This document shows, one piece after another, positions 1 through 64,000 of a stretch of 64,000 nt of DNA (position 1 is its first letter; every line of letters begins with the position of its first letter). Under the pieces are notes generated by a model. That model ran no database searches, was not told the DNA's origin, and was given only the letters and a program-made list of their open reading frames with translations. Source of the DNA: an uncultured Elusimicrobia bacterium (GTDB lineage Bacteria > Elusimicrobiota > Elusimicrobia > UBA1565 > UBA9628); NCBI GenBank assembly GCA_903830945.1, contig CAIKVT010000039.1:1-64000 (forward strand), read 5' to 3'. The translations under genes and the position numbers were made by a program.

Positions 1-21
1 CGCTTTTTCTTTTTTCGCACG

Positions 22-1464
22 GTGATCCTGGCGGACCACTGTGCCCGGAAGGGTCCAAATCAGGCTGACTGGACACTATTCACCGGCGAAAACTGGACAC
101 TTTCAGACCGGCGCCAACAAACCGCAGCACAGAGGGGCACTTTGCTTCGTGATGCGAGATCTATAATAGGGCTTATTCTTATTATTGTGGCTATCCTTGT
201 CCTTAATAAAGGAAAGGCCTTTCCAGGCGGGTGGGCATTATTGCCGACTATTGGAGCTTTTTTGATCATTTCAGCAGGTCCAGAAGGGCTGGTAAACCGC
301 ACGATTCTGTCCAATGCCGTAATGGTATGGTTCGGGTTGATCAGCTATCCGCTGTATCTTTGGCATTGGCCGATACTGTCATTCAGCAGGATCGTCGACC
401 CTGACCCATCAAGATACAGATACACCGTGCGCATCGCGGCAGCCCTGGGCAGCATCGTTCTGGCATGGCTGACATGCAGGTTGCTTGAAAACCCGATTCG
501 ATATGGGAAACATGGGAAGAAGAAAATCGCTGGTCTCTGTATATCGATGGGCGCTATCGGGATCGTCGGGTATAACACTTACATCCGTGATGGATTCATG
601 TCCAGATATCCCCAGATTATCACGCAACTCCTAGCTACCTCTAAATTCGATATTACGGCAGAATGGCGTGAGCACACATGCTCGATGGAGCCATTGGTGG
701 ATAAGCACGAATTTCCGGAGGAGTGCATAGAAAAAGATAAAAGACCTTTAATCGTCTTATGGGGGGATTCGCATGCGGCAGCTTTGTATCCTGGCCTAAG
801 AAACCTGCAAAGTACATATGGCTTCGCCGTAGGCCAGCTAACGACCTCCGGCTGCCCGCCGCTGCTTTCGTCTGCCAAAGAGAATCCTGAGGCCAGCGTC
901 TGCGTGAAAATCAACGAGGAAAATTTAAATTTAATCAGGAAAGCTAAACCAGACATCGTCTTACTGCATGCGAACTGGCATTATTATTATGTTCCTCCAC
1001 TTTTGGGAATGAGGGATTCTGATCCTAAAAATCATGATTATGACTTGCTGCGGCTAGGCGCGACTGTTACTGAACTCAAAAAAATAGGGGTCCCGAAGAT
1101 TCTGTTGATAGGGCCAGTGCCGCAATGGCGGGACTCATTGCAAAATAACATTGTGGAAATTTGGAAGAAGGACCCCGTGCACAGCACCCCACCTACACGC
1201 ATGCACTATGGGCTAAGGGAAGGTGTTCCTGCCACCGAAAGATTCATGCGTCAATTATCCAAGGATCTTGGGATTGATTATATCTCGGCCTTCCAGGCCA
1301 TGTGTGATCAAGATGGCTGCATTGTGCGTTGTGGGGAAAAAGATATGGAAATCATCGCATTCGACTACGGACATCTTTCGCCCGCGGGTTCAAGGCTTTT
1401 AATGAACGCTATAGCAAAGAATTTTATACCGTCGGCTCTGTCAGCCGAAGTTCCCTCGCCGTGA
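22..1464 (+). CDS. Acyltransferase-3/SGNH O-acetyltransferase, 5'-truncated
   Basis: This is the C-terminal part of an OafA-type sugar O-acyltransferase, which acetylates surface-glycan sugars at the inner membrane. Only the last few membrane segments of the acyltransferase-3 domain remain (hydrophobic stretches near residues 47-62, 71-86, 100-118, 134-152 and 167-183, including the typical ISYPLYLWHWP stretch). A complete periplasmic SGNH esterase domain follows, with GDSHA near residue 248 and DYGHLS near residue 448 as catalytic blocks. Full-length relatives carry roughly 200-250 more N-terminal residues with the catalytic His. Here the first ~35 codons are IS-end-like sequence (see 83-118). 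I read it as a gene truncated by a mobile element, probably a pseudogene, although the SGNH half is open. The start is arbitrary. Confidence 0.75.
   Translation: MILADHCARKGPNQADWTLFTGENWTLSDRRQQTAAQRGTLLRDARSIIGLILIIVAILVLNKGKAFPGGWALLPTIGAFLIISAGPEGLVNRTILSNAVMVWFGLISYPLYLWHWPILSFSRIVDPDPSRYRYTVRIAAALGSIVLAWLTCRLLENPIRYGKHGKKKIAGLCISMGAIGIVGYNTYIRDGFMSRYPQIITQLLATSKFDITAEWREHTCSMEPLVDKHEFPEECIEKDKRPLIVLWGDSHAAALYPGLRNLQSTYGFAVGQLTTSGCPPLLSSAKENPEASVCVKINEENLNLIRKAKPDIVLLHANWHYYYVPPLLGMRDSDPKNHDYDLLRLGATVTELKKIGVPKILLIGPVPQWRDSLQNNIVEIWKKDPVHSTPPTRMHYGLREGVPATERFMRQLSKDLGIDYISAFQAMCDQDGCIVRCGEKDMEIIAFDYGHLSPAGSRLLMNAIAKNFIPSALSAEVPSP
83..118 (+). mobile_element. IS-like terminal repeat remnant (copy a)
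   Basis: A 36-bp stretch beginning CCGGCGAAAACTGGACAC. It matches about 26 of 36 positions, without gaps, to 6630-6665. Another TGGACAC sits just upstream at 70-76, so the pattern is a short repeat unit used more than once, as in the multiple terminal repeats of IS21-like elements. That family assignment is inference. No transposase is attached. It lies exactly where the acyltransferase loses homology. Confidence 0.45.
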
Positions 1465-1480
1465 TAATGTAACCGGATGG

Positions 1481-1564
1481 TCCGACGGCTCACTTTGCGG
1501 GCTTCCTTGCTGAAAAGATACACTGTTCAAGTAGCGAGCCTTTCATGGAACACCAGATTCTTCC
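1481..1564 (+). repeat. Direct repeat R1: copy of promoter/start segment
   Basis: This segment is about 80% identical, without gaps, to 3253-3336. The 20-bp core CTGAAAAGATACACTGTTCA is identical in both copies, and the start ATGGAACACCA of the TIM-barrel gene lies 64 bp from the left edge in each (ATG at 1545 here, 3317 there). In this copy the reading frame after the ATG diverges within about eight codons and ends at 1644-1646, so it is a relic start. R1 now sits directly upstream of the radical SAM gene and may serve as its promoter region. Confidence 0.7.
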
Positions 1565-1642
1565 GTCCAGCCGACGCCTGCGGGACTTCCCATGCTGCAG
1601 ACGCTGGCCCATCGTCGACGGAAGAAATGATAGGTTAAATAT

Positions 1643-3181
1643 ATGAGAATGTTATTTATCCAGCCGGAATTCGAGAATGTGGGGATAGAATATATTTCCG
1701 CTGCGCTAAAAACAGCTGGCCATCAAGTTGATCTGCTTTTTATTCCCAGGCATCTTCAAAATAACTCATTTAAGATAGGTGTCGAAGATATTGATAAAGA
1801 AAACAAAATGATCGCTGAAGCGATCAAATGTGCTAATCCAGACGTAATCGGCTTTTCGCCATTTACTTCATATTTTCGTTGGTCGGTTGAAAAATCCACT
1901 TATATTAAAAAAACAAAACCAGGCATATTTATTCTTTATGGCGGTGTTCATGCAACATTCATCCCCGAAGGCACAATCGCTGAACCAGCAATCGATGCTC
2001 TGTTGGTTGGGGAGTCTGATAATTCGATTGTGTATTTCGCAAATAATTTTCACGATAGGGACAAATTATTATGTACTCCCAATTTGTGGATCAAACATAA
2101 TGGCCACGTAATTAAGAATCCATTAGGACCTTTGATTCAAAATCTTGATGATCTTCCGTATCCCGATAAAGACCTATTCTATGACTATATGCCAAAAAAT
2201 GAAAGAAAAGGAGCTTTCAATTTAATGGCAAGCAGGGGGTGCCCATACAAATGTACGTATTGCTGTAATGATGTTTATAGCAATTTGTATACAGGAGAAA
2301 ATATTCTGAGATTTCAATCTCCAGAATATGTCATTGAACAGCTCAAATATTTTAAAAATCGTTACAATTACAACAGGATTGCATTTCTCGATGATGTTTT
2401 GGCGGTGAAAATGGAGCGACTTGAGAAATTGTTGCCGGCCGTCAAAAAAGAGATAAATCTTCCTTTTGACGCCTACATGTATCCCAATAACTTAATAGCG
2501 ACAGAAGGGGTCGTTAAAATTCTAAAACAAAATGGTTGCAGTGTTATTAGGCTGGGGATTCAATCATCCAACGAATCTTATCGTAAAGAGACTCTGAGGA
2601 GGCCTGGGCATAATAATGAGATGATAAAAAGAATTGCTGACCTTTGTCATAAATACCGCTTGGATTTCACCTTTGACCATATGTATGGATTGCCGCACGA
2701 GACCGCCGATGATCTTATTGAGGCCGTCAAGCTCTATTCATACTGTCAACCATCTGTTGTAAATTTCTATACCTTGATGTATCTTCCCAACACCCGCATT
2801 CTGGATGAAGCCGTAAAAAGTGGAATTCTTGGTCAAGATGATGTGGATCGGATCAATAGAGGCGAGGATCCTAATGCGCTGGACTCAAATATTAGTCGGT
2901 TCGTGCCTAAGAACGGAACTATTAATTATTCAATTTTTGCTTTTCTATTTATACTGATTAGTATTTTTCCAAGAAACCTAATGATAAAGGTTTCTAATCT
3001 TAATTTCTGGACTAAGATTAGAGTCAATGTTCCAAAGATTTTCCTAATTTTTTTGAAGGTATTTTCTAAATATATTTCAGGGGAGGGACGAATTTATGGT
3101 GGCGTAATATTAAGAACTCTTAAATATATGCTTCTCAATAAATTCGGGATTGTTGAAAATAGCAGCTACAAAACAAAATGA
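1643..3181 (+). CDS. B12-binding-type radical SAM protein
   Basis: A 512-residue radical SAM enzyme of the cobalamin-binding (BchE/B12-binding) superfamily. The N-terminal ~140 residues look like the B12-binding Rossmann fold (MRMLFIQPEFENVG start, LYGGVHAT motif). The Fe-S motif GCPYKCTYCC gives Cys near residues 200, 204 and 207, followed by the SAM TIM barrel and a C-terminal extension with a hydrophobic patch near 430-445. Family members perform radical methylations and ring rearrangements. The substrate here is unknown, but a glycan or lipid-linked glycan is plausible from context. The gene is strikingly AT-rich compared with its neighbours and is flanked by direct repeats R1 and R2, which points to horizontal insertion. 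No clear Shine-Dalgarno. The start is the first ATG of the frame. Confidence 0.85.
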   Translation: MRMLFIQPEFENVGIEYISAALKTAGHQVDLLFIPRHLQNNSFKIGVEDIDKENKMIAEAIKCANPDVIGFSPFTSYFRWSVEKSTYIKKTKPGIFILYGGVHATFIPEGTIAEPAIDALLVGESDNSIVYFANNFHDRDKLLCTPNLWIKHNGHVIKNPLGPLIQNLDDLPYPDKDLFYDYMPKNERKGAFNLMASRGCPYKCTYCCNDVYSNLYTGENILRFQSPEYVIEQLKYFKNRYNYNRIAFLDDVLAVKMERLEKLLPAVKKEINLPFDAYMYPNNLIATEGVVKILKQNGCSVIRLGIQSSNESYRKETLRRPGHNNEMIKRIADLCHKYRLDFTFDHMYGLPHETADDLIEAVKLYSYCQPSVVNFYTLMYLPNTRILDEAVKSGILGQDDVDRINRGEDPNALDSNISRFVPKNGTINYSIFAFLFILISIFPRNLMIKVSNLNFWTKIRVNVPKIFLIFLKVFSKYISGEGRIYGGVILRTLKYMLLNKFGIVENSSYKTK

Positions 3182-3252
3182 TTCGTCCACCCCGTTCGGA
3201 GTCGCGCAGGATGGCCACCACCGGCACAAACTCAGCCGAATCGATAATGCCG

Positions 3253-3336
3253 TCCGACGGCTTGCTTTGCAGGCCGCATCACTGAAAAGATACACTGTTC
3301 AGGTCGCGAATCTCTCATGGAACACCAAATCATCCC
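3253..3336 (+). repeat. Direct repeat R2: upstream segment and start of TIM-barrel gene
   Basis: Intact partner of 1481-1564. It covers the 64 bp upstream of the TIM-barrel isomerase gene and its first codons (ATG at 3317). The conserved core CTGAAAAGATACACTGTTCA presumably includes the promoter. The two copies bracket the AT-rich radical SAM gene. Confidence 0.7.
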
Positions 3337-4021
3337 TGCTGTCAAATGCGCTCCGACCGAGGAGCTGCTCGCCGCGGCTCAGGATTCGGGTATCTCGGCG
3401 GTTGAGCTTTTCCTTTGGGAGGGGACGGCGCGCGACCCGGACCGCATTATCGAACTCTGCCGCCGTTTCCCGTTCAAATACGCCGTACATGGGCCTAACG
3501 ACTGCTACCGGCCGGCAGAGCTTAAGCGTCTTGTTGAGGGCATCGGCGCGCAGGTCGTCGTCATGCATGACATACTTTGGGAAGATGAATGGCGGGGACT
3601 GGCTGAGATTTTTCGGGGTGGGCCAGCGCGGATCTGCGTCGAGAATATCGCATCCATCCATGAATCGGAGCGTATGGAGCGCCGTTTTGGCATGGGCCGC
3701 TGTCTGGACATGGAGCATATACAGCTCAACTGCTGCGGGTTCTACGAGGGTGGGCTGGGCCGATTCATCCGGCGCACCCACCACGTGCATATGACGGGCT
3801 ACGAGTACGGAACGAAGTCCTGGCATACCCCCATCGACAGGGCCCCCGCGCACTGTCGGCACCAACTGGATCTGCTTGCTAAAAACGGCTATCGCGGCAT
3901 GGTCGTTTCCGAGGCTGACGCTCCATACCAGAATGTCGAGGATTTCCGCAAGGTGCGCGAGTTCTTTTTGAGTTGGGAGAGGTCGTCCCGTGTGCTTCCT
4001 AATTCGTCAGGACGGCTGTAG
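3317..4021 (+). CDS. Sugar phosphate isomerase/epimerase-like TIM barrel
   Basis: A 234-residue protein of the xylose-isomerase-like / AP endonuclease 2 TIM-barrel superfamily, which isomerises or epimerises sugars with a bound divalent metal. Likely metal ligands follow the family pattern: Glu in RICVENI (about residue 115), Asp/His in CLDMEH (about 135-138), His in HVHMTG (about 155) and Glu in VVSEAD (about 195). At 234 aa it is shorter than typical 260-290 aa members but seems to keep the barrel core. Its substrate cannot be told. It stands alone between an AT-rich radical SAM gene and a stretch of debris. The upstream region is repeat R2. Confidence 0.75.
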   Translation: MEHQIIPAVKCAPTEELLAAAQDSGISAVELFLWEGTARDPDRIIELCRRFPFKYAVHGPNDCYRPAELKRLVEGIGAQVVVMHDILWEDEWRGLAEIFRGGPARICVENIASIHESERMERRFGMGRCLDMEHIQLNCCGFYEGGLGRFIRRTHHVHMTGYEYGTKSWHTPIDRAPAHCRHQLDLLAKNGYRGMVVSEADAPYQNVEDFRKVREFFLSWERSSRVLPNSSGRL

Positions 4022-4335
4022 GCTCCGGCGGCGTCAGGGGTAGGTTTTGAGTGATATTAGACCTCGATGTCATTGCGGATAGCAATAATCAAAGTTTTAA
4101 ACAGTCGCTGATCATAGCAAGATCTTTGTCTGTAAGCGCCGGATAATTCCCGCAACAGAAGCCGTAATTGTAGATGAAATCCGTCCCCGGCCAAGGCGTT
4201 GATTCGCAGAATTAATATGTTTACTTCGTGGAGATGCTCCCGTGTGTTTATTGCCCTGAGGTCAGTATATCCTGACTTTAATCCGTATAAGAGAGGAGAT
4301 TTGACGATTAAGCCCAGACCGGAAGACCATTCTTC
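4022..4335. other. Gene-free interval with an aminotransferase-family relic
   Basis: Apart from the minus-strand relic at 4089-4193 I see no gene. A small dyad (GGTCAG-TATATC-CTGAC) lies around 4260-4275, and a purine-rich AGAGAGGAG lies about 40 nt before the next start, too far to be its ribosome site. Confidence 0.5.
4089..4193 (-). pseudogene. C-terminal relic of ColD/RfbH-type PLP dehydrase
   Basis: Read on the minus strand, this stretch encodes a 34-residue tail (beginning WPGTDFIYNYGFCCGNY, ending SDCLKL and a stop) that aligns without gaps to the C-terminus of the intact ColD-like protein at 40747-41919 (PGTDFIHDCGFYCGNY ... RDCLKK). Homology stops upstream, and a frame stop occurs near 4209, so only the last tenth of the gene survives. 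It shows that a second copy of this sugar 3-dehydrase family once lay here on the opposite strand. Confidence 0.8.
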
Positions 4336-5178
4336 ATGACGACCCTCGTTGGCCGCCCCTTACCGGGCCACCTGAGTTTTCTCCAGCCATTGGTAATGAA
4401 TGATTTGGCGCGCTTTGGCAATAAGAACGACGGCGGTTATCTGCTTCCATTGCGCAGTATTGACAACCTTGATGCCCTCTTGTCCTTTGGACTGGCTGAT
4501 AATTGGATCTTTGAAAAAGATCTAAAGGACAGGTTCCCGGATTTGCTTATACACACCTATGACCACACCGTTCGCCCGTCCGTTGATGGGAAAATACTGC
4601 GTCGCAGCATCTTCAAGGGGCTAATCAAGTTGTTTCTGTTTCAGGCTAGCATCCCAGAGGTGTATGGGCGGATCAGGGCATATCGCGAACATAAACTGTT
4701 TTTTTTCAGGCGCTGCACGCATTTTGAAGAAAAGATCTTTAATCGTAGAGATAACGACTCAGACGCCACGATAGGTCAAGTGTTTTCCCGTGTACCTGGG
4801 AAATCCAACGTTTTATTGAAAATGGATATAGAGGGCGGCGAATATCGGGTCATCCCTCAAATATTGGAATTCTCAAAAGCCATCACGTTGATGGTGATCG
4901 AATTCCATGACACGGAGCTATATCGAGAACTGTTCGAGAAACGGGTCAAGGAGATTTTGGCTGATTTTGAGATCGTCCACCTTCACGGTAATAATTTTAT
5001 TGGGACGGCGGCCGATGGCCTTCCTGAAGTCCTTGAAATTACTTTTTTAAAGCGAAAATTCATCGCGCCCAATAGCCCGCGCCGTGAAGTCCTGCCTATA
5101 CCGGGGTTGGATGCCCCTAATAATCCGCTCAAATCGGACCTCCCTTTTGCTTTTGCGACCTGCGCCACTAGTCGATAA
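4336..5178 (+). CDS. FkbM-family methyltransferase
   Basis: A 280-residue SAM-dependent methyltransferase of the FkbM type, which O-methylates sugars or polyketides. The family start (RFGNKNDGGYLLP, about residues 25-37) and the acidic motif KMDIEGGEYR (about 162-171) are clear, and the C-terminus ends in the usual NSPRREVLPIP / NPLKSDLPFAF-type tail. It probably methylates a hydroxyl of a repeat-unit sugar in the cytoplasm. No nearby Shine-Dalgarno supports the ATG, so the start is uncertain. Confidence 0.8.
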   Translation: MTTLVGRPLPGHLSFLQPLVMNDLARFGNKNDGGYLLPLRSIDNLDALLSFGLADNWIFEKDLKDRFPDLLIHTYDHTVRPSVDGKILRRSIFKGLIKLFLFQASIPEVYGRIRAYREHKLFFFRRCTHFEEKIFNRRDNDSDATIGQVFSRVPGKSNVLLKMDIEGGEYRVIPQILEFSKAITLMVIEFHDTELYRELFEKRVKEILADFEIVHLHGNNFIGTAADGLPEVLEITFLKRKFIAPNSPRREVLPIPGLDAPNNPLKSDLPFAFATCATSR

Positions 5179-5396
5179 CCTGCATGAGGCTGTACGACCA
5201 TCAACTGTTCACCCGATTGAAGATGGATTAGTAGAAAACTTGTACGGTAGAGTTCTTCACGGATGATCATTAATACTCTGTTCAGCTAGGATTTTGTATC
5301 GTGGCGGGCCATTTGACCGCTGAACGAATAGCCATCCTGCGCAGAGCCGCGAACCCGTTTATTCTCGTCAGAGTTGTTCGAGTTTTCGTATCATGT

Positions 5397-5402
5397 AGGA
5401 GG
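5397..5402 (+). promoter_or_regulatory. Shine-Dalgarno AGGAGG fixing the GT4 start
   Basis: AGGAGG ends 12 nt before the ATG at 5415, where family homology begins. An upstream in-frame ATG at 5301 would add 38 residues unlike the family, so 5415 is preferred. Confidence 0.6.
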
Positions 5403-5414
5403 GTAGATGCTGTT

Positions 5415-6575
5415 ATGTCTTTCGATGTCCTGCTTCACGCCGTCATGCTGCGCCGCGCCCTTACCGGCATCGGGCACTACACATCGCGTCTGGCAGCGGG
5501 ATTGGAACAACATCCGGATATTGGGAAGGTTCTTTACTTCCATCGGTTTACGTCGAGTCCGACCCAACCTCGCCAAGTCAAGCCAGTGCCTTGGCAGGAT
5601 AAAACCAAGCAACATGTCCGGCGTGTCCCAATTGTGGGAGACCTGTATTACGGCCTGCGCCGGCTGAGTTTCAAGCTGACGAGTCGCCGCTGCGGAGCCG
5701 ACCTGTATCATGAGCCCAATTATCTATTGATGCCTTTCGACGGGCCCAGCGTCGTAACCATCCACGATCTATCCTACCTTCATTATCCGCAATATCATCC
5801 GAAGGATCGCATTCACCGCATGGAAAAGGGCATGCCACATACGCTCCGGCGTGCTGATCACCTGATCACGGATTCTGAGTACGTGCGCAAGGAGTTGATG
5901 GAACTGCTGGGCGTACCTGCCGACAAAGTGACTGCGATTGTTTTGGGGGTAGATTCGACGTTCCGGCCGCTTTCCCCCAAGGAGTGCGCGCCAACCTTGG
6001 CCCGATATGGGCTAGAGGGCTTGCGCTATCTGTTGGCGTTGGGGACTTTAGAGCCACGGAAAAACATTTCGGGATTGATTGCTGCCTATTCCCGGCTGCC
6101 TGGAAAGATTCAGGATGCGCATCCGCTGGCCTTAGTTGGGATGAGAGGCTGGTTATCGGACCCTTTGGAGCGGCAGATAGAGCCTCTCAAGCGCCGCGGG
6201 CGATTGCGCGTTCTTGGGTATGTCCCTTCGGACGACTTGCCGTTTCTTTATGGCGGCGCCCACGGTTTCGCTTTCCCTTCCTTTTACGAGGGGTTCGGTT
6301 TGCCGCCGCTGGAGGCCATGGCGTGCGGCGTTCCTACCTTGATCTCGGATCGGTCTTGCCTGCCGGAAGTCGCCGGCGACGTGGCGCTGCAAGTCGATCC
6401 CGAGGATGTCGAAGCGATGGCCGGAGGACTTGAACGGCTGATTTCTGATGCCGCTTTCCGCGCTAATGCCCGAAAGGCCGGCCCTCAGCGCGCGGCTCGA
6501 TTCACCTGGGAGAAATGCGTGGACAGCACCGTGGGCGTGTATCGTAAGGTACTTCCCCGTTGCCGCTTGGGATAG
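5415..6575 (+). CDS. Glycosyltransferase family 4
   Basis: A 386-residue GT-B retaining glycosyltransferase that adds a sugar from a nucleotide donor to the lipid-linked repeat unit at the inner face of the inner membrane. N-terminal acceptor domain with GIGHY loop near residue 18, TIHDLSYL near 118, LGTLEPRKN near 215 and the EX7E donor motif in YEGFGLPPLEAM near 295. Mannosyltransferase-like relatives are common, but the donor is not determinable. It ends the first plus-strand group. IS-like sequence follows. Confidence 0.85.
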   Translation: MSFDVLLHAVMLRRALTGIGHYTSRLAAGLEQHPDIGKVLYFHRFTSSPTQPRQVKPVPWQDKTKQHVRRVPIVGDLYYGLRRLSFKLTSRRCGADLYHEPNYLLMPFDGPSVVTIHDLSYLHYPQYHPKDRIHRMEKGMPHTLRRADHLITDSEYVRKELMELLGVPADKVTAIVLGVDSTFRPLSPKECAPTLARYGLEGLRYLLALGTLEPRKNISGLIAAYSRLPGKIQDAHPLALVGMRGWLSDPLERQIEPLKRRGRLRVLGYVPSDDLPFLYGGAHGFAFPSFYEGFGLPPLEAMACGVPTLISDRSCLPEVAGDVALQVDPEDVEAMAGGLERLISDAAFRANARKAGPQRAARFTWEKCVDSTVGVYRKVLPRCRLG

Positions 6576-6885
6576 TTCCGCGGCGGAAACTGGACGCAAT
6601 CATCGACGCGCAAAACTATATATCAACGACCGGCGATTCTTGGACATTTTTCAAACGGCGCTAACACTCATGCGAGAATCTCCGAAACGGCGGCATCTGG
6701 GACGAGGCGTGGCAGGAAATCTGCGCATGGCAAGCGCCTCCGAGAACCTTTCGGAAATGCTGAAGGCGGACCATTCGAGGCCTACGCCTTAAGCCGTGCT
6801 CCACTGGAAGTCGGATGCTGGCGGCATCGCGACATAACCCTCCTTGGGAATTAAAAAATCGCCGGCAAGTGTAAGTCTGCTCTAT
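6576..6885. other. Gene-free interval with IS-like end
   Basis: No gene seen in these 310 bases. They hold the IS-like repeat at 6581-6665 and the convergent 3' ends of the flanking genes. No obvious stem-loop terminator with a T tract was found. Confidence 0.5.
6581..6665 (+). mobile_element. IS-like terminal repeat remnant (copy b)
   Basis: Two short units of a CGGCG-aaac-TGGAC pattern lie in tandem (from 6581 and from 6630). The second, 6630-6665, matches 83-118 at about 26 of 36 positions, including TGGACA and the CGGCG...AAC end. No transposase remains. The two copies might mark the two ends of one former insertion or two independent visits. The family call (IS21-like) is inference. Confidence 0.4.
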
Positions 6886-8028
6886 TTAGATTACGTTCTT
6901 GTAGGCGGCTTCGTATCCGGCGAGCATGGCGGGCAAGGTGAAGTTCTCGGCCATCCGGGCGCGGGCGGCCTGGCTAAGGCTGCGGCGCAGTTCCGGGTCG
7001 TCCATCAGCTTGGCCAAGGCCACGGATAGGGTCGCGGCATTGCCGGGCGCCACCAGGAGCCCGTCTTTGCCGTCCGTGACCGCTTCAGGCACTCCGTCCA
7101 CGCGGGAGGCCACCACAGGAAGGCCCAGGGCCATGGCTTCCAGAAGCGCGTTGGGCAATCCCTCCCATAGCGAGGGTAGAACGAAGATGTCGCAGGCGGC
7201 GAGCCAGCAGCGGACGTCGCCGCGCTCGCCGGGAAGCTGTACGGTCCTCTGTAGGCCCAGTTGACGGATCTGGGCTCGCAGGCGGTCCCGCATGGGGCCG
7301 TCTCCGATGATGGCGCAGCGCGGCTTGCGTGAGCCCCGGAGCGATGCCACGGCGTCGATAAGTATCTTGTGGTCTTTTTGGGCGTCGAGCCGACCCATGG
7401 ACAGCAGGAGTAGCTCGTTTTCATCCAGACCGAGTTGCAGTCGCGCGCGCTTGCGCTCGGCCGCGGACGGGATCTCCGGGATATCCACGCCATTGTACAC
7501 GGTCTTGACTCGGTCGGCGGCGTAACCTAACCGACGGGTCAGGAACTCACGCGAGGCATCGGATTCCGCGATGAGTAGGTCGTCTGCGGCTTTGAGCCAG
7601 CGGTCCACGAGCAAAGACCAGAACGACCGGGTGCGGTAGTTGACGCGCGGGGAACTTACTAGCTTGAAGGGCACTTCAGCGCGGCGCTTGACCAAGCGGC
7701 AGAGCTGGATGGCCTGGTACATGAGGGCGTGCACGACATCCGGCCGTATCTCTTGGATGATGCGCGCCAATGTTCCGGCGTCGCGCAGCGATGGCCAGCC
7801 GACCAGGTCGAGGCTGCGGGTTTTGATGCCATGCTGGTTCAGACGCTGGGCGTAGTGTCCTGGGGATTTAAGGCTGACCACGCCCGCCACCTGGAATTGC
7901 TTGGTGTCCAATCGGGTGGCCAACGTGAAGAGGGTTTTCTCGGCACCGCCGATGGTGGTTGATGTCGAGATGAAGAGTATTTTTGGCATTAGGATGGTTG
8001 CATGGCGCCCTTCGGGTGCCGCGCTCAT
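6886..8028 (-). CDS. Glycosyltransferase family 4
   Basis: A 380-residue GT-B glycosyltransferase. The N-domain has the loop STTIGGAEKTL near residue 22, YNGVDIPE near 180, the Rossmann donor domain starts near 205 (LLLSMGRLDAQKDH), and the EX7E motif lies in LWEGLPNALLEAMALG. The start ATG at 8028 overlaps the previous stop as ATGA, so translation is coupled. Homology begins at the later ATG (MPKILF, 7989), which is the alternative. It is the last gene of the minus-strand operon that begins at 14540 and is likely to act on the product of the initiating transferase of that operon. Confidence 0.88.
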   Translation of the reverse strand: MSAAPEGRHATILMPKILFISTSTTIGGAEKTLFTLATRLDTKQFQVAGVVSLKSPGHYAQRLNQHGIKTRSLDLVGWPSLRDAGTLARIIQEIRPDVVHALMYQAIQLCRLVKRRAEVPFKLVSSPRVNYRTRSFWSLLVDRWLKAADDLLIAESDASREFLTRRLGYAADRVKTVYNGVDIPEIPSAAERKRARLQLGLDENELLLLSMGRLDAQKDHKILIDAVASLRGSRKPRCAIIGDGPMRDRLRAQIRQLGLQRTVQLPGERGDVRCWLAACDIFVLPSLWEGLPNALLEAMALGLPVVASRVDGVPEAVTDGKDGLLVAPGNAATLSVALAKLMDDPELRRSLSQAARARMAENFTLPAMLAGYEAAYKNVI

Positions 8029-9143
8029 TTAAAGAAGTCTCGGACGGCTTGGCAGACTGAGTCTGCGGCGGACAGTTCCAATTCTGGATACATGGGTAGG
8101 GCCAGCGCCGTGCGGCAGGCTTCTTCTGTATGGGGCAGGGCCGTGGGCCGGGTCAGCACATCCTGATAGGCAGGTTGGCGGTGGGTCGGGATGGGGTAAT
8201 AGACTCCGTTGCCGATGCCGCGCGCGGTCAGGTGCTTGGCCAACTCGTCACGCCGGTCGCAGCGCACCACGAAGAGGTGGAAGGTGTGGACTGTGCCGGA
8301 GCGGCCCGGGTCGGGCAGGAAGATGGGCAGGCCCTGGAGGTTCTGGATGTAGCGCAGGGCTACAGTCCGGCGATTGGCGGTCCACTCGGCGAGATATCTG
8401 AGTTTGACCCGCAGGACTGCGGCTTGCAGTTCGTCGAGGCGGCAGTTTTGCCCCACGCGCACGTGGCGGTAGGCCGCCCCGCCCGTTTCACGGCCGCAGT
8501 TGCGCAGCTGGCGCACGGCTTCGGCTAGATCCGGGTCAATGACCGTGACCGCGCCGGCGTCACCAGCCGCGCCCAGGTTCTTGGAGGGGTAGAAGCTGAA
8601 GGCGCCCGCGTCGCCGATGGTGCCGACCGTGCGTCCTTTGTAGGTGGTTAGGTGCGCCTGGGCGCAGTCCTCCACTATATGCAGGCCTTTCTCCGCGGCC
8701 AGGGCGCAGAACGCGTCCATGTCCGCCGGGTAGCCGAAGAGGTGTACGGGGATGATGGCTTTGGTCTTGGGGCCCGCCGCGGCCGCGGCCGCGGCGGGGG
8801 CCATGGTCATGGTGACCGGATCGATGTCCACGAAGACCGGCACCGCGCCCAGAGCGGAAACCGCGGTGGCCGTGGCGATGAAGGTGAAGGAGGGGATGAG
8901 TACCTCGTCTCCTGGCTTTACGCCCACGGCTTCCAACGCGATGCGGATGGCGTCCGTGCCGTTGGACACGCCGATGGCGTGTTGGGCGCCCAGGGCCGCG
9001 GCGAACTCGACTTCAAACTGCTTGACCTCGGGGCCCAGGATGAAGGTTCCGGAGTCTACGACCCGCACCACCGCTTGGCGCAATTCCGGCGCGAGGCGTT
9101 CATGTTGGGTTTTGAGGCTCAGCAGCGGAATCGGCGTCGTCAT
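8025..9143 (-). CDS. DegT/DnrJ/EryC1/StrS sugar aminotransferase
   Basis: A 372-residue PLP-dependent nucleotide-sugar aminotransferase. The lysine that binds PLP is in SFYPSKNLG (about residue 185). The context SFYPSKNLGAAGDAG resembles C3 aminotransferases (WbpE, FdtB/QdtB, DesV) more than the H..K..T.GEGG form of C4 enzymes such as PglE. With the 4,6-dehydratase of the same operon it would make an amino-6-deoxy UDP-sugar, but a C3 amino product would also need a ketoisomerase or dehydrogenase that I do not see. The alanine-rich run near 8775-8800 is a GC-rich simple repeat. ATG at 9143 fits the family start; an ATG at 9182 would overlap the upstream gene. Confidence 0.85.
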   Translation of the reverse strand: MTTPIPLLSLKTQHERLAPELRQAVVRVVDSGTFILGPEVKQFEVEFAAALGAQHAIGVSNGTDAIRIALEAVGVKPGDEVLIPSFTFIATATAVSALGAVPVFVDIDPVTMTMAPAAAAAAAGPKTKAIIPVHLFGYPADMDAFCALAAEKGLHIVEDCAQAHLTTYKGRTVGTIGDAGAFSFYPSKNLGAAGDAGAVTVIDPDLAEAVRQLRNCGRETGGAAYRHVRVGQNCRLDELQAAVLRVKLRYLAEWTANRRTVALRYIQNLQGLPIFLPDPGRSGTVHTFHLFVVRCDRRDELAKHLTARGIGNGVYYPIPTHRQPAYQDVLTRPTALPHTEEACRTALALPMYPELELSAADSVCQAVRDFFK

Positions 9144-9151
9144 GGTCTGTT

Positions 9152-11260
9152 TCAATGATCCTCCGGTGTGTCTGCGATCCAAAGCCTTTGCTCGTCGAGA
9201 TGCAAAGGTCTGAGTTGGATTTTATAAGGCTGATAAGGTATTCGAGGGGCCAGAGAGCGCTGCCACGCGATGCGGCGGACCCAGGGCAGGGATATCCCAA
9301 TCAAGCGTAAGCGCTCCATCCGCAGGCGGAGCATCTGCCCGTCCATGCTCGGCCGCAGCGCTGCCTCGGCCCAGGCGTGGCGTCGGCCCAGGCGCAGAAC
9401 GACTGTACCGTCGGCGACTCCGACGCTCAGCGGCAGCCGACTGCGCTGCGACAGGGCACGGCTTGCTTCGTCCCAGCGCAGCTGTGCCGCGGTCAGGGTC
9501 ACGGTGCCTAGGGAGAGCACGTAGACGCGGCCGGCATCCTCGATGAGCCGCGCTCCCGCCAGGCGCAAGCGCACGCCGCGTACGGGCGCGGCCAGCTTGG
9601 CCAAGGTGATGGTGGCGATGGAGACTTCGTAGTCCGATCCGCCTTGCCAGGTGAACCTGATATCCTCAAGCCGGGCGCTTCTGACCTGCATGGAGGCGAA
9701 CCGGCGTTCACCCTTGACAGGGGCCAAGTCGCGGCGGGCTTGGAAGAGCACGGCCTCGGACCCGTCCGGCAGCGGCCAGCGTTTGGCCTCACTGAATGCG
9801 CGGGTGAAGAGCTTGGAGCCGTCGAGGGCATCTTTGATTAGCTGGAGCGTCCGGTCCGAGAGGAATTCACCCGGGGCTCCGGACTTGGCCAGGACGAAGT
9901 CGGCCCACTCCGGGATATCCGATTGCTGGCAACCGACATAGATATCCGGGATGCCCCGGTGACGCAGGAGCCAGCCGTAGGTGTCGGAATTGAGGTCGCG
10001 ATGATTGACCAGGAGGCACAGGTCGGTCAGGGGCCGTGACCTGTCGCGCCGTAGCGATACTTCGCGCAGGATGTCGTTCTCATGCCAATCCGCAGGCTGG
10101 GGCCCGGCGATCTGGCGGGCGTGCCACAGCGCGGTTGCGGCGGCCGCTGCCAGGGCGGGAAGCGGGAGCCCGGCCGCGCCCAGGGACGTCACCGCCGCGG
10201 TGGCGGGCAGGACGTAACGTTCGGTCTTGGTGGGCACGAAGGTGATGACGGCATAGGATAAGAAGAACCAGGCCGCGATCCAGGCGCGGCCGGTACGAAG
10301 CAAGGCGGGGGGCAGGCCGGGCGTTGACATCTCCCGAAAGATCGGTAGGTCCGGGCGCGGTGGCTGCCGGCGGCTCCAGGCTAAGGCGCAGGTTGTGCCG
10401 ACGATCAGCAGGAGGAAGCCTGGCCAAGAGAAGCACTGGATCCAGAAGGTCGGGTAGCACCACCAGTTCGCTAGGGTCCACGCCGTGGGCGCTCCCTGGC
10501 CGCGGCCTATATTGATGGAATCCCAGATGCGAGGCAGCATCTGCATCCCGTTGAGAAGATACCAGGGTAAGGCTATCATTGCGGCGGCGGCCGTGGCATT
10601 GCGCAGATTGTGGCGGCGCGCGGCGTCGGACCAGCCGGCGCACCATGCGGGCAGGAGGAAGATGAGGGCGCTCCATTTGGAGTCCAAGGCTAGGCCCGCG
10701 CAAAGGCCCACGCCCCAGGACCAGCGCGGACGCTGGTAGAGGTGGGAGTGCAGGAGCAGCGCGTAGGCCAGGCTTATCCAGGCTGTCACGGCCAGGTCCG
10801 TGAAAGCCTCGCGGTAGAGGGGCAGCAGGCCGGGGGACAGTCCGGTCATGAGCAGGGCCGCGGCCGCGGCCCAGGCCCCGCCCAGTTCCCAGGCGATCCA
10901 GCCTGTGCAGAGGATGAGTATCAGCAGGTAGCACAGGTTGAGCCAGACGACCGCGCGGTGCGGTGCATCGGCGGAGAGGACCGTGGTCAGCGTGTAGTGA
11001 TAGAATGGCGGGTAGGTCGGGCGGCCCGGCCGGGGTCGGGTCAAGAGGAGGTCGAGCCAGCGGCCGTCGTGCCAGGCCTCGCGGTAGTCCTGGGCCGTGC
11101 TGAGGTGGACGGCAGGGTCCCAACCTGAGGGCTGCCGGTCCTGCTGTGCCCAGCGTCGCGCCAGGTTGATATGGACGGCGCAGATGGCGTAAGCCAGGAT
11201 GCCAAGCAGGACGGATCCTCTGGAAATCTTGTTCAGGAGGCGGCTGAAAGGAGCCTTCAG
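9152..11260 (-). CDS. GT-C (ArnT/PMT-like) membrane glycosyltransferase
   Basis: About 702 residues. The N-terminal half has many membrane helices and a first loop with GWDPAVHL, reminiscent of the Asp-containing loop of ArnT/PMT (GT39/GT83) enzymes that use polyprenyl-phosphate sugars in the periplasm. The C-terminal ~300 residues are soluble and partly beta-rich. The start is unusual: the only ATG of the frame (11404) lies 147 bp inside the upstream gene, and no GTG or TTG occurs near the junction. Translation may begin at CTG 11260 or ATA 11263, in ATACTGA overlapping the upstream stop and preceded by AAGGGGG. Fourth position of nothing clearer than a sugar transferase to the glycan or lipid A; substrate unknown. 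Confidence 0.65.
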   Translation of the reverse strand: MKAPFSRLLNKISRGSVLLGILAYAICAVHINLARRWAQQDRQPSGWDPAVHLSTAQDYREAWHDGRWLDLLLTRPRPGRPTYPPFYHYTLTTVLSADAPHRAVVWLNLCYLLILILCTGWIAWELGGAWAAAAALLMTGLSPGLLPLYREAFTDLAVTAWISLAYALLLHSHLYQRPRWSWGVGLCAGLALDSKWSALIFLLPAWCAGWSDAARRHNLRNATAAAAMIALPWYLLNGMQMLPRIWDSINIGRGQGAPTAWTLANWWCYPTFWIQCFSWPGFLLLIVGTTCALAWSRRQPPRPDLPIFREMSTPGLPPALLRTGRAWIAAWFFLSYAVITFVPTKTERYVLPATAAVTSLGAAGLPLPALAAAAATALWHARQIAGPQPADWHENDILREVSLRRDRSRPLTDLCLLVNHRDLNSDTYGWLLRHRGIPDIYVGCQQSDIPEWADFVLAKSGAPGEFLSDRTLQLIKDALDGSKLFTRAFSEAKRWPLPDGSEAVLFQARRDLAPVKGERRFASMQVRSARLEDIRFTWQGGSDYEVSIATITLAKLAAPVRGVRLRLAGARLIEDAGRVYVLSLGTVTLTAAQLRWDEASRALSQRSRLPLSVGVADGTVVLRLGRRHAWAEAALRPSMDGQMLRLRMERLRLIGISLPWVRRIAWQRSLAPRIPYQPYKIQLRPLHLDEQRLWIADTPEDH

Positions 11261-12675
11261 TATGCCCCCTTGGTCGAAAGCATGGTCGGGATGGTCTTCA
11301 GGATGATCTCGAGGTCGAGTCCCAGGGACCAGTGTTCGATGTAGAACATGTCCAGGCCGAAGCGCTGCGCGCTGGAGACGTCGGAGCGCCCCGAGACCTG
11401 CCATAGACCGGTGATGCCGGGGAGCGTGTTCATGCGTTTGAGAGCGGTCTGGCCGAACTTCCCCGAGAGTTTCTCCAGCTCTCCGGTGGCCACGGCCAGC
11501 GGCCGGGGCCCGACCACGCTCATCTCGCCGGCGAGTACGTTGATGAACTGTGGGAACTCGTCTAAAGAGAAGCGTCGCAGCCAGCGGCCCACACGGGTGA
11601 TGCGCGGGTCGTCCTTGACTTTAAAGAAGGCACCCTCGTGTCTGTTGAGGGCTTGGACCGCGGCGATCTGGGATTCCGCGTCGTAGACCATGGTGCGGAA
11701 TTTGAAGGCATCGAAGATTCGGCCTTTGTAGCCGTAGCGTTTCTGCTGATAGAGCGCCGGCCCCGGGGAATCCAGCCGGATGAGCAGGACCGTCAGAAGC
11801 CAGGGTAGGCCTGTGACCAAAAAGACCAGGAAGCAGAAGCATAGGTCGAAGATCCGTTTGGCCGCGAAGTTGGCCGCGGTTAGGGAAGCATGCTGGATGC
11901 GGTAAGCGGGAAGCCCCAGGCTCTCGTCGAGCTGGACCTCGCCGAGGCGCAGTTCCAGGAGGTCGGGCAGCATCTTAAAGGCCGTGTCGTGCGCGTCACA
12001 GAGCTCTGCCGCTTCGAGGATCCGGGTATGGGATATGGACGATTTGCAGAGGATCAGCTCGGAGAAGGGCCGGCCGGCCAGGAGCTTTTCGAGTTGGTCC
12101 CGGTCCGGTAGTTCCTGGACTTCGTGGATGCCGGCTTCGGGATGGCGCCGCCGGATGCTCTCCTTGACCAGCTCGGCCACAGGTCCGCCGCCCACCAGAA
12201 GCGCGGACCGGGCATCCTCGAGCCGGGACACCCAGGCGTCCACCCATAGGATCAGGGTCTGGCTCAGGCAGACCAGGACCACGGAGATCGGCAGGACCAT
12301 GGCGAGCATCATGCGCGAGTATTCGAGCCTGGAATAGATATAGGAGGCGGCCAGGGCCGCGACCGTGGCTAGGGTGCAGTCCTTGACGATCTTCAGGAAC
12401 CGGTCCGCCCCGCTCATCCAGGTCGCGCCGTAGAGCCGGGAGGAGTATCCCAGGAGTATGAGCCACAGCGGCAGCACGGCGTAGAGGAGGTTGCCGTACA
12501 GCGCCCACCCTGGTATGACGCCGGTGATTGGGAAAGCGGCAACCCAACGCTCGGACTCGAAGCGCCAGAGATAGGCCAGCCGGTAGGCGGCGGTCACGGC
12601 CGCGGCATCCAGGCAGAGGTGGAGGGCCGTGCGCAGGGCGCCGCGCATCCAGGGCGGCAGACGCAGCAACGCCAT
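11257..12675 (-). CDS. WbaP/WcaJ-type undecaprenyl-phosphate sugar-1-phosphate transferase
   Basis: A 472-residue polyisoprenyl-phosphate hexose-1-phosphate transferase that starts glycan assembly by moving a sugar-1-phosphate to undecaprenyl phosphate. It has several N-terminal membrane helices, a degenerate nucleotide-binding (CoA-binding-like) middle domain (SALLVGGG near residue 170) and the catalytic C-terminal domain: the KFRTM motif near 325, DPRITRVGRWLRRFSLDEFPQ near 360 and MSVVGPRP near 385, GITGLWQVSGR near 425. The start overlaps the previous stop as TAATG. Being adjacent to the 4,6-dehydratase suggests a 6-deoxy-HexNAc-derived donor. It is one of two initiating enzymes in the window. 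Confidence 0.9.
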   Translation of the reverse strand: MALLRLPPWMRGALRTALHLCLDAAAVTAAYRLAYLWRFESERWVAAFPITGVIPGWALYGNLLYAVLPLWLILLGYSSRLYGATWMSGADRFLKIVKDCTLATVAALAASYIYSRLEYSRMMLAMVLPISVVLVCLSQTLILWVDAWVSRLEDARSALLVGGGPVAELVKESIRRRHPEAGIHEVQELPDRDQLEKLLAGRPFSELILCKSSISHTRILEAAELCDAHDTAFKMLPDLLELRLGEVQLDESLGLPAYRIQHASLTAANFAAKRIFDLCFCFLVFLVTGLPWLLTVLLIRLDSPGPALYQQKRYGYKGRIFDAFKFRTMVYDAESQIAAVQALNRHEGAFFKVKDDPRITRVGRWLRRFSLDEFPQFINVLAGEMSVVGPRPLAVATGELEKLSGKFGQTALKRMNTLPGITGLWQVSGRSDVSSAQRFGLDMFYIEHWSLGLDLEIILKTIPTMLSTKGAY

Positions 12676-14540
12676 TATCGCGGGCCGCCTGCGGCGGGGT
12701 CGGCTTTATAGAAATGCACGAGGCTCTTCATCTTGCTAAGTAGGGGCGCGGGGTCGGGCTGAGTGCAAAGCTCCTGGAGTTCCTTGATCGTGCCGCGCAT
12801 GATGGCCAGGTCGGCTTCCTCGGGCACGGCGGCGAAGATGTCGGGATGACCGGTGTCGCGGCGCACGTCGTTGTCGCGGAATATTTCCTCGAAGAGCTTC
12901 TCCCCCGGCCGTAGGCCCGAAAACACGACTTTAATGTCTCGACCTGGTTCGAGGCCCGATAGCAGGATGAGGTTGCGCGCGATGTCGACTACTTTGATTG
13001 GTTCGCCCATATTAAGCACGAAGATCTCACCGCCTCCGCCCAGTGCGCAGGCCTGCAGGATGAGGTGCACCGCCTCCTCCGTGGTCATGAAGTAGCGGGT
13101 CACCTCGGGGTGCGTGACGGTCACAGGCCCGCCTTGGGCGATCTGCTCCTTGAATATGTTGATGGCGCTGCCGGAACTGCCCAGCACGTTGCCGAAGCGC
13201 ACGGACATGAACTTCGTCTGCGATGTGCCGGAGAAGGCGCGGATGACCATCTCGCCCAGGCGCTTGGAGGCGCCCATGACGTTGGCTGGCCGCACCGCCT
13301 TGTCCGTGGAGATGTAGAGGAAACGTTCCACGCCGTGCTTGACCGCTTTCTCGGCCAGGAGGTGGGTATTGAGGGTGTTATTCTTGACCGCCTCCTGGGC
13401 ATTGGACTCCATGAGCGGGACGTGCTTGTGCGCCGCGGCATGGAAGACCAGCTGGGGTTTGTGCGTCTGAAAAATGTTCTCCAGCAGGATGTCGTCTCCG
13501 GCGTCGCCCGCCACGGGGATGTGCACGGCTGGGGAGCGCCCGGCGGAGAGTTCGCGGTCGATATAGAAAAGGGCGGTGTTGTGGTTCTCCAGGAGCAGCA
13601 GTTTTGCCGGCTTGAAGCGCATGATTTGGCGGCAGAGCTCGGATCCGATGGTGCCGCCGGCTCCGGTCACCAGAATGACCTTTCCCGTCAGGATGTGTCT
13701 GGCGGTATCTAGGTCCGTGTGCACGGGCTTGCGCTGGAGAAGGTCGGAGAGTTCGATCTTTCGGATGCCGCGATGGCGCGCGGGATCGGCGCGCAGGGTC
13801 TCCTCGATGGTTGGGACGGTCCTGAACTGCATTTTGGCGCCGCCGTGGTCCTTGCAGAGCTCCATGAGGTCTCGGATGACCCCGCCACGGGACTGGTTGA
13901 TGGCTATGACGATCTCGTCGATGCGGTGTTTGGCGATGAGCCGGGGCAGGTCCTGGCGGCCCCCGAGTATGGGCACGCCGTGGATGCGGTGATTCCACTT
14001 GGCTTTCTCGTCGTCTATGAGGCCTACAAGTCGGTGTGTGTGCCGCTTGCGTTTTTGCATATCGCGCACGATGCTTTCGCCCAGGTCGCCGGCTCCGAAG
14101 ATGAGCAGGCGCGGCAGGTCCTTTGTGTCGCCCTGGCTGCGCCATTCGCGCGTGAGGCGGATGCTGAACCTGATGAGGCCGACCAAGGCGATGGCGATGA
14201 TGGGGTCGATGATGAGCACCGAGCGGGGCAGGCCCGTATGGGGCACGAAGAACAACATGGCGACGATGACGATCTGGCTGGCCCCCATGGCTTTGAAGAG
14301 GGTGGTGAGGTCCGAGATGCTGGCATAGCGCCAGAGCCCTTGGTAGGCGCCGAAGTAGAGGAGCGCGGCGGTGCGCGCCACGAGTATCAGCCCAATGGCA
14401 TGGCCGCAGGCGCTCCAGCCCCAAAGCGGGACCTGGAAATCGAATCGGAGGAGGAAGGCCGCGCAAAAAGACGCGGCGAAAGCCGCCGCGTCCAGGCTCG
14501 CGACCGCTACGCGCCGGTAAAGCGCGGTATTCTTTCCCAT
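12675..14540 (-). CDS. WbpM/FlaA1/CapD-family UDP-HexNAc 4,6-dehydratase
   Basis: A 621-residue membrane-anchored dehydratase of the long WbpM/PglF type that converts UDP-GlcNAc to a 4-keto-6-deoxy sugar. Four N-terminal membrane helices (residues ~10-150) are followed by a first nucleotide-binding domain (LLIFGAGDLGESI) and the SDR domain with TGAGGTIGSELC, STDKA and the Ser-Met-Lys type active site in NVMGASK. The start ATG at 14540 has no Shine-Dalgarno but an extended -10 (TGATACAAT) 7 nt upstream; MCRM at 14549 is the alternative. It heads the minus-strand operon and may also feed the WbpV-like reductase at 21572. Confidence 0.9.
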   Translation of the reverse strand: MGKNTALYRRVAVASLDAAAFAASFCAAFLLRFDFQVPLWGWSACGHAIGLILVARTAALLYFGAYQGLWRYASISDLTTLFKAMGASQIVIVAMLFFVPHTGLPRSVLIIDPIIAIALVGLIRFSIRLTREWRSQGDTKDLPRLLIFGAGDLGESIVRDMQKRKRHTHRLVGLIDDEKAKWNHRIHGVPILGGRQDLPRLIAKHRIDEIVIAINQSRGGVIRDLMELCKDHGGAKMQFRTVPTIEETLRADPARHRGIRKIELSDLLQRKPVHTDLDTARHILTGKVILVTGAGGTIGSELCRQIMRFKPAKLLLLENHNTALFYIDRELSAGRSPAVHIPVAGDAGDDILLENIFQTHKPQLVFHAAAHKHVPLMESNAQEAVKNNTLNTHLLAEKAVKHGVERFLYISTDKAVRPANVMGASKRLGEMVIRAFSGTSQTKFMSVRFGNVLGSSGSAINIFKEQIAQGGPVTVTHPEVTRYFMTTEEAVHLILQACALGGGGEIFVLNMGEPIKVVDIARNLILLSGLEPGRDIKVVFSGLRPGEKLFEEIFRDNDVRRDTGHPDIFAAVPEEADLAIMRGTIKELQELCTQPDPAPLLSKMKSLVHFYKADPAAGGPR

Positions 14541-14547
14541 GCGGCAC

Positions 14548-14553
14548 ATTGTA
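14548..14553 (-). promoter_or_regulatory. Extended -10 promoter close to the start codon
   Basis: On the minus strand TGA-TACAAT ends 7 nt before the ATG at 14540. That spacing leaves essentially no untranslated leader. It is one of seven similar arrangements in the window. Confidence 0.5.
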
Positions 14554-14745
14554 TCAAAGATGAATATCGGTCGGCGCTTTTGATCCGGGACTAGGGATAA
14601 GCCCTTATTGCACGACAGGGCATGGATCGAGTCGCAGTGGGAGATCGGCCGTTTGCGGGCCAAGCTCTCTGTCAGCCCCTTATGGACCAATGGCGGAGAT
14701 GATCCGAGCGCCATATTGGTCGTTCAGCGAGACAAAAGAGGCTTT

Positions 14746-14889
14746 CAACATCAATATCTTTATTTTGGAGGCTATCCCGGTTGCGCGGAGCTCGTCGCGT
14801 ATGAGGATCGCTGGCGACGGTATCTGCAGGACTCCTTGGTCGAGACGACCCTATCCAGGGATATCTTAGCCCGTCGAAAAATGGATCAA
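14746..14889 (+). pseudogene. Internal fragment of an AAA ATPase (DUF4143 type)
   Basis: About 48 codons read QHQYLYFGGYPGCAELV ... RWRRYLQDSLVETTLSRDIL. This is the typical stretch after the AAA domain in bacterial ATP-binding proteins of the AAA_14/DUF4143 family (YxxFGGYPG, then DSLIE..ISRDIL). The Walker motifs and the C-terminal domain are absent on either side. It is not derived from the intact gene at 19648, whose equivalent region (SAGGFPELPG, DKILTQDIALR) is clearly different. Confidence 0.7.
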
Positions 14890-14926
14890 TCCGTAAACCG
14901 CGCCTCGTCCATATTCCGGATAAGTT

Positions 14927-14932
14927 ATAATC
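14927..14932 (+). promoter_or_regulatory. Candidate -10 for the L-amino-sugar operon
   Basis: TATAAT lies 51 nt upstream of the ATG at 14984. No good -35 is seen at 17 bp. Confidence 0.35.
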
Positions 14933-14983
14933 GTATCGCGTCGCGCAACAGTCGCATTCGGGACTGCCGCGATGACTTTTTCC

Positions 14984-16219
14984 ATGCGGATCATATTGCT
15001 CAGCCAGTGGTTCGCCCCGGAGCCGGCGGCCAGGGTTAACGCCCTAGCTGCGGAGCTTTCCAATAAGGGCCATTCGGTAACGGTTCTGACCGGCTATCCC
15101 AATTACCCACAGGGCCGTCTTTATCTTGGCTACAAGATGCGGCTGTGGTCCTGGGAGGACCATGGCAAGTTTCGCGTGCTCCGAATGGCGCTTTATCCCG
15201 ACCATAGCCGCTCTCCTATCAAGAGGTCTTTGAATTATCTTAGCTTCTGGGCGAGCGTCATGGCGTTGGGGCCCTGGCTCTGCGGCCGAGCCGATGTGGT
15301 CTGGGCATTCACCATGCACGCTGGCCTGCCGGCGCTTTGGCTGCGCTGGCTGCGGCGCTTGCCTTTTGTCATAGACGTGGCGGATGTGTGGCCCGAGACC
15401 CTTGCGGAGACCGGGATGGTGAGGCCGGGGCTGCTTCTGTGCGCGGCGGGCGCTTACTGCCGTTTGGTCTACAAGCAGGCCAGCTTTGTGACGGTGCAGA
15501 GCCAGGGCTTTCGCGATAACCTCCTAAGCAAGGGGGTCTCGGCTGAGAAGATCGTGGTAGTCGAGAACATGGCTGACGACGCCATCTATCATCCGCAGGA
15601 GCCGGATTCGGAGTTCGGCCGGGCCCATGGCCTTTTGGGTAGGTTCAATGTAATCTTCGCAGGCGCCATGGGCTTGGCCCAAGGCCTGCCCACGCTCATT
15701 GCCGCGGCCTCCAAGTTGAAGGAAATCGTTGACATCCAATTCGTCCTGGTGGGAGAGGGCTCTTGCATCGACGATGCCAAGGCCATGGCGCGCCGCCTAT
15801 GCCTGGAGAATATCCGATTCGTGCCGCACCAGCCGGCTTTGCTCATGCCCAAGTTCTTTGCCCACGCCGGCGCCCTGCTCGTGCATCTTAAGCGCAGTCC
15901 GCTCTTCAGCATCACGGTGCCGGCCAAGACTCAGGTTTATCTGGCCTCGCAACGACCCATCATAATGGCCGTGGCGGGCGAAGGGACTGAGCTCATTGAG
16001 CGCAACGGCTGTGGCTTGACCTGCCTTCCGGAGGACCCCGACGCTTTGGCCGCGGCCATCAAGGACTTGTACAGTCAGAGCCCAGAGCAACGGGCCGCTC
16101 TGGGGAAGGCGGGCCGGGCCCTGTATTTACAGCGGTTCACGAAGCGGGCCATGGTGGATCGGACGGAGTCCGTGCTGGCCGCCGCGGCCGAAGGCCGCGT
16201 CAGGGTTGAAAAGACTTGA
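14984..16219 (+). CDS. WbuB-like glycosyltransferase family 4
   Basis: A 411-residue GT-B glycosyltransferase of the WcaI/WbuB type. It opens MRIILLSQWFAPEPAAR, has TGYPNYPQG near residue 46, DVADVWPET near 130, and a C-domain with FAGAMGLAQGL near 225 and LVGEGS near 255. WbuB of E. coli transfers N-acetyl-L-fucosamine and its gene sits beside fnlABC. Here the next three genes are an equivalent UDP-L-HexNAc pathway, so transfer of L-FucNAc or L-QuiNAc is a reasonable inference. An ATG four codons upstream (14972) is the alternative start. Confidence 0.88.
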   Translation: MRIILLSQWFAPEPAARVNALAAELSNKGHSVTVLTGYPNYPQGRLYLGYKMRLWSWEDHGKFRVLRMALYPDHSRSPIKRSLNYLSFWASVMALGPWLCGRADVVWAFTMHAGLPALWLRWLRRLPFVIDVADVWPETLAETGMVRPGLLLCAAGAYCRLVYKQASFVTVQSQGFRDNLLSKGVSAEKIVVVENMADDAIYHPQEPDSEFGRAHGLLGRFNVIFAGAMGLAQGLPTLIAAASKLKEIVDIQFVLVGEGSCIDDAKAMARRLCLENIRFVPHQPALLMPKFFAHAGALLVHLKRSPLFSITVPAKTQVYLASQRPIIMAVAGEGTELIERNGCGLTCLPEDPDALAAAIKDLYSQSPEQRAALGKAGRALYLQRFTKRAMVDRTESVLAAAAEGRVRVEKT

Positions 16220-16234
16220 AGGTCATCTTAGTGA

Positions 16235-16240
16235 TAGAAT
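16235..16240 (+). promoter_or_regulatory. Extended -10 promoter close to the start codon
   Basis: TGA-TAGAAT ends 9 nt before the ATG at 16250, in the 30-nt gap after the previous gene. It could give an almost leaderless transcript for the three sugar-nucleotide genes. No Shine-Dalgarno is present there. Confidence 0.45.
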
Positions 16241-16249
16241 GAGTTTCTA

Positions 16250-17119
16250 ATGAGAATTTTGATTCTGGGCGGAGACGGCATGCTGGGCCATCAGCTCCTC
16301 AAGCAGCTGCGGCCGCGCCATGACGTTCGAGTCACTTTGCGCCAAGAATTGCCAGCCTACGAGAGATTTGGCTTGTTTTCCCAGGAGAATGCCTACGGAT
16401 GCCTGGACCTGCATTCTTTGGACCGGCTCGAAGACGTGTTCTCCAGCTTCAAGCCCCAGGCCGTGATCAACGGGACCGGGATCGTCAAGCAGCGGGATAT
16501 GGCCAAGCAGAGCATCCCCACTTTGGAGATCAACGCCCTGCTGCCTCACCGTCTAGCCATGCTGTGCAAGACTGCGGGATGCCGACTCATCCAACTGAGC
16601 AGCGATTGCGTTTTCTCGGGCCGCAAGGGTCGGTACCTGGAGACCGACGCTTCGGATGCCGAGGACCTTTACGGTCGGAGCAAGTTCCTGGGAGAGTTGG
16701 GCGGGATGGGAGAGGAGCATTGTCTGACACTTCGGACTTCCAGCATCGGCCCTGAACTATCCCACAAAACCGGGCTGTTCGAATGGTTCCGGGCCCAGTC
16801 CGGGACTATTCGGGGCTTCACCAAGGCCATCTATTCCGGTCTGACGACCATCGAGATGGGCCGCGTCGTGGAGCGCATGCTGGTGTCCCATCCTGCCGCG
16901 AGCGGCCTCTACCACGTTTCCAGCGAGCCCATTGATAAATTCTCATTATTGGTCCTGCTTCGGAGGAAGTCGGGCAAGAAGATCGAGATCGTGCCGGATG
17001 CGTCCTTCGTCTGCGACCGGAGCCTCGACTCCTTGCGGTTTCGCAAAGAATTCAACTACATTCCGCCGACCTGGGACGCGATGGCGGACGAACTCTGTGT
17101 GGACATGAGGCAAGCATGA
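16250..17119 (+). CDS. RmlD-like UDP-4-keto-6-deoxy-L-HexNAc reductase (WbvR type)
   Basis: A 289-residue SDR-type NAD(P)H reductase of the dTDP-4-dehydrorhamnose reductase family, with GGDGMLGHQLL at the N-terminus, SSDCVFSG near residue 120 and the catalytic YGRSK near 140. It lies between WbuB-like GT and a CapE-like dehydratase/epimerase and precedes a CapG-like 2-epimerase. CapF/FnlB of the L-FucNAc route is ~370 aa with a C-terminal cupin. This protein has no cupin and is RmlD-sized, like WbvR of the V. cholerae O37 UDP-L-QuiNAc route. I therefore favour reduction toward L-RhaNAc, then L-QuiNAc. The stop overlaps the next start as ATGA. Confidence 0.82.
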   Translation: MRILILGGDGMLGHQLLKQLRPRHDVRVTLRQELPAYERFGLFSQENAYGCLDLHSLDRLEDVFSSFKPQAVINGTGIVKQRDMAKQSIPTLEINALLPHRLAMLCKTAGCRLIQLSSDCVFSGRKGRYLETDASDAEDLYGRSKFLGELGGMGEEHCLTLRTSSIGPELSHKTGLFEWFRAQSGTIRGFTKAIYSGLTTIEMGRVVERMLVSHPAASGLYHVSSEPIDKFSLLVLLRRKSGKKIEIVPDASFVCDRSLDSLRFRKEFNYIPPTWDAMADELCVDMRQA

Positions 17120-18189
17120 AAACGATGTTTGAAGGGAAGACGATACTGGTCACGGGCGGCACCGGGTCCATGGGTAAGATTTTCGTCAGGCGCGTCCTGG
17201 CCGGGGAGTTGGGGACCCCTAAGAAGGTCATCGTGATGTCCCGCGACGAGGCCAAGCAGCATGATATGCGTATGTCCTATCTGCATAAGCTGGTGGCCAC
17301 CGACGAGGTGATCTACCGCAACTTCTCCAACGTGCTGGAGTTCCGTATCGGGGATGTTCGCGACTACGGCGACGTCTGCGCCGCGGTCAAGGACGCGGAC
17401 TTCGTGGTCAACGCGGCGGCGCTCAAGCAGGTCCCCACCTGCGAGTATTTCCCGACGCAAGCGGTGTTGACCAACTGCCTGGGCGCGGCCAACATCGCGC
17501 GTGCTATCGAGGAGCACCGCTATCCCGTGGACTCCGTCATCGCCATCAGTACGGACAAGGCCTGTAAGCCGGTCAACGCCATGGGAATGACCAAGGCGAT
17601 TCAGGAGCGCATCTTCATCTCTGCCAACATCACCAATCCCAAGACGCGCTTCATCTGCGTGCGTTACGGCAACGTGCTGGCTTCCCGTGGCTCGGTCATC
17701 CCGCTTTTCCACAGCCAGATCCGTAACGGCGGCCCGTTGACGGTGACGACTCCCGCGATGACCCGGTTCCTGCTCAGTCTGGACCATGCGGTGGACACGG
17801 TTTTTACCGCTCTGCGCGAGGCCAAGCGTGGCGAGACCTATGTGCCCAACGCGCCGTCGGCGTTGGTCATGAACATCGCCAAGGCCCTGGCGGGCCAACG
17901 CAAGATCGAGATCGAAATCACCGGCATCCGCCCTGGCGAGAAGCTCCATGAGGTCATGGTCTCGGAAGAGGAGATGAACCACTGCGTCCAACGCGGCCGC
18001 TACTATGCCATTCTGCCCATGCTGCCGGAACTGGTCGGCCGCGCGGGCCGGGAGCCCAATGCCTTGACCAAGGAATTTAGTTCGGCGGACAACGTCTTGG
18101 ATCTGGCCGGGACCATGGCTCTATTGAGAGACAACAAGCTCATGATCGAGGACGTGGATCCGGCGGCGGTGGAGGAATTGCTCCGATGA
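17116..18189 (+). CDS. capE: CapE/WbjB/FnlA-family UDP-GlcNAc 4,6-dehydratase/5-epimerase
   Basis: A 357-residue SDR enzyme that makes the 4-keto-6-deoxy intermediate from UDP-GlcNAc, with inversion at C5, in L-FucNAc/L-QuiNAc synthesis. GGTGSMGKIF is the nucleotide-binding loop, followed by VVNAAALKQVPTCEY and STDKACKP; the YxxxK tyrosine is replaced by Met (NAMGMTKA), as in CapE/FnlA. ARYGNVL-like and RPGEKLHE segments are conserved. It overlaps both neighbours by four bases (ATGA at each junction), a fully coupled operon. Confidence 0.9.
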   Translation: MKTMFEGKTILVTGGTGSMGKIFVRRVLAGELGTPKKVIVMSRDEAKQHDMRMSYLHKLVATDEVIYRNFSNVLEFRIGDVRDYGDVCAAVKDADFVVNAAALKQVPTCEYFPTQAVLTNCLGAANIARAIEEHRYPVDSVIAISTDKACKPVNAMGMTKAIQERIFISANITNPKTRFICVRYGNVLASRGSVIPLFHSQIRNGGPLTVTTPAMTRFLLSLDHAVDTVFTALREAKRGETYVPNAPSALVMNIAKALAGQRKIEIEITGIRPGEKLHEVMVSEEEMNHCVQRGRYYAILPMLPELVGRAGREPNALTKEFSSADNVLDLAGTMALLRDNKLMIEDVDPAAVEELLR

Positions 18190-18230
18190 GCTCGTCGGTT
18201 CGAAAATCTCCCAGAAAAGAAGAGGATCGA

Positions 18231-19358
18231 ATGCAACTCAAAGTGATGACCATCGTCGGAACGCGGCCCGAGATCATCAAGTTGTGCCGGGTTATCAATG
18301 AGCTGGACCAGCACACCCGGCACGTCTTGGTCCATACCGGGCAGAACTACGATTATGAGCTCAATGGAATCTTCTTCCGGCAGCTGCAGGTGCGCAAGCC
18401 GGATTACTTCTTGGACGCGGCGGGCAAGACCGTGGCGCAGACCATCGGTAACGTGATCGCAAAAGTTGACGAGGTCATGGCCAAGGAGGCGCCGGACGCT
18501 CTGCTGTTGCTTGGCGACACAAACTCCTGCCTGGCCGCCATCGCCGCCAAGCGGCGCAAGATTCCTATCTTTCACATGGAAGCGGGCAACCGTTGCTTCG
18601 ATCAGCGGGTTCCGGAGGATATCAATCGCCGGATCGTTGACCATATCAGTGATATCAACATGCCCTACACCGAGCACGCGCGGCGCTATCTGCTGGCCGA
18701 GGGCATCCGGCCTGAGACCGTGATCAAGACCGGCTCACCCATGAAAGAGGTTCTGACGCATTACGCCCCGCGGATACAGGGCTCTGACATCTTAAAGACG
18801 CTAAAGCTCGAGCCCCGGAGGTATTTCGTGGTCAGCGCGCACCGGGAGGAGAACATCGACTCCCCGGAGAATTTCTCCAGCCTGCTGGAGGCCTTGAATC
18901 GGATCGCCAAGACGCACAGGCTGCCGGTGATCGTCTCCACCCATCCGCGCACCCGCAAGAAGCTGGCCGAGACGGGCCGCCAGGGTCTGGACGCGCGCAT
19001 CCGATTCCTTAAGCCCCTGGGATTCTTTGATTATGTGAAGCTGCAGACCTCGGCGTTTTGTGTGGTGTCCGACAGCGGCACTATCACGGAGGAGTCCTCC
19101 ATCCTGGATTTTCCGGCCGTGACTGTCCGGCAGGCGCATGAGCGTCCGGAAGGCATGGACGAAGGCACGTTGATCATGTGCGGCCTGGAGCCGAGCGCGG
19201 TGCTGGATGCCATCGCCATCGTCACGGCTCAACACGCCAAGGGCCCGCGGCAGTTCCGGCTGGTCTCGGACTACGACGCGCCTAACGTATCCAAGAAAGT
19301 GGTGCGCATCATCCGCAGCTACACGGACTACGTCAACCGCACCGTCTGGCATAAGTGA
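18231..19358 (+). CDS. capG: UDP-N-acetyl-L-hexosamine 2-epimerase (CapG/FnlC/WbvD type)
   Basis: A 375-residue non-hydrolysing 2-epimerase of the WecB superfamily. TIVGTRPEIIKL, HTGQNYD and the signature EAGNRCFDQRVPEDINRR mark the CapG/FnlC subgroup that acts after the L-amino-sugar reductase to give UDP-L-FucNAc or UDP-L-QuiNAc. HPRTRKKL and SDSGTITEES are the C-terminal substrate segments. The start ATG at 18231 follows AGAGGA. An ATG at 18186 overlapping the previous stop as ATGA is the alternative. Last gene of the four-gene L-amino-sugar operon. Confidence 0.9.
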   Translation: MQLKVMTIVGTRPEIIKLCRVINELDQHTRHVLVHTGQNYDYELNGIFFRQLQVRKPDYFLDAAGKTVAQTIGNVIAKVDEVMAKEAPDALLLLGDTNSCLAAIAAKRRKIPIFHMEAGNRCFDQRVPEDINRRIVDHISDINMPYTEHARRYLLAEGIRPETVIKTGSPMKEVLTHYAPRIQGSDILKTLKLEPRRYFVVSAHREENIDSPENFSSLLEALNRIAKTHRLPVIVSTHPRTRKKLAETGRQGLDARIRFLKPLGFFDYVKLQTSAFCVVSDSGTITEESSILDFPAVTVRQAHERPEGMDEGTLIMCGLEPSAVLDAIAIVTAQHAKGPRQFRLVSDYDAPNVSKKVVRIIRSYTDYVNRTVWHK

Positions 19359-19380
19359 TCGGCAGGCCGACTGTAGACGA

Positions 19381-19406
19381 GCGCCCGGCGGCCGTTTGCC
19401 GGGCGC
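19381..19406 (+). terminator. GC-rich hairpin after the L-amino-sugar operon
   Basis: Perfect 9-bp inverted repeat GCGCCCGGC / GCCGGGCGC with an 8-nt loop, 22 nt after the capG stop. No T tract follows, so it may be a processing/stability hairpin or part of a factor-dependent terminator. Confidence 0.45.
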
Positions 19407-19609
19407 AACCGGCCGGAGCGTGCCCTTTGCGTATGCCTCCTGCCGCCCCTGAGCGAGTGCCTGGCACTGCATCGCAAGAGCCAATGGCAATATGATTGAT
19501 ATTTTAAAGTCAGTCTTTAATAATACCACCATATTTCTAAAGACAAATTACGATAATATTGACTATTGTAATAAACAAGTCTTGGGGAACAGCCCGGAAG
19601 ATGATCTTA

Positions 19610-19638
19610 TTGCAGTATACTGCACTATGTAGTATACT
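19610..19638 (+). promoter_or_regulatory. Promoter with overlapping palindrome (operator candidate)
   Basis: TTGCAG (19610-19615), 17-bp spacer, TATACT (19633-19638), with ATG only 9 nt later at 19648. A perfect 14-bp palindrome TGCAGTATACTGCA covers 19611-19624, and its half GTATACT recurs at the -10. A dimeric repressor, possibly autoregulation, is plausible. The surrounding 19490-19560 is AT-rich. Confidence 0.5.
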
Positions 19639-19647
19639 TAGGTCATT

Positions 19648-20937
19648 ATGGTTGACAGGTCTAAGATAAAAGAAGTTTTGCTTGATCAGTTTGGCGATAT
19701 CTCCGGCATTTTGGATAAGTGCCACGTCGAGCGCCTTGTCGAGCCGGAACTGCGCGGCGCCCTTGCGGATACTCTTGTTAAGGTCATAAGCGGCGTGCGC
19801 CGGTGCGGCAAATCTGTTTTGGCCCATCGCGTATTGAAAGATTTGCCGTATGGTTATGTGAACTTCGACGACGAACGCTTGGCGGATGTTAAAACCTCCG
19901 ATTTGAACCTTGTCCTGGAAGTCCTTTTGGAGCTTAAGCCGGGTATTAAATATATTCTTCTTGATGAAATACAAAACATAGAGAAATGGGAGCTTTTCGT
20001 CGCTCGGTTGCAGCGCGGCGGCTATAAAGTCATCATCACAGGCAGCAATGCCCATCTGCTAAGCCGCGACCTGTCCACCCATTTAACCGGCCGGCATAAA
20101 GTTTTTGAAATTTATCCTTTTTCTTTTTTGGAATATCTGCGTTCGCGCGGCATGGAATCCGCGCGTGATAAAGACTTAAGCACCCGTTCAAGGGCGGAAA
20201 TCAGCGCCGCCTTCTCTGATTATTTTTCCGCCGGGGGTTTCCCGGAGCTTCCCGGTATTGTGGATAAAAAATCCTATCTGCATGATCTCTACGATAAAAT
20301 CCTCACGCAGGATATCGCACTGCGCCACGGCGTAAGACATATTAAAACCCTTAAGGATATCGCGCTTTATACCGCGAATAATTATGCTTCCAAACTTTCG
20401 TACCAGAATATCAAGGAAGCTTATGGCCTTGGGAGCATACACACGGTAAAAAATTATCTGGCGTATATGCAGGAGGCTTATCTCTTTTTTGCCGTGGAGG
20501 CGTTTTCGCACAAAGCGCGGGAGTGCGTGCGTCTACCCAGGAAGATGTACGGCATCGATGCGGCTTTGCTGCGGTCAATTTCCGTGTCAGGTCAGAAAAA
20601 TGAAGGCAGGTTGCTCGAAAATCTGGTCTATTTGGAGCTGCTGCGGCGAAAAAAACAGGTTTTCTATTACAGCGATCCCCAACGCAAGTACGAGGTGGAT
20701 TTTGTATGCCGTCCAAGCGCTGGAGGGGCGGTGGAACTTATACAGGTTTGTCTGGACACCAACAGAGCGGAAGTTGAGGCGCGCGAGTTGGGCGGCCTGC
20801 AAAGCGCGTTAAACGTTTTTAAGAACGTTGCGTCGGGTGGTTTGATGCTCATTACGCTTGACCGTAGCGGCACGCAGCGCTTAGCTGGCAGTCAGGTAAA
20901 ATTCGTGCCGGCATGGGAGTGGCTGCTTAATCCGTAG
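19648..20937 (+). CDS. AAA-family ATPase with DUF4143 (AAA_14)
   Basis: A 429-residue ATP-binding protein of the widespread bacterial/archaeal AAA_14-DUF4143 family. Walker A GVRRCGKS (about residues 49-56), Walker B YILLDEIQ (about 108-115), sensor TGSNAHLL (about 130). The C-terminal DUF4143 resembles a PD-(D/E)xK-like core (ENLVYLELLRRK, KYEVDFV), but the final IEVK is IQVC here, suggesting no nuclease activity. Function of the family is poorly known. It is unrelated to glycan synthesis, has its own promoter, and is surrounded by mobile debris, so it is probably a passenger. Confidence 0.85.
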   Translation: MVDRSKIKEVLLDQFGDISGILDKCHVERLVEPELRGALADTLVKVISGVRRCGKSVLAHRVLKDLPYGYVNFDDERLADVKTSDLNLVLEVLLELKPGIKYILLDEIQNIEKWELFVARLQRGGYKVIITGSNAHLLSRDLSTHLTGRHKVFEIYPFSFLEYLRSRGMESARDKDLSTRSRAEISAAFSDYFSAGGFPELPGIVDKKSYLHDLYDKILTQDIALRHGVRHIKTLKDIALYTANNYASKLSYQNIKEAYGLGSIHTVKNYLAYMQEAYLFFAVEAFSHKARECVRLPRKMYGIDAALLRSISVSGQKNEGRLLENLVYLELLRRKKQVFYYSDPQRKYEVDFVCRPSAGGAVELIQVCLDTNRAEVEARELGGLQSALNVFKNVASGGLMLITLDRSGTQRLAGSQVKFVPAWEWLLNP

Positions 20938-21082
20938 CAGTTCCTGGTCCGGTCGCGTCAATAGTAGAGTGGCGGGCGTTCGCCGCGATGGATGAAAGAC
21001 TTCAATGTCTCGCCTGAGTTCAATATGCTAGTGCAACAGTTTGAATGTTTGATGACCTGCGATAAAATAGGCAGGTAAGAAA

Positions 21083-21331
21083 ATGTACAAGAACTTGACT
21101 GCGCCGGAAAGGGAAAAGATTGCGGTTTGGAAAGGTCAAGGATTGTCTCTGCGGGAGATTGCTCATAAGGTGGATCGAGATGCCAGCACGATATCTCGCG
21201 AATTTAATCGAAACAGTATGCACGGCTACTGTCCGCATAAAGCCAATGAGCGAGCTCATTGGCGCGAGCACAACAGCCATAAACGCATTCGCCTTAAGAG
21301 TCGGCGCCACCCGGCCGCGCGTCGCCCATAA
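21083..21331 (+). pseudogene. IS30-family transposase, N-terminal fragment
   Basis: 82 codons encode the IS30 helix-turn-helix region (YKNLTAPEREKIAVWKGQG, LREIAHKVDRDASTISREFNRN). IS30 transposases are about 300-380 aa. The DDE catalytic part is gone and the frame ends in unrelated sequence. A -10-like sequence lies in GCGATAAAATAGG just upstream (21060-21071). Confidence 0.85.
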
Positions 21332-21571
21332 CGGCCAATGCACTTCCTGATGGCCGTCAGGACGGCGTCACATCCGTTCGCCGTTTCAATGAGCGCCTGG
21401 ATGTCGAGAAGGAGTTCATCGGCTTCGTCCGCGCGGCGAGTTGTTTCATGGCGTGGACCCCCTGATATATATACGAGCTGGCCCCCTTTTTGTTCTCAGC
21501 TTGCTCGATAATGTCAGCCTTCGGGAGGTCCGGCGCCCCATCCGGTCTATTGCTATAATCACAGACAGAAC
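21332..21571. mobile_element. Mobile-element debris with IS-end-like motif
   Basis: No intact gene. After the IS30 fragment comes a short open stretch (FNERLDVEKEFIGFVRAAS in one frame) that I do not recognise. At 21454-21492 there are TGGACCCCCT and CTGGCCCCCTTTTT, two copies of a motif of the kind found at IS ends. The last 20 bases hold the promoter of the next gene. Confidence 0.4.
21554..21559 (+). promoter_or_regulatory. Extended -10 promoter close to the start codon
   Basis: A perfect TGC-TATAAT ends 12 nt before the ATG at 21572. There is no Shine-Dalgarno between them. No -35 box at the expected distance, consistent with extended -10 use. Confidence 0.6.
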
Positions 21572-22525
21572 ATGCCTACGGTCCTGATCACGGGAGCAAA
21601 CGGTTTTATCGGTCGCGCTCTGTGCGCCCGCATGGCCGCCGAGGGCTGGACCGTGCGCGCCGCGGTGTTTCCCGCCGGCTCGCCGGTTCCGGCCGGGGCG
21701 GCCGCGGTGTCGGTGGGAGACATTGGTGCAGCGACCGACTGGTCTGCGGCTTTGGCCGGCGTCGAGGTGGTCGTGCATCTGGCGGCCCGGGTCCACGTGA
21801 TGAAGGAGACGCTGGCCGACCCGCTGGAGGCCTTCCGCGCGGTCAATGCCGCTGGCACGCGGCGGCTGGCGCAGAGCGCGGCGGCCGCGGGTGTCCGGCG
21901 CCTGGTCTTCATGAGTACGGTTAAGGTCCACGGTGAAGCGACGAATGGCCGGCCGTTGACGGAGGACTCGCCTCTGGCGCCGGAAGACGACTACGGTCGT
22001 TCCAAGCGCGAGGCTGAAGAGGCCCTGTGTGAAGTGTCCAGCACGACCAGCCTTGAGACGGTCATCGTCCGTTCTCCGCTGGTGTACGGCCCAGGCAACA
22101 AGGCGAATTTCTTGCGCTTGCTCGCCGTGTTGCGCAATGGATGGCCGCTGCCTTTGGCCTCGGTGGACAATCGGCGCAGCTTCATCTTCTTGGACAATCT
22201 TGTGGACGCTCTGATGCTGTGCGCCGCCCACCCTAAGGCTGCCGGCCGTGCGTATCTGGTGAGCGACGGCTGCGACCTGTCCACGCCCGAACTTCTTAGG
22301 GAGCTGGGGGGGGCCTTGGGAAGGCCCGCGCGGCTCTTTGCTTTCCCGCCGGTGCTCCTGCGGCTGGCAGGAAGATGCACCGGGACTTCCGGCGCCGTGG
22401 ACCGTCTGCTCGATTCATTGGCCATAGACTCCAGCCGTATCCAAAGAGAGTTGGGCTGGTCGCCGCTCATTACGCCTGCCGCCGGGCTGCGCGCCACGGC
22501 GCGATGGTATTTGGGGGCCCTGTGA
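21572..22525 (+). CDS. WbpV-like NAD-dependent epimerase/4-ketoreductase
   Basis: A 317-residue extended SDR enzyme: TGANGFIGRALC at the N-terminus, VVHLAARVHVM near residue 70, STVKVHGE near 116 and the catalytic YGRSKREAE near 140. This sequence type is WbpV/GalE-like; WbpV reduces the 4-keto product of WbpM to UDP-D-QuiNAc (or FucNAc) and in Pseudomonas its gene sits before wbpL and wbpM. Here a WbpL-like gene follows with a GTGA overlap, and the WbpM-like gene lies 7 kb upstream on the other strand. A G8 run at 22306-22313 lies in the coding sequence. Confidence 0.82.
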   Translation: MPTVLITGANGFIGRALCARMAAEGWTVRAAVFPAGSPVPAGAAAVSVGDIGAATDWSAALAGVEVVVHLAARVHVMKETLADPLEAFRAVNAAGTRRLAQSAAAAGVRRLVFMSTVKVHGEATNGRPLTEDSPLAPEDDYGRSKREAEEALCEVSSTTSLETVIVRSPLVYGPGNKANFLRLLAVLRNGWPLPLASVDNRRSFIFLDNLVDALMLCAAHPKAAGRAYLVSDGCDLSTPELLRELGGALGRPARLFAFPPVLLRLAGRCTGTSGAVDRLLDSLAIDSSRIQRELGWSPLITPAAGLRATARWYLGAL

Positions 22526-23493
22526 TTCTGGTGGTGCTCGTTTCTGGCTGTGCGGGATTTGTGGGGGCTTGGCTTATCTCTAAGTACGGGCGCAGTCTGC
22601 GCTTGGAGGATTACCCTGGGCCGCGCAGTTCTCATGCGAGCCCCGTGCCCAAGGGTGGGGGGCTTGGCGTACTCGCCGCTTTCGTGTTGGTCTGCATCCT
22701 GGCGCAGGCGCCGACGGGATTGTGGATTCCGGCTGTCATCGTCTCTTTGTTGGGGCTGGCTGGGGACAGGGCCCATATCGAGCCCAAGGTGCGGCTCGCG
22801 GTGCAGTTTGCGGCCGCGCTCGTCTCTGTCCTGAGTCTGCACTTGGCTCCTTTGTACATCCTGCCGGCCATGGTGTTCATGGTCGGCACAGCGAACTTCT
22901 TTAATTTCATGGATGGCATAAACGGCATCGCAGGGCTCACCGGCGTAGCTGCATTCTGTCTGCTTGGGGCATTCGCCTATGCGCGGGCGCCTTCCAACCT
23001 GGAAGCGACGATCTCGTTCGGTTTGGCCGCGGCCTGCGTCGGGTTCCTTCCTTTCAACTTGCCGCGGGCAAGAGTGTTCATGGGTGACGTGGGCAGTATC
23101 TTGCTGGGTTATGTGTTCGCCTGGGCGGTGCTGCGCTTGAGCGCGAGCCCCACGTGCTTCCTGTGCCTCTGTGCTTTTCTTTTTACTTTTTATGCGGACG
23201 AGCTGACCACCATGTTCGTGCGCTTGCGCGACGGGGAGAATCTTCTGCACCCTCATCGGCGGCATCTGTATCAGCTGCTGGTCAACGAACTAGGCGTCGC
23301 GCACTGGAAGGTATCGCTGGGGTATGCCTTGGCGCAAATCGCGGTCGGCTTATGCGCTTGGCAGTTCAGCCGGCAAGGCGCCGGGGCTATTTTGGTCATG
23401 CTCGTGTTTGCCTCCGTTTTGTTTTGGGCATACAATTCTCGTTTGCGGTACCGGTTGTCTGGCGATTGTGAAAGATATCCTATTGAACATTAG
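22522..23493 (+). CDS. WbpL/WecA-like undecaprenyl-phosphate HexNAc-1-phosphate transferase
   Basis: A 323-residue polytopic enzyme of the MraY/WecA family that transfers a HexNAc-1-phosphate to undecaprenyl phosphate and so starts a glycan chain. About ten membrane helices; RSSHASPVPKGGG near residue 35, NFFNFMDGINGIAG near 125 (Asp-rich Mg site), VFMGDVGSILLGY near 185 and HPHRRHLYQ near 250 are the family motifs. GTG at 22522 overlaps the preceding stop as GTGA and follows GGGGG; ATG at 22504 is the alternative. It is the second initiating transferase of the window. Confidence 0.9.
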   Translation: MILVVLVSGCAGFVGAWLISKYGRSLRLEDYPGPRSSHASPVPKGGGLGVLAAFVLVCILAQAPTGLWIPAVIVSLLGLAGDRAHIEPKVRLAVQFAAALVSVLSLHLAPLYILPAMVFMVGTANFFNFMDGINGIAGLTGVAAFCLLGAFAYARAPSNLEATISFGLAAACVGFLPFNLPRARVFMGDVGSILLGYVFAWAVLRLSASPTCFLCLCAFLFTFYADELTTMFVRLRDGENLLHPHRRHLYQLLVNELGVAHWKVSLGYALAQIAVGLCAWQFSRQGAGAILVMLVFASVLFWAYNSRLRYRLSGDCERYPIEH

Positions 23494-24586
23494 GCGGGCC
23501 CTGCGGCTGGCCAGGGTGATCAATTTCAATCCGGGGTTGGACTGCGGCCCGATATGCCTTGATATCGCGGTGACTTCCCGCTGCAACCATAGGTGCATCT
23601 TCTGCGGCGCGCATTCCTGCCTCAAAGAGGATATTTCGGCTCCGGAGGAGATGCCCCATCCGATGCTGGAGGGATTGCTGGAAGACTGCGCGGATTTGGG
23701 TGTCATGGAAGTGGTTTTTTCCGGTGATGGAGAACCGTTGTTGTATAAGGGCCTGCCGGAGATCATCTGTCGCTTCAGCGCCTCGATGGAGATCAGGCTG
23801 CTTTCCAACGGGAGCACCTTGGGGCTGATGGATCAAGCGCTATTTTCAGCGATCGGTAAGCTGACCATCAGCATGAATTCGATCAGGCCGGAGACGCATC
23901 AGTTGATCCATGGATATCGCGGGGAGGAGCAGTTCTCGCACATCAAGGGGCACATCGAGAGACTGTTGAATCTTCCGGGGGCGCGCCGTAAACTGCAGAT
24001 AAACTATGTCGTCTGCAAGGACAATCTCGCCGAATTCCCGGCTCTGCTGGAGTTGGCTCGAAGATGGAACGTGTACTTCGCCATACGCCCATTAGCGTGT
24101 GGGTTCGCGGCGCTGGAGTCTCGGGCCTTGGGGTTGCAGGATCTGGAAGGAATCAGGGACGTGATATCACGGTTCAAGCGGCAGCCTGTCTCGACGCAGA
24201 TGAGAGCCACTCTCGATCAGGCGGAGAGAGCGTGCGGCATATCGGAGAACCGTATCAGGGATTCCGACATCTTGCGTCCCTGCTATTTCGGCTTCTATTG
24301 GGGCAACGTGTGGAGTAACGGCGCTTATTCGCAATGCACCTATTGCGGCAATAAGACCTTGGGCAACCTCAGGGAGAGGCGATTCAAGGACATGTGGCGT
24401 GACCCGGGCATACAGGACAGACTCTATGCGGCCGCGCGCTTGGCCGAGACTGGCATGCCGGTTTATCCGGAATGCAAGGGTTGTCTCGGACCGCAGATGC
24501 AATCTGCCGCGTTTCATCGCCAGTTCAGGCGCATACCTCTTCAGTCATGGCTTCTTCGACACCGGGCGGCCAGATATGCGCGCTAA
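23468..24586 (+). CDS. Radical SAM/SPASM-domain protein
   Basis: A 372-residue radical SAM enzyme. CNHRCIFC gives the [4Fe-4S] cysteines (about residues 39, 43, 46), with FSGDGEPLL in the barrel. C-terminal cysteines in PCYFGFYW, SQCTYCGNK and ECKGCLG form a SPASM-type auxiliary cluster region. SPASM proteins modify peptides, sugars (dehydrogenation, epimerisation) or other small molecules. Here, inside a glycan cluster, a sugar-related substrate is possible but unproven. GTG at 23468 overlaps the wecA-like gene by 26 bases and fits where homology starts. Confidence 0.82.
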   Translation: MKDILLNIRRALRLARVINFNPGLDCGPICLDIAVTSRCNHRCIFCGAHSCLKEDISAPEEMPHPMLEGLLEDCADLGVMEVVFSGDGEPLLYKGLPEIICRFSASMEIRLLSNGSTLGLMDQALFSAIGKLTISMNSIRPETHQLIHGYRGEEQFSHIKGHIERLLNLPGARRKLQINYVVCKDNLAEFPALLELARRWNVYFAIRPLACGFAALESRALGLQDLEGIRDVISRFKRQPVSTQMRATLDQAERACGISENRIRDSDILRPCYFGFYWGNVWSNGAYSQCTYCGNKTLGNLRERRFKDMWRDPGIQDRLYAAARLAETGMPVYPECKGCLGPQMQSAAFHRQFRRIPLQSWLLRHRAARYAR

Positions 24587-24646
24587 GGCGGCCATGGGAA
24601 AATCATTTCTTCGCGCAGCCCTGCTCTTTCCAAAGACCTTTCACCT

Positions 24647-25810
24647 ATGCGTATCGCTTTAATCAATCTTACAGGCGGCGGCATGAGCGGGGGTTATCGG
24701 CGCTATCTCCTGAACATCCTGCCGCGCCTGGCCGGTCATGGCCAGGTCGAGTCCATCCTCTGCGCGTCCCCCGCGGGTTTGGGGGTCTCGGGATGGTTCT
24801 CGGCGCTGCCCAAGGTGGGCTTCGTGGATTGCGAGCCCTTCCGGGTCGGGCGCCATCGCCCGGACTCTCGGCTCAAGGGAATCCTTCGTGATTTCCATCC
24901 CCAGGTCTTGTTCATGCCCGTGGAAAGGATGGTGGAGTTCGAGGGAATCCCCTCGGTTGTCATGCTGCAGAACATGTCCCCTTTGGTCCCTTCCGGGGAG
25001 TGGGGATTGAAAGGCAGATTGCGGAGGGTGGCCCAGTATTTTGAAACCAGGCTGGCGGTAAGGAAATCGACCCGGGTGATCGCGATTTCGCGCTTTGTGA
25101 AAGACTATCTGGTCGACCGTTTGGACGTGCCCCCTGATAAGATTGACATCATCTACTACGGTTCGAATCTTCCGCAGGGCGAAGTCCCAATACCTTCGGC
25201 TTTCGGCCAAGGACAGCCGAAGAGTTTTTTATTTACTGCCGGATCGGCTGAGCCCTATCGGGGGTGGGAGGACTTGATGGGGGCTCTTAAAGAGCTCGCC
25301 TCTCGTCATGTGGAGCCTGTCAGGCTTGTGATCGGGGGGGTGGCGCAGGGTGATGCGGCGCCTTATGCCGTCCGTATGCGGCATCTTGCCGAAGAATGCG
25401 GCGTCGGATCGTCCATATGCTGGGCCGGCCATTTGAGCAGGGCGGAGATGTCCTGGTGTTATGCCAACTGCCTGGCCTTCGTCATGGCGAGTCGGGTCGA
25501 ATCGTTTGGGTTCGTTTCTTTGGAGGCGTTGGCTCACGGAGCTGCGTGTATCGCTGCGGACAATCCACCTTCGCCGGAGATTTTCGGGGACCAGGCTGTT
25601 TATTACAAGCCTAGGGACTCCCAGAGTCTGGCGGATGCTATCGGGATCGTGCTGGGGCGCAGCGTAGCGGAGCGCGGCGAAATGGCGCGGCGGGCGATGG
25701 AAAGGGCCGGGCGGTTTTCCTGGGATGTCGCGGCCGAGAGGACCGTCGAGACACTGGCGCGGGCGATCTGTGTTGGAGATGGCAGCAGGGATCATCGGAT
25801 TCCCGGATAA
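24647..25810 (+). CDS. Glycosyltransferase family 4
   Basis: A 387-residue GT-B enzyme: MRIALINLTGGGMSGGYRRYL N-terminus, IAISRFVKDYL near residue 145, FTAGSAEPYRGWEDL near 198 and the donor motif ESFGFVSLEALAHG near 285 (EX7E with the usual spacing). It would add one sugar to the growing lipid-linked repeat. Sixty bases separate it from the radical SAM gene. No Shine-Dalgarno is obvious, so an upstream promoter or coupling is unclear. A G7 run lies at 25334-25340. Confidence 0.85.
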   Translation: MRIALINLTGGGMSGGYRRYLLNILPRLAGHGQVESILCASPAGLGVSGWFSALPKVGFVDCEPFRVGRHRPDSRLKGILRDFHPQVLFMPVERMVEFEGIPSVVMLQNMSPLVPSGEWGLKGRLRRVAQYFETRLAVRKSTRVIAISRFVKDYLVDRLDVPPDKIDIIYYGSNLPQGEVPIPSAFGQGQPKSFLFTAGSAEPYRGWEDLMGALKELASRHVEPVRLVIGGVAQGDAAPYAVRMRHLAEECGVGSSICWAGHLSRAEMSWCYANCLAFVMASRVESFGFVSLEALAHGAACIAADNPPSPEIFGDQAVYYKPRDSQSLADAIGIVLGRSVAERGEMARRAMERAGRFSWDVAAERTVETLARAICVGDGSRDHRIPG

Positions 25811-25943
25811 CATGGTGTAGTTCGGAGATGTTCCTCGCCGATCATTGAAGCTGAGTGGGAATCATCGTCCTGAGGGACATCGACTGCGCACCCGACGAAT
25901 TGGCATAATTCACAAGGATCAAAAAAGTATTGCATGGAATAGC

Positions 25944-26828
25944 GTGAAAAAAGTAATTGTGCGGATTAAGGGCGGCCTTGGAAATCAGCTTTTTTGTTAC
26001 GCGGCGGCACGCAGATTGAGTTTGGTGAATGGTGCGGAGCTTGTTATCGATGATGTGACTGGTTTTGTGCGAGATTCCCTGTATCACTCCAAGTATCTAT
26101 TGGACCGGTTTAGCATTTCTGCTCGCAAAGCAACTCCGGCCGAGCGTCTGGAGCCTTTTGAGCGATATAGAAGAGGAATTAATAAATTGATTTCCAGGTG
26201 CAAGCCGTTCGCGAATCGTTTCTATGTTGAGCAGGAAGGGGATGATTCCGACGCAAGGATCTTATCTCTGGAAGTGAATAAAAATTTATATTTGGATGGT
26301 TATTGGCAAAGTGAGGATTATTTTAAAGATGTGGAAGGGGTTATTCGGAAGGATTTAAGGATCACCCCTCCTTTGGATGGGCCGAATCAGCGCATGGCGG
26401 AGGATATAAAGAATAGTTGTTCGGTTGCGTTGCATGTGCGCTGGTTTGATGCTCCTGATCAGGCACAAGTACATAATGTGGCCGTTGATTACTATAGACG
26501 CGCTATTGCTTTCCTTGAAGAGAAGCTTAAGTCGCCCAGATATTTCGTGTTTTCCAATGACCCGGAGGCTGCGCGGAAAAAGATCGACTTGCCGGAAAGC
26601 CGAGTGATTTGTGTCTCACATAATAAAGGTAATGAGAACGCGTGCGCCGATCTGTGGCTGATGACGTTGTGCCGGAATTTTATCATTGCGAATAGCACTT
26701 TCAGTTGGTGGGGAGCCTGGTTGGCGGAGTCCGATCCTGCGATCGTTGTCGTGCCGAACATCAATGTCCTTGGTGGTGCCGCATGGGCACAGACGAACTC
26801 GATCCCTTGCCGTTGGGTGCGGATCTAG
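25944..26828 (+). CDS. GT11 alpha-1,2-fucosyltransferase-like
   Basis: A 294-residue GT11 enzyme, which transfers L-fucose (or, for WbgN of E. coli O55, L-colitose) from the GDP-sugar. KGGLGNQLFCYAAAR opens the protein; the usual HxRRGD donor motif reads HVRWFD (about residue 165); NSTFSWWGAWLAE near 260 is diagnostic. GDP-L-fucose/colitose genes are at 38.8-41.9 kb. GTG at 25944 fits the family start. The 133 bases before it hold no gene; CATAAT at 25904-25909 is a weak -10. Confidence 0.85.
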   Translation: MKKVIVRIKGGLGNQLFCYAAARRLSLVNGAELVIDDVTGFVRDSLYHSKYLLDRFSISARKATPAERLEPFERYRRGINKLISRCKPFANRFYVEQEGDDSDARILSLEVNKNLYLDGYWQSEDYFKDVEGVIRKDLRITPPLDGPNQRMAEDIKNSCSVALHVRWFDAPDQAQVHNVAVDYYRRAIAFLEEKLKSPRYFVFSNDPEAARKKIDLPESRVICVSHNKGNENACADLWLMTLCRNFIIANSTFSWWGAWLAESDPAIVVVPNINVLGGAAWAQTNSIPCRWVRI

Positions 26829-26830
26829 TG

Positions 26831-27790
26831 ATGATGTCGCATGATAGGAACGATCTCGAGTCCTCCGATTGTCCTCTATGCGGGAGCGGCGGAAATCCTC
26901 GGTTTTTAAAATCCCGAGACTTTCTTTATACCAAAGAGGAGTTCTCCATCGCCAGGTGCGCTGCATGCGGCGCTCTCTACACTGATCCGAGAGTGAAGAA
27001 AGAGGCGATCGCGAAATATTATCCTTCAAAATATTCATTGTATGGCACGGAAGCCACGGCAAAAAGCCGGTTCTGTGGCTTAAGACAAACGATAGGGGCC
27101 GTCTTTGGGAACCCTAATCTAAGGATCCTTCGGCGGTTGCGGGGCTCCGGTGCTAAAAAAGTCCTGGAAATAGGGCCGGGTGATGGCGCTCTGCTGGAGC
27201 TTTTGCGGGAAAATGATTTTGAGGTTGTGGGCATAGAAACCAATGATGAGTGCGTGCGTCGTCTTAATGACCGTGGAATAAAATGCCTGAAGGCTGATTT
27301 GAACGAGGCCATGGCCTTTCTGCCGGTCAGCTCATTCGACGCGGTTATCATGCACCATGCTTTTGAGCATCTTTATGAGCCGATTCGCGCGTTACGGAGC
27401 ATTTCATCGTTGCTCATGGATCATGGGCTGCTATTGATTGCTCTGCCGGACGCTGGCTCTTGGGAAGCGCGGTTGTTTGGCCAATTTTGGAGAGGCCTGG
27501 ATCTTCCGCGTCACCTAGTGCATTACGACCGCATTACTATCCGGAAAGTGGTTTCTGATGCTGGGTTTGGCTCGATTCAGGTCGTTCCGGTCGCATTCCC
27601 ATCTTCTTTTGTGGAAAGCATCGGTTTTTATTTGTTCGGCGGGAGGATGCCGGTGTCGCTTTATTTCATGATTTTTTATCCCTTAAAAGCTGTCAGTTGG
27701 CTGACGATGCACCTGGTGGGGTCCGGCGCTATCGAGGTGTCTGCGCTAAAACTTGTTAGTCCATGTCAGGACGGAGATAAGGGAAAATGA
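26831..27790 (+). CDS. Zinc-ribbon class I SAM methyltransferase
   Basis: A 319-residue methyltransferase. An N-terminal CPLCG...CAACG pair suggests a zinc ribbon (residues ~12-40), followed by a Rossmann SAM domain with LEIGPGDGALLELL near residue 100, then HHAFEHLYEP near 155. Proteins of this kind are frequent in polysaccharide clusters and methylate sugars or repeat-unit termini. Product not known. ATG at 26831 is two bases past the previous stop. Stop overlaps the next start (ATGA). Confidence 0.82.
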   Translation: MMSHDRNDLESSDCPLCGSGGNPRFLKSRDFLYTKEEFSIARCAACGALYTDPRVKKEAIAKYYPSKYSLYGTEATAKSRFCGLRQTIGAVFGNPNLRILRRLRGSGAKKVLEIGPGDGALLELLRENDFEVVGIETNDECVRRLNDRGIKCLKADLNEAMAFLPVSSFDAVIMHHAFEHLYEPIRALRSISSLLMDHGLLLIALPDAGSWEARLFGQFWRGLDLPRHLVHYDRITIRKVVSDAGFGSIQVVPVAFPSSFVESIGFYLFGGRMPVSLYFMIFYPLKAVSWLTMHLVGSGAIEVSALKLVSPCQDGDKGK

Positions 27791-29184
27791 GATTGCTTCT
27801 TGTTAACGCAATTAATCATGCGCGACCTATTGAGACCGTATATCCGTCATTGGGATTGGGATACCTCTCCGCTTCGTTGAAACGGCACTTCCCGGAGATA
27901 GAAATCAAGATAATAGACAGGGAGGTCGAGCAGGCTATAAAAAGTTTCATGCCTGATGCCGTGGGGGTATCTTCAGTATCGCAGAATTTCGGAAGGGCTA
28001 TTGAAATAGGCGCCCTCTGCAGAAAGATTGGTATCCCGGCGTTCGTGGGGGGAGTCCATATTACGCTTCTTCCGGAATCCTTGCCCGAGGAATTCGTCTT
28101 TGGTGTATATGGGGAGGCCGAGGATACCATAGTGGATGTCGTCCGGTATCTTATGACAGATCCAAAACTCAAGACCCCGACAGCGTTGAATAACATCCCG
28201 GGCTTAGTCATTCATTCGGAAGTCCGCCCGAAACTAACTACACTGCGGCCGCTCATTGCCAAACTGGATTCCATCCCTTTCCCTGACCGCGCTCTCCTGG
28301 ACATCCCCATTGAAGAGACTACTTATCTTTTTACATCCAGGGGCTGCCCGTACAAATGTGCCTTTTGCGCATCAACCCGCTTCTGGGATAAAGTCAGATG
28401 GTTTTCTCCGGAATATGTGGTGGAAGAGATATCCCGCGTCGTTGGCATCTATAAGCCTCGGGCACTTTCATTTTATGACGACCTGTTTGTCGCGAATCTT
28501 CCCAGGCTAGAACGCATTGTGCAGCTGATCTGCGACAAAGGAATCGACAAGAAGGTCAAGTTCGGTTTTGCCTGTCGCGCGAATCTGGTGAATGAGAATC
28601 TGATAAGGATATTGAAGCCGTTGGATATTTCGATGATTTGTATGGGATTGGAATCAGGGTCAAAAAATACGCTTGAGTACCTAAAGGGGGAAAGCGCATC
28701 TCCGGAACAAAATATGCATGCCGTGGAGCTTTTGACCGGAGCAGGGATAAATGTACAGGGCACTTTCATAATCGGCAGCCCGGATGAGACGGAGAACGAG
28801 ATACTGCAGACCCTCGAATTCATAAAACACTCCAAGCTCACGAATTTCGAAGTCTATTTGCTTACACCATTTCCGGGCACCCCTGTTTGGGATTCCGCCA
28901 TAAAGATGGGCTTGGTTTCCAATCGCATGGATTGGAGTCGATTGGAGGTCGACTCGCGGAGTGATCTCGAAACCAGGGTGATCCTGTCAAAGATACCGAA
29001 GAATCGCCTTTCTGAACTGCTTGGCCTTTTTGCGCGGGAGAAGCAAAGAAGGCGACTGAAATATCTCCTAAGAACGGGGATGCATAATCCATTATTGGTT
29101 TTGGCAAAAATGCGAAGTTTCGTCTTTAAAAGTGTGGCTGGCTGGCGGCGTACAACACCTGCCCAAGCGAGGCGGGATAAATGA
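27787..29184 (+). CDS. B12-binding-type radical SAM protein
   Basis: A 465-residue cobalamin-type radical SAM protein. N-terminal B12-binding-like domain (MRLLLVNAINHARP, then FVGGVHITLLPE near residue 80), Fe-S motif GCPYKCAFC near 186-193, and barrel strands with GLESGSKNTLEYLKG. C-terminal ~70 residues are basic. It is coupled to the methyltransferase before and the GT after by four-base overlaps, so its substrate is probably the same glycan or glycolipid. Radical methylation at an unactivated carbon is one family reaction; the actual reaction is unknown. Confidence 0.85.
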   Translation: MRLLLVNAINHARPIETVYPSLGLGYLSASLKRHFPEIEIKIIDREVEQAIKSFMPDAVGVSSVSQNFGRAIEIGALCRKIGIPAFVGGVHITLLPESLPEEFVFGVYGEAEDTIVDVVRYLMTDPKLKTPTALNNIPGLVIHSEVRPKLTTLRPLIAKLDSIPFPDRALLDIPIEETTYLFTSRGCPYKCAFCASTRFWDKVRWFSPEYVVEEISRVVGIYKPRALSFYDDLFVANLPRLERIVQLICDKGIDKKVKFGFACRANLVNENLIRILKPLDISMICMGLESGSKNTLEYLKGESASPEQNMHAVELLTGAGINVQGTFIIGSPDETENEILQTLEFIKHSKLTNFEVYLLTPFPGTPVWDSAIKMGLVSNRMDWSRLEVDSRSDLETRVILSKIPKNRLSELLGLFAREKQRRRLKYLLRTGMHNPLLVLAKMRSFVFKSVAGWRRTTPAQARRDK

Positions 29185-30200
29185 AGATCTTGATTTATGG
29201 TGAGGGGTATTTCTTTGCGATAGCGCCGCAACTTAAAAAATCCCTTGAACAGTTGGATTGTGTCGTGGAACTTTTCAATTGGACATCGTACCTGTATACG
29301 GAGCGAGGGTACAATTTGAGAAACCGCATCCTTAACAGGCTGATGATGCCGGCGATTTCGGCTAAAATCAATCGTGATCTGATAGCATCCGTAAAAAACA
29401 ACAAATATGATCTGGTATTAGTGAACAACGGCTGGCATCTGATGGGCAGTACGATCGATGCTGTCAAAAAACATGCAAGGCATGTCGTTCTTTGGAGTAC
29501 GGATGAACTTTACAATAAGGCGTTTTCTTCATTTGTATATCCGGAGTCATATCTGCGATATGATTGCGTTTTTTGTCAAAGAAAACACTTGTTTGACTTT
29601 TACCGCAGCAAGGGGCTGAAAAAGCTGGCATATTTGCCTTTATTCTATTATCCGGAACATCATCCTGTGATTTTATCTGATGATGATAAAAAGGCATGGG
29701 GAAGTGATATCGCTTTTATGGGCACCTGGAGCAAAGAGCGGGAGAAAATGCTTGACGTCTTGGCGGGCTTGGATGTTCGGATATGGGGTGGATATTGGTA
29801 TAAAAGCAGCAAGGAATTCAAGAGACGATTTGCGATAACAAATAAGATCGCATGGCTGGAAGACATGGCCAAAGTCGTTAATTCCACCAAGATAATCATT
29901 GACGCCTTGACTGTCGGGCAGCACGATCAGATCAACATGAAGAATCTGCAAATACCGGCTTGCGGGGGGGCCCTGATAACGACTAGGACCGATGCGATAA
30001 CGGAATTGTTCGAGGAAGGCAAAGAAGTTATCTGCTATGATACATATGAAGAATTACGAGGGAAGTGTGAATATTACCTGCTTCATGAGGACGAGAGGCG
30101 GGGGATCGCGCTTAATGCGCATAAAAAGGTCGTTGCCGGCCCTAATGCGATAATCGATGTCGCAAAAACAATATTAGAAGTCGTCAGTGCTTTGCCTTAA
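29181..30200 (+). CDS. CgeB-like glycosyltransferase
   Basis: A 339-residue protein of the CgeB/YkvP-type GT-B group. MKILIYGEGYFFAIAPQL at the start, LVLVNNGWHLMG near residue 80, DIAFMGTWSKERE near 175 and the donor-side segment INMKNLQIPACGGALITTRTD near 253-273. CgeB-like enzymes glycosylate spore or cell-surface glycans; here it would act on the repeat unit. ATGA overlap with the preceding radical SAM gene. Moderately AT-rich. A G7 run lies at 29964-29970. Confidence 0.78.
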   Translation: MKILIYGEGYFFAIAPQLKKSLEQLDCVVELFNWTSYLYTERGYNLRNRILNRLMMPAISAKINRDLIASVKNNKYDLVLVNNGWHLMGSTIDAVKKHARHVVLWSTDELYNKAFSSFVYPESYLRYDCVFCQRKHLFDFYRSKGLKKLAYLPLFYYPEHHPVILSDDDKKAWGSDIAFMGTWSKEREKMLDVLAGLDVRIWGGYWYKSSKEFKRRFAITNKIAWLEDMAKVVNSTKIIIDALTVGQHDQINMKNLQIPACGGALITTRTDAITELFEEGKEVICYDTYEELRGKCEYYLLHEDERRGIALNAHKKVVAGPNAIIDVAKTILEVVSALP

Positions 30201-30220
30201 TATAAGGAGATAAGAACCAG

Positions 30221-31168
30221 ATGCAATCGAAATCTAAGCTAATATTCGTCACCGGCGGACTTGGATTCATCGGCAAACATTTTGTGAAGCGTTGTCTTGA
30301 TATGGGGCATTTCGTGACCAATGTGGACATGGTCAACTATGCGGCCGATCGGTTCGCTAATGAGGTTTTTAAAAAACATAATAATTACCGGCACCTTGAG
30401 GAAGATATCGCAGAGCTCGGTCACCTTCCGGAAAGCGATTTTCTGGTCAATTTCGCCGCCGAGTCGCATGTGGACAACTCCATCGCTAACAGCCGGCAGT
30501 TCTGCCATTCCAATGTCATCGGCGTGCAACGGTTATTGGAGCTGACACGCGCAAAGTCCGCCGCGGGCGCGCCTCATTTCATCCAGATTAGCACCGATGA
30601 GGTCTATGGTGATATCGTTGAAGGCAGGCATAGAGAGTCGGATCCGCTGCGGCCGTCTAACCCCTACTCGTCGACCAAGGCCGCGGCCGATATGCTGGTC
30701 TTCGGATGGGCGCGGACTTTCGGGCTCCGCTATAACATTGTCCGTATGACGAACAACTATGGACTGAACCAGTATCCGGAGAAGCTCATCCCTAAATCCG
30801 CTTTGCGCATGCGGCGCGGTCTGCCGGCGCTGCTGCAAGGTGACGGCAGCTATGTCCGTTCATGGCTACATGTGGAGGATGCTATTGATGCCATTCTCAC
30901 CATCATGCAGAAAGGGGAGTCCAACACCGTCTATAATGTGCATGGCAAGTGCGAATTGCCGAACAAGGACGTGGTCCTGAAGATTGCGGACATCCTTGGG
31001 GTGCCTGAAAAAGACGCGTATGTCCTCATCCCCAACCGCGTCGGACAGGATGTCCGCTACAGTCTTGATGATGCGCGCATCCGGGCACTGGGGTGGAAAT
31101 CTGTGCGTGATTTCGACAAGGAACTCAAGACTGTCGCTATGGAGGACGACTTCAAGCGCTTTCTCTGA
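30221..31168 (+). CDS. RmlB-like NDP-glucose 4,6-dehydratase
   Basis: A 315-residue extended SDR with all catalytic marks of RmlB: GGLGFIGKH, STDEVYGD (catalytic Asp-Glu) near residue 125 and PYSSTK (YxxxK) near 148. It would make NDP-4-keto-6-deoxyglucose, probably from dTDP-glucose made by RmlA (47178-48071). AAGGAG precedes the ATG by 12 nt. First gene of a four-gene cassette with a cupin, a C-methyltransferase and an oxidoreductase, which suggests a branched deoxysugar. Confidence 0.85.
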   Translation: MQSKSKLIFVTGGLGFIGKHFVKRCLDMGHFVTNVDMVNYAADRFANEVFKKHNNYRHLEEDIAELGHLPESDFLVNFAAESHVDNSIANSRQFCHSNVIGVQRLLELTRAKSAAGAPHFIQISTDEVYGDIVEGRHRESDPLRPSNPYSSTKAAADMLVFGWARTFGLRYNIVRMTNNYGLNQYPEKLIPKSALRMRRGLPALLQGDGSYVRSWLHVEDAIDAILTIMQKGESNTVYNVHGKCELPNKDVVLKIADILGVPEKDAYVLIPNRVGQDVRYSLDDARIRALGWKSVRDFDKELKTVAMEDDFKRFL

Positions 31169-31209
31169 CAAAGCCGGTCTTCATTGACTAAAGCTAGGAG
31201 GTAGATGAC

Positions 31210-31650
31210 ATGAGCAAGAAAGATGGTTCGCCAGAGATTTATCCGACTGGTCCTATCGTATCATTGTCTGCGCCTTTTGAAGATTCTCGTGGCGCTATTC
31301 AGACTCTGGTGGATGGGGGCATACAGTGCATTCAGGTCATCACGTCTAAGGAGCATACTGTTCGAGCCAACCACTATCATAAAATGGATTCGCATTATAT
31401 GTATGTGGTAAAAGGCGCAATGAAGTATTTCCATCGTCCGGCCGGAGGCAAGTCGGCCCCAACATGGTTGTTGGTGAAGGCGGGGCAAATGGTCTTTACT
31501 CCGCCCATGGTGGAACATGCGGTTGAATTCCTCGAAGACTCGGAATTCCTCAACATCACCGGCAAGCCGCGGGACCAGGGTACATATGAAAATGACCTCG
31601 TTCGCGTTAAACTTCATAGGCTTTCGGGCAAGATGGGCCGATTTAAATGA
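31210..31650 (+). CDS. Cupin nucleotide-sugar isomerase/epimerase-like protein
   Basis: A 146-residue single cupin domain: metal/ligand motif RANHYHKMDSHYMYV (residues ~52-66) and TPPMVEHAVEF (~96-106). Single cupins beside 4,6-dehydratases act as 3- or 5-epimerases or isomerases of 4-keto sugars (RmlC/FdtA/NovW-like roles). The 3,5-epimerase RmlC is larger (about 180 aa), so the exact activity is open. AGGAGGT lies 7 nt before the ATG, a strong ribosome site. ATGA overlap with the next gene. Confidence 0.75.
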   Translation: MSKKDGSPEIYPTGPIVSLSAPFEDSRGAIQTLVDGGIQCIQVITSKEHTVRANHYHKMDSHYMYVVKGAMKYFHRPAGGKSAPTWLLVKAGQMVFTPPMVEHAVEFLEDSEFLNITGKPRDQGTYENDLVRVKLHRLSGKMGRFK

Positions 31651-32891
31651 CGCTGCCTCACCATCACAAACGGACTGATTGTCGATTGTGTGCGTCTACG
31701 GTCCTGGAATGCGTGTTGCGCCTTACCCCTACGCCTCCGGCTAACGCGCTGGTGTCGGTTGCGGAGCGGGGTAAAGCGCAGGCAGCCTATCCGTTAGATG
31801 TTTACCGCTGTGCCGAATGCGGGCATCTGCAATTACTTGACATCGTTGACCCCGAAGTGTTGTTTACCCATTATCTTTACGTGTCGAGCACTTCTCCGGT
31901 CATGGTCGAATATCTTAGAAAACAATGTGTGTCTATTGTGCGGCGCTTGCAGCTTAAGCCTGGAGATTTGGTGGTCGAGTTCGGCTCCAACGATGGCACG
32001 CTGCTCCGGTTTTTTAAGGAGGCTGGAATGCGGGTTCTTGGCGTGGACCCGGCAGCTAATGTCGCCCCGGATTCCGCTGAGATTGAGACTGTGGCCGATT
32101 TCTTCAATGCTGAAGTAGGCGGACGCATACGGGAGAAATATGGCCGTGCAAAGGCGATTTGCGCTTACAATGTCTGTGCCCATATTGACGACTTTCGCGG
32201 GGTCATTGATGGCGTCCGTTCATTGCTCGCGCCGGATGGCCAGTTTGTGTTCGAGGTTGGCTACCTGCTAGATGTTTATCGTAAGACCTTGTTCGATACC
32301 ATTTATCACGAGCATGTGGATTTTCATCATGTTGAACCATTGAAGCTGTTTTTCTCCAAGTGCGGGCTTAATTTGATGCACGTCGAGCGCTCCGACATCC
32401 AGGGTGGCGCATTGGTTGGATACGTGGGAACTCCTGCGACGGGGCAGGCCGATGGCTCCGTTGATGATCTCATTGCGATGGAGCATGAGGCCGGGCTTCA
32501 CCGTGCCGACACCTTCCGCCGGTGGGAAGCCGCAATCGCGCAGCGAGGCGAGGAACTTATGATGCTGTTGCGTGGGCTTAGGGCTAAAGGCAAGTCCATA
32601 GCGGCTTATGGCGCGCCGGCTAAGGCCACCACACTGATGCATCATTTCGGGTTAGATAGTTCGCTGCTTGACTATATTGTTGACGACAATCCGCTCAAGC
32701 AGGGGATGCTCACCCCCGGCTTGCATATTCCTGTCTGCTCTCCAGATGTGCTCTATCAGAAAAAACCAAATTATGTTCTTATGCTTGCTTGGAATTTCGC
32801 CGCTCCTATTATCAAAAAGCACGGCCGGTATGCCGGAGGTGAGAGTCGATTCATCCTGCCGCTTCCGAACCTTGCCATCGTCGGGGAGTAG
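31647..32891 (+). CDS. Sugar C-methyltransferase (NovU/TylCIII-type)
   Basis: A 414-residue three-part SAM enzyme: N-terminal zinc-binding domain (CRLCAS ... CAECGHL), central SAM domain (VVEFGSNDGTLLRFF near residue 115) and C-terminal Methyltransf_14 domain (AAYGAPAKATTLMH near 315). This architecture is that of NDP-4-keto-6-deoxysugar C-methyltransferases (TylCIII, EvaC, NovU). HEHVDFHH near 225 holds the conserved active-site residues. It would add a methyl branch to the product of the upstream dehydratase and cupin. Coupled by ATGA to the cupin gene. Confidence 0.88.
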   Translation: MTLPHHHKRTDCRLCASTVLECVLRLTPTPPANALVSVAERGKAQAAYPLDVYRCAECGHLQLLDIVDPEVLFTHYLYVSSTSPVMVEYLRKQCVSIVRRLQLKPGDLVVEFGSNDGTLLRFFKEAGMRVLGVDPAANVAPDSAEIETVADFFNAEVGGRIREKYGRAKAICAYNVCAHIDDFRGVIDGVRSLLAPDGQFVFEVGYLLDVYRKTLFDTIYHEHVDFHHVEPLKLFFSKCGLNLMHVERSDIQGGALVGYVGTPATGQADGSVDDLIAMEHEAGLHRADTFRRWEAAIAQRGEELMMLLRGLRAKGKSIAAYGAPAKATTLMHHFGLDSSLLDYIVDDNPLKQGMLTPGLHIPVCSPDVLYQKKPNYVLMLAWNFAAPIIKKHGRYAGGESRFILPLPNLAIVGE

Positions 32892-32896
32892 CGTTG

Positions 32897-33850
32897 ATGC
32901 AAATCGGCTTGATTGGGGCCGGGCGCTGGGGTCAGCGCTATATTGAGACGATTGGTCGGATGTCGGGGATAAGCCTTGCCTACTTGGCGAGTGGAAATCC
33001 AAAGAGCGCTGCACTCGTTCCTTCGGGCTGCAGGGTAACTCCGCGCTGGCGTGATCTTATGGAAGGCGATAGCTGTCTTGACGGCATCATCATAGCTGCG
33101 CCCCCGGAGACTCACCTTGAGATAGCGACTGGAGCCATACGCGCCGGTATCCCGGTTTTGGTTGAGAAACCCATGACGCTCTCTCTACCGGATGCCGAGA
33201 GTCTTGTTAAAGAAGCAATGGATTGCGGCGTTTTGACGATGATCGGCCACACGCATCTCTTCAGTGCCGCCTTCCGCGAGTTGAAAGCAAGAGGGCGGTC
33301 TCTGGGCAGATTGAAGAACATACGATCGGCGGGTGGCGGTTGGGGGCCATTCCGTCCGGACACTCCACCGTTGTGGGATTGGGCTCCGCATGACCTCGCC
33401 ATGGCTATCGATCTCTTGGGAAATTATCCTATACGCATCGAGGTCAAGCGGACTGGGCGGATACAACAGCCAAAGGGAATTGGCGAGGCCGTTATAATAA
33501 TACTCGGTTTTGAGTCTGGGGCTCGTGCCGAAATTCATATCAGTAACATGCAGCGGCATAAACAAAGGGTGCTTGAGGTTACCTATGAGGGCGGCTCTCA
33601 AATCTATGATGACCTTGCTCCTCATAAACTTGTTTTCTGTTCTTCGTCGGGATCAACGCCGGAGCCGGTTATTATTGAACACTCCATGCCGCTTGCCAAC
33701 CTTGTGGGTGAGTTCTGCCGCGCCATAGGCGAAGGCCAGCACAGTCATCCGAGCCTGCGGTTAGGTCTGCAGGTAGTTAAAGCGCTGGCTGAATGCCAAG
33801 CGGCTCTAGATTCCGCTGAGGGGAATAAATCGACACGCTCTGTCGGTTAA
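32897..33850 (+). CDS. Gfo/Idh/MocA-family sugar oxidoreductase
   Basis: A 317-residue NAD(P)-dependent oxidoreductase. IGLIGAGRWGQRY is the nucleotide-binding loop, EKPM (Lys near residue 96) the catalytic EKP, and APHDLAMAIDLLG the H..D.. segment near 170. In deoxysugar routes this family reduces 3- or 4-keto groups. Its position after the C-methyltransferase suggests the final ketoreduction of a branched sugar, a role that a RmlD-like SDR (NovS) plays in noviose synthesis. ATG at 32897; an in-frame TTG precedes it. Confidence 0.82.
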   Translation: MQIGLIGAGRWGQRYIETIGRMSGISLAYLASGNPKSAALVPSGCRVTPRWRDLMEGDSCLDGIIIAAPPETHLEIATGAIRAGIPVLVEKPMTLSLPDAESLVKEAMDCGVLTMIGHTHLFSAAFRELKARGRSLGRLKNIRSAGGGWGPFRPDTPPLWDWAPHDLAMAIDLLGNYPIRIEVKRTGRIQQPKGIGEAVIIILGFESGARAEIHISNMQRHKQRVLEVTYEGGSQIYDDLAPHKLVFCSSSGSTPEPVIIEHSMPLANLVGEFCRAIGEGQHSHPSLRLGLQVVKALAECQAALDSAEGNKSTRSVG

Positions 33851-33865
33851 ACCTTCCAAGTTCAT

Positions 33866-34774
33866 ATGCAATCGCATATTTCTATTCCGCAAGTCTGCGT
33901 AGTTGTCCCCAATAAGGATGGGCTATCACATCTTTCCTATTCCTTGCCGTCTCTTTTTGCGTCCAGGTATCCTAATTTCCAAGTGGTTCTTGTCGACGAC
34001 AGATCCTCGGACGGGTCGGTGGAATTTGTTAAGACAGAATTCCCGACGATCCGGATTTTAAATAATCATTCAAAGCGTGGGTTCGCGGCGACCGTGAATG
34101 TCGGCGCAAGGTATGCCATCGAGCATGGGGCGGAATTTGTCGCTGTTTTCAATAGTGATATCAAAATACAGGAATGGTCGATTGCAGGCGCAGTCGACCT
34201 TTTTGCGGTCGGAAAAAATATTGGAGTCGTTGGGTTTCGTGAAATCATCGGTGATTCCGGCAGTTATTCTGCTCTTTCTGCCCCGGGGAGGGTCGCGTGG
34301 GTTGTGACGGAAAATGTCACCGGATGTTTTTTTATGGTGAAAACTTCCGTATTCTTGAAAATAGGATTTTTTGATGAAGATTATTTCATGTACGGAGAGG
34401 ATAATGATTTTTTTTACAGGGCCCGGAGGGCCGGGTTCAAAACCATCAGCGCGGATATCCCGGTTTGGCATCATGGTGAAGGGACCATAGGCGGCCGTCC
34501 GCTTCTTTCGACATGGCTCGGATATCGCAATGCTGTCCGGTTTGCAGTAAAAAACTTGGGACCGTTGGGTGTGCTGCGCATAATCGGGGTGTTATTCTAT
34601 TGCGGATGTTTTCCTCATCAAGAAGCAGAGTGCCGTGATCTGTATCTAAAAAGGTTAAGACGTTTTAATCCTCTTTTGAATCTGCTCTTGGTTGCAGCCA
34701 GTTGCGCGTGGAATCTGTTTTATCTCCCAAAGACCTTGTGGTTACGGTTTTTTCCTCTAGGTCCGCAGTCATGA
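33866..34774 (+). CDS. Glycosyltransferase family 2
   Basis: A 302-residue GT-A fold inverting glycosyltransferase: VVVPNKDG, VLVDDRSSDGS (residues ~40-50), FNSDIKI (DxD-like Asp near 93) and EDNDFFYRARRAGF (ED motif near 178). C-terminal hydrophobic segments are membrane-associating. It follows the branched-sugar cassette by 15 nt and may be its transferase. A T8 run occurs at 34408-34415. Relatives include rhamnosyltransferases. Confidence 0.82.
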   Translation: MQSHISIPQVCVVVPNKDGLSHLSYSLPSLFASRYPNFQVVLVDDRSSDGSVEFVKTEFPTIRILNNHSKRGFAATVNVGARYAIEHGAEFVAVFNSDIKIQEWSIAGAVDLFAVGKNIGVVGFREIIGDSGSYSALSAPGRVAWVVTENVTGCFFMVKTSVFLKIGFFDEDYFMYGEDNDFFYRARRAGFKTISADIPVWHHGEGTIGGRPLLSTWLGYRNAVRFAVKNLGPLGVLRIIGVLFYCGCFPHQEAECRDLYLKRLRRFNPLLNLLLVAASCAWNLFYLPKTLWLRFFPLGPQS

Positions 34775-34853
34775 GCCTGGGAATTATATGGCCCGGCTAG
34801 AATTGTGATTGTCCAATAAAGCTGCCACTTTACGAATGAAAAGGGAATAGCAT

Positions 34854-35606
34854 ATGGCATTGGCAGAAGAAAGATATGCAGGTGATGATTACCTGCGCCA
34901 TAACCCATCCTGGGATTTGGGGGATTCGCCCTGGAAAGCTGATGCGGTATCAGGATTTTTAAAGGCTGAGGGGATTAATCCCGGGTCAGTCTGCGAGATC
35001 GGCTGTGGTGCGGGAGGGGTGCTGGCGGAATTGAGCAAAATCATGCCCGGCGTTGAGTTTTGCGGCTATGAAATAGCTCCAGCCGTCGTCCAGTTTTGGG
35101 AGAAGACTAAACGAAGCAATGTAAAGTTCGTGTTGGGGGATTTTTTTAAGCTGAATAAAGCACATTATGACCTTATCCTGCTACTGGATGTGATAGAGCA
35201 CCTCGGTGCCCCGTTTACTTTTTTGAATAGCCTGCATGGCGTTGCCGGCCACTATCTTTTTCATATTCCGCTGGATCTGAGCGCAGTGTCTGTGGCCAGA
35301 GAAGTTCCGCTCATGGCCGTGAGGAATAAGGTGGGGCATATAAACTACTTTACAAAAAATCTGGCTTTAGAGCTTCTGAGGGATACGGGGTTTAAAATCA
35401 TCGGGTGGCGCTATTCCGGCGCGGCATTTAATTCCCCACAAAGCACCTGGAAAACAAGGCTTGCCGCCATTCCAAGGCTTATTGCCTATGCCCTGAGCAA
35501 AGACTGGGGGGTGCGGCTTCTGGGTGGCGAAACGCTTCTGGTGTTGGCCAGCAGCATCGGCGAAGCTCCCGTGAATGGGGCCGTAAGTGATAAAATGCGA
35601 TTTTGA
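34854..35606 (+). CDS. Class I SAM-dependent methyltransferase
   Basis: A 250-residue methyltransferase with SVCEIGCGAGGVLAEL (SAM motif I, about residues 42-57), GYEIAP near 70 and LLLDVIEHLGAP (motif near 103-114). A C-terminal part of ~60 residues is less typical. AAAGGGA about 10 nt before the ATG is a good ribosome site. It precedes a B12-type radical SAM gene. It likely methylates a glycan component, but the acceptor is unknown. Confidence 0.8.
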   Translation: MALAEERYAGDDYLRHNPSWDLGDSPWKADAVSGFLKAEGINPGSVCEIGCGAGGVLAELSKIMPGVEFCGYEIAPAVVQFWEKTKRSNVKFVLGDFFKLNKAHYDLILLLDVIEHLGAPFTFLNSLHGVAGHYLFHIPLDLSAVSVAREVPLMAVRNKVGHINYFTKNLALELLRDTGFKIIGWRYSGAAFNSPQSTWKTRLAAIPRLIAYALSKDWGVRLLGGETLLVLASSIGEAPVNGAVSDKMRF

Positions 35607-35678
35607 AAAATGGTAACCATCGATGGCATTTAGATCCCATCTTGATTTTTGCTGGGCAGGGGCGTGGGGAAATATAAC

Positions 35679-37151
35679 ATGAGGGTGCAATTAATATCCA
35701 CTTCTTTGGAAGACAAAGTGCGCGCCCCTGTCCGTAATAATTCTTATTATCCTTTAAGCCTGGCTTATCTTCATGCATATTTAGAAAAGCAGGGACATGT
35801 TGTTGATACGCTTTTTTTAAACGATTATTCATATAACGACTGCTATCAAACCGTTATAGATAAACTGCGGGAATTCCAGCCAGAAGTAGTCGGGTTTAAT
35901 ATATTGACTAGTAATCGTGTCAGCACTTATCATCTCATCGACTACATTCACAAACACCATCAAAATATAAAAATTATATTGGGCGGGATTCATACAAGTG
36001 CTATGTATGAACAATTGATTGGGCAATACCCATACGTTATTGCGGTCATTGGCGAAGGAGAGGTCACGGCGGCCGAGTTGCTGATTAAAATTCAAAACAA
36101 TGAGGCTATTGATGGTGTTTTAGGCATAGCTTTTTACAAAGAAAATGGAATGGTGGTAACGTCTCCGCGGCCTTTAATAAATGATTTAGATCAATTGCCC
36201 TTTCCTAAGCATGAAGCGCTTTTCCATTCAGATGCTATTGCTGCTTGCATATTAACTACAAGGGGATGTCCGTTCCGCTGTAGTTTTTGTGCGCTTGATT
36301 TGGTTTCAAGAGGTAAGGTTAGGTATCGGTCCATTGGAAATGTTATGGAGGAACTCGAGCATATAAAAAAAGTTAATCCAAAAATAAAACGCATATGGAT
36401 CCATGACGACACTTTTTTCCTTAAAAATGAAAGAGTTATTGAATTTTGCGATGAAGTCGTGAGGCGGAAATTAAATTTTGAATTCATTTGCAGCGCTCGC
36501 TTCAAGCCGATATCTGAAAAAATAGTGCCAGCATTGGAACGGGCGGGATTCAGCACTGTGCTTTTTGGGCTGGAAAGTGGCGCGCCCTCTGTATTGGAAC
36601 GTGCGGGAAAACACATTGCTCCGCAAGATGCGCTTTACGCCGTCGGACTTTTTAAAGATTCTCCGATAACGGTCGGGGTTTTTTTAATAGTAGGTTTGTC
36701 CGGGGAAAATGATGAAACAATTGACGAAACAATAGACCTGGTCGTGAAGCTCCAAAAAATAAAATATCTTTTATACCTTGCCGAGCCTAATCCTTGTTTT
36801 GTTTATCCGGGGACTCAACTTTACGATATGGAAAAACGAGCAGGACGGCTGAGCGATGGATATTGGTTAACCGATAAGCCCGTTCCAATTTTTACTGTCG
36901 AACATGATGAGGATCAGTTGATCAGGTACGGAGAGCGACTTTTTGATCATATTGCATTCAGTCGTCTTTTTACTATAAATGGTTTTAGGGCTCAAGTCAA
37001 AATGCTTCCTTACATCATTAGACATCTTATAAAAATGCCTTTTTATGCGAGGATTGAGTTTCTTAATACCGCATTTTATAAATATAAAATTAATTATCCT
37101 CGATTGTATAAAGCAATAAGATTTTTTTATCGAAGTTTGAAAAATGCGTAG
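35679..37151 (+). CDS. B12-binding-type radical SAM protein
   Basis: A 490-residue cobalamin-type radical SAM protein. B12-domain-like N-terminus (MRVQLIST, ILGGIHTSAMYEQ near residue 103), cluster motif GCPFRCSFC near 196-203, IHDDTFFLKN in the barrel and GLESGAPSVLERAGKH near 300. Long C-terminal extension. The gene is AT-rich, like the one at 1643, unlike the GC-rich core. GGGGAAAT precedes the ATG at 35679 by 7-8 nt; the earlier in-frame start at 35649 is not family-like. Reaction unknown. It overlaps wzx by eight bases. Confidence 0.85.
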   Translation: MRVQLISTSLEDKVRAPVRNNSYYPLSLAYLHAYLEKQGHVVDTLFLNDYSYNDCYQTVIDKLREFQPEVVGFNILTSNRVSTYHLIDYIHKHHQNIKIILGGIHTSAMYEQLIGQYPYVIAVIGEGEVTAAELLIKIQNNEAIDGVLGIAFYKENGMVVTSPRPLINDLDQLPFPKHEALFHSDAIAACILTTRGCPFRCSFCALDLVSRGKVRYRSIGNVMEELEHIKKVNPKIKRIWIHDDTFFLKNERVIEFCDEVVRRKLNFEFICSARFKPISEKIVPALERAGFSTVLFGLESGAPSVLERAGKHIAPQDALYAVGLFKDSPITVGVFLIVGLSGENDETIDETIDLVVKLQKIKYLLYLAEPNPCFVYPGTQLYDMEKRAGRLSDGYWLTDKPVPIFTVEHDEDQLIRYGERLFDHIAFSRLFTINGFRAQVKMLPYIIRHLIKMPFYARIEFLNTAFYKYKINYPRLYKAIRFFYRSLKNA

Positions 37152-38640
37152 AGATATAATACTGCTTGCGAGCGGGCGGGTGGCCCAGGCTTTACTCGCC
37201 ATAGCCTCGCTGCGCCTGTTGACGGCTTTGCTGTCCCCGGCGCAGATAGGCAGCATGTTCCTAATGCTCTCGTTCGCTTCCTGGTTCGGACTTTTCCTGA
37301 TAAGTCCAGTCGGGTTGTTTATCAACCGCAACCTCCATCGTTGGCATTGTGAGAAGGTCCTTTTGGAAAGATTCCAGGTGTTTAATCTTTATGTGATTGC
37401 GGTTTCCATGTTGGCCCTTCCGCTGATTTTTGGTGGAAAAGTTTTTTTGAATCTTGGCTCCGGAATCCCGCTCTTCCATTTTATCGCTGTGGTCGCCCTG
37501 TATATCTGCGTTTCCACCTTGAACCAGACTGTTGTGCAGGCTCTTAATATGTTGGAGCATAGAGGGGCTTTTGTCGGACTATCCGTTCTTACAACTGCGT
37601 TGGGCCTGCTGTTTTCAGTTGGTATTTCTATTTTTGCAGGCAAAACGGCCTATTGTTGGCTTTATGGGCAGGTTCTTTCTTTTTTTGTGGTATATATACC
37701 TGCACGCATAAAAATCAGAACTCTTGAGCCCGCCCCTGCCGGCGGGCATAGCGCAGGTCTTAGTGCCCTGAGCTGTGCCGGGCTGGGCCCGCTATGGCGG
37801 TTTGCCGCGCCGCTCGCGATAGCCACGTGCTTTATGTGGATGCAGACGCAATCCTACCGGCTCATAGTGGAAAAATTTATTGGTGCGGAGTTCTTGGGCT
37901 ATTTTGTGGTGGGATTGAGCATCGCGACAAGTCTCGCCGGAATCGTCGAGTCTCTAGTCCACCAGTTTTATTATCCGGGTTTTTATAAACAGATCCAAGG
38001 AGCGGGCAAGGCGGAGCGGATCGAAGCCCTTTCTGGCCTCGCGAAGAAAACAATACCGGTTTATCTCATGCTTTTGCTTTTCACCGTTTTCATGTCGCAG
38101 CATCTTGCCCGATTGCTGGTTAACCCTAAATTTCAGACCGTATGGAAATTCGCGGCCATTGGGGCTTTGATTGAATTTTTTAGGATGATTACTAATATCT
38201 TTTCCGCTGCCGCACATTCCGAAATGAAGACTTCAGCTTTGATGTGGCCGTATTTTTGGGGAGGCCTGTTCACGTCCGCTGCGGTACTTGCGGCCTGTCT
38301 GTCGGGCGCGCCAAGGCTGTTCATTCCGGTCTGCATGGCGGGGGGGGGGCTGCTGACCATGGTGCTGGTTAAGCGGCGCATGAAGGAACTTGCCGGTTTC
38401 AAAACCGACAAGGCAGCCATTTTTAAGAGCATTTTACTGTGCGCCGGGCTCGTTCCGGCCCTGCTGTTCGGTAGGCAGGAGCCGCTCTGGCGCGCGATAT
38501 TGATAGTCGCGGTTTTCGGGCTTTATTTTCTTTTTGCGCAATGGTATATGTTGTTCCCGGGGAATAAGACCCAGGGGAAATTGGATTTATCCCCGTCTTT
38601 ATCCGGCGGCGGGAATGAAACATTCCCGCCGGAAATTTAA
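37144..38640 (+). CDS. Wzx-type oligosaccharide flippase (first copy)
   Basis: A 498-residue polytopic MATE/MOP-superfamily exporter with ~12-14 membrane helices, as expected for Wzx proteins that flip undecaprenyl-linked repeat units across the inner membrane. No catalytic motif is expected. The coding sequence contains a run of ten G at 38340-38349 (codons ~399-402), a length that can slip. The last codons (SGGGNETFPPEI) are part of a perfect hairpin. The reading frame overlaps the radical SAM gene by eight bases. Confidence 0.85.
   Translation: MRRDIILLASGRVAQALLAIASLRLLTALLSPAQIGSMFLMLSFASWFGLFLISPVGLFINRNLHRWHCEKVLLERFQVFNLYVIAVSMLALPLIFGGKVFLNLGSGIPLFHFIAVVALYICVSTLNQTVVQALNMLEHRGAFVGLSVLTTALGLLFSVGISIFAGKTAYCWLYGQVLSFFVVYIPARIKIRTLEPAPAGGHSAGLSALSCAGLGPLWRFAAPLAIATCFMWMQTQSYRLIVEKFIGAEFLGYFVVGLSIATSLAGIVESLVHQFYYPGFYKQIQGAGKAERIEALSGLAKKTIPVYLMLLLFTVFMSQHLARLLVNPKFQTVWKFAAIGALIEFFRMITNIFSAAAHSEMKTSALMWPYFWGGLFTSAAVLAACLSGAPRLFIPVCMAGGGLLTMVLVKRRMKELAGFKTDKAAIFKSILLCAGLVPALLFGRQEPLWRAILIVAVFGLYFLFAQWYMLFPGNKTQGKLDLSPSLSGGGNETFPPEI
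38340..38349 (+). repeat. G10 homopolymer in wzx
   Basis: Ten consecutive G in coding sequence (ATGGC-G10-CTG). A one-base slip would frameshift wzx about 100 codons before its end. No other G run above eight was noticed in the window. Confidence 0.9.
38607..38631 (+). terminator. Perfect 11-bp hairpin at the wzx 3' end
   Basis: CGGCGGGAATG, loop AAA, CATTCCCGCCG. The stem is inside the last codons of wzx and is followed by GAAATTTAA, with only a short T run. It may act as a weak terminator or mRNA 3'-end stabiliser. Confidence 0.5.
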
Positions 38641-38775
38641 AGCCGGGCATGTTTCTTTGACTTTGGGTACGGTGCATGCAGGCACTATGATACAATTGCG
38701 CCGTCTAGGGGAATACGCCGTCGGCCGGGGCATACTTGCCTTCAGGCCTCTGGTAGGAGCAGATTCCTGTATAAA
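38641..38775 (+). promoter_or_regulatory. Intergenic region upstream of gmd with candidate promoter
   Basis: TTGGGT (38663-38668) with a 17-bp spacer to TATGAT (38686-38691) is a plausible sigma-70-type promoter. AGGAG at 38755-38759 lies 16 nt before the gmd ATG, somewhat far. No gene seen. Confidence 0.35.
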
Positions 38776-39822
38776 ATGAATAAACATACAAAGAAAGCTT
38801 TGATTACGGGCATAACCGGGCAAGACGGCTCTTATCTGGCGGAGTTGCTGCTATCAAAAGGTTATGAGGTACACGGCCTTATAAGACGAGCGAGCACGTT
38901 CAATACCGGCCGTATCGAGCACATCTTCAAAGACCCTCACACTAAAGGCGTCCGCCTTCTGCTCCATTACGGCGATCTCTCCGACAGCAGCAACATCAGT
39001 CGGCTGATGGAGAAGATCGATCCTGACGAAGTGTACAACCTCGGCGCGCAAAGCCACGTGCGCATCAGCTTCGACATGCCGGAATACACTTCGGATGTCG
39101 ATGCTTTGGGTACTCTGCGCATGCTCGACGCCATACGGGAATCTGGCATCAAAACCAGATTCTATCAGGCCTCGTCGAGCGAGATGTTCGGCAAGGCGGC
39201 CGAGATTCCCCTCAAGGAAACCTCCCCCTTCTATCCTCGCTCGCCCTATGGGTGCGCCAAGGTCTACGGCTACTGGATAACGAAGAACTACCGCGAGAGC
39301 TACGGCCTGTATGCTTGCAATGGGATCTTGTTCAATCACGAGTCCGAGCGCCGGGGCGAGACATTCGTCACTCGCAAGATCACGCGCGGCCTAGCCAGGA
39401 TCAAGCTGGGCAAGGACCAGAAGCTTTTCCTTGGCAACCTGGACGCCAAGCGAGACTGGGGCCACGCCAAGGATTACGTGTACGGCATGTGGCTCATGCT
39501 CCAGCAGGACCGACCGGACGATTATGTGTTGGCGACAAACGAAACGCATACCGTCCGCGAATTCGCCGAGGAAGCCGCCCGGCAGCTGGGCTTTAAGTTG
39601 GCCTGGAGAGGCAAAGGCATCAAGGAAAAAGGCGTGGACACAAAGACCGGGAGAATCATCATCGAGATAGACCTGAAATATTTCCGTCCCGCCGAAGTGG
39701 ACGTGCTGCTGGGTGATTACACCAAAGCCCATCAAAAGTTCGGTTGGGAGCCGAAGATCAAGTTCAAGGAACTGGCGAAGATGATGGCACAAGCCGATTA
39801 TGAGCATGAAAAAAAACTCTAG
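38776..39822 (+). CDS. gmd: GDP-mannose 4,6-dehydratase
   Basis: A 348-residue SDR enzyme that converts GDP-D-mannose to GDP-4-keto-6-deoxymannose, precursor of GDP-L-fucose, GDP-colitose and others. [37 protein letters not shown] (YxxxK) and [17 protein letters not shown] are all Gmd signatures, and the length is normal. It begins a three-gene GDP-sugar module and overlaps the next gene by 23 bases. Confidence 0.95.
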
Positions 39823-40750
39823 GATCTATGTCGCAGGACACGCGGGCATGGTCGGTTCCGCGATCGTGCGGGCACTGCGCGCCGAGGGGTTCTCTCGGAT
39901 CATCACGGCCTCTCATGAAGAACTGGAGCTGCGCGACGCCGTTGCTGTGGCTCGTTTTTTCAAGGACCAGAAACCTGAATACGTCTTTCTTGCCGCAGCA
40001 AAAGTTGGGGGAATACAGGCCAATAGGAATCATCAGGCCGATTTTTTGCGTGACAATCTTGAGATTCAGAACAATGTCATACATAACTCTTACTTGAACG
40101 GGGCCGAGGAGCTGGTGTTCTTGGGGAGTTCATGCATCTACCCCAGGGAATGCCCCCAGCCGATGAAGGAAGAGTACCTGCTGACCGGGCCCGTGGAGCC
40201 CACTAACGAAGGTTACGCTCTGGCTAAGATTGCGGGCTTGCGCTTGGCTCAGTTCTACCAGCAGCAGTATGGACTCAAGTGCATCAATCCAATGCCCTGC
40301 AACATCTACGGCTTCAATGACAACTTCGATCCGGCGAACTCCCATGTGCTGGCGGCTCTGGTGAAAAAATTCGTCGATGCCAAGGACGCGAATACGCCGG
40401 AGGTGGTCCTTTGGGGCAGCGGCATCGCCAGGCGCGAATTGCTGCATGTAGATGATCTGGCCAGGGCGCTGCTCTTGCTGGTGGAGAAGTGGCACTCTCC
40501 CGAGATCATCAATGTGGGCTGCGGCACGGACGTGTCCATAAAGGAACTGGCGACCATGGTCGCCGAAAAAACAGGTTATAACGGCAAGCTCGGCTGGGAC
40601 ACTTCCATGCCCGACGGGATGCTGCGCAAATGTCTGGACGTGTCAAAATTAAATGCTTTGGGCTTCCGTCCGGAGATTGCTTTGGCGCAGGGCCTTTCGC
40701 AGGTCATCGCCGATTGCCGAGGCTTGAAGCAAGGACTTGCAAAATCATGA
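39800..40750 (+). CDS. GDP-L-fucose synthase / GDP-L-colitose synthase
   Basis: A 316-residue epimerase/reductase of the Fcl/WcaG family: [19 protein letters not shown] near residue 75, [13 protein letters not shown] near 110 and GYALAKIAG (YxxxK) near 140. Fcl makes GDP-L-fucose from the Gmd product. ColC makes GDP-L-colitose by the same chemistry on the 3-deoxy intermediate. The segment [16 protein letters not shown] looks more like ColC to me (MPCN-Y), and a ColD-like gene follows with an ATGA overlap. I prefer ColC but cannot exclude Fcl. Confidence 0.88.
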
Positions 40751-41919
40751 TACCACTGATGAAAAACGCCTTTATAGACGAGCAGAAGACAAAGTCTGCC
40801 CTGGCGGAATTCATACTGCAGGCTCCGCGCCTTAGCATGGATGCGAAATGTCTCGAATTCGAGAAGAGATTTGCGGACTGGCAGGGTCGGAAGTTCGCTG
40901 TCCTCTTCAATAGCGGCGGCAGTGCCAACCTGGCTATGCTGCAGGCGATGAAGAATCTCGGTTTGCTCAAAGATAACGACAATGTCGGCTTCTCCGCGCT
41001 CACTTGGTCCACCAACACGATGCCCATCATACAGATGGGCATGACGCCGGTCGCGGTGGATTGCGGACCGCGTACCTTGAATGTGATGTCGTCCGATCTC
41101 CAGGAGCGCCTGCGCACGTCGAAGCTGGCGGCCATGTTCATAACCAATGCGCTTGGGTTTGCGGGCGATCTGGGCAGGATAAAGAACCTTTGCCGCGAAA
41201 AGGGCATCATCCTTATCGAGGATAGCTGCGAGGCTTTGGGCAGCGAACTGCCTTCCGGGAAGACCGGAAATTTCGGTATGGCCGCCAGTTTTTCATTCTT
41301 CGTGGCGCACCATATGTCCACCATCGAAGGCGGCATGGCCTGCACGGATGACGCGGAGCTGGCTGAGATGTTGAGGATCGTGCGTGCCAACGGTTGGGAC
41401 AGAAATTTGGAGCCGCGGCAGCAGGCAAAATGGCGCGATAAATTCGCGGTCAAAAATGAATTCGAATCTAAATATACTTTCTACGATCTTGGTTTTAATC
41501 TTCGCCCCACCGAGATCACCGGGTTTTTGGGCTTGCGGCAATTGGAAGCGTTGGAGGGCACGCTCATAAAGCGCGAGAGCAACTTCAAGCTCCTGGACTT
41601 GGCTGCGAGGCAGAACGACGAACTCATTACCGTCGATTGTGCGCATCTCTCGCGCGTGGCCAACTTCGCTTTCCCGGTGCTTTGCAAGACCCAGCAGGTC
41701 AGGGAGAAATATCTCGCCAAGTTCACGGCCGCGGGCGTCGAGATACGCCCCATGATCGCGGGCAACATCCAGCGGCAGCCTTTTTATGGGAAATATGTGC
41801 GGCGGATGTTCGAGCTGCCGGGCACGGATTTCATCCATGATTGCGGCTTCTATTGCGGCAATTATCCAGAACTTACAGATGGGGATCTTGCTGTGATCCG
41901 CGATTGTCTGAAAAAATAA
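40747..41919 (+). CDS. colD: ColD-like PLP-dependent GDP-4-keto-6-deoxymannose 3-dehydrase
   Basis: A 390-residue DegT-fold enzyme. The PLP lysine is replaced by His: FSFFVAHHMSTIEGG instead of the FSFY.xK. motif. That swap marks 3-dehydrases (ColD, RfbH/E1), which remove the 3-hydroxyl, not aminotransferases. Length (~388 aa) and Gmd/Fcl-type neighbours match ColD of GDP-L-colitose synthesis, not RfbH (437 aa with Fe-S cysteines). The stop of the preceding gene overlaps ATG 40747 as ATGA. A relic of the same family lies at 4089-4193. Confidence 0.85.
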   Translation: MIPLMKNAFIDEQKTKSALAEFILQAPRLSMDAKCLEFEKRFADWQGRKFAVLFNSGGSANLAMLQAMKNLGLLKDNDNVGFSALTWSTNTMPIIQMGMTPVAVDCGPRTLNVMSSDLQERLRTSKLAAMFITNALGFAGDLGRIKNLCREKGIILIEDSCEALGSELPSGKTGNFGMAASFSFFVAHHMSTIEGGMACTDDAELAEMLRIVRANGWDRNLEPRQQAKWRDKFAVKNEFESKYTFYDLGFNLRPTEITGFLGLRQLEALEGTLIKRESNFKLLDLAARQNDELITVDCAHLSRVANFAFPVLCKTQQVREKYLAKFTAAGVEIRPMIAGNIQRQPFYGKYVRRMFELPGTDFIHDCGFYCGNYPELTDGDLAVIRDCLKK

Positions 41920-41923
41920 AGGA

Positions 41924-43798
41924 ATGAGCGGGCTCATACTGCTATTTCTTTCTTTTGTTGGTTGGTTTCTGTTTTTGGCCGAATGCACGCTGTGGCCCAC
42001 GGCAACCATTCCGCTTTTTAGTACATCATTCTTTATCGTCGTTCTCTACGCATTTAGTCTCGCGGGATTTCTTCTGCCGGGCGCGTATTTCCTGGCTGCG
42101 ATGGGGATCGCGCTTGGTGTGATCGGAGCCTTTCTGGCACGGGCTAGGTACAGGGAGTATTTCTCGAAACTACTGGAGCCAGGACTGGCTCTTTTTTTTC
42201 TGCTGGCCGCGTTGTTCTGGCCGATGCTGTCCAGGGTGCACTATCGCAATTGGGATGAGTTCACGCACTGGGGGTTTGCGGCTAAAGAAATATTCCTGCG
42301 CAACTCCCTGGCGCCCCTTGAAAGCGCCCTTCCCTTTAAGGACTACCCCCCGGGCACCGCCCTGTTTCAGTATTATGTGACGTTTTTCATCGGATGGTCG
42401 GAGGGAGCCACCGCCTTCGCGCAGGTATTATTGCTGCTTGCGGCGGCCGTAGCACTCTTGCAAAATGTTTCCTGGAAACAGGGATCTAGGATTGCGGCCA
42501 TTTTGGCCATGTCTTATCTTTTGCCCGTGATGTTCGGCTACCAACCTCAAGACCTGTGCGTAGACCATGTGCTCGGATTCTTGTTCGGGATATCGATAGC
42601 CTCATCCTTGCTTTCCGTCGATGGGAAACATGGGATGCTCCTGCGGATGATCCCGACCCTGCTTATACTCCCCCTGATAAAAAGTTCGGGATTGCTCCTC
42701 GCGTTGATCGTGGCGAGTGTCATCGCCACCGATCATTTTATGGCGGCCAGGATGCGGGGCGATAGGAAGGGACTTTTGGGGGCGCTCTGTTTATGCGCGG
42801 TGCTGGTGTTATCGCCGATGGTCTCCTCGAAAAGTTGGAGTTGGCGGATGGCAAGCCTTGGGGTCACGAAGACTTTGGAGACCAAGAATATTTCATTCGC
42901 GAACATGTGGAATAGCTTTTCAAGTTCTGCCACTGAAAGGGAACGGACAACGATATTGAATTTCAGGAGAGCCCTCGCTGGGAAACAGGTGGGGAGAACG
43001 TTGCCTCCAGCTTTTTTGCTCATCATGTTGGCGCTGGCCGCATTCGTTGCACTTAGGAAGGAAACGCGCCGCAGGGAGAATCTGCAGATCCAAGCCGCCT
43101 TCCTCTGGCTGCTTGTCGGGTTCACGATTTACGCTTCAGGCCTGCTTTTTCTTTACCTATTTTCATTCGGGGGATACGAGGGCCCCCGGCTGGCATCTTT
43201 CGGGCGCTACATGGGAATTTTCTTCCTAGGGTGGGGCTTCGTTACGGCGGCGTTTTTTTTGCGCCTTCCACTTCCGCCGATTCCATGTGGCTATGCGCGT
43301 TATGCCCGGACACTTATCATTCTGGCGTCGGTCCTGATGCTGGGTCAGAATTCATTCCATGAGGCCAGAGAGGAAAAAAAGTTGTGGCAAGCGCCGTGGT
43401 ATAAGAGCCTGCGTGACAAAGCCGCGTATGCCGTTTCAAAAACCACAGTGGCCTCCAAGATTTACGTTATCTGGCAGGACAGTAAAGGCTTTGAATCGTG
43501 GGTTATGGCCTACGAACTGGCACCCCGGATAACCAGCATGCGCAATGGCGGCGCATGGTCTATGGGGAAGCCTTATTACAGCGGAGATGTCTGGACGAAC
43601 GATATCTCCGCGAAGGACTGGCAGTCGGTCTTGAAGGATTATGATTTTGTGATGATAGGCAGCGCGGATAGAGCTTTTTGGGACAGGTTCGGCGCCCTGT
43701 TTGGGAAATGGGATCCGGTCGGCGCTGATTATTTATTCAAAGTCATCACAGATGACGGGAAAATAAAATTGCGCCCGGTCGGAGCAAGCGATGAATGA
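41924..43798 (+). CDS. Large polytopic membrane protein, GT-C-like or polymerase-like
   Basis: 624 residues, roughly the first 480 with about a dozen hydrophobic segments, then a ~140-residue soluble tail. After the first helices comes NWDEFTHWGFAAKEIF ... KDYPPGTALFQYY, a DE/YPPG pattern that resembles the first periplasmic loop of GT-C glycosyltransferases (GT39-like). Alternatively it could be the Wzy polymerase, which also has variable sequence and many helices. It sits in the GDP-sugar module, five bases after colD, and overlaps the next gene by eight. Function unresolved. Confidence 0.7.
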   Translation: MSGLILLFLSFVGWFLFLAECTLWPTATIPLFSTSFFIVVLYAFSLAGFLLPGAYFLAAMGIALGVIGAFLARARYREYFSKLLEPGLALFFLLAALFWPMLSRVHYRNWDEFTHWGFAAKEIFLRNSLAPLESALPFKDYPPGTALFQYYVTFFIGWSEGATAFAQVLLLLAAAVALLQNVSWKQGSRIAAILAMSYLLPVMFGYQPQDLCVDHVLGFLFGISIASSLLSVDGKHGMLLRMIPTLLILPLIKSSGLLLALIVASVIATDHFMAARMRGDRKGLLGALCLCAVLVLSPMVSSKSWSWRMASLGVTKTLETKNISFANMWNSFSSSATERERTTILNFRRALAGKQVGRTLPPAFLLIMLALAAFVALRKETRRRENLQIQAAFLWLLVGFTIYASGLLFLYLFSFGGYEGPRLASFGRYMGIFFLGWGFVTAAFFLRLPLPPIPCGYARYARTLIILASVLMLGQNSFHEAREEKKLWQAPWYKSLRDKAAYAVSKTTVASKIYVIWQDSKGFESWVMAYELAPRITSMRNGGAWSMGKPYYSGDVWTNDISAKDWQSVLKDYDFVMIGSADRAFWDRFGALFGKWDPVGADYLFKVITDDGKIKLRPVGASDE

Positions 43799-44708
43799 CA
43801 TGCCGCCCTGCAATCTATGTCACGGCCGGGAATACAAACTGCTCTATCGCGGCAATATCGTTGATGATATGAGCCCCCGTTTTTCTCAATATGCCTACTA
43901 CGATGATATTTACCGTTGTTGCAGTTGTGGGCTAGTCGTTCAGCAGTGTCGCCATAGTCGCGAAGCCATCGCCCGCTTTTTGAAGGCGGAAAAGTACCTT
44001 GATGAGGCCATCGGCGGCCTCAATCTTATAGAGAAATACGTGCAGTTCGAGCACCTTATCCGCCTGATCGAGAAATATCGCCCCATCGCCGGCAGCAAGC
44101 TTCTTGACGTGGGAGCAAACACCGGTGTCTTCCTGTCGACCGTGCGCTCACGGGCGGCGGCAGTACGAGGCATCGAGCCTTCCGAAGAGGCCGCGCAAAT
44201 CGCTCGGACCAAGTTGGGAGTGGACGTGCAGGCCGGCTTGATCGGTGAGGTGGAGCTGCCCGACGCGGCCTTCGATCTCATCACGATGTTCGACGTGGTC
44301 GAGCATCTGACGGATCCCGCCGATGACCTCGCCCATCTGTTCCGCAAGCTCGCGCCCGGCGGCGCGATCTTCATCACCACCCACGACATCGAGACCTGGT
44401 TCGCCCGCCTCTCCGGGCCCCGCTACCCGATGCTGATGTACCAGCACTTCTTCCATTTCTCCCCGGCCACGCTCTTGCGCATGCTGGAGCAGGCCGGGTT
44501 CCGGGTGCTGGGCTACGACAGGTTCCTCAAGTCATGGAGCTTCGAGTATCTGTACCATTTGATAGAAAAGAAATGGCCCGGGACTCGGCTGGCGTGGACG
44601 CTGCGGATGCTGCTCTCGCCTGGCATGGCGGTGCCGGCCATCCGCAAGGCTCGAATCACCTCTCCACAGCGGGACTTTTTTATGATCGCGGCCGAGCGCC
44701 GCCGATGA
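43791..44708 (+). CDS. Zinc-ribbon class I SAM methyltransferase
   Basis: A 305-residue methyltransferase. N-terminal CNLCHG and CCSCGL pair (zinc ribbon), then LLDVGANTGVFLSTV (SAM motif I, about residues 105-119), GIEPSEEAA, and TMFDVVEHLTDP near 165. Same general design as the gene at 26831, but clearly a different protein. Its 3' end overlaps the convergent radical SAM gene by 29 bases. Likely modifies a glycan component. Confidence 0.82.
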   Translation: MNDMPPCNLCHGREYKLLYRGNIVDDMSPRFSQYAYYDDIYRCCSCGLVVQQCRHSREAIARFLKAEKYLDEAIGGLNLIEKYVQFEHLIRLIEKYRPIAGSKLLDVGANTGVFLSTVRSRAAAVRGIEPSEEAAQIARTKLGVDVQAGLIGEVELPDAAFDLITMFDVVEHLTDPADDLAHLFRKLAPGGAIFITTHDIETWFARLSGPRYPMLMYQHFFHFSPATLLRMLEQAGFRVLGYDRFLKSWSFEYLYHLIEKKWPGTRLAWTLRMLLSPGMAVPAIRKARITSPQRDFFMIAAERRR

Positions 44709-46095
44709 ATCTCAGGCCCAAGAGGGCGTTTTTGACCATCATCTTCAAGGCGGCCCAGGAGCGTATTTTCGCGATCTGGCCCAGGATCACCGACGGACGC
44801 GTGTAGAAGCGGCGATAGAATTCGGCCTGTTTTTTTAGTATCAATTCACGCGTCAAGTTCTTGGGCACAAAAACCGGCGTCCAGTAGTTCAGGGATGTCC
44901 AATCATCTTCCTGATATGTCCCGTAGGCTTGGGCTTTTTCATAGGACTGTGTTCCCGGGATCGGCGTGTTGATCGTGACTATCACGTCGGTGAGAGGCAG
45001 TGAAGTCGCGAATTTTATGGTTTCCTCGATGGTTTGCGGTGTGTCTATATGATGGCCGATCATGAAAAATCCCGATACGCGCAAGCCCAGCTTCCGACCC
45101 CATCGCGCCACATTCTCGATCTGTTCCAGGGTTATGCCCTTTTTAATGAAGTCCAGCACCTGTTGGTTGCCGCTTTCGATGCCGATGCGTATCTGCCAGC
45201 AGCCCTGGTCGCGCATGAACTTCAAGGTTGCATAGTCCAGATTGTTGACGCGGGTCATGCAGGTCCATGGGAATGAAATGTGCTCATCGTTGAGTAACTC
45301 AAAAATCTTTCGCAGCCTGGCCTTGCCCAGAACGAAAGTGTCATCGAGGAAGGCGATCTCGCGTGCGCCATATTCGGTGATGACCTCCTTGATCTCATGG
45401 GCCACGTATTCTGCCGAAAAAAACCTCGTCTTGCGGCCGAAGGTGTTGTTGTCGCAAAAAATACATTCATACGGGCATCCGCGGCTGGTCATGATGCTCA
45501 CAACCGGTTCTTTGCGGAAGGCGCCCACAGGCGGTTTGTAAACAGAAACGTCACGGCACAACTCCCGCGCGGGGAAAGGTATGGAATCCATGTCCGCTAT
45601 GTAGTCGATCTTGGGGGCATCGTTGCGGCCGGGCCAGTACAGGCTGGGAATATCCTCCAGCTTTCCCTCTCCCGAAACAAGATGGCGCACCAGCTTTAAA
45701 AACGCCACCTCGCCTTCGCGCACTATGCCGAAATCAAAGGCCCCTGTGGCCATCGTGGGAAGGGGCATGGCCGTCATGTGCGGGCCGCCTATCACTATTT
45801 TCGCGTGCGGTAATTGCTGGCGTGACATCTCCGCCAGTGCCCGAGTGTTGCGGAACGCCACTGTGGTCGAAGTGATGCCGATTATGCTGGCGCCCGCGCT
45901 TTTCAACTCCTCCACGACGTCTTCATGAACGAGTCCTTCCGCCTCGGCATCTATCACCCGCACGGTCAGTCCGGCTTTTTTGAGGTATGCCGCCAGGTAA
46001 AAAATACCCAGCGGCATCTGATGGCCGCCGATGTCCCCGATATCCTTGCCATAACGCTCGGCACTTGTTATGAAGGGATTTATGAGAAAAATCAT
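44680..46095 (-). CDS. B12-binding-type radical SAM protein
   Basis: A 471-residue cobalamin-type radical SAM protein. It opens MIFLINPFITSAERYGKDIG, has a B12-domain GGPHMTAMPLP near residue 103, the cluster motif GCPYECIFC at Cys 207/211/214, LDDTFVLGKARL, and GIESGNQQVLDFIKKG near 295. Its start overlaps the stop of the GT2-GtrA gene (ATGA), so the two are translated together. Substrate unknown; the neighbouring polyprenyl-sugar synthase/flippase suggests a polyprenyl-linked sugar. Confidence 0.85.
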   Translation of the reverse strand: MIFLINPFITSAERYGKDIGDIGGHQMPLGIFYLAAYLKKAGLTVRVIDAEAEGLVHEDVVEELKSAGASIIGITSTTVAFRNTRALAEMSRQQLPHAKIVIGGPHMTAMPLPTMATGAFDFGIVREGEVAFLKLVRHLVSGEGKLEDIPSLYWPGRNDAPKIDYIADMDSIPFPARELCRDVSVYKPPVGAFRKEPVVSIMTSRGCPYECIFCDNNTFGRKTRFFSAEYVAHEIKEVITEYGAREIAFLDDTFVLGKARLRKIFELLNDEHISFPWTCMTRVNNLDYATLKFMRDQGCWQIRIGIESGNQQVLDFIKKGITLEQIENVARWGRKLGLRVSGFFMIGHHIDTPQTIEETIKFATSLPLTDVIVTINTPIPGTQSYEKAQAYGTYQEDDWTSLNYWTPVFVPKNLTRELILKKQAEFYRRFYTRPSVILGQIAKIRSWAALKMMVKNALLGLRFIGGARPRS

Positions 46096-47168
46096 TCGCC
46101 CTCGCCTCTTGGTGTCTTGGTGAAGATGAAATCTCGCTGGATGGCGAAACTGCCGAAAAACAGGATGGTCTCCACCACTACTTTGGCCGCCATCGGATTG
46201 ACGGCAAAGCGCGCTACAAGCGCCTGTATCGCGACGTAAGAAAGTGACATAAGCGCCAATGTCAGCAGCAGGTACTTGGATATTTCCGGGATGATGCGGT
46301 TCTTGTCGTGGAAGACCAGGCCCTTATTCATCCCGAAGTTGAAGGTGCCAGATACTGCCCTGCCTGCCACCATGTTGGCTAGGATGTTGGTTGTGACGAA
46401 TTTATAGCCCAGGCTGAACACTGCCAGATCCAGCAGGGCGGCAAACAGCGACGATAAGGTGAACCGCGCTAACACGAAATAGATTTTGAGGGAGTCAAAA
46501 ACGGGGTTGAAATGCGAGGAGCGGTTGCCCTGTAGATAGATCGTTCCCACAGGCTCCTGGGAAAGCGGCACGCCGTGCTGTTTGGCGCAAAGCAGCATGT
46601 TCATCTCGAACTCGTAGCCATTGCCATCCATAGTCAGCAAAACAGGCAGATAGCCGGCCGGGATGGCCCGCAAGCCGGTCTGTGTGTCGGAAAGTTTGTG
46701 ACCCACAAGGAAATGAAACACGAATCTTGTCAGGACATTGCCGAGGCGGCTCCGCCAAGGCACTTTGCCATCGAAAGAACGTGCGCCTAAGGTCAGTTGG
46801 CGGGGATATTTGGCAAGGCAGTCACATAGTTTTAGGATGTCCGTCGGCGTATGCTGTCCGTCGGCATCCGCGGTAACGAGGCCAGGCGCATCCTGGGAAT
46901 TCAGACAGAAGAAATTGAAGCCGGTTTTAAGCGCACGGCCCTTTCCCATATTGACGGCATGACGCAGCACCTGGCAGTCGGGCAATTGTTGCAGTTCCTC
47001 GAAAATGGCGCGGTAATCCTCCCCGCTGCCGTCATCAACCACAATAACCGTTAGGCGGCCGGAACTCAATAATTGCCGCACCAGTTCAGGCAATCGGGCG
47101 TCAGGTTTGTAACTCGGAATAAGGACGGCAAACTTTATTTTTTCCAGCGCTATCACTTGCCCTTCCAT
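46092..47168 (-). CDS. Fused GT2 (DPM1-like) glycosyltransferase and GtrA flippase domain
   Basis: A 358-residue fusion. Residues ~8-225: polyprenyl-phosphate hexose synthase-like GT2 (AVLIPSYKPDARL, VVDDGSGED near 42, TADADGQH near 95 with DxD, NMGKGRALKTG). Residues ~235-355: GtrA-like domain with four membrane helices (SLFAALLDLAVFSLGY, NFGMNKGLVF). The two steps make a polyprenyl-phosphate sugar and move it across the membrane for a periplasmic transferase. Such a role fits a branch-sugar system with one of the GT-C proteins (9152 or 41924). Coupled with the downstream radical SAM gene. Confidence 0.85.
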   Translation of the reverse strand: MEGQVIALEKIKFAVLIPSYKPDARLPELVRQLLSSGRLTVIVVDDGSGEDYRAIFEELQQLPDCQVLRHAVNMGKGRALKTGFNFFCLNSQDAPGLVTADADGQHTPTDILKLCDCLAKYPRQLTLGARSFDGKVPWRSRLGNVLTRFVFHFLVGHKLSDTQTGLRAIPAGYLPVLLTMDGNGYEFEMNMLLCAKQHGVPLSQEPVGTIYLQGNRSSHFNPVFDSLKIYFVLARFTLSSLFAALLDLAVFSLGYKFVTTNILANMVAGRAVSGTFNFGMNKGLVFHDKNRIIPEISKYLLLTLALMSLSYVAIQALVARFAVNPMAAKVVVETILFFGSFAIQRDFIFTKTPRGEGE

Positions 47169-47177
47169 CTCCGGTTG

Positions 47178-48071
47178 CTATGCGGTCAACGACCTTTGCT
47201 TGGCGTCGTGGCTCAGCAAGTCCCATAGATAGGCTGAGTAGGGGCTTGCACCCATGCGCCGGGCTTCTGCTGCGACTTGTCCGGTATCGATCCAGCCGGC
47301 TTGCAGGGCGATCTCTTCCAGGCAGGCGACCATCAGGCCTTGGCGATCCTGGACTGTCTGGACGAAGCTCGCTGCTTCCATCAAGCTCTGATGCGTCCCG
47401 GTGTCGAGCCAGGCGATGCCGCGCCCCATCTTGAGGACCCGCAGTTTTCCGCGTTTGAGGAATGCCCGATTAAGATCGGTGATCTCCAGCTCACCGCGGG
47501 CGCTGGGTCTGAGTTTGGCGGCCTCCGCGCATACTTCCGGACCGTAGAAATACAGACCGGGTACTGCGTATGGGCTTTTAGGCCGTTTTGGTTTCTCCTC
47601 AAGAGTGACGGCCTTGCCTTTGGCGTCGAATGAGACGACGCCGTAGCGCTCCGGGTCTTTGACCTGGTAGGCGAAGATCAGGCTGCCGCGCTGGGTTTTT
47701 GCCGCTTGCTGCAGCATCTCGGTCATGCCGTGGCCGTAAAGGATGTTGTCTCCCAGGATCAGGCAGGCGGGTTTTCCGGCCAGGAACTCGCGGCCGATGG
47801 TGAAGGCCTGGGCCAGTCCTTTCGGGCGCGGCTGCTCGGCGTAGCTGAAGGCCATGCCCAGGCGTTTGCCGTCGCCCAAGAGTTCGCGGAAGCCCGGCAG
47901 GTCGTGAGGTGTGCTGATGATCAGTACCTCGCGGATGCCCGTCAGCATGAGCACGCTGAGCGGATAATAGATCATGGGCTTGTCGTAGACCGGAAGGATC
48001 TGTTTGCTGATGACCTTGGTGCATGGGTAAAGTCGTGTCCCTGCCCCGCCTGCCAGGATGATTCCTTTCAT
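47178..48071 (-). CDS. rmlA: Glucose-1-phosphate thymidylyltransferase
   Basis: A 297-residue nucleotidyltransferase that makes dTDP-glucose from dTTP and glucose-1-phosphate. It begins [35 protein letters not shown]... (signature loop and the KPM), with ILGDNILYG near residue 105 and [19 protein letters not shown] near 160. It would feed the RmlB-like dehydratase at 30221. There is no rmlC or rmlD pair in the window, so rhamnose is not obviously made. Two bases separate it from the ligase gene upstream. Confidence 0.92.
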
Positions 48072-48073
48072 TT

Positions 48074-49258
48074 TTATTCCCCCGATTGAGTGTACGCCCA
48101 TATCGCCAGGAACATGGTGGTGATCTGTTCGTTTTGAAATGCGCTTTCCGTCATGTTCATTACAATGAAGGCGACCGTAGCCGCCAAAGCCAAGAGATTC
48201 GAGGTATCAGGGATGCGGCGGGCCTTATTCCAGGCATGCGCCAGGAAAGCCCAGCCGAGCGCGAGGAGCGCGGCCAAGCCGACCAAGCCCCGTTCGGCCA
48301 ATTGCTGGAGGTAGATGTTGTGCGTCGAGCTCCAGACCGCCTGATTTTCGACGAGTCTGTGGCAGTATTCAGTGTAGACCGTGGCGTAGTTCGAGGGACC
48401 GACGCCCAGCCAAGGATGGTCTTTGAAGATGCGCCACGCTACGTCCCAGAGCGCGAGGCGGGTGAACTGCAGGTTCTCGCCGGAAGGGAGCTTGAATTTC
48501 CTGAAAGAAGCGATGAGGAAGGCCAGCGCCGCGGCCGCGAGGACCCACTTCATCCAGCGGCGTAGTGCCGGCTCGACTGCGCACATCACTGCGAAGCCGG
48601 CCAGCACTCCGAGGACGGCACCGCGGGTCTGACTGAAGAACAAAGCCACGGCCAGAAGGGCGATGAACGCGAGGATAGGCCGGCGGCCGGAATCTCGACC
48701 GGAAGTCCCTCGCTGCAACTGCACCAGGAACGCGAGACCGCCCAGCAGGCCCAAGGCGACCATTTCCCCGAAAGTGACGGAGTTGAAGAAAGCGTGGACT
48801 CGTTGCCAGCCCAGAGAAAATCCAACGGCGGACACTTCTTGGTAGCTCTCCAAGCAGGAGCGCATGATGCCGAACGTGGAGATGAAGACGAACCCTGCGG
48901 CCATGGCGGCGGGCAGACGTTGCGTATTGGCAGCGCGCAGGGCCAACATGAGCGCGAGGAAGACCCAGAGCTTGTGCAAGTCTTTGTGGAAATTATGCAG
49001 GCTTCGGGATGGCAGGATCCCCGTGAAGGAGCTCAGAAGAGCCACCGCGAGATAAATGCAGAGGCACCAAACTACGGGCGTCCAGGTCTCGCGCCAGGCC
49101 AGGGGTCGGCCGCAGGCGAGCCGCGCCAGCAGCGCCATCGTCACTAGGGCCAAGGCCATGTTGGTCCCCGCGATGGAAATGGGTAGAAAGAAAGCCAATG
49201 CGGTCAGGGCCGCAGCCAGGGATCGGTCCGTTGCCGAGGGAACGGGAACGGAGCCCAC
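48074..49258 (-). CDS. O-antigen ligase/polymerase-like (WaaL/Wzy) membrane protein
   Basis: A 394-residue protein with about 10-12 membrane helices and the O-antigen ligase (O-Ag_ligase) signature region: [11 protein letters not shown] near residue 220, then a large periplasmic loop with [15 protein letters not shown] and [17 protein letters not shown]. Such enzymes join glycan to lipid A core (WaaL) or polymerise it (Wzy); the domain does not separate them. GTG start at 49258, four bases after kdsD. Adjacent kdsD (Kdo precursor) favours ligase. Confidence 0.83.
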
Positions 49259-49262
49259 GGTC

Positions 49263-50249
49263 TTAGATCCCGCGGCTGCGCAGATCGTGGATCTGGATCA
49301 TGCCCACGCTGCGGCCGCGGCCGTCCACCACGGGCAGGACATTGAATGGATGGCGGCGTAGTTCCATGATCTCGACTGCGCGGGCGGCCAACGCCTCGGG
49401 TCGGATGGTGGTTGGCCGTGGGTTCATGATCTGCTGGATGGAGAACTTCTGGATGCTGCGGTCCTGTTTCAGCATCCGGCGGATGTCGCGGTCCGTGATG
49501 AGTCCCTTGAGTTTGCCTTTGCGGTCCACCACCGTCACTGCTCCGGCATGTTGGCGCGTGAGTTCTACCAACATGCGGCCTACGTTCATGTTCTCGCGCA
49601 CCACGGGGTTGTTCTTGCCTGAACGCATCACGTCGGCCACGGTCAGGGTCAGACGCTTGCCCAGCTGACCGGCCGGGTGGTTGCAGGCGAACTGCTCGGT
49701 TCGAAAGTTGCGCAGTTTCATGAGTGCCACGGCCAGAGCGTCTCCCACGGCTAAGGCGGCCGTGGTGCTGCATGTGGGGGCAAGATTGAGTGGGCAGGCT
49801 TCCTGGGCTACGGGTGTGACTAGGACCACGTTCGCCGCCCGGGCTAAGGTCGAGCGTGGCTCGGCGGTGATGGCGATGAGCTTGGCGCCGATGGCGTGCA
49901 AGCGGGGCAGAAGGTCATTGAGTTCGTCAGATTCCCCAGATTTTCCAATGGCCAGTACCAGGTCCTGGCGCTGGATGAGCCCGATGCCTCCGTGTTTGGC
50001 CGCGGCCGGGTCGAGGTTGACGGCGGGCGTGCCGGTGGAGGCCAGCGTCGCGGCCACCTTCTGTGCGATGAGCCCGGACTTGCCAACGCCCGTTAGGATG
50101 ACCTTGCCGCGGCAACGGACCATCAGTTTTACGGCCTTTTGGTAGGCACCATTGACTGAGGCATGCAAGGCCTTGAGGGTCCGCGCTTCTAAGGCGATGA
50201 CGCGGCGGATCTCCGTTGCTATGGCGAGCGGTCGAGGCTTGCATTTCAT
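49263..50249 (-). CDS. kdsD: Arabinose-5-phosphate isomerase (KdsD/KpsF/GutQ)
   Basis: A 328-residue enzyme that makes D-arabinose-5-phosphate for Kdo synthesis. SIS domain with VGKSGLIAQKVAATLASTGTPA and IGKSGESDE (sugar-phosphate loops), then two CBS domains in the C-terminal ~125 residues (VADVM..., VTVVDRKGKLKGLITDRDIRR, IMNPRPTTI). Its presence marks an outer-membrane LPS or Kdo-containing glycan. The ATG at 50249 lacks a Shine-Dalgarno; a TGA-TAAGAT box lies 13 nt upstream. It begins a five-gene minus-strand operon. Confidence 0.93.
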   Translation of the reverse strand: MKCKPRPLAIATEIRRVIALEARTLKALHASVNGAYQKAVKLMVRCRGKVILTGVGKSGLIAQKVAATLASTGTPAVNLDPAAAKHGGIGLIQRQDLVLAIGKSGESDELNDLLPRLHAIGAKLIAITAEPRSTLARAANVVLVTPVAQEACPLNLAPTCSTTAALAVGDALAVALMKLRNFRTEQFACNHPAGQLGKRLTLTVADVMRSGKNNPVVRENMNVGRMLVELTRQHAGAVTVVDRKGKLKGLITDRDIRRMLKQDRSIQKFSIQQIMNPRPTTIRPEALAARAVEIMELRRHPFNVLPVVDGRGRSVGMIQIHDLRSRGI

Positions 50250-50262
50250 GGGCGCAATCGAT

Positions 50263-50268
50263 ATCTTA
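50263..50268 (-). promoter_or_regulatory. Extended -10 promoter close to kdsD start
   Basis: On the minus strand TGA-TAAGAT ends 13 nt before the ATG at 50249, giving a leader of only a few bases. Confidence 0.45.
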
Positions 50269-50380
50269 TCATTTGCCTCTCCGGACTTGAAATGCTGCTG
50301 CTGCTCCGCCGGCAATCCAGCAGCTTTCGGGCCGACTCGGTTTAAGGCATAAGCATGACATATGACATCCGGGTCGGATT

Positions 50381-50415
50381 CCTAAAGCGTAAAATTCGTA
50401 AAGGCCTGACCCTGG
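50381..50415. repeat. Dispersed short repeat (copy 1)
   Basis: The 35 bases starting CCTAAAGCGTAAAAT and ending TGACCCTGG match 61399-61432 (CCTAAAGCGCAAAAT ... TGACTTGG) at about 25 of 34 positions. Copy 1 contains the last codons and stop of the overlapping glycosyltransferase gene; copy 2 is intergenic. Its nature is unknown; I recall similar CTAAAGCG...AAGGC...TGAC sequences as dispersed repeats in environmental bacteria, but cannot verify this here. Confidence 0.5.
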
Positions 50416-51551
50416 TTGTTTCGCTCCCAGGCTGCGTGCAGAGCCTTGTGGAAGCGTTGGAACTCCTGGGCGCAGGTGTGCTTTCGGGCCAGGGCCAGGC
50501 GCTCCGCGCGCAGGGTTGAGGTCTCGGTCTGGGGTAGGGCCCGGGCGATGCGCACCCATTCGGCCGGGGCATCGGATACGTGGACGAGCTGGGCCATGGG
50601 CGAAAAGCACGGCAGAGGCGTGGCCAGGACGGGGCGGCCCAGGGCCAGGCATTCGTAGATCTTGGCCGGGATCACGCCCAGGAGGAAGGGGTTGATGCGG
50701 TAGGGCAGTAGGAAAGCGTCGAAAGCCCCCAGGCGGGAGGCCAGCTCCTCGCGCCGCACCGCAGGCACGTGCCTGACTCCGGACGGCAGCAGCGGCGAGC
50801 TTTTGAGCGGCCCGAGCACCGTGACCTCGAAGCCCGCCTGGCAGAGCGCGGTCAGGAAGGCGGGCTCCAGATCCTCTCTCCAGGTCCCGAAATAGCAGAA
50901 GCGGCGAAAATCCCGGGCAGGAGGCTTGGCCTTGAAGTATCCTTCAGGCACGCCTTGGTGGATCTGTTCGACATGGGCGTGTTCCGCGCGCTTCTGCTGG
51001 TAGAGGAAGTCCGAGTCGCAGATGACCAGGTTCGCGCAAGCCAGGAGCTCGGCTTCTTGCTGTGGGAAGTCGGCCGGCGCTTGAGGGTGCGCGCGGAAGT
51101 TGGCTGCGCAGTCGTAGACCACGGCGCAGGGCTCCATCCAGCGGAGGATCTCCAAGGTCGTGGCCGTCGGGAAATAGGTCATGACGAGCGGGCGGGGGCC
51201 CAGCCCGGCGGCATGCAGGGAGGCTATGAGCCGCGGGATGCCGATCGCCGCGTTGCCGCGGCGGAACAGGGGGTTGGTGGGCGGCAGGAGCCGGGGGGCG
51301 ATGACGCGTAGATTGGACGGCAGGCCGTCCCGTAGGCCTGCCAGGCGCGGCGCGGAGAGGTTCTTGATCCTGGCCCAGAGCCGATCGAGGTCGCGCAGCC
51401 CCGGGTTGCGGAACCCGGAGTTCTCCACGAAGAAGACCTCGTGGCCCGCCTCGGCCAGCTGGGAGGCGAATATCTGGTGGCGCTGCCAGGCTGCGCCCCA
51501 TTCGATGCTGCTGAGGATCAGGATCTGGACGCGGTTGAAATCAGGCATCAA
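50382..51551 (-). CDS. GT4-like glycosyltransferase
   Basis: A 389-residue GT-B protein: ILILSSIEWGAAWQRHQIFAS near the start, VVYDCAANF near residue 145, CDSDFLYQQKR near 178, FCYFGTWREDLEPAF near 220 and a donor-side segment PYRINPFLLGVIPAKIYECLALGRPV near 280 (EX7E-like region altered). It would extend the repeat unit. The last gene of a three-gene group (53567 to 50382); start ATG 51551 overlaps the preceding gene by 11 bases. The C-terminus is in a dispersed repeat. Confidence 0.8.
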   Translation of the reverse strand: MMPDFNRVQILILSSIEWGAAWQRHQIFASQLAEAGHEVFFVENSGFRNPGLRDLDRLWARIKNLSAPRLAGLRDGLPSNLRVIAPRLLPPTNPLFRRGNAAIGIPRLIASLHAAGLGPRPLVMTYFPTATTLEILRWMEPCAVVYDCAANFRAHPQAPADFPQQEAELLACANLVICDSDFLYQQKRAEHAHVEQIHQGVPEGYFKAKPPARDFRRFCYFGTWREDLEPAFLTALCQAGFEVTVLGPLKSSPLLPSGVRHVPAVRREELASRLGAFDAFLLPYRINPFLLGVIPAKIYECLALGRPVLATPLPCFSPMAQLVHVSDAPAEWVRIARALPQTETSTLRAERLALARKHTCAQEFQRFHKALHAAWERNNQGQAFTNFTL

Positions 51552-52578
51552 GGTCCTCGGGGGGTCTTCGATACCATTGTTTCCCTATGAGTCGCGCGCA
51601 CCACTCCAGGTCTTGGCCCAACCAACTCAGGCACCAACCCGCGCCGGAGGCGATCCGCATCAGGGGGGAGCCTTCGCGCCAAGCCTTTCCGAAGCTGTCT
51701 CTCGCTTCAGGCCCGCGGCGGGCCAAGAGTTCATAACGGCCTTGTTTGAGATGCCCGATGACGCGCTGTCGGTGGATCTTCCCGCGGAGGCGCCGCGGAG
51801 ACAGGCTGATCGCGAAGCGATTTTTTTCGGCGATCTCCTGCTCGTAGAATTGCAGGGCATAATCAGCGCAGCCCGTGAAAACGGCTCCGGAGAACCGGCT
51901 GCTGGTTTGGCCGGCATATTGCCGCCAGTAGGCGAGGACCTGGGGGGTATAGGCAAAGCGGCCTTGCAGGCATAGAGCTAAGAGGGTGGGATAGTCGGTG
52001 GTCGGGATCCCAGGCACTTGGCGGAAGCCCCCGATGGCTTCCAGGGCGCTTCTTCTGATGATCCATGTCATCGGCTGTGGCATGCCCTCGAAACAGAGGA
52101 TGGGCGGCAGGGCCGAGCCGAGCGGGTCGTTCGCCTTGGCCTCGGCCGGCCAGGACGCCATCGGTTGGGGGATCTGTCGGATCTCTCCGCCCACCACCGC
52201 GGCGACCTGCGCGAACGACAGGACCACCTGCGGGTCTTGGAATCGCTTCATCTGGGTTTTCAGCATGTCGGGATGCCACAGATCGTCGCCTTCCAGGATG
52301 GCGATCAAAGGGGCGCGGGCCTGCTGCAGACCCACATTGTATGTTTCCGCTAAGCGGAACACTCCGCGATGCTCCTGGCGCAGGTAGCGGATGCGCGGGT
52401 CTTGGAAGGTGGCGGCGATCCGAGGGGTGGCGTCCGTCGAGCCGTCGTCCAGGATGAGCTGTTCCCAATCCGGGAAAGTCTGCCGCAGCGCGCTTTGGAG
52501 GCATGGCTCCAGATAAGAGGCGTGATTGTAAGTCGGGGTCAGGATGCTGACGGCCGGGGTCAAAGGGGAGGTCTTCAT
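51541..52578 (-). CDS. Glycosyltransferase family 2
   Basis: A 345-residue GT-A enzyme: VSILTPTYNHASYLEPC, LILDDGSTDAT (~residues 40-50), ILEGDDLW (DxD region near 90) and PMTWIIRRSALEAIGGF near 155. The C-terminal ~100 residues are basic and helical. The ATG at 52578 fits the family start and is five bases from the upstream gene's end. An in-frame ATG 84 codons earlier would lie inside that gene. Donor not determinable. Confidence 0.83.
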   Translation of the reverse strand: MKTSPLTPAVSILTPTYNHASYLEPCLQSALRQTFPDWEQLILDDGSTDATPRIAATFQDPRIRYLRQEHRGVFRLAETYNVGLQQARAPLIAILEGDDLWHPDMLKTQMKRFQDPQVVLSFAQVAAVVGGEIRQIPQPMASWPAEAKANDPLGSALPPILCFEGMPQPMTWIIRRSALEAIGGFRQVPGIPTTDYPTLLALCLQGRFAYTPQVLAYWRQYAGQTSSRFSGAVFTGCADYALQFYEQEIAEKNRFAISLSPRRLRGKIHRQRVIGHLKQGRYELLARRGPEARDSFGKAWREGSPLMRIASGAGWCLSWLGQDLEWCARLIGKQWYRRPPEDLDA

Positions 52579-52583
52579 CGTGT

Positions 52584-53567
52584 TCAACGATCGGCCTCGC
52601 CATCGCTGTCGCGCCACAGGTCCCTGATCGCGCTCATCCAGCCGTTGGAATAGAGATGATAACGGCCCGCGGTTGATTCCCGGAGCACGATGGGCCAGCG
52701 CTGAAGGGGGGAGCGTGGCAGGCTCGCCCGTGCTTCCAGGTGCGAGACCTTGGCCTGGAGTTTTTTCAAAGCGCCGGCGTTGACGAAAAGATTGGGAAAG
52801 GACAGCAGCCTTTGGCGCGCCGACCTGCAATAGCGGGCTTCGGCCGCATAAACGGCGCCAGTGTTATCCAGCGCCTTGAGGATGGATCTTTTGCCTCCCC
52901 CGATCTGATTGTGGGCGTGCTGGCGATATAGGACCAGGGAATCCCGGATGATGGCCCAGTCCGCGACCGCGGCGAGCAGCAAGGCGATCCATGTGTCGTG
53001 GAAGCAGCTTGGCGGGATGGGGAGAATGAGGTCCCGATACGAGGCGCGGAAGGCGAGGGTGGCGCCGGTCACGACGTTGTGTTTGAGTAAGATATCGATC
53101 ATTCGACCGCTCTCCGCGGCCCGTTGCCCGGTCGGGGTGAAGTCGATGTTTTCCCATAGGCGCTGCCCGAGGCCGCGTAGCCCGGCATCGACGATCTCGG
53201 CATCGGAATTGACGGCCGCCGCTGCCGGCGCGGCGGCGAAGGCCGCGGTCAGGCATTCGAGCTTGCGCGGTCTCCAGACGTCGTCCTGATCGGAGAGGGC
53301 GATGAGGTCTCCCGTGCAGAGGCGGATCGCCTGCGCGAAATTCTCCGTGGACTTTATGGTTTTTTCATTTATATGGCAATGCACTGAAAACGGAGCTCGG
53401 GCTGCGAATCGCGCGATGATTCCGGGTGTCTCATCAATGGATCGGTCGTCACAGATGATGAGCTCGTCGGGCAGGCGGGTTTGCGCGGCGATGCTGTCCA
53501 GTTGCTCCTGGATGTACCGCGCGCCGTTATAGGTGCACATCGCGACGGAAAAGCGCTCTTGGGCCAT
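52584..53567 (-). CDS. Glycosyltransferase family 2
   Basis: A 327-residue GT-A enzyme with VAMCTYNGARYIQEQLDS at the start, DELIICDDRSIDET near residue 35, ALSDQDDVW (DxD) near 90 and VTGATLAFRASYRDL near 160. It has the look of an alpha-L-rhamnosyltransferase (RfbF-like) group of GT2, although no L-rhamnose pathway is present. First gene of the three-gene minus-strand group. Divergent from the methyltransferase gene at 53645. Confidence 0.83.
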   Translation of the reverse strand: MAQERFSVAMCTYNGARYIQEQLDSIAAQTRLPDELIICDDRSIDETPGIIARFAARAPFSVHCHINEKTIKSTENFAQAIRLCTGDLIALSDQDDVWRPRKLECLTAAFAAAPAAAAVNSDAEIVDAGLRGLGQRLWENIDFTPTGQRAAESGRMIDILLKHNVVTGATLAFRASYRDLILPIPPSCFHDTWIALLLAAVADWAIIRDSLVLYRQHAHNQIGGGKRSILKALDNTGAVYAAEARYCRSARQRLLSFPNLFVNAGALKKLQAKVSHLEARASLPRSPLQRWPIVLRESTAGRYHLYSNGWMSAIRDLWRDSDGEADR

Positions 53568-53613
53568 CTACGCGGCGCGGCTCATGGAAAATACGCTCCT
53601 TCCAGCATTTTGT

Positions 53614-53619
53614 TAGAAT
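53614..53619 (+). promoter_or_regulatory. Extended -10 promoter
   Basis: TGT-TAGAAT lies 25 nt before the GTG at 53645. Together with GGAG at 53647-53650 in front of ATG 53651/53654 it supports expression of the methyltransferase. Confidence 0.4.
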
Positions 53620-53644
53620 ACCAAATTGAGGACTCTTCCCCGAT

Positions 53645-54472
53645 GTGGAGATGATGCGTACTGACATGCCAGGAGTGCGGAATTTGCTTGGTAGACTATT
53701 TTCATTGTTGAAAAGGGATGGGATCGCGGGGTTAGCCACCGCCGCCGTCCGCAGACTCGAACTGCTGCGGCTTAGAAGGCATTGCCGGCAAGCCGTTCAA
53801 GGCTGTCGCGGCCTGGAGATAGGCGGGCCAAGCCGGCTATTCATGCCGGATGGCCTATTGCCGCTTTATGACGCCGCCGGCGCTATCGACGGATGCAACT
53901 ACAGCGCGGAGACCTTATGGGCCGGCAAGATCCTGGAGGGCGAAAACTATAGATATCTTGAAGGCAGACCCCCGGGCCATCAATATATTTGCGATGCGAC
54001 GAACCTTGACCAGATGACGCCGGCCGCCTACGATTTTATTTTGGGCTCTCATGTGCTTGAGCATATTGCGAATCCTCTGAAGGCCTTGACTGAATGGCTG
54101 CGTGTTTTAAGGCCGGGAGGATGGCTGCTTCTGATCGTGCCGCTCAAGGAAGCCACCTTCGACCATGCTCGCCCCATCACCGCGCTTGAGCATCTGATAG
54201 ACGATTTCAGCCGCAACACCGAGGAGTCGGACCTGACGCATCTGCCGGAGATCCTCAAGCTGCATGATTTGAGCATGGATCCACCAGCGGGCTCTTTGAC
54301 GGAATTCGAGGCACGCTCCAGGATCAATTTCACGAATCGCTGCCTGCATCAGCACGTCTTTGACGCCAAGCTGGCGGCGGCGGCGTGCGTGCGCGTGGGG
54401 ATGCGGGTCGCGGCAACCATTTCGGCTTCGCCGTCAGACCTGGTGCTGTTGGCGCGCAAGCCCGTTGCTTGA
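53645..54472 (+). CDS. SAM-dependent methyltransferase (type 11)
   Basis: A 275-residue methyltransferase. Conserved GLEIGGPSRLF near residue 57, FILGSHVLEHIANPLKAL near 135 and VLRPGGWLLLIVPLK near 155. The SAM motif I is degenerate (EIGGPS instead of GxGxG), as in a subset of glycan-cluster methyltransferases. GTG 53645 or ATG 53651/53654 may be the start. Its 3' end overlaps the convergent two-domain GT2 by 39 bases. Acceptor unknown. Confidence 0.78.
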   Translation: MEMMRTDMPGVRNLLGRLFSLLKRDGIAGLATAAVRRLELLRLRRHCRQAVQGCRGLEIGGPSRLFMPDGLLPLYDAAGAIDGCNYSAETLWAGKILEGENYRYLEGRPPGHQYICDATNLDQMTPAAYDFILGSHVLEHIANPLKALTEWLRVLRPGGWLLLIVPLKEATFDHARPITALEHLIDDFSRNTEESDLTHLPEILKLHDLSMDPPAGSLTEFEARSRINFTNRCLHQHVFDAKLAAAACVRVGMRVAATISASPSDLVLLARKPVA

Positions 54473-56344
54473 CGATAGCGGTTCTTGGCGCCAGGGCCGC
54501 CGCACCCGTGGCGGAAAGGCCAGGGAAAAATCCTCCGCGGCCAGAGTGAGGTTGGGGTTGTAAGCCGGGTCATGGGCGAGCCACGGGCCCCAGCGCCTCT
54601 GCATGTAGGTGCGTTCAGCGTCCACGCGCCGTGCCGCAGTGCCGTCGGCGTCCGGCCCGAGGCTCGCGGCGCCATGATAGCGCAGAAGGGCGCTTGGTAT
54701 CCATAGGGTGCGCAGCCCCATCTCCTGCAAGCGCAGACACAGGTCCACGTCATTGTAGGCTTCAAGCAGTTCCTTGCACATCCCCCCAGCGGCCAGCCAA
54801 TGCTCCTTACGCAGGAGGATGCAGGCGCCGCTCACCGCGCTGAAGGATTGCAGCAGGATCCCTCGGCCTATGTAGCCGGCGGAGCCTCCGGGAAAGAATC
54901 GGTGGGCATGGGAGGCGATCCCGCCGATGCCTAACAGCACGCCGCCGTGCTGCACTCTGCCATCGGGATAGAGGAGTTTGGCGCCGACTGCGCCGACTCC
55001 CGGACGTTGGGCCGCGCCCAGCATGTCGTCCAGCCAGCTCGGGGCCACGACTTCGAGTCCGTCGTCGAGAAGGCAGACGTATTCTCCACGCGCTTGCGGG
55101 ACGACCCGGTTGTACCTGGCGGAAAAGTCGAAGAGATCCGGGTTGCTGATCACTCGGCAGTCTGGCTGTTTATTAATCTCCGCCAGAGATGCCAGGGTCT
55201 TCGGGGTGCGGCTTTGGCTGGCGATCACCAGGATTTCCGTGTGCGGATAGTCCGTCCGGCGCAGGCTGTCCAAGCAACGGCGCAGCCGGTCCGCTTCCCC
55301 ATGCGCGGCGATGACGATGCTGACCAAAGGTCGGCCTTGGACCGCGAAGTGCGGCAAGAGACCATTGCCTTGGCAGACGCGTTCGAGCCGCGCCTGTTCC
55401 CCTTGCCGAAAGAGGCTCTCGCTGACGCTCCGGTATTGCGCCTGAGAGGCATAAGGCTTGACGTCCATGGACGCCGCCGTGGAGCCCGGGTGCATGCGCC
55501 AATGATAGAGGACGGCTGGGATATGTCGGATGGCGCGCGGGGCCAGGCCATGTGTGAAACGGAGGACCAAGTCCCAGTCTTGCGCTCCCTCGAATCCTTT
55601 GCGGAGGCCGCCGATGTCGAGGACGCGCCGACGGCTGTAGACGCTGAAATGGCTGACGTAATTCTGTCCCATCAGGAGATCTGGATTCCAGTCTGGCTTG
55701 AAGTAGGCGTCGCAGCGCAAGCCAAGGGCGTCGATCTTGTCTACGTCGCTGTAAAGCAACTCGGCTTCAGGGTGGGCGATGATCTCTTCCGCCATCCAGT
55801 AAAGGGCGTGCTCGGCAAGCTCGTCGTCGTGATCTAGAAGGGCGACATGATCTGCGGATGCCATTTCCAGCGCGCTGTTGGTAGCTTGCGAGATGTGTCC
55901 GTTTTGGGCGCGGAAACACACCTTGATGCGCGCGTCCTTGCGGGCATAGTCCTCAAGCGTTCGGCGCACATGAGACTGCGTCGAGGCGTCGTCGGCGATG
56001 CAGAGTTCCCAGTGGGGGTAGATCTGGCGGCGCACCGATTCGATGGCCTGGCGCAGGAATCTGTCTGGAGTGTTGTAGACCGGCATCAGAACGGAAAAGC
56101 GGGGCGGATGGGCGAATCCGGCGATGCGGGCGCGCATGGCTGATCGGTCGGCTTCGGTGAGGGTATCGTAACGGCGGATCCAACGCGCATACTCGGGGTG
56201 CATCCAAGCGTAAAGAAGGAGCTTGAGTTTTTTTGGGAGAGGCAGTTTGTGATAGACCTTCTTGCAGGATTCATACAGCCTTAAGCCCAACCTGTTCCGT
56301 GGCGCTTTCAGCCCATTTTGTCGATGATGAAATGTGTTTTGCAT
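54434..56344 (-). CDS. Two-domain glycosyltransferase family 2
   Basis: A 636-residue protein with two GT-A domains in tandem. Domain 1 (~80-320): FSVLMPVYNTPDRFLRQA, CIADDASTQ, LLDHDDELAE (DxD), EGAQDWDLVLRF. Domain 2 (~335-620): VSIVIAAHGEADRLRRCLD, LLDDGLEVV, SGACILLRKEHWLAAGG, AYNDVDLCLRLQE. Many rhamnan/O-antigen polymers use such bifunctional enzymes to add two residues. A basic amphipathic N-terminal segment (KKVYHKLPLPKKLK) may associate with the membrane. The convergent neighbour overlaps by 39 bases. Confidence 0.85.
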   Translation of the reverse strand: MQNTFHHRQNGLKAPRNRLGLRLYESCKKVYHKLPLPKKLKLLLYAWMHPEYARWIRRYDTLTEADRSAMRARIAGFAHPPRFSVLMPVYNTPDRFLRQAIESVRRQIYPHWELCIADDASTQSHVRRTLEDYARKDARIKVCFRAQNGHISQATNSALEMASADHVALLDHDDELAEHALYWMAEEIIAHPEAELLYSDVDKIDALGLRCDAYFKPDWNPDLLMGQNYVSHFSVYSRRRVLDIGGLRKGFEGAQDWDLVLRFTHGLAPRAIRHIPAVLYHWRMHPGSTAASMDVKPYASQAQYRSVSESLFRQGEQARLERVCQGNGLLPHFAVQGRPLVSIVIAAHGEADRLRRCLDSLRRTDYPHTEILVIASQSRTPKTLASLAEINKQPDCRVISNPDLFDFSARYNRVVPQARGEYVCLLDDGLEVVAPSWLDDMLGAAQRPGVGAVGAKLLYPDGRVQHGGVLLGIGGIASHAHRFFPGGSAGYIGRGILLQSFSAVSGACILLRKEHWLAAGGMCKELLEAYNDVDLCLRLQEMGLRTLWIPSALLRYHGAASLGPDADGTAARRVDAERTYMQRRWGPWLAHDPAYNPNLTLAAEDFSLAFPPRVRRPWRQEPLSSSNGLARQQHQV

Positions 56345-56364
56345 GTCAAGGATGATCTGTGAGA

Positions 56365-57567
56365 TCAGCCGGGGGACCGCACAATGTCGTGCAAGATCGA
56401 TTCCATTGAATCGGCGGCATTATCCCAGGTATATTTTTGAATCGCTTTTTGTCCGTTGCGTGCCAGCTCGTCTCTCTGGGCCTTGTTATCCAGCAGTTCG
56501 CTTATGGCCGCCGCGAGTTTTTGTGGGTTTCTAACGGGGACTATCAGCGCGGTTTTTCCGTTTTCGGCATATTCGGAAACCGCTCCCACATCGGTCGTAA
56601 TGCAGGCGGTACCGCAGGCCATGGCTTCCATCGGCGGGGAGCACCAGCCTTCCACCCAGGTCGGCGAAACAAAAACATCAGCTTGGGTGTAAAGTCTGCG
56701 CAGTTCGCTGTCGGAGACGGAGGAACGGAAATCAAGCCAGTCTGGGACCATGGGTCTTAATTCTTGCGGACCATGCAGGATGGCTTTAAAATCGGAGCGC
56801 CTGCGTCTGAGAAGTTCTAGAGCTTCCAGTACATCGGAGTTGCCTTTCCAGCCAAATCCGCGGAAAGGGATCAGAATGACATTGGCATCCGCTTTTTGTC
56901 CGTCAGGATAAAACGTGCCGGGATTGTTGCCTATGGGGATCCTCCCGAATGATTTTTGCCGGAAGTTTTCAGTGATGAGATTTTCCAAAACCATCGAAGT
57001 CGTGAATTTGGCCAGCGGCAAGGCATAGGAGGCATCGACCAGGTCCTTGTATTTCTTTAGCGTCGCACCCTCAGGGGTAATGCCGGCCATCGCATTGAAT
57101 ATCCGTGCCGGGTCCGGATCCCGTGCCACGGCCAAAGCCCAGCAGGCAGGATCATTCCAGACTTCCATCGCCTCATAATGTTGAACAAAATAGGCTTTTT
57201 TGCCATTGCTGGTGCCCAATTTCGCGACCGTATAGGCGCTTTCCCAAGTTGACGCGACTATGACATCGGCAGCAGGGATGCCGTATCCGATCCAAGCTGA
57301 AAATTGATGATCGAGGATCGGTACTCGGCGCAGCTGCGCTTCCAGTGCAAACCAGTCGACTTTTGCCGGGCTCGCTGATCCGCGACATGCTTGCTTGAAT
57401 TTGGCGTAAATCCGCCGAGGGGAAAAGTCGAATGGGTAAGCAATCGGCGCGGCCGGGTAGACTATGGCAACCTGATGTCCGCGCTGTTGCAGCCTGTTGG
57501 CGCATTCGAAAAATGTCCTGACTCCGCCCGCGATAAATACGCCGGGGAGCACAAATGTGATTTTCAT
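56365..57567 (-). CDS. Glycosyltransferase family 4
   Basis: A 400-residue GT-B enzyme. KITFVLPGVFIAGGVRTFFE at the N-terminus, VASTWESAYTVAKL near residue 110, and the donor domain with PRIPIGN / RGFGWKGNSDVLEAL near 230-250 and SPTWVEGWCSPPMEAMACGT near 300-320 (EX7E variant). ATG at 57567 overlaps the upstream stop as ATGA. It follows a radical SAM gene and precedes the two-domain GT2 after 20 bases. Confidence 0.86.
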   Translation of the reverse strand: MKITFVLPGVFIAGGVRTFFECANRLQQRGHQVAIVYPAAPIAYPFDFSPRRIYAKFKQACRGSASPAKVDWFALEAQLRRVPILDHQFSAWIGYGIPAADVIVASTWESAYTVAKLGTSNGKKAYFVQHYEAMEVWNDPACWALAVARDPDPARIFNAMAGITPEGATLKKYKDLVDASYALPLAKFTTSMVLENLITENFRQKSFGRIPIGNNPGTFYPDGQKADANVILIPFRGFGWKGNSDVLEALELLRRRRSDFKAILHGPQELRPMVPDWLDFRSSVSDSELRRLYTQADVFVSPTWVEGWCSPPMEAMACGTACITTDVGAVSEYAENGKTALIVPVRNPQKLAAAISELLDNKAQRDELARNGQKAIQKYTWDNAADSMESILHDIVRSPG

Positions 57568-58643
57568 TTTTTGAAGCGCCGCTTGAAGAATGCCGTCGTC
57601 AGTTGTTTCGCGAAAGGCAGAGGGTCGGATTGTCTGCTCCAGTCCGTAGCCCAGGTGTTGGCGCAACCCAGGCAGGCGCGGACTCGTTTTCTGACTTCCC
57701 AAGCGGCCGCGCTGCGCCAGATCTCCGAAGGCGGCGTTTGCCGAACATTGCCTATCTTGACATCGCATAGGCGTAGGCAGGGCATGACGTCCCCGTTGGC
57801 GCGCAGTATGAAGAACGAGCGCATGGTAAAGCAATCGAACTTTATTATTCCGTCTTTAAGGATGGTCAATAAAGTCTCATTATGGAAGGATGGCTCCTGC
57901 TCGCGGACTTTGTCCGCCAGCGTTATCATGTCTGGCGCGGAAATCGTAGCGCTTCCTGCATTGTGGTAATAGGGGGCCTCATCATAGAGCTGCACGAAAT
58001 ACGGGACCCCCTTTTTTTGAGCGTACTTTTTGGTCTCGTCTATGTAGGGCAAGGTCATTGGGTGCAGGGTCTGGCCTGCGACAAAATTAAGCTTATTGCC
58101 GTATTGTCCCTTGAGCGTCGCAAGCCGGTCGAACAGGGAATCGACTTTTTTGAAATTGCCAGGGACACCGCGCACCGCGTCGTGATGCTCGCCGACGCCG
58201 TCCAGCGACACGCCCACGTCGATGCAGAGGCCCTTTTCGAGCAGGGCGGTCACAATCCCCAAGACACGATCCGGCAACAGCGCGTTGGTGCTGATGGTGG
58301 GCCGTGCTTTGGGCAATCGTTCGTGGATAAATAGCAGGATATCCAGCAGGTCGTCGCGCAACGCCGCCTCGCCGCCGGTGATGAGGAGGATTTCAAGGTC
58401 CTTGAAAAGCGGGTCGCAGAATACTTTTTTGATCTCTGCGAAAGTGAGGGTGTCGGGGTTCGCCTTCTGTTTCCAGATGTTGCAGAGTCGGCATTTGGAA
58501 TTGCAGGCATCCGTGATCTCCCATGTCAGCCATCTGACCGGAGGCAATCGGCCAGTCAACTGTAGGAATTTATGGGTTATGAATGCCTGAACAAAACGTG
58601 ATAGTACGGCGCTGCGCTTGAAGGCATTGAAAAAATATCTCAT
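57564..58643 (-). CDS. Radical SAM protein with C-terminal SPASM/Twitch-like region
   Basis: A 359-residue radical SAM enzyme. WEITDACNSKCRLCNIW has the cluster cysteines at about 47, 51 and 54; LLITGGEAALRDDL near 90 and SLDGVGEHHDAVRGV near 148 are barrel strands. C-terminal cysteines (MPCLRLCDVKIG, RACLGCAN) suggest an auxiliary cluster. The start ATG at 58643 has GAGG about 10 nt upstream; ATG 58667 is the alternative and overlaps wzx. It is translationally coupled to the GT4 downstream. Possible sugar-modifying or peptide-modifying enzyme. Confidence 0.82.
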   Translation of the reverse strand: MRYFFNAFKRSAVLSRFVQAFITHKFLQLTGRLPPVRWLTWEITDACNSKCRLCNIWKQKANPDTLTFAEIKKVFCDPLFKDLEILLITGGEAALRDDLLDILLFIHERLPKARPTISTNALLPDRVLGIVTALLEKGLCIDVGVSLDGVGEHHDAVRGVPGNFKKVDSLFDRLATLKGQYGNKLNFVAGQTLHPMTLPYIDETKKYAQKKGVPYFVQLYDEAPYYHNAGSATISAPDMITLADKVREQEPSFHNETLLTILKDGIIKFDCFTMRSFFILRANGDVMPCLRLCDVKIGNVRQTPPSEIWRSAAAWEVRKRVRACLGCANTWATDWSRQSDPLPFAKQLTTAFFKRRFKK

Positions 58644-58656
58644 TTGAGGTTTATCC

Positions 58657-60264
58657 TCAGGAAGCATCCGCTATTTGCTGATTGGGACTGCGGAATGGAT
58701 CCAGGAATCTTTGGGCGAACCGCGTGTCGTTTTTGATCAATATCATAAGGTCTCTGCTGTCCAAAGGTTTTATGCGCAACAGCAGCCCAAGGTAAATCCC
58801 GGAAAATAGAGATGCCTGGATGGTAAAGACGGCTAAGTTCGATATTCGATCTGGCTTGATTAAGCCGTGAGAGGCGGCGGTTAAACACCAGACCAAAAGC
58901 CCCGCACCGATGCTCACCACGAAGATGTACGTAAAAGGTTTTTTATTGAATAAACCTAGCGGCAGGCCGAGTTCCTGGTGCAATTTTGCAAAGCCATAAG
59001 CTGCGGAGGCTATCAGCGAAATAGATGTTCCGATGGCAACACCCAGGAATCCGAATTTTGTTATTAAAATAATACTCAAGGGGATATTGAAGACTGCGGC
59101 GATCAAGCCTGCCTTCATTTCAATCTCTGTTTTCGCGATCGCCTGCACGACGACGGATCTCATCCCTGATATCACGGCTGTGCCCCAGCCAATGGCCAGG
59201 ATTTGGATGACCCAGGCGGATCGGTCATAACCGGGACCCATCCAGATCGACATGATTTGATGGGCGGCGGCCATGATGAAGATGAAGAATGGGATGGTTA
59301 TAAGCGCCAAGTATTTGGTTCCTCTGATATATCCGTCAATGAGTTTGTCTCTGGCCCCTTGTGCGTCAATTTCAGAAAAGGCCGGGATAAGAGCGCTTAG
59401 GAATAAAAGCACCACGGATATCGCCTGTTGTATGACGGAGAATCCGAGCTGAAAGAAAGTCACCAGGCTTAATGACAAAAAGTATGTAATAAGCAGTTTG
59501 TCGATCTGCATCGAAATCGCGGAGGATATTCTGGCGACCTGCAATTTCGCCCCATAACCAAAGAGCGTCCCGAACATTTTTTTGCTGAGAAATCGGCAGG
59601 ATAAGCTCAGTTCAGGCAATATTTTATAGGCCATGGAAACATTGATTAAACCGCCCGCTATGAGGATGATGCCGTTATTGATGATTAATCCGCGCAGCCC
59701 ATATCCATGTGTCAAAACGAATATCGTGCCTGCAACGTTGGGAATAGATGTGATTAGAGCTATCTTGTTGCAGATATCCATACGTTGAAGCCCGTTCTGA
59801 ATAGCGATAGAAATGCTAAAAATACTCGAAACGCAAAAAATAGTCAGGCTGACCCAAAATACGAATAAAGATTCACTGTAAAGTTGTGCTGGAATCTTTA
59901 AAATCCTAAAAATGGGATTTATGAATAGACATGCTAGGGCCATGACTGCGAATGCGAATATCGAGTAAAAAGTGATGCCGCAATTGATGACTTGATTTAT
60001 TTTTTCGGTATCTTTTTTTGTGTGGAATTCCGCGATGTATTTGATGAAGGATGATCCGATGCCCAGATCCAATAATCCAAAATAGCCGGTAATGACTCCC
60101 ACGATCGCCCACACCCCATATCTCTCTATGCCGATATGGTGAATAATAAATGGAGTGAGGAAGAGGCCCACCAAAATGCCCCATATTTTTCCGATAAAAT
60201 TATAAAACGTGTTTTTTATGACCTTTTGTGACAAGGGTTGTTCCGCTTCGTTTGTCATTCCCAT
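58657..60264 (-). CDS. Wzx-type oligosaccharide flippase (second copy)
   Basis: A 535-residue MOP-superfamily flippase with about 14 hydrophobic helices, opening IKNTFYNFIGKIWGILVGLFLTPFII (first helix). It is not similar enough to the first Wzx to be a simple duplicate. The presence of two flippases and two initiating transferases suggests two glycans, or a cluster assembled from two parts. ATG 60264 or 60258. Lower GC than its neighbours. It overlaps the radical SAM frame only if the earlier start of the latter is used. Confidence 0.86.
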   Translation of the reverse strand: MGMTNEAEQPLSQKVIKNTFYNFIGKIWGILVGLFLTPFIIHHIGIERYGVWAIVGVITGYFGLLDLGIGSSFIKYIAEFHTKKDTEKINQVINCGITFYSIFAFAVMALACLFINPIFRILKIPAQLYSESLFVFWVSLTIFCVSSIFSISIAIQNGLQRMDICNKIALITSIPNVAGTIFVLTHGYGLRGLIINNGIILIAGGLINVSMAYKILPELSLSCRFLSKKMFGTLFGYGAKLQVARISSAISMQIDKLLITYFLSLSLVTFFQLGFSVIQQAISVVLLFLSALIPAFSEIDAQGARDKLIDGYIRGTKYLALITIPFFIFIMAAAHQIMSIWMGPGYDRSAWVIQILAIGWGTAVISGMRSVVVQAIAKTEIEMKAGLIAAVFNIPLSIILITKFGFLGVAIGTSISLIASAAYGFAKLHQELGLPLGLFNKKPFTYIFVVSIGAGLLVWCLTAASHGLIKPDRISNLAVFTIQASLFSGIYLGLLLRIKPLDSRDLMILIKNDTRFAQRFLDPFRSPNQQIADAS

Positions 60265-60331
60265 AAAAAGTGTTTTCTCTGAACTCCGTGTTGCGTATGA
60301 CTTCCCTCCTGCGGATGCGGACTGCAAACGC

Positions 60332-60391
60332 GCGCTCGACGATTAAGTCCGCGGCTTTTCGCCGGAGAGGCACGATAGGTCGAGCGCTTTT
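60332..60391 (+). terminator. Long-range inverted repeat with T tail
   Basis: GCGCTCGAC (60332-60340) and GTCGAGCGC (60379-60387) are perfect 9-bp arms around a 38-base loop, followed by TTTTA. It might terminate plus-strand read-through, but no plus-strand gene is close upstream. Low certainty. Confidence 0.3.
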
Positions 60392-60449
60392 ACCTCGGCA
60401 TCAATCTGATCGGATCATTTTGACTGAGGCAAAACTGGAGACAGCGGCC

Positions 60450-61331
60450 TCAGCCGGCATTCGCCTCTAACTGCCGAAATCCTTCTTCCAAACTTATCCG
60501 GGGCTTCCATCCAGGCAGCTTCTCTCCTTTGGCCCACGGCCGCATGACCTCGCGCCGCCGGTAGGGGCGGGCGCCCCAGTTGATCTTAAGCATCAGCCCC
60601 GTCGCCGCCTCAAAGACCGCGGCTACCTCGCGTACGGAGCGCGGCCGCCCTGAGGATAGGGCATAAGCCTCTGCTCGCCGCACTTTTCCCGCGAGCAGGC
60701 GTTTCCCGGCCATGACAAACGCATTGACCAAGTCGTCGACGTGGACTAGATCGAGGAGTTGTCCGCCCGGCACGAAATCCACCCTCTCCTTGGCCGCGCG
60801 GCGTAAACCGGCCAGAAGTTTCGGCCGGGGGTCATCCGGCCCGTAGGAATCGAAAATCTTCAACGTGATCGTTTTTAGGCCGTGTGCTTGCTGGTAATAG
60901 ACCAGGATATCCTCGATGGCCTGCTTGGTGGCCGCGTAAAGATTGACCGGATCGTAGGGCGCGTCGCGGAAGTGCTGCCAAGCCGTGCCCGTGTTGACCA
61001 GTCTCAGCGCGCCGCTGCGCGCCATGGCTTCCGCCAGCTGGCAGCCCAGCAGGATATTGCCTTCGATGAGAGGCCGCACGTCGGCTGGCGAGTGCTCGGA
61101 GACATAGAGGGCTGCTAGATGGAAAACCACGTCGGGTTTGCATGCGGCCAGGGATCTTAGGAGGCTGTCCGTGCCGCCGTCAAAGGAGCATGTCCTTAGA
61201 CCCGGTATGGTGGGGCGCCGCGACTGTGGGCGTATCAGCGCCCAAACCTGCCAGCCGTCGCCAAGTAGGCGCCGCGACAGGTTTTTCCCGATGCAGCCGG
61301 AAGCTCCCGTGACTAAAGCTCGACGCGGCAT
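60450..61331 (-). CDS. CDP-abequose/paratose-synthase-like SDR
   Basis: A 293-residue extended SDR, likely a CDP-sugar 4-reductase or epimerase. TGASGCIGKNLSRRLL, VFHLAALYVSE near residue 70, TGTAWQHF near 115 and NLYAATKQAIED (YxxxK) near 130. The WQHF...PVNLYAATKQA combination resembles CDP-abequose/paratose synthases (RfbJ-like). Divergent from rfbF/rfbG, which make CDP-4-keto-6-deoxyglucose. ATG 61331 is preceded by TGA-TATAAT with eight bases between. No RfbH in the window, so the real substrate may be the 6-deoxy, not 3,6-dideoxy, intermediate. Confidence 0.78.
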   Translation of the reverse strand: MPRRALVTGASGCIGKNLSRRLLGDGWQVWALIRPQSRRPTIPGLRTCSFDGGTDSLLRSLAACKPDVVFHLAALYVSEHSPADVRPLIEGNILLGCQLAEAMARSGALRLVNTGTAWQHFRDAPYDPVNLYAATKQAIEDILVYYQQAHGLKTITLKIFDSYGPDDPRPKLLAGLRRAAKERVDFVPGGQLLDLVHVDDLVNAFVMAGKRLLAGKVRRAEAYALSSGRPRSVREVAAVFEAATGLMLKINWGARPYRRREVMRPWAKGEKLPGWKPRISLEEGFRQLEANAG

Positions 61332-61339
61332 GATGGATT

Positions 61340-61345
61340 ATTATA
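61340..61345 (-). promoter_or_regulatory. Extended -10 promoter close to the start codon
   Basis: On the minus strand TGA-TATAAT (perfect extended -10) ends eight bases before the ATG at 61331. Confidence 0.6.
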
Positions 61346-61398
61346 TCAGTTCAGGTCGAGGCTGCTCCCTCTTGCGAGGAAATAGACCAGTTGAGTCC

Positions 61399-61432
61399 CC
61401 TAAAGCGCAAAATCTTTCAAGGCTTGACTTGG
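61399..61432. repeat. Dispersed short repeat (copy 2)
   Basis: Partner of 50381-50415, here in the divergent intergenic region between the CDP-sugar SDR gene and rfbF. Its right part contains TTGACT (61424-61429), a possible -35-like hexamer, but the spacing to TATACT (13 bp) is too short. Confidence 0.5.
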
Positions 61433-61442
61433 AAATATTAGT

Positions 61443-61448
61443 TATACT
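61443..61448 (+). promoter_or_regulatory. -10 box close to rfbF start
   Basis: TATACT ends 11 nt before the ATG at 61460; no Shine-Dalgarno between. The intergenic region thus has back-to-back promoters for the CDP-sugar genes. Confidence 0.4.
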
Positions 61449-61459
61449 TTTTCAATACT

Positions 61460-62254
61460 ATGACTAAACACAAGAATGCCGGGATCGTCGCGGCCATTCT
61501 GGCCGGCGGGCTGGGGACCAGGATCAGTGAGGAATCAGCCCTGCGGCCTAAGCCGATGATCGAGATTGGCGGCCAGCCCATCCTCTGGCATATCATGAAG
61601 ATTTATTCCCAGCATGGCATCCAGGACTTTGTCATCTGTCTCGGCTACCGGGGCTACCTGATCAAGGAATACTTCGCGAACTATTTCCTGCACACCTCCG
61701 ACGTGACCTTCGACATGAAGGCCAACCGCATGACGGTGCATTCGAACCACACCGAGCCCTGGCGCGTCACGCTGGTGGACACCGGCGATCAAAGCCAGAC
61801 CGGCGGGCGCCTCAAGAAGATCCGGAAATATCTCCCAAACCGGACCTTTTGCCTCACGTATGGCGACGGAGTCGGCGACATCGATATATCGGCCGGCATC
61901 GCGTTCCATAAGAAGAAGAAGGCCTTGGCGACCTTGACGGCCGTGCAGGCTCCCGGACGCTTCGGCGTGCCCGACATCCGCCAGGATTGGATCACCGGCT
62001 TCCGTGAAAAGGCCGCCGGTGACGCGGGCCTCATCAACGGCGGATTCTTTGTCCTGGAGCCCCGCGCCCTCGACTATATCAAGGACGATTCCACCCGTTG
62101 GGAAGAGCAGCCTCTCCAGACGCTGGCCGAAGAAGGGAAGCTGGCTGCTTACAGGCATCTCGGCTTCTGGTATGCCATGGACACCCTCCGGGAAAAAAAC
62201 CACCTCGAGGAACTCTGGGCTTCCGGCCAAGCCCCCTGGAAGACTTGGGCGTGA
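61460..62254 (+). CDS. rfbF: Glucose-1-phosphate cytidylyltransferase
   Basis: A 264-residue nucleotidyltransferase that makes CDP-glucose. [37 protein letters not shown]... carries the nucleotide loop, and [30 protein letters not shown] and [15 protein letters not shown] are RfbF family segments. Normal length. The stop overlaps the next start as GTGA. Confidence 0.95.
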
Positions 62255-63366
62255 AGTCTTCTCGTGCCTTTGGCGGCGTCTTCGCGGGCAAGACGGTCCT
62301 GGTCACGGGACATACGGGCTTTAAGGGCGCTTGGCTTGCCCTCTGGCTCCAGGACCTCGGCGCCAAAGTCATCGGCTTCTCTTTGCCGCCGGCGACGAAA
62401 CCGAATCTCTACGAACGGTTGGGCTTGGGCTGCCTCATGGAGTCCCATTTCGCGGATCTTCGGCAGCCGGGCCCGATTTCGCGCGTGCTGCGCCGGTTCC
62501 GCCCGGAGCTCGTCTTCCACCTGGCCGCGCAAGCCCTCGTGCGCCCTTCCTACGAGGATCCGGCGCGGACGTTTGCGACGAATGTCCTGGGGATGGTCAA
62601 CCTATTGGACGCGGTGCGCGCCACTTCCTCCGTGCGGGTCTGCCAGGTCATCACGTCGGACAAATGCTATGAGAACCGCGAGTCCCACCACGCTTATCGC
62701 GAGGGCGACCGGCTGGGCGGTCGCGACCCTTACAGCGCCAGCAAGGCCTGCGCGGAACTGGTCGTCTCCTCATATAGGGATTCTTTTTTTCCGATCGAGC
62801 TGATGAGACGTCACCGCGTATCGTTGAGCTCCGTGCGCGCGGGCAACGTCATTGGCGGCGGCGACTGGGCCCAGGATCGCCTTATTCCGGACTGCGTGCG
62901 ATCCCTTGGCGCGGGCCGGCCTATCCTGATCAGAAACCCCGCATCGGTGCGCCCCTGGCAGCACGTTCTGGAGCCTCTGGCCGGCTATCTACGGCTGGCG
63001 TCCCTGCAGCTTAAAGCCCCCGCGCGTTACGCCCAGGCCTGGAATTTTGGGCCATCGTCACGCGCGGCCCGGGTGGGAGATATCGTCGATTTGGTCATCG
63101 GCCATTGGGGCGGCGGCAAATGGCGTTGCCCTGCGTCCTCGCGGAATCGCGCGCCTCACGAGGCGCGCCTTCTGAAGCTTGACTGCGGTAAGGCGAGGCG
63201 GCTCTTGCGCTGGCGGCCCGTCTATAGCCTGGAACAGAGCGTTGCCGAGACCATCCGTTGGTACCGTGGATTCTCTCTGGAGCGCGACTTTAACGCGTTA
63301 TCTTTTACACGCGGGCAGATCCGGGATTATCTGGTCGCCGGCCAGGAACACGACTGGCTCTGGTGA
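62251..63366 (+). CDS. rfbG: CDP-glucose 4,6-dehydratase
   Basis: A 371-residue SDR enzyme that converts CDP-glucose to CDP-4-keto-6-deoxyglucose. [26 protein letters not shown] (catalytic Asp-Lys region) near residue 130, [13 protein letters not shown] (YxxxK) near 158 and [17 protein letters not shown] near 200 are RfbG marks. GTG at 62251 overlaps the rfbF stop as GTGA; homology starts within a few residues. The 3' end overlaps a convergent gene by 40 bases. Confidence 0.94.
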
Positions 63367-64000
63367 GCTTGCGCGGCCCAAGCCGCGGTGCGGCGTATCG
63401 CCTCCTCCAAACCCACGGTCTGGCGCAGGCCGAGCTCCTCGCGCGCTCTTCGGGTGGAAGGGACGTATTGTTCGGCGGGCCGCCCTGGGCAAGGAACCCC
63501 GAGCACGCGCACCGGCAGGTCCGGTTTTAGGACCCGGGCGACGGTCTCGGCCAGTTCCCGGATACTGACGCGATTCTCAGAGCCGACGTTGTAGGCGCGG
63601 CCGGACCGGCCGCGCAGCAGGATGGTCCAGAGCCACGTGGCGAGGTCGGATGTGTAGAGATAGGAGCGATAAGGCGTTCCGTCTCCGCGCACCTCGATGG
63701 GGCGGCCTTGCAGAGAGTCGCGGATGAAGTTCCCTATGGCAAAATGGGTGTCCAGCGAAAGTCCGGGCCCTACGAAAGCGAAGCCTCGGGCGATCGTGGT
63801 CTCCATCTTGCCGCGGTCGGCTTCGGCGACGCAGAGAAGTTCGGCCTGTCTCTTGCCTTGTGTGTAGGCGGAGGTCGGTGCCGCGGGGTCGAAGACGGCG
63901 ACGTGATCCTCGGGGATGTGGGTCATCGCGTCGGGCTGTTTTCCGTAAATCGCGCCTGAACTTATAAATAAGAATTTTTGGGCGCCGCACGATTTTGTGA
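63327..64000 (-). CDS. NAD-dependent epimerase/dehydratase, 5' end beyond the window
   Basis: The minus-strand frame is open to the window edge. It reads SCGAQKFLFISSGAIYGK (the SDR beta-strand with Ser and the Tyr-Gly), then YTQGKRQAE (YxxxK), ARGFAFVGPG, GTPYRSYLYTSDLA and YNVGSENRVSIRELA. This is the C-terminal two thirds of an extended SDR. The first ~100 residues with the nucleotide-binding loop lie outside. Beside rfbF/rfbG, it probably acts on a CDP- or related sugar (epimerase or reductase). Overlaps rfbG by 40 bases. Confidence 0.85.
   Translation of the reverse strand, partial: TKSCGAQKFLFISSGAIYGKQPDAMTHIPEDHVAVFDPAAPTSAYTQGKRQAELLCVAEADRGKMETTIARGFAFVGPGLSLDTHFAIGNFIRDSLQGRPIEVRGDGTPYRSYLYTSDLATWLWTILLRGRSGRAYNVGSENRVSIRELAETVARVLKPDLPVRVLGVPCPGRPAEQYVPSTRRAREELGLRQTVGLEEAIRRTAAWAAQAHQSQSCSWPATR

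Follow-up and report, generated by a model that had tools for sequence, protein, structure and literature searches.

Four contiguous genes in an uncultured Elusimicrobia bacterium raise the question of which sugar they make, and for which molecule. An earlier note had read them as a parallel of noviose synthesis that supplies a C-methylated deoxysugar to a surface glycan. Here, in a window of 64,000 nucleotides (the whole stretch of DNA analysed), we find that the cassette is an RmlB-fed variant of a widespread core of cupin, sugar C-methyltransferase (CMT) and Gfo/Idh oxidoreductase, which elsewhere is usually fed by a UDP-glucuronate-decarboxylase-like (UXS-like) enzyme.

The four genes and their neighbours

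All four genes are present and contiguous on the plus strand. The first (30221-31168, 315 aa) encodes an RmlB-like NDP-sugar 4,6-dehydratase, the putative first step towards a 4-keto sugar. It is followed by a single-domain cupin (31210-31650, 146 aa), a putative epimerase or ketoisomerase acting before or with the CMT, and by the three-domain SAM-dependent CMT (31647-32891, 414 aa), whose gene overlaps that of the cupin by 4 bases. The last is a Gfo/Idh/MocA oxidoreductase (32897-33850), a putative terminal ketoreductase. Its open reading frame (32894-33850) opens with TTG, but the orthologue in one of the related genomes (L044) begins at the in-frame ATG, 32897, which probably marks the true start; TTG 32894 is also possible. 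ORF and profile checks confirmed the four frames and the families assigned to them, including two departures from noviose enzymes that had already been pointed out, i.e., a 146-aa single-domain cupin and a Gfo/Idh reductase in place of an SDR.

On the same strand, the cassette is flanked by a glycosyltransferase (29181-30200; PF13524, 82.6 bits), which possibly transfers the branched sugar, and a family 2 glycosyltransferase (33866-34774; PF00535, 47.8 bits). A B12-binding radical SAM protein (27787-29184; PF02310 and PF04055) lies further upstream. The window is rich in glycosyltransferases, and also carries gmd and fcl (38776-40750) and, on the minus strand, the glucose-1-phosphate thymidylyltransferase gene rmlA (47178-48101; TIGR01207, 449 bits), found where the earlier note had placed it. 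An own-genome search gave this as the sole full-scoring rmlA. It may supply dTDP-glucose and presumably also serves rhamnose; thus, it is not the dedicated counterpart of NovV that had been proposed.

The dehydratase belongs to the GDP_Man_Dehyd/Epimerase family, has 2HUN as its closest PDB match (1.5e-68) and retains the catalytic T-D-E and Y-x-x-x-K residues (STDEVYG at 124, PYSSTK at 148). It scores 288.5 bits against TIGR01181, under the equivalog cut-off of 365.1, which a second gene of the same genome, on contig C58, exceeds. Because of this score, the nucleotide is predicted to be probably, but not certainly, dTDP. A search for 2,3-dehydratases (PF03559) gave no match in the genome, but neither did it in the control genomes, so that absence does not follow from it.

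The CMT exceeds the cut-off for its Zn-binding N-terminal (PF08421, 64.8 bits), SAM (PF13489, 54.3 bits) and C-terminal (PF08484, 159.6 bits) domains, and its best PDB match is MtmC (4RV9, 1e-89), followed by TcaB9 (3e-63). Residues Y76, Y78, H179, Y220, E222 and H223 are invariant across 50 aligned CMTs including TcaB9 and MtmC; the Tyr, His and Tyr-x-Glu-His positions are presumably catalytic, following their roles in TcaB9. The enzyme thus neither falls among non-sugar methyltransferases nor has lost its active site. Since it is a sugar C-methyltransferase by family and keeps its catalytic residues, the cassette product is very likely a C-methylated nucleotide sugar. With the abundance of glycosyltransferases in the window, this bears out the idea that a surface glycan receives a C-methylated deoxysugar.

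Recurrence of the cassette and exchange of its donor enzyme

The cassette is conserved as cupin-CMT-X-Gfo in alphaproteobacteria, Prochlorococcus, Magnetospirillum, Elusimicrobiota, Chloroflexi and one archaeal MAG. Among the 80 best relatives of the cupin, 78 lie inside a CMT-bearing cassette, and in 77 the cupin is directly upstream of the CMT. The two form an almost obligatory pair, and the Elusimicrobiota phylum holds about 16 further cupin-CMT loci. In addition, a seven-gene block (27787-34774) is syntenic with one distant Elusimicrobiota genome and one proteobacterial MAG. By this recurrence and synteny, the cassette is not a chance association. C-methylated surface sugars had been supposed to be rare; this is doubtful at the gene level, since a CMT of this family occurs in 28 of 57 relatives.

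The gene at X differs among loci. It is a UXS-like SDR in 70 of 80 and RmlB-like in only 4. The UXS-like protein is closest in the PDB to human UXS1 (2B69, 2.8e-59), and its motifs SSSE and GPRACYDESK are conserved (61 sequences). In the archaeal MAG (L130), a single 764-aa ORF extends over the CMT as well as the UXS-like match, i.e., the two are fused, which links them functionally. We infer a single C-methylation and reduction core fed by an interchangeable 4-keto-sugar donor enzyme, of which the UXS-fed cassettes would yield C-methylated pentoses. The recurring cassette in unrelated bacteria and the variant with RmlB in place of UXS are new here. Our literature search found no paper in which a cupin and a sugar CMT are joined in such a cassette, none that names 3-C-methyl-xylose, and no named example of a C-methylated pentose.

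The rarer RmlB variant also occurs in a Burkholderiales MAG and in Mycobacterium sp. IS-3022. In the latter, the four genes lie near an NRPS end module with thioesterase, an MFS transporter, two EryCIII-like glycosyltransferases and SfLAP (Gap-like), a setting that resembles glycopeptidolipid loci. In M. avium serovar 14, such lipids bear a 3-C-methyl sugar, 4,6-dideoxy-4-formamido-3-C-methyl-mannose, as named in a title that PMC6268951 cites.

In four other genomes, from distant taxa (L044, L057, L058 and L059), the dehydratase (74-83% identity) again accompanies cupin, CMT and Gfo/Idh, and with these genomes only the neighbouring glycosyltransferase and radical SAM genes are shared otherwise. 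In L044 and L057, the glycosyltransferases at 29181 (69-77% identity) and 33866 (42-43%) keep their positions, and the radical SAM protein is 58-61% identical. This co-occurrence speaks against a reading in which the CMT acts on a GDP-linked or other sugar of another branch and the RmlB-like gene serves a separate pathway. The nearby gmd and fcl agree with that reading, as does the fact that the nucleotide specificity of the dehydratase is a prediction, but we regard it as very improbable.

Proposed pathway and the methylated carbon

The pathway is built on observed gene content and synteny, on the swap of enzymes, on catalytic motifs that are intact and on the structure of the clades. We lean, with only slightly better than even confidence, towards an NDP-linked 6-deoxy-C-methyl-hexose as the cassette product, destined for the surface glycan of the same locus. 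The RmlB-like enzyme would convert NDP-glucose, probably dTDP-glucose, into NDP-4-keto-6-deoxyglucose. The cupin would invert a centre adjoining the ketone, most likely C3 and perhaps C5, to prepare the substrate. The CMT would then remove a proton from a carbon adjoining the C4 ketone and add a methyl group from SAM, at C3 more likely than at C5. Finally, the Gfo/Idh enzyme would reduce the remaining ketone, and a neighbouring glycosyltransferase (29181 or 33866) would transfer the sugar. Substrates, cupin reaction, methylated and reduced carbons and glycan target are all inferred.

The cupin step could be either epimerization or 3,4-ketoisomerization. The protein scores under the cut-off for Cupin_2 (25.3 bits) and PF14667 (21.6 bits), and the profile search gave no match to PF00908 (RmlC/NovW) or PF05523; the PF00908 genes of the genome sit on other contigs. 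Its motif is RxNHxHKxDxH...H, with H55, H57, K58, D60, H62 and H103 invariant in 46 sequences. No relative was found in the plasmid collection. Comparison of its AlphaFold model (pLDDT 91) with NovW/RmlC-type folds, as had been suggested, placed RmlC/ChmJ at Z 11-12, below the CapF cupin (12.4) and the sugar 3,4-ketoisomerases HCAN_0198, FdtA, WlaRA/B and QdtA (13.2-12.2). In the model, ketoisomerases thus appear slightly ahead of epimerases, close to a tie.

The oxidoreductase also bears on this step. It exceeds the cut-off for NAD-binding PF01408 (59.6 bits), also matches PF22725, and keeps an E91-K92-P93 motif and a D162...H166 dyad, invariant in 53 sequences. Those Gfo/Idh enzymes known to us from NDP-sugar pathways work at C3 rather than C4. 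If the cupin were a ketoisomerase like FdtA or QdtA, the ketone would move to C3, the CMT would methylate C2 or C4, leaving the Gfo/Idh enzyme to act as a 3-ketoreductase. Besides the closest folds, this agrees with the cupin RxNHxHK, which resembles RGxHAHR of FdtA and is aligned with it in hhalign, with the membership of the characterised sugar 3-ketoreductase 3RBV in the Gfo/Idh superfamily, and with Streptomyces sp. NBC_00390, where a Gfo/Idh gene lies between NDP-hexose 2,3-dehydratase and CMT genes. However, the missing PF05523 match, an hhalign probability of just 18% against a small FdtA alignment (4% against a small RmlC alignment) and the weak similarity to 3RBV (8e-5) count against it, and we know of no sugar CMT that acts beside a C3 ketone. 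Furthermore, distant, sister-group cupin-CMT pairs accompany a DegT aminotransferase closer to the C4-acting perosamine synthase (281 bits) than to QdtB (222), so that the ketone probably stays at C4. The ketoisomerase reading is, in our view, unlikely, though worth keeping in mind. Its extension to all loci, in which one core would take UDP-4-keto-pentose in most genomes and NDP-4-keto-6-deoxyhexose in the window, with the cupin as 3,4-ketoisomerase and methylation at C2 or C4, is quite unlikely; to our knowledge, such methylation has no example in the sugar CMT family.

Returning to the favoured epimerization route, the C3-acting habit of Gfo/Idh enzymes, the leaning of the cupin fold, the dehydratase score and the syntenic radical SAM protein, which the route does not need, count against it.

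Is the methyl group placed on C3 or C5? The CMT tree took its references from the PDB and from the C-1027 cluster (plasmid gene L137), in place of NovU, TylCIII and EvaC. Cassette CMTs form a single, fully supported clade (100/100) outside every reference, TcaB9 being more distant, and RmlB-type CMTs are nested within it (99/94). A call of C3 or C5 from this tree was rejected: since C3-type MtmC and C5-type SgcA3 are sisters, the CMT sequence says nothing on the carbon. The statement that the carbon is not determinable from sequence thus stands for the CMT alone. Cassette context makes C3 likelier, because the UXS-like enzyme gives a pentose, C5 methylation of which has no precedent known to us, and the CMT clade is shared.

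A true noviose-type route would methylate C5 of an epimerised 4-keto sugar and yield a C5-branched (5,5-dimethyl) deoxysugar. The types of step are alike, and the window CMT shares 39% identity with that of the C-1027 cluster (plasmid SGLP1), whose sugar we take to be 5,5-dimethylated; this enzyme is no more distant than C3-type MtmC. But cupin and reductase are of other families, the donor enzyme of most relatives is UXS-like, and CMTs beside RmlC-type epimerases in the same phylum belong to a different, distant group (30-35% identity). We consider this route highly doubtful.

Relation to known systems

The literature search found no assigned product for this branched-sugar pathway, common to Prochlorococcus, magnetotactic bacteria, uncultured alphaproteobacteria, Elusimicrobiota and one mycobacterium. 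From it, glycans of abundant marine bacteria are predicted to contain C-methylated sugars, perhaps pentoses. The natural swap of donor enzymes before a constant core is useful for studying substrate and carbon choice by sugar C-methyltransferases.

The noviose pathway of novobiocin likewise uses a 4,6-dehydratase, a cupin, a three-domain CMT and a reductase on an NDP-4-keto sugar. The supposed match with NovT-NovW-NovU-NovS holds for general chemistry and the order of pathway steps, but not for gene order or enzyme families. Membership in that cassette was rejected: the cupin lacks PF00908, and the fourth gene is a PF01408 Gfo/Idh enzyme rather than an SDR like NovS. The window CMT also falls in a separate clade (in a tree without NovU), and methylation is likelier at C3 than at the C5 of noviose.

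Virenose of Coxiella is a C3-methylated 6-deoxyhexose of surface LPS involving a TylCIII-type CMT, and its route was proposed in silico from GDP- or TDP-sugars; the available text of that proposal does not mention a cupin or Gfo/Idh enzyme (PMC3539893). The D-mycarose 3-C-methyltransferase MtmC shares the three domains and catalytic residues of the window CMT, but is 38.7% identical and groups with antibiotic CMTs in a clade of its own. The sugar 3-C-methyltransferases TcaB9 and 5T64 have family and catalytic residues in common with it, at 34-35% identity and in a more distant clade. The cupin resembles FdtA/QdtA and the CapF cupin domain in fold and HxH motif, but scores below family cut-offs and forms a distinct sequence family. 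Lastly, the closest PDB match of the oxidoreductase is 3C1A (6.6e-56), recorded as a 'putative oxidoreductase' with no assigned function. Because it is 76% identical to the cassette Gfo/Idh enzyme of Phaeospirillum (L098), it is a solved structure of this very family, and an orphan structure gains a probable role.

Gene products of the cassette

The four genes described in the earlier note (30221-33850) were found where it placed them, on contig C39 of the 3.24-Mb source genome. All are tightly packed: the cupin gene runs 4 bases into the C-methyltransferase (CMT) gene, and no more than 5 bases separate the CMT stop from the Gfo/Idh start. Domain searches assigned the first product, the dehydratase, to GDP_Man_Dehyd/Epimerase, the second, weakly, to Cupin_2 with no match to PF00908, the CMT to PF08421, PF13489 and PF08484, and the fourth to GFO_IDH_MocA. 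The dehydratase, whose nearest solved sequence is PDB 2HUN, retains STDEVYG and YSSTK and scores below the RmlB equivalog cut-off. A full-scoring rmlB and an rmlC lie on other contigs of the source genome, and its one full-scoring rmlA is the gene at 47178. The closest solved matches of the CMT are MtmC (4RV9, 1e-89) and TcaB9, and its Tyr, His and Tyr-x-Glu-His positions, which we take to be catalytic after TcaB9, are invariant in 50 aligned sequences. The structure nearest to the Gfo/Idh protein is 3C1A, which carries no functional assignment and is 76% identical to the Gfo/Idh protein of a Phaeospirillum cassette; similarity to the sugar 3-ketoreductase 3RBV is weak. The three CMT domains and the intact catalytic positions make a C-methylated nucleotide sugar very likely, and the earlier proposal that the genes serve to make such a deoxysugar for a surface glycan is supported.

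A cassette family and its RmlB-type variant

Within the phylum, a cupin search found a CMT gene adjacent to almost every homologue, in either order. When 84,980 genomes were scanned with an alignment of the cupin, 243 relatives emerged; among the best 80 loci, 78 have a CMT alongside, 77 have the cupin directly upstream of it, and 70 carry not an RmlB-like but a UDP-glucuronate-decarboxylase-like (UXS-like) SDR. The best PDB match of this SDR is human UXS1, and SSSE and GPRACYDESK are kept in 61 sequences. A Gfo/Idh gene usually comes next, several contigs stopping before that point, and a family-2 glycosyltransferase gene often stands ahead. CMT and UXS-like SDR are further linked by their apparent fusion in a 764-aa single ORF of a Woesearchaeota MAG (L130:8380-10671), which matches both. 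An in-frame TAG interrupts the CMT of one Elusimicrobiota cassette (L075/L037); this gene may be defective, or its sequence may contain an error.

RmlB-like cassettes are few: the window, L044 (Elusimicrobiota of a different class), L057 (a Burkholderiales MAG), L058 (Mycobacterium sp. IS-3022), L059 and L077. The phylogenetic comparison suggested earlier placed the CMT with none of the reference enzymes in the tree: although the bootstrap fell short of full convergence, every cassette CMT falls into a single clade (100/100), separate from MtmC, TcaB9, 5T64, SgcA3 and CDP-type CMTs. Since the RmlB-type CMTs are nested within this clade (99/94), the RmlB form probably arose when an RmlB-like enzyme took over the place of the UXS-like one, and later passed from phylum to phylum. 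The window, L044 and L057 share upstream B12 radical SAM and glycosyltransferase genes and a downstream GT2 gene: the seven genes have moved together as one block. The cassette family, the donor-enzyme swap and the breadth of occurrence are new.

The glycan locus of the window has three B12-binding radical SAM genes (27787-29184, 35649-37151 and 44680-46095), none of whose products exceeds any NCBIfam cut-off; the first is the one whose position next to the cassette is conserved in L044 and L057. Consecutive gmd (567 bits), fcl-like and RfbH-like DegT genes at 38776-41919 are predicted to form, beside the cassette, a branch that makes a GDP-sugar of the fucose, perosamine or colitose type. L058 (3-16046) looks like a glycopeptidolipid locus: the neighbours of the four genes there include the end of an NRPS together with its thioesterase, two glycosyltransferases of EryCIII type, an MFS transporter and an SfLAP gene.

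Cupin reaction and methylated carbon

Seven cupin residues (R52, H55, H57, K58, D60, H62 and H103) are invariant in 46 sequences, and the four histidines, at cupin positions, could be metal ligands. In the fold comparison of the AlphaFold model (mean pLDDT 91), RmlC and ChmJ (Z 11-12), the epimerase type with which the earlier note proposed to compare the cupin, came after sugar 3,4-ketoisomerases (Z 13.2-12.2) and CapF (Z 12.4, 19-20% identity), with gaps so small that these are near ties; profile comparisons to FdtA and to RmlC were both weak. We lean towards an epimerase rather than a ketoisomerase on account of more distantly related cupin-CMT pairs of this phylum, which adjoin a DegT aminotransferase closest to the C4-acting perosamine synthase. 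Three such pairs (L048, L052 and L053) suggest amino C-methyl sugars akin to kansosamine.

3-C-methyl-mannose occurs in a Helicobacter pylori O-antigen (PMC12961483), and the title of a reference cited in PMC6268951 names a 3-C-methyl hexosamine in the M. avium serovar 14 glycopeptidolipid. From these precedents and the pentose donor that we infer for the UXS-like sister cassettes, C3 would be likelier than C5; the earlier caution about the methylated carbon is upheld, and the substrate, like this carbon and the cupin reaction, is inferred.

Other C-methyl-sugar loci and noviose

CMTs are present in 28 of 57 relatives in the phylum, and different CMT groups have different cupins, the cassette group having its own type. 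In the group at 42-47% identity, the CMT is in most cases accompanied by a WbuC cupin and an SDR; this group includes a second C-methyl-sugar locus of the source genome on contig C45 (L056:6079-10285). This encodes an RmlB-like protein in which SSPEAYG replaces STDEVYG, a methyltransferase, a WbuC cupin (128.7 bits), a classical SDR and a CMT, parts of the arrangement recurring in relatives L198-L200. Its step types are those of the window cassette, carried out with a non-homologous cupin and reductase. RmlC-type epimerases stand beside some CMTs of the 30-35% group, which argues against the window cassette as a noviose route. The match to NovT-NovW-NovU-NovS drawn earlier is superficial: the cupin lacks PF00908, and it is in the 30-35% CMT group, not in that of the window cassette, that a NovW-like arrangement occurs.
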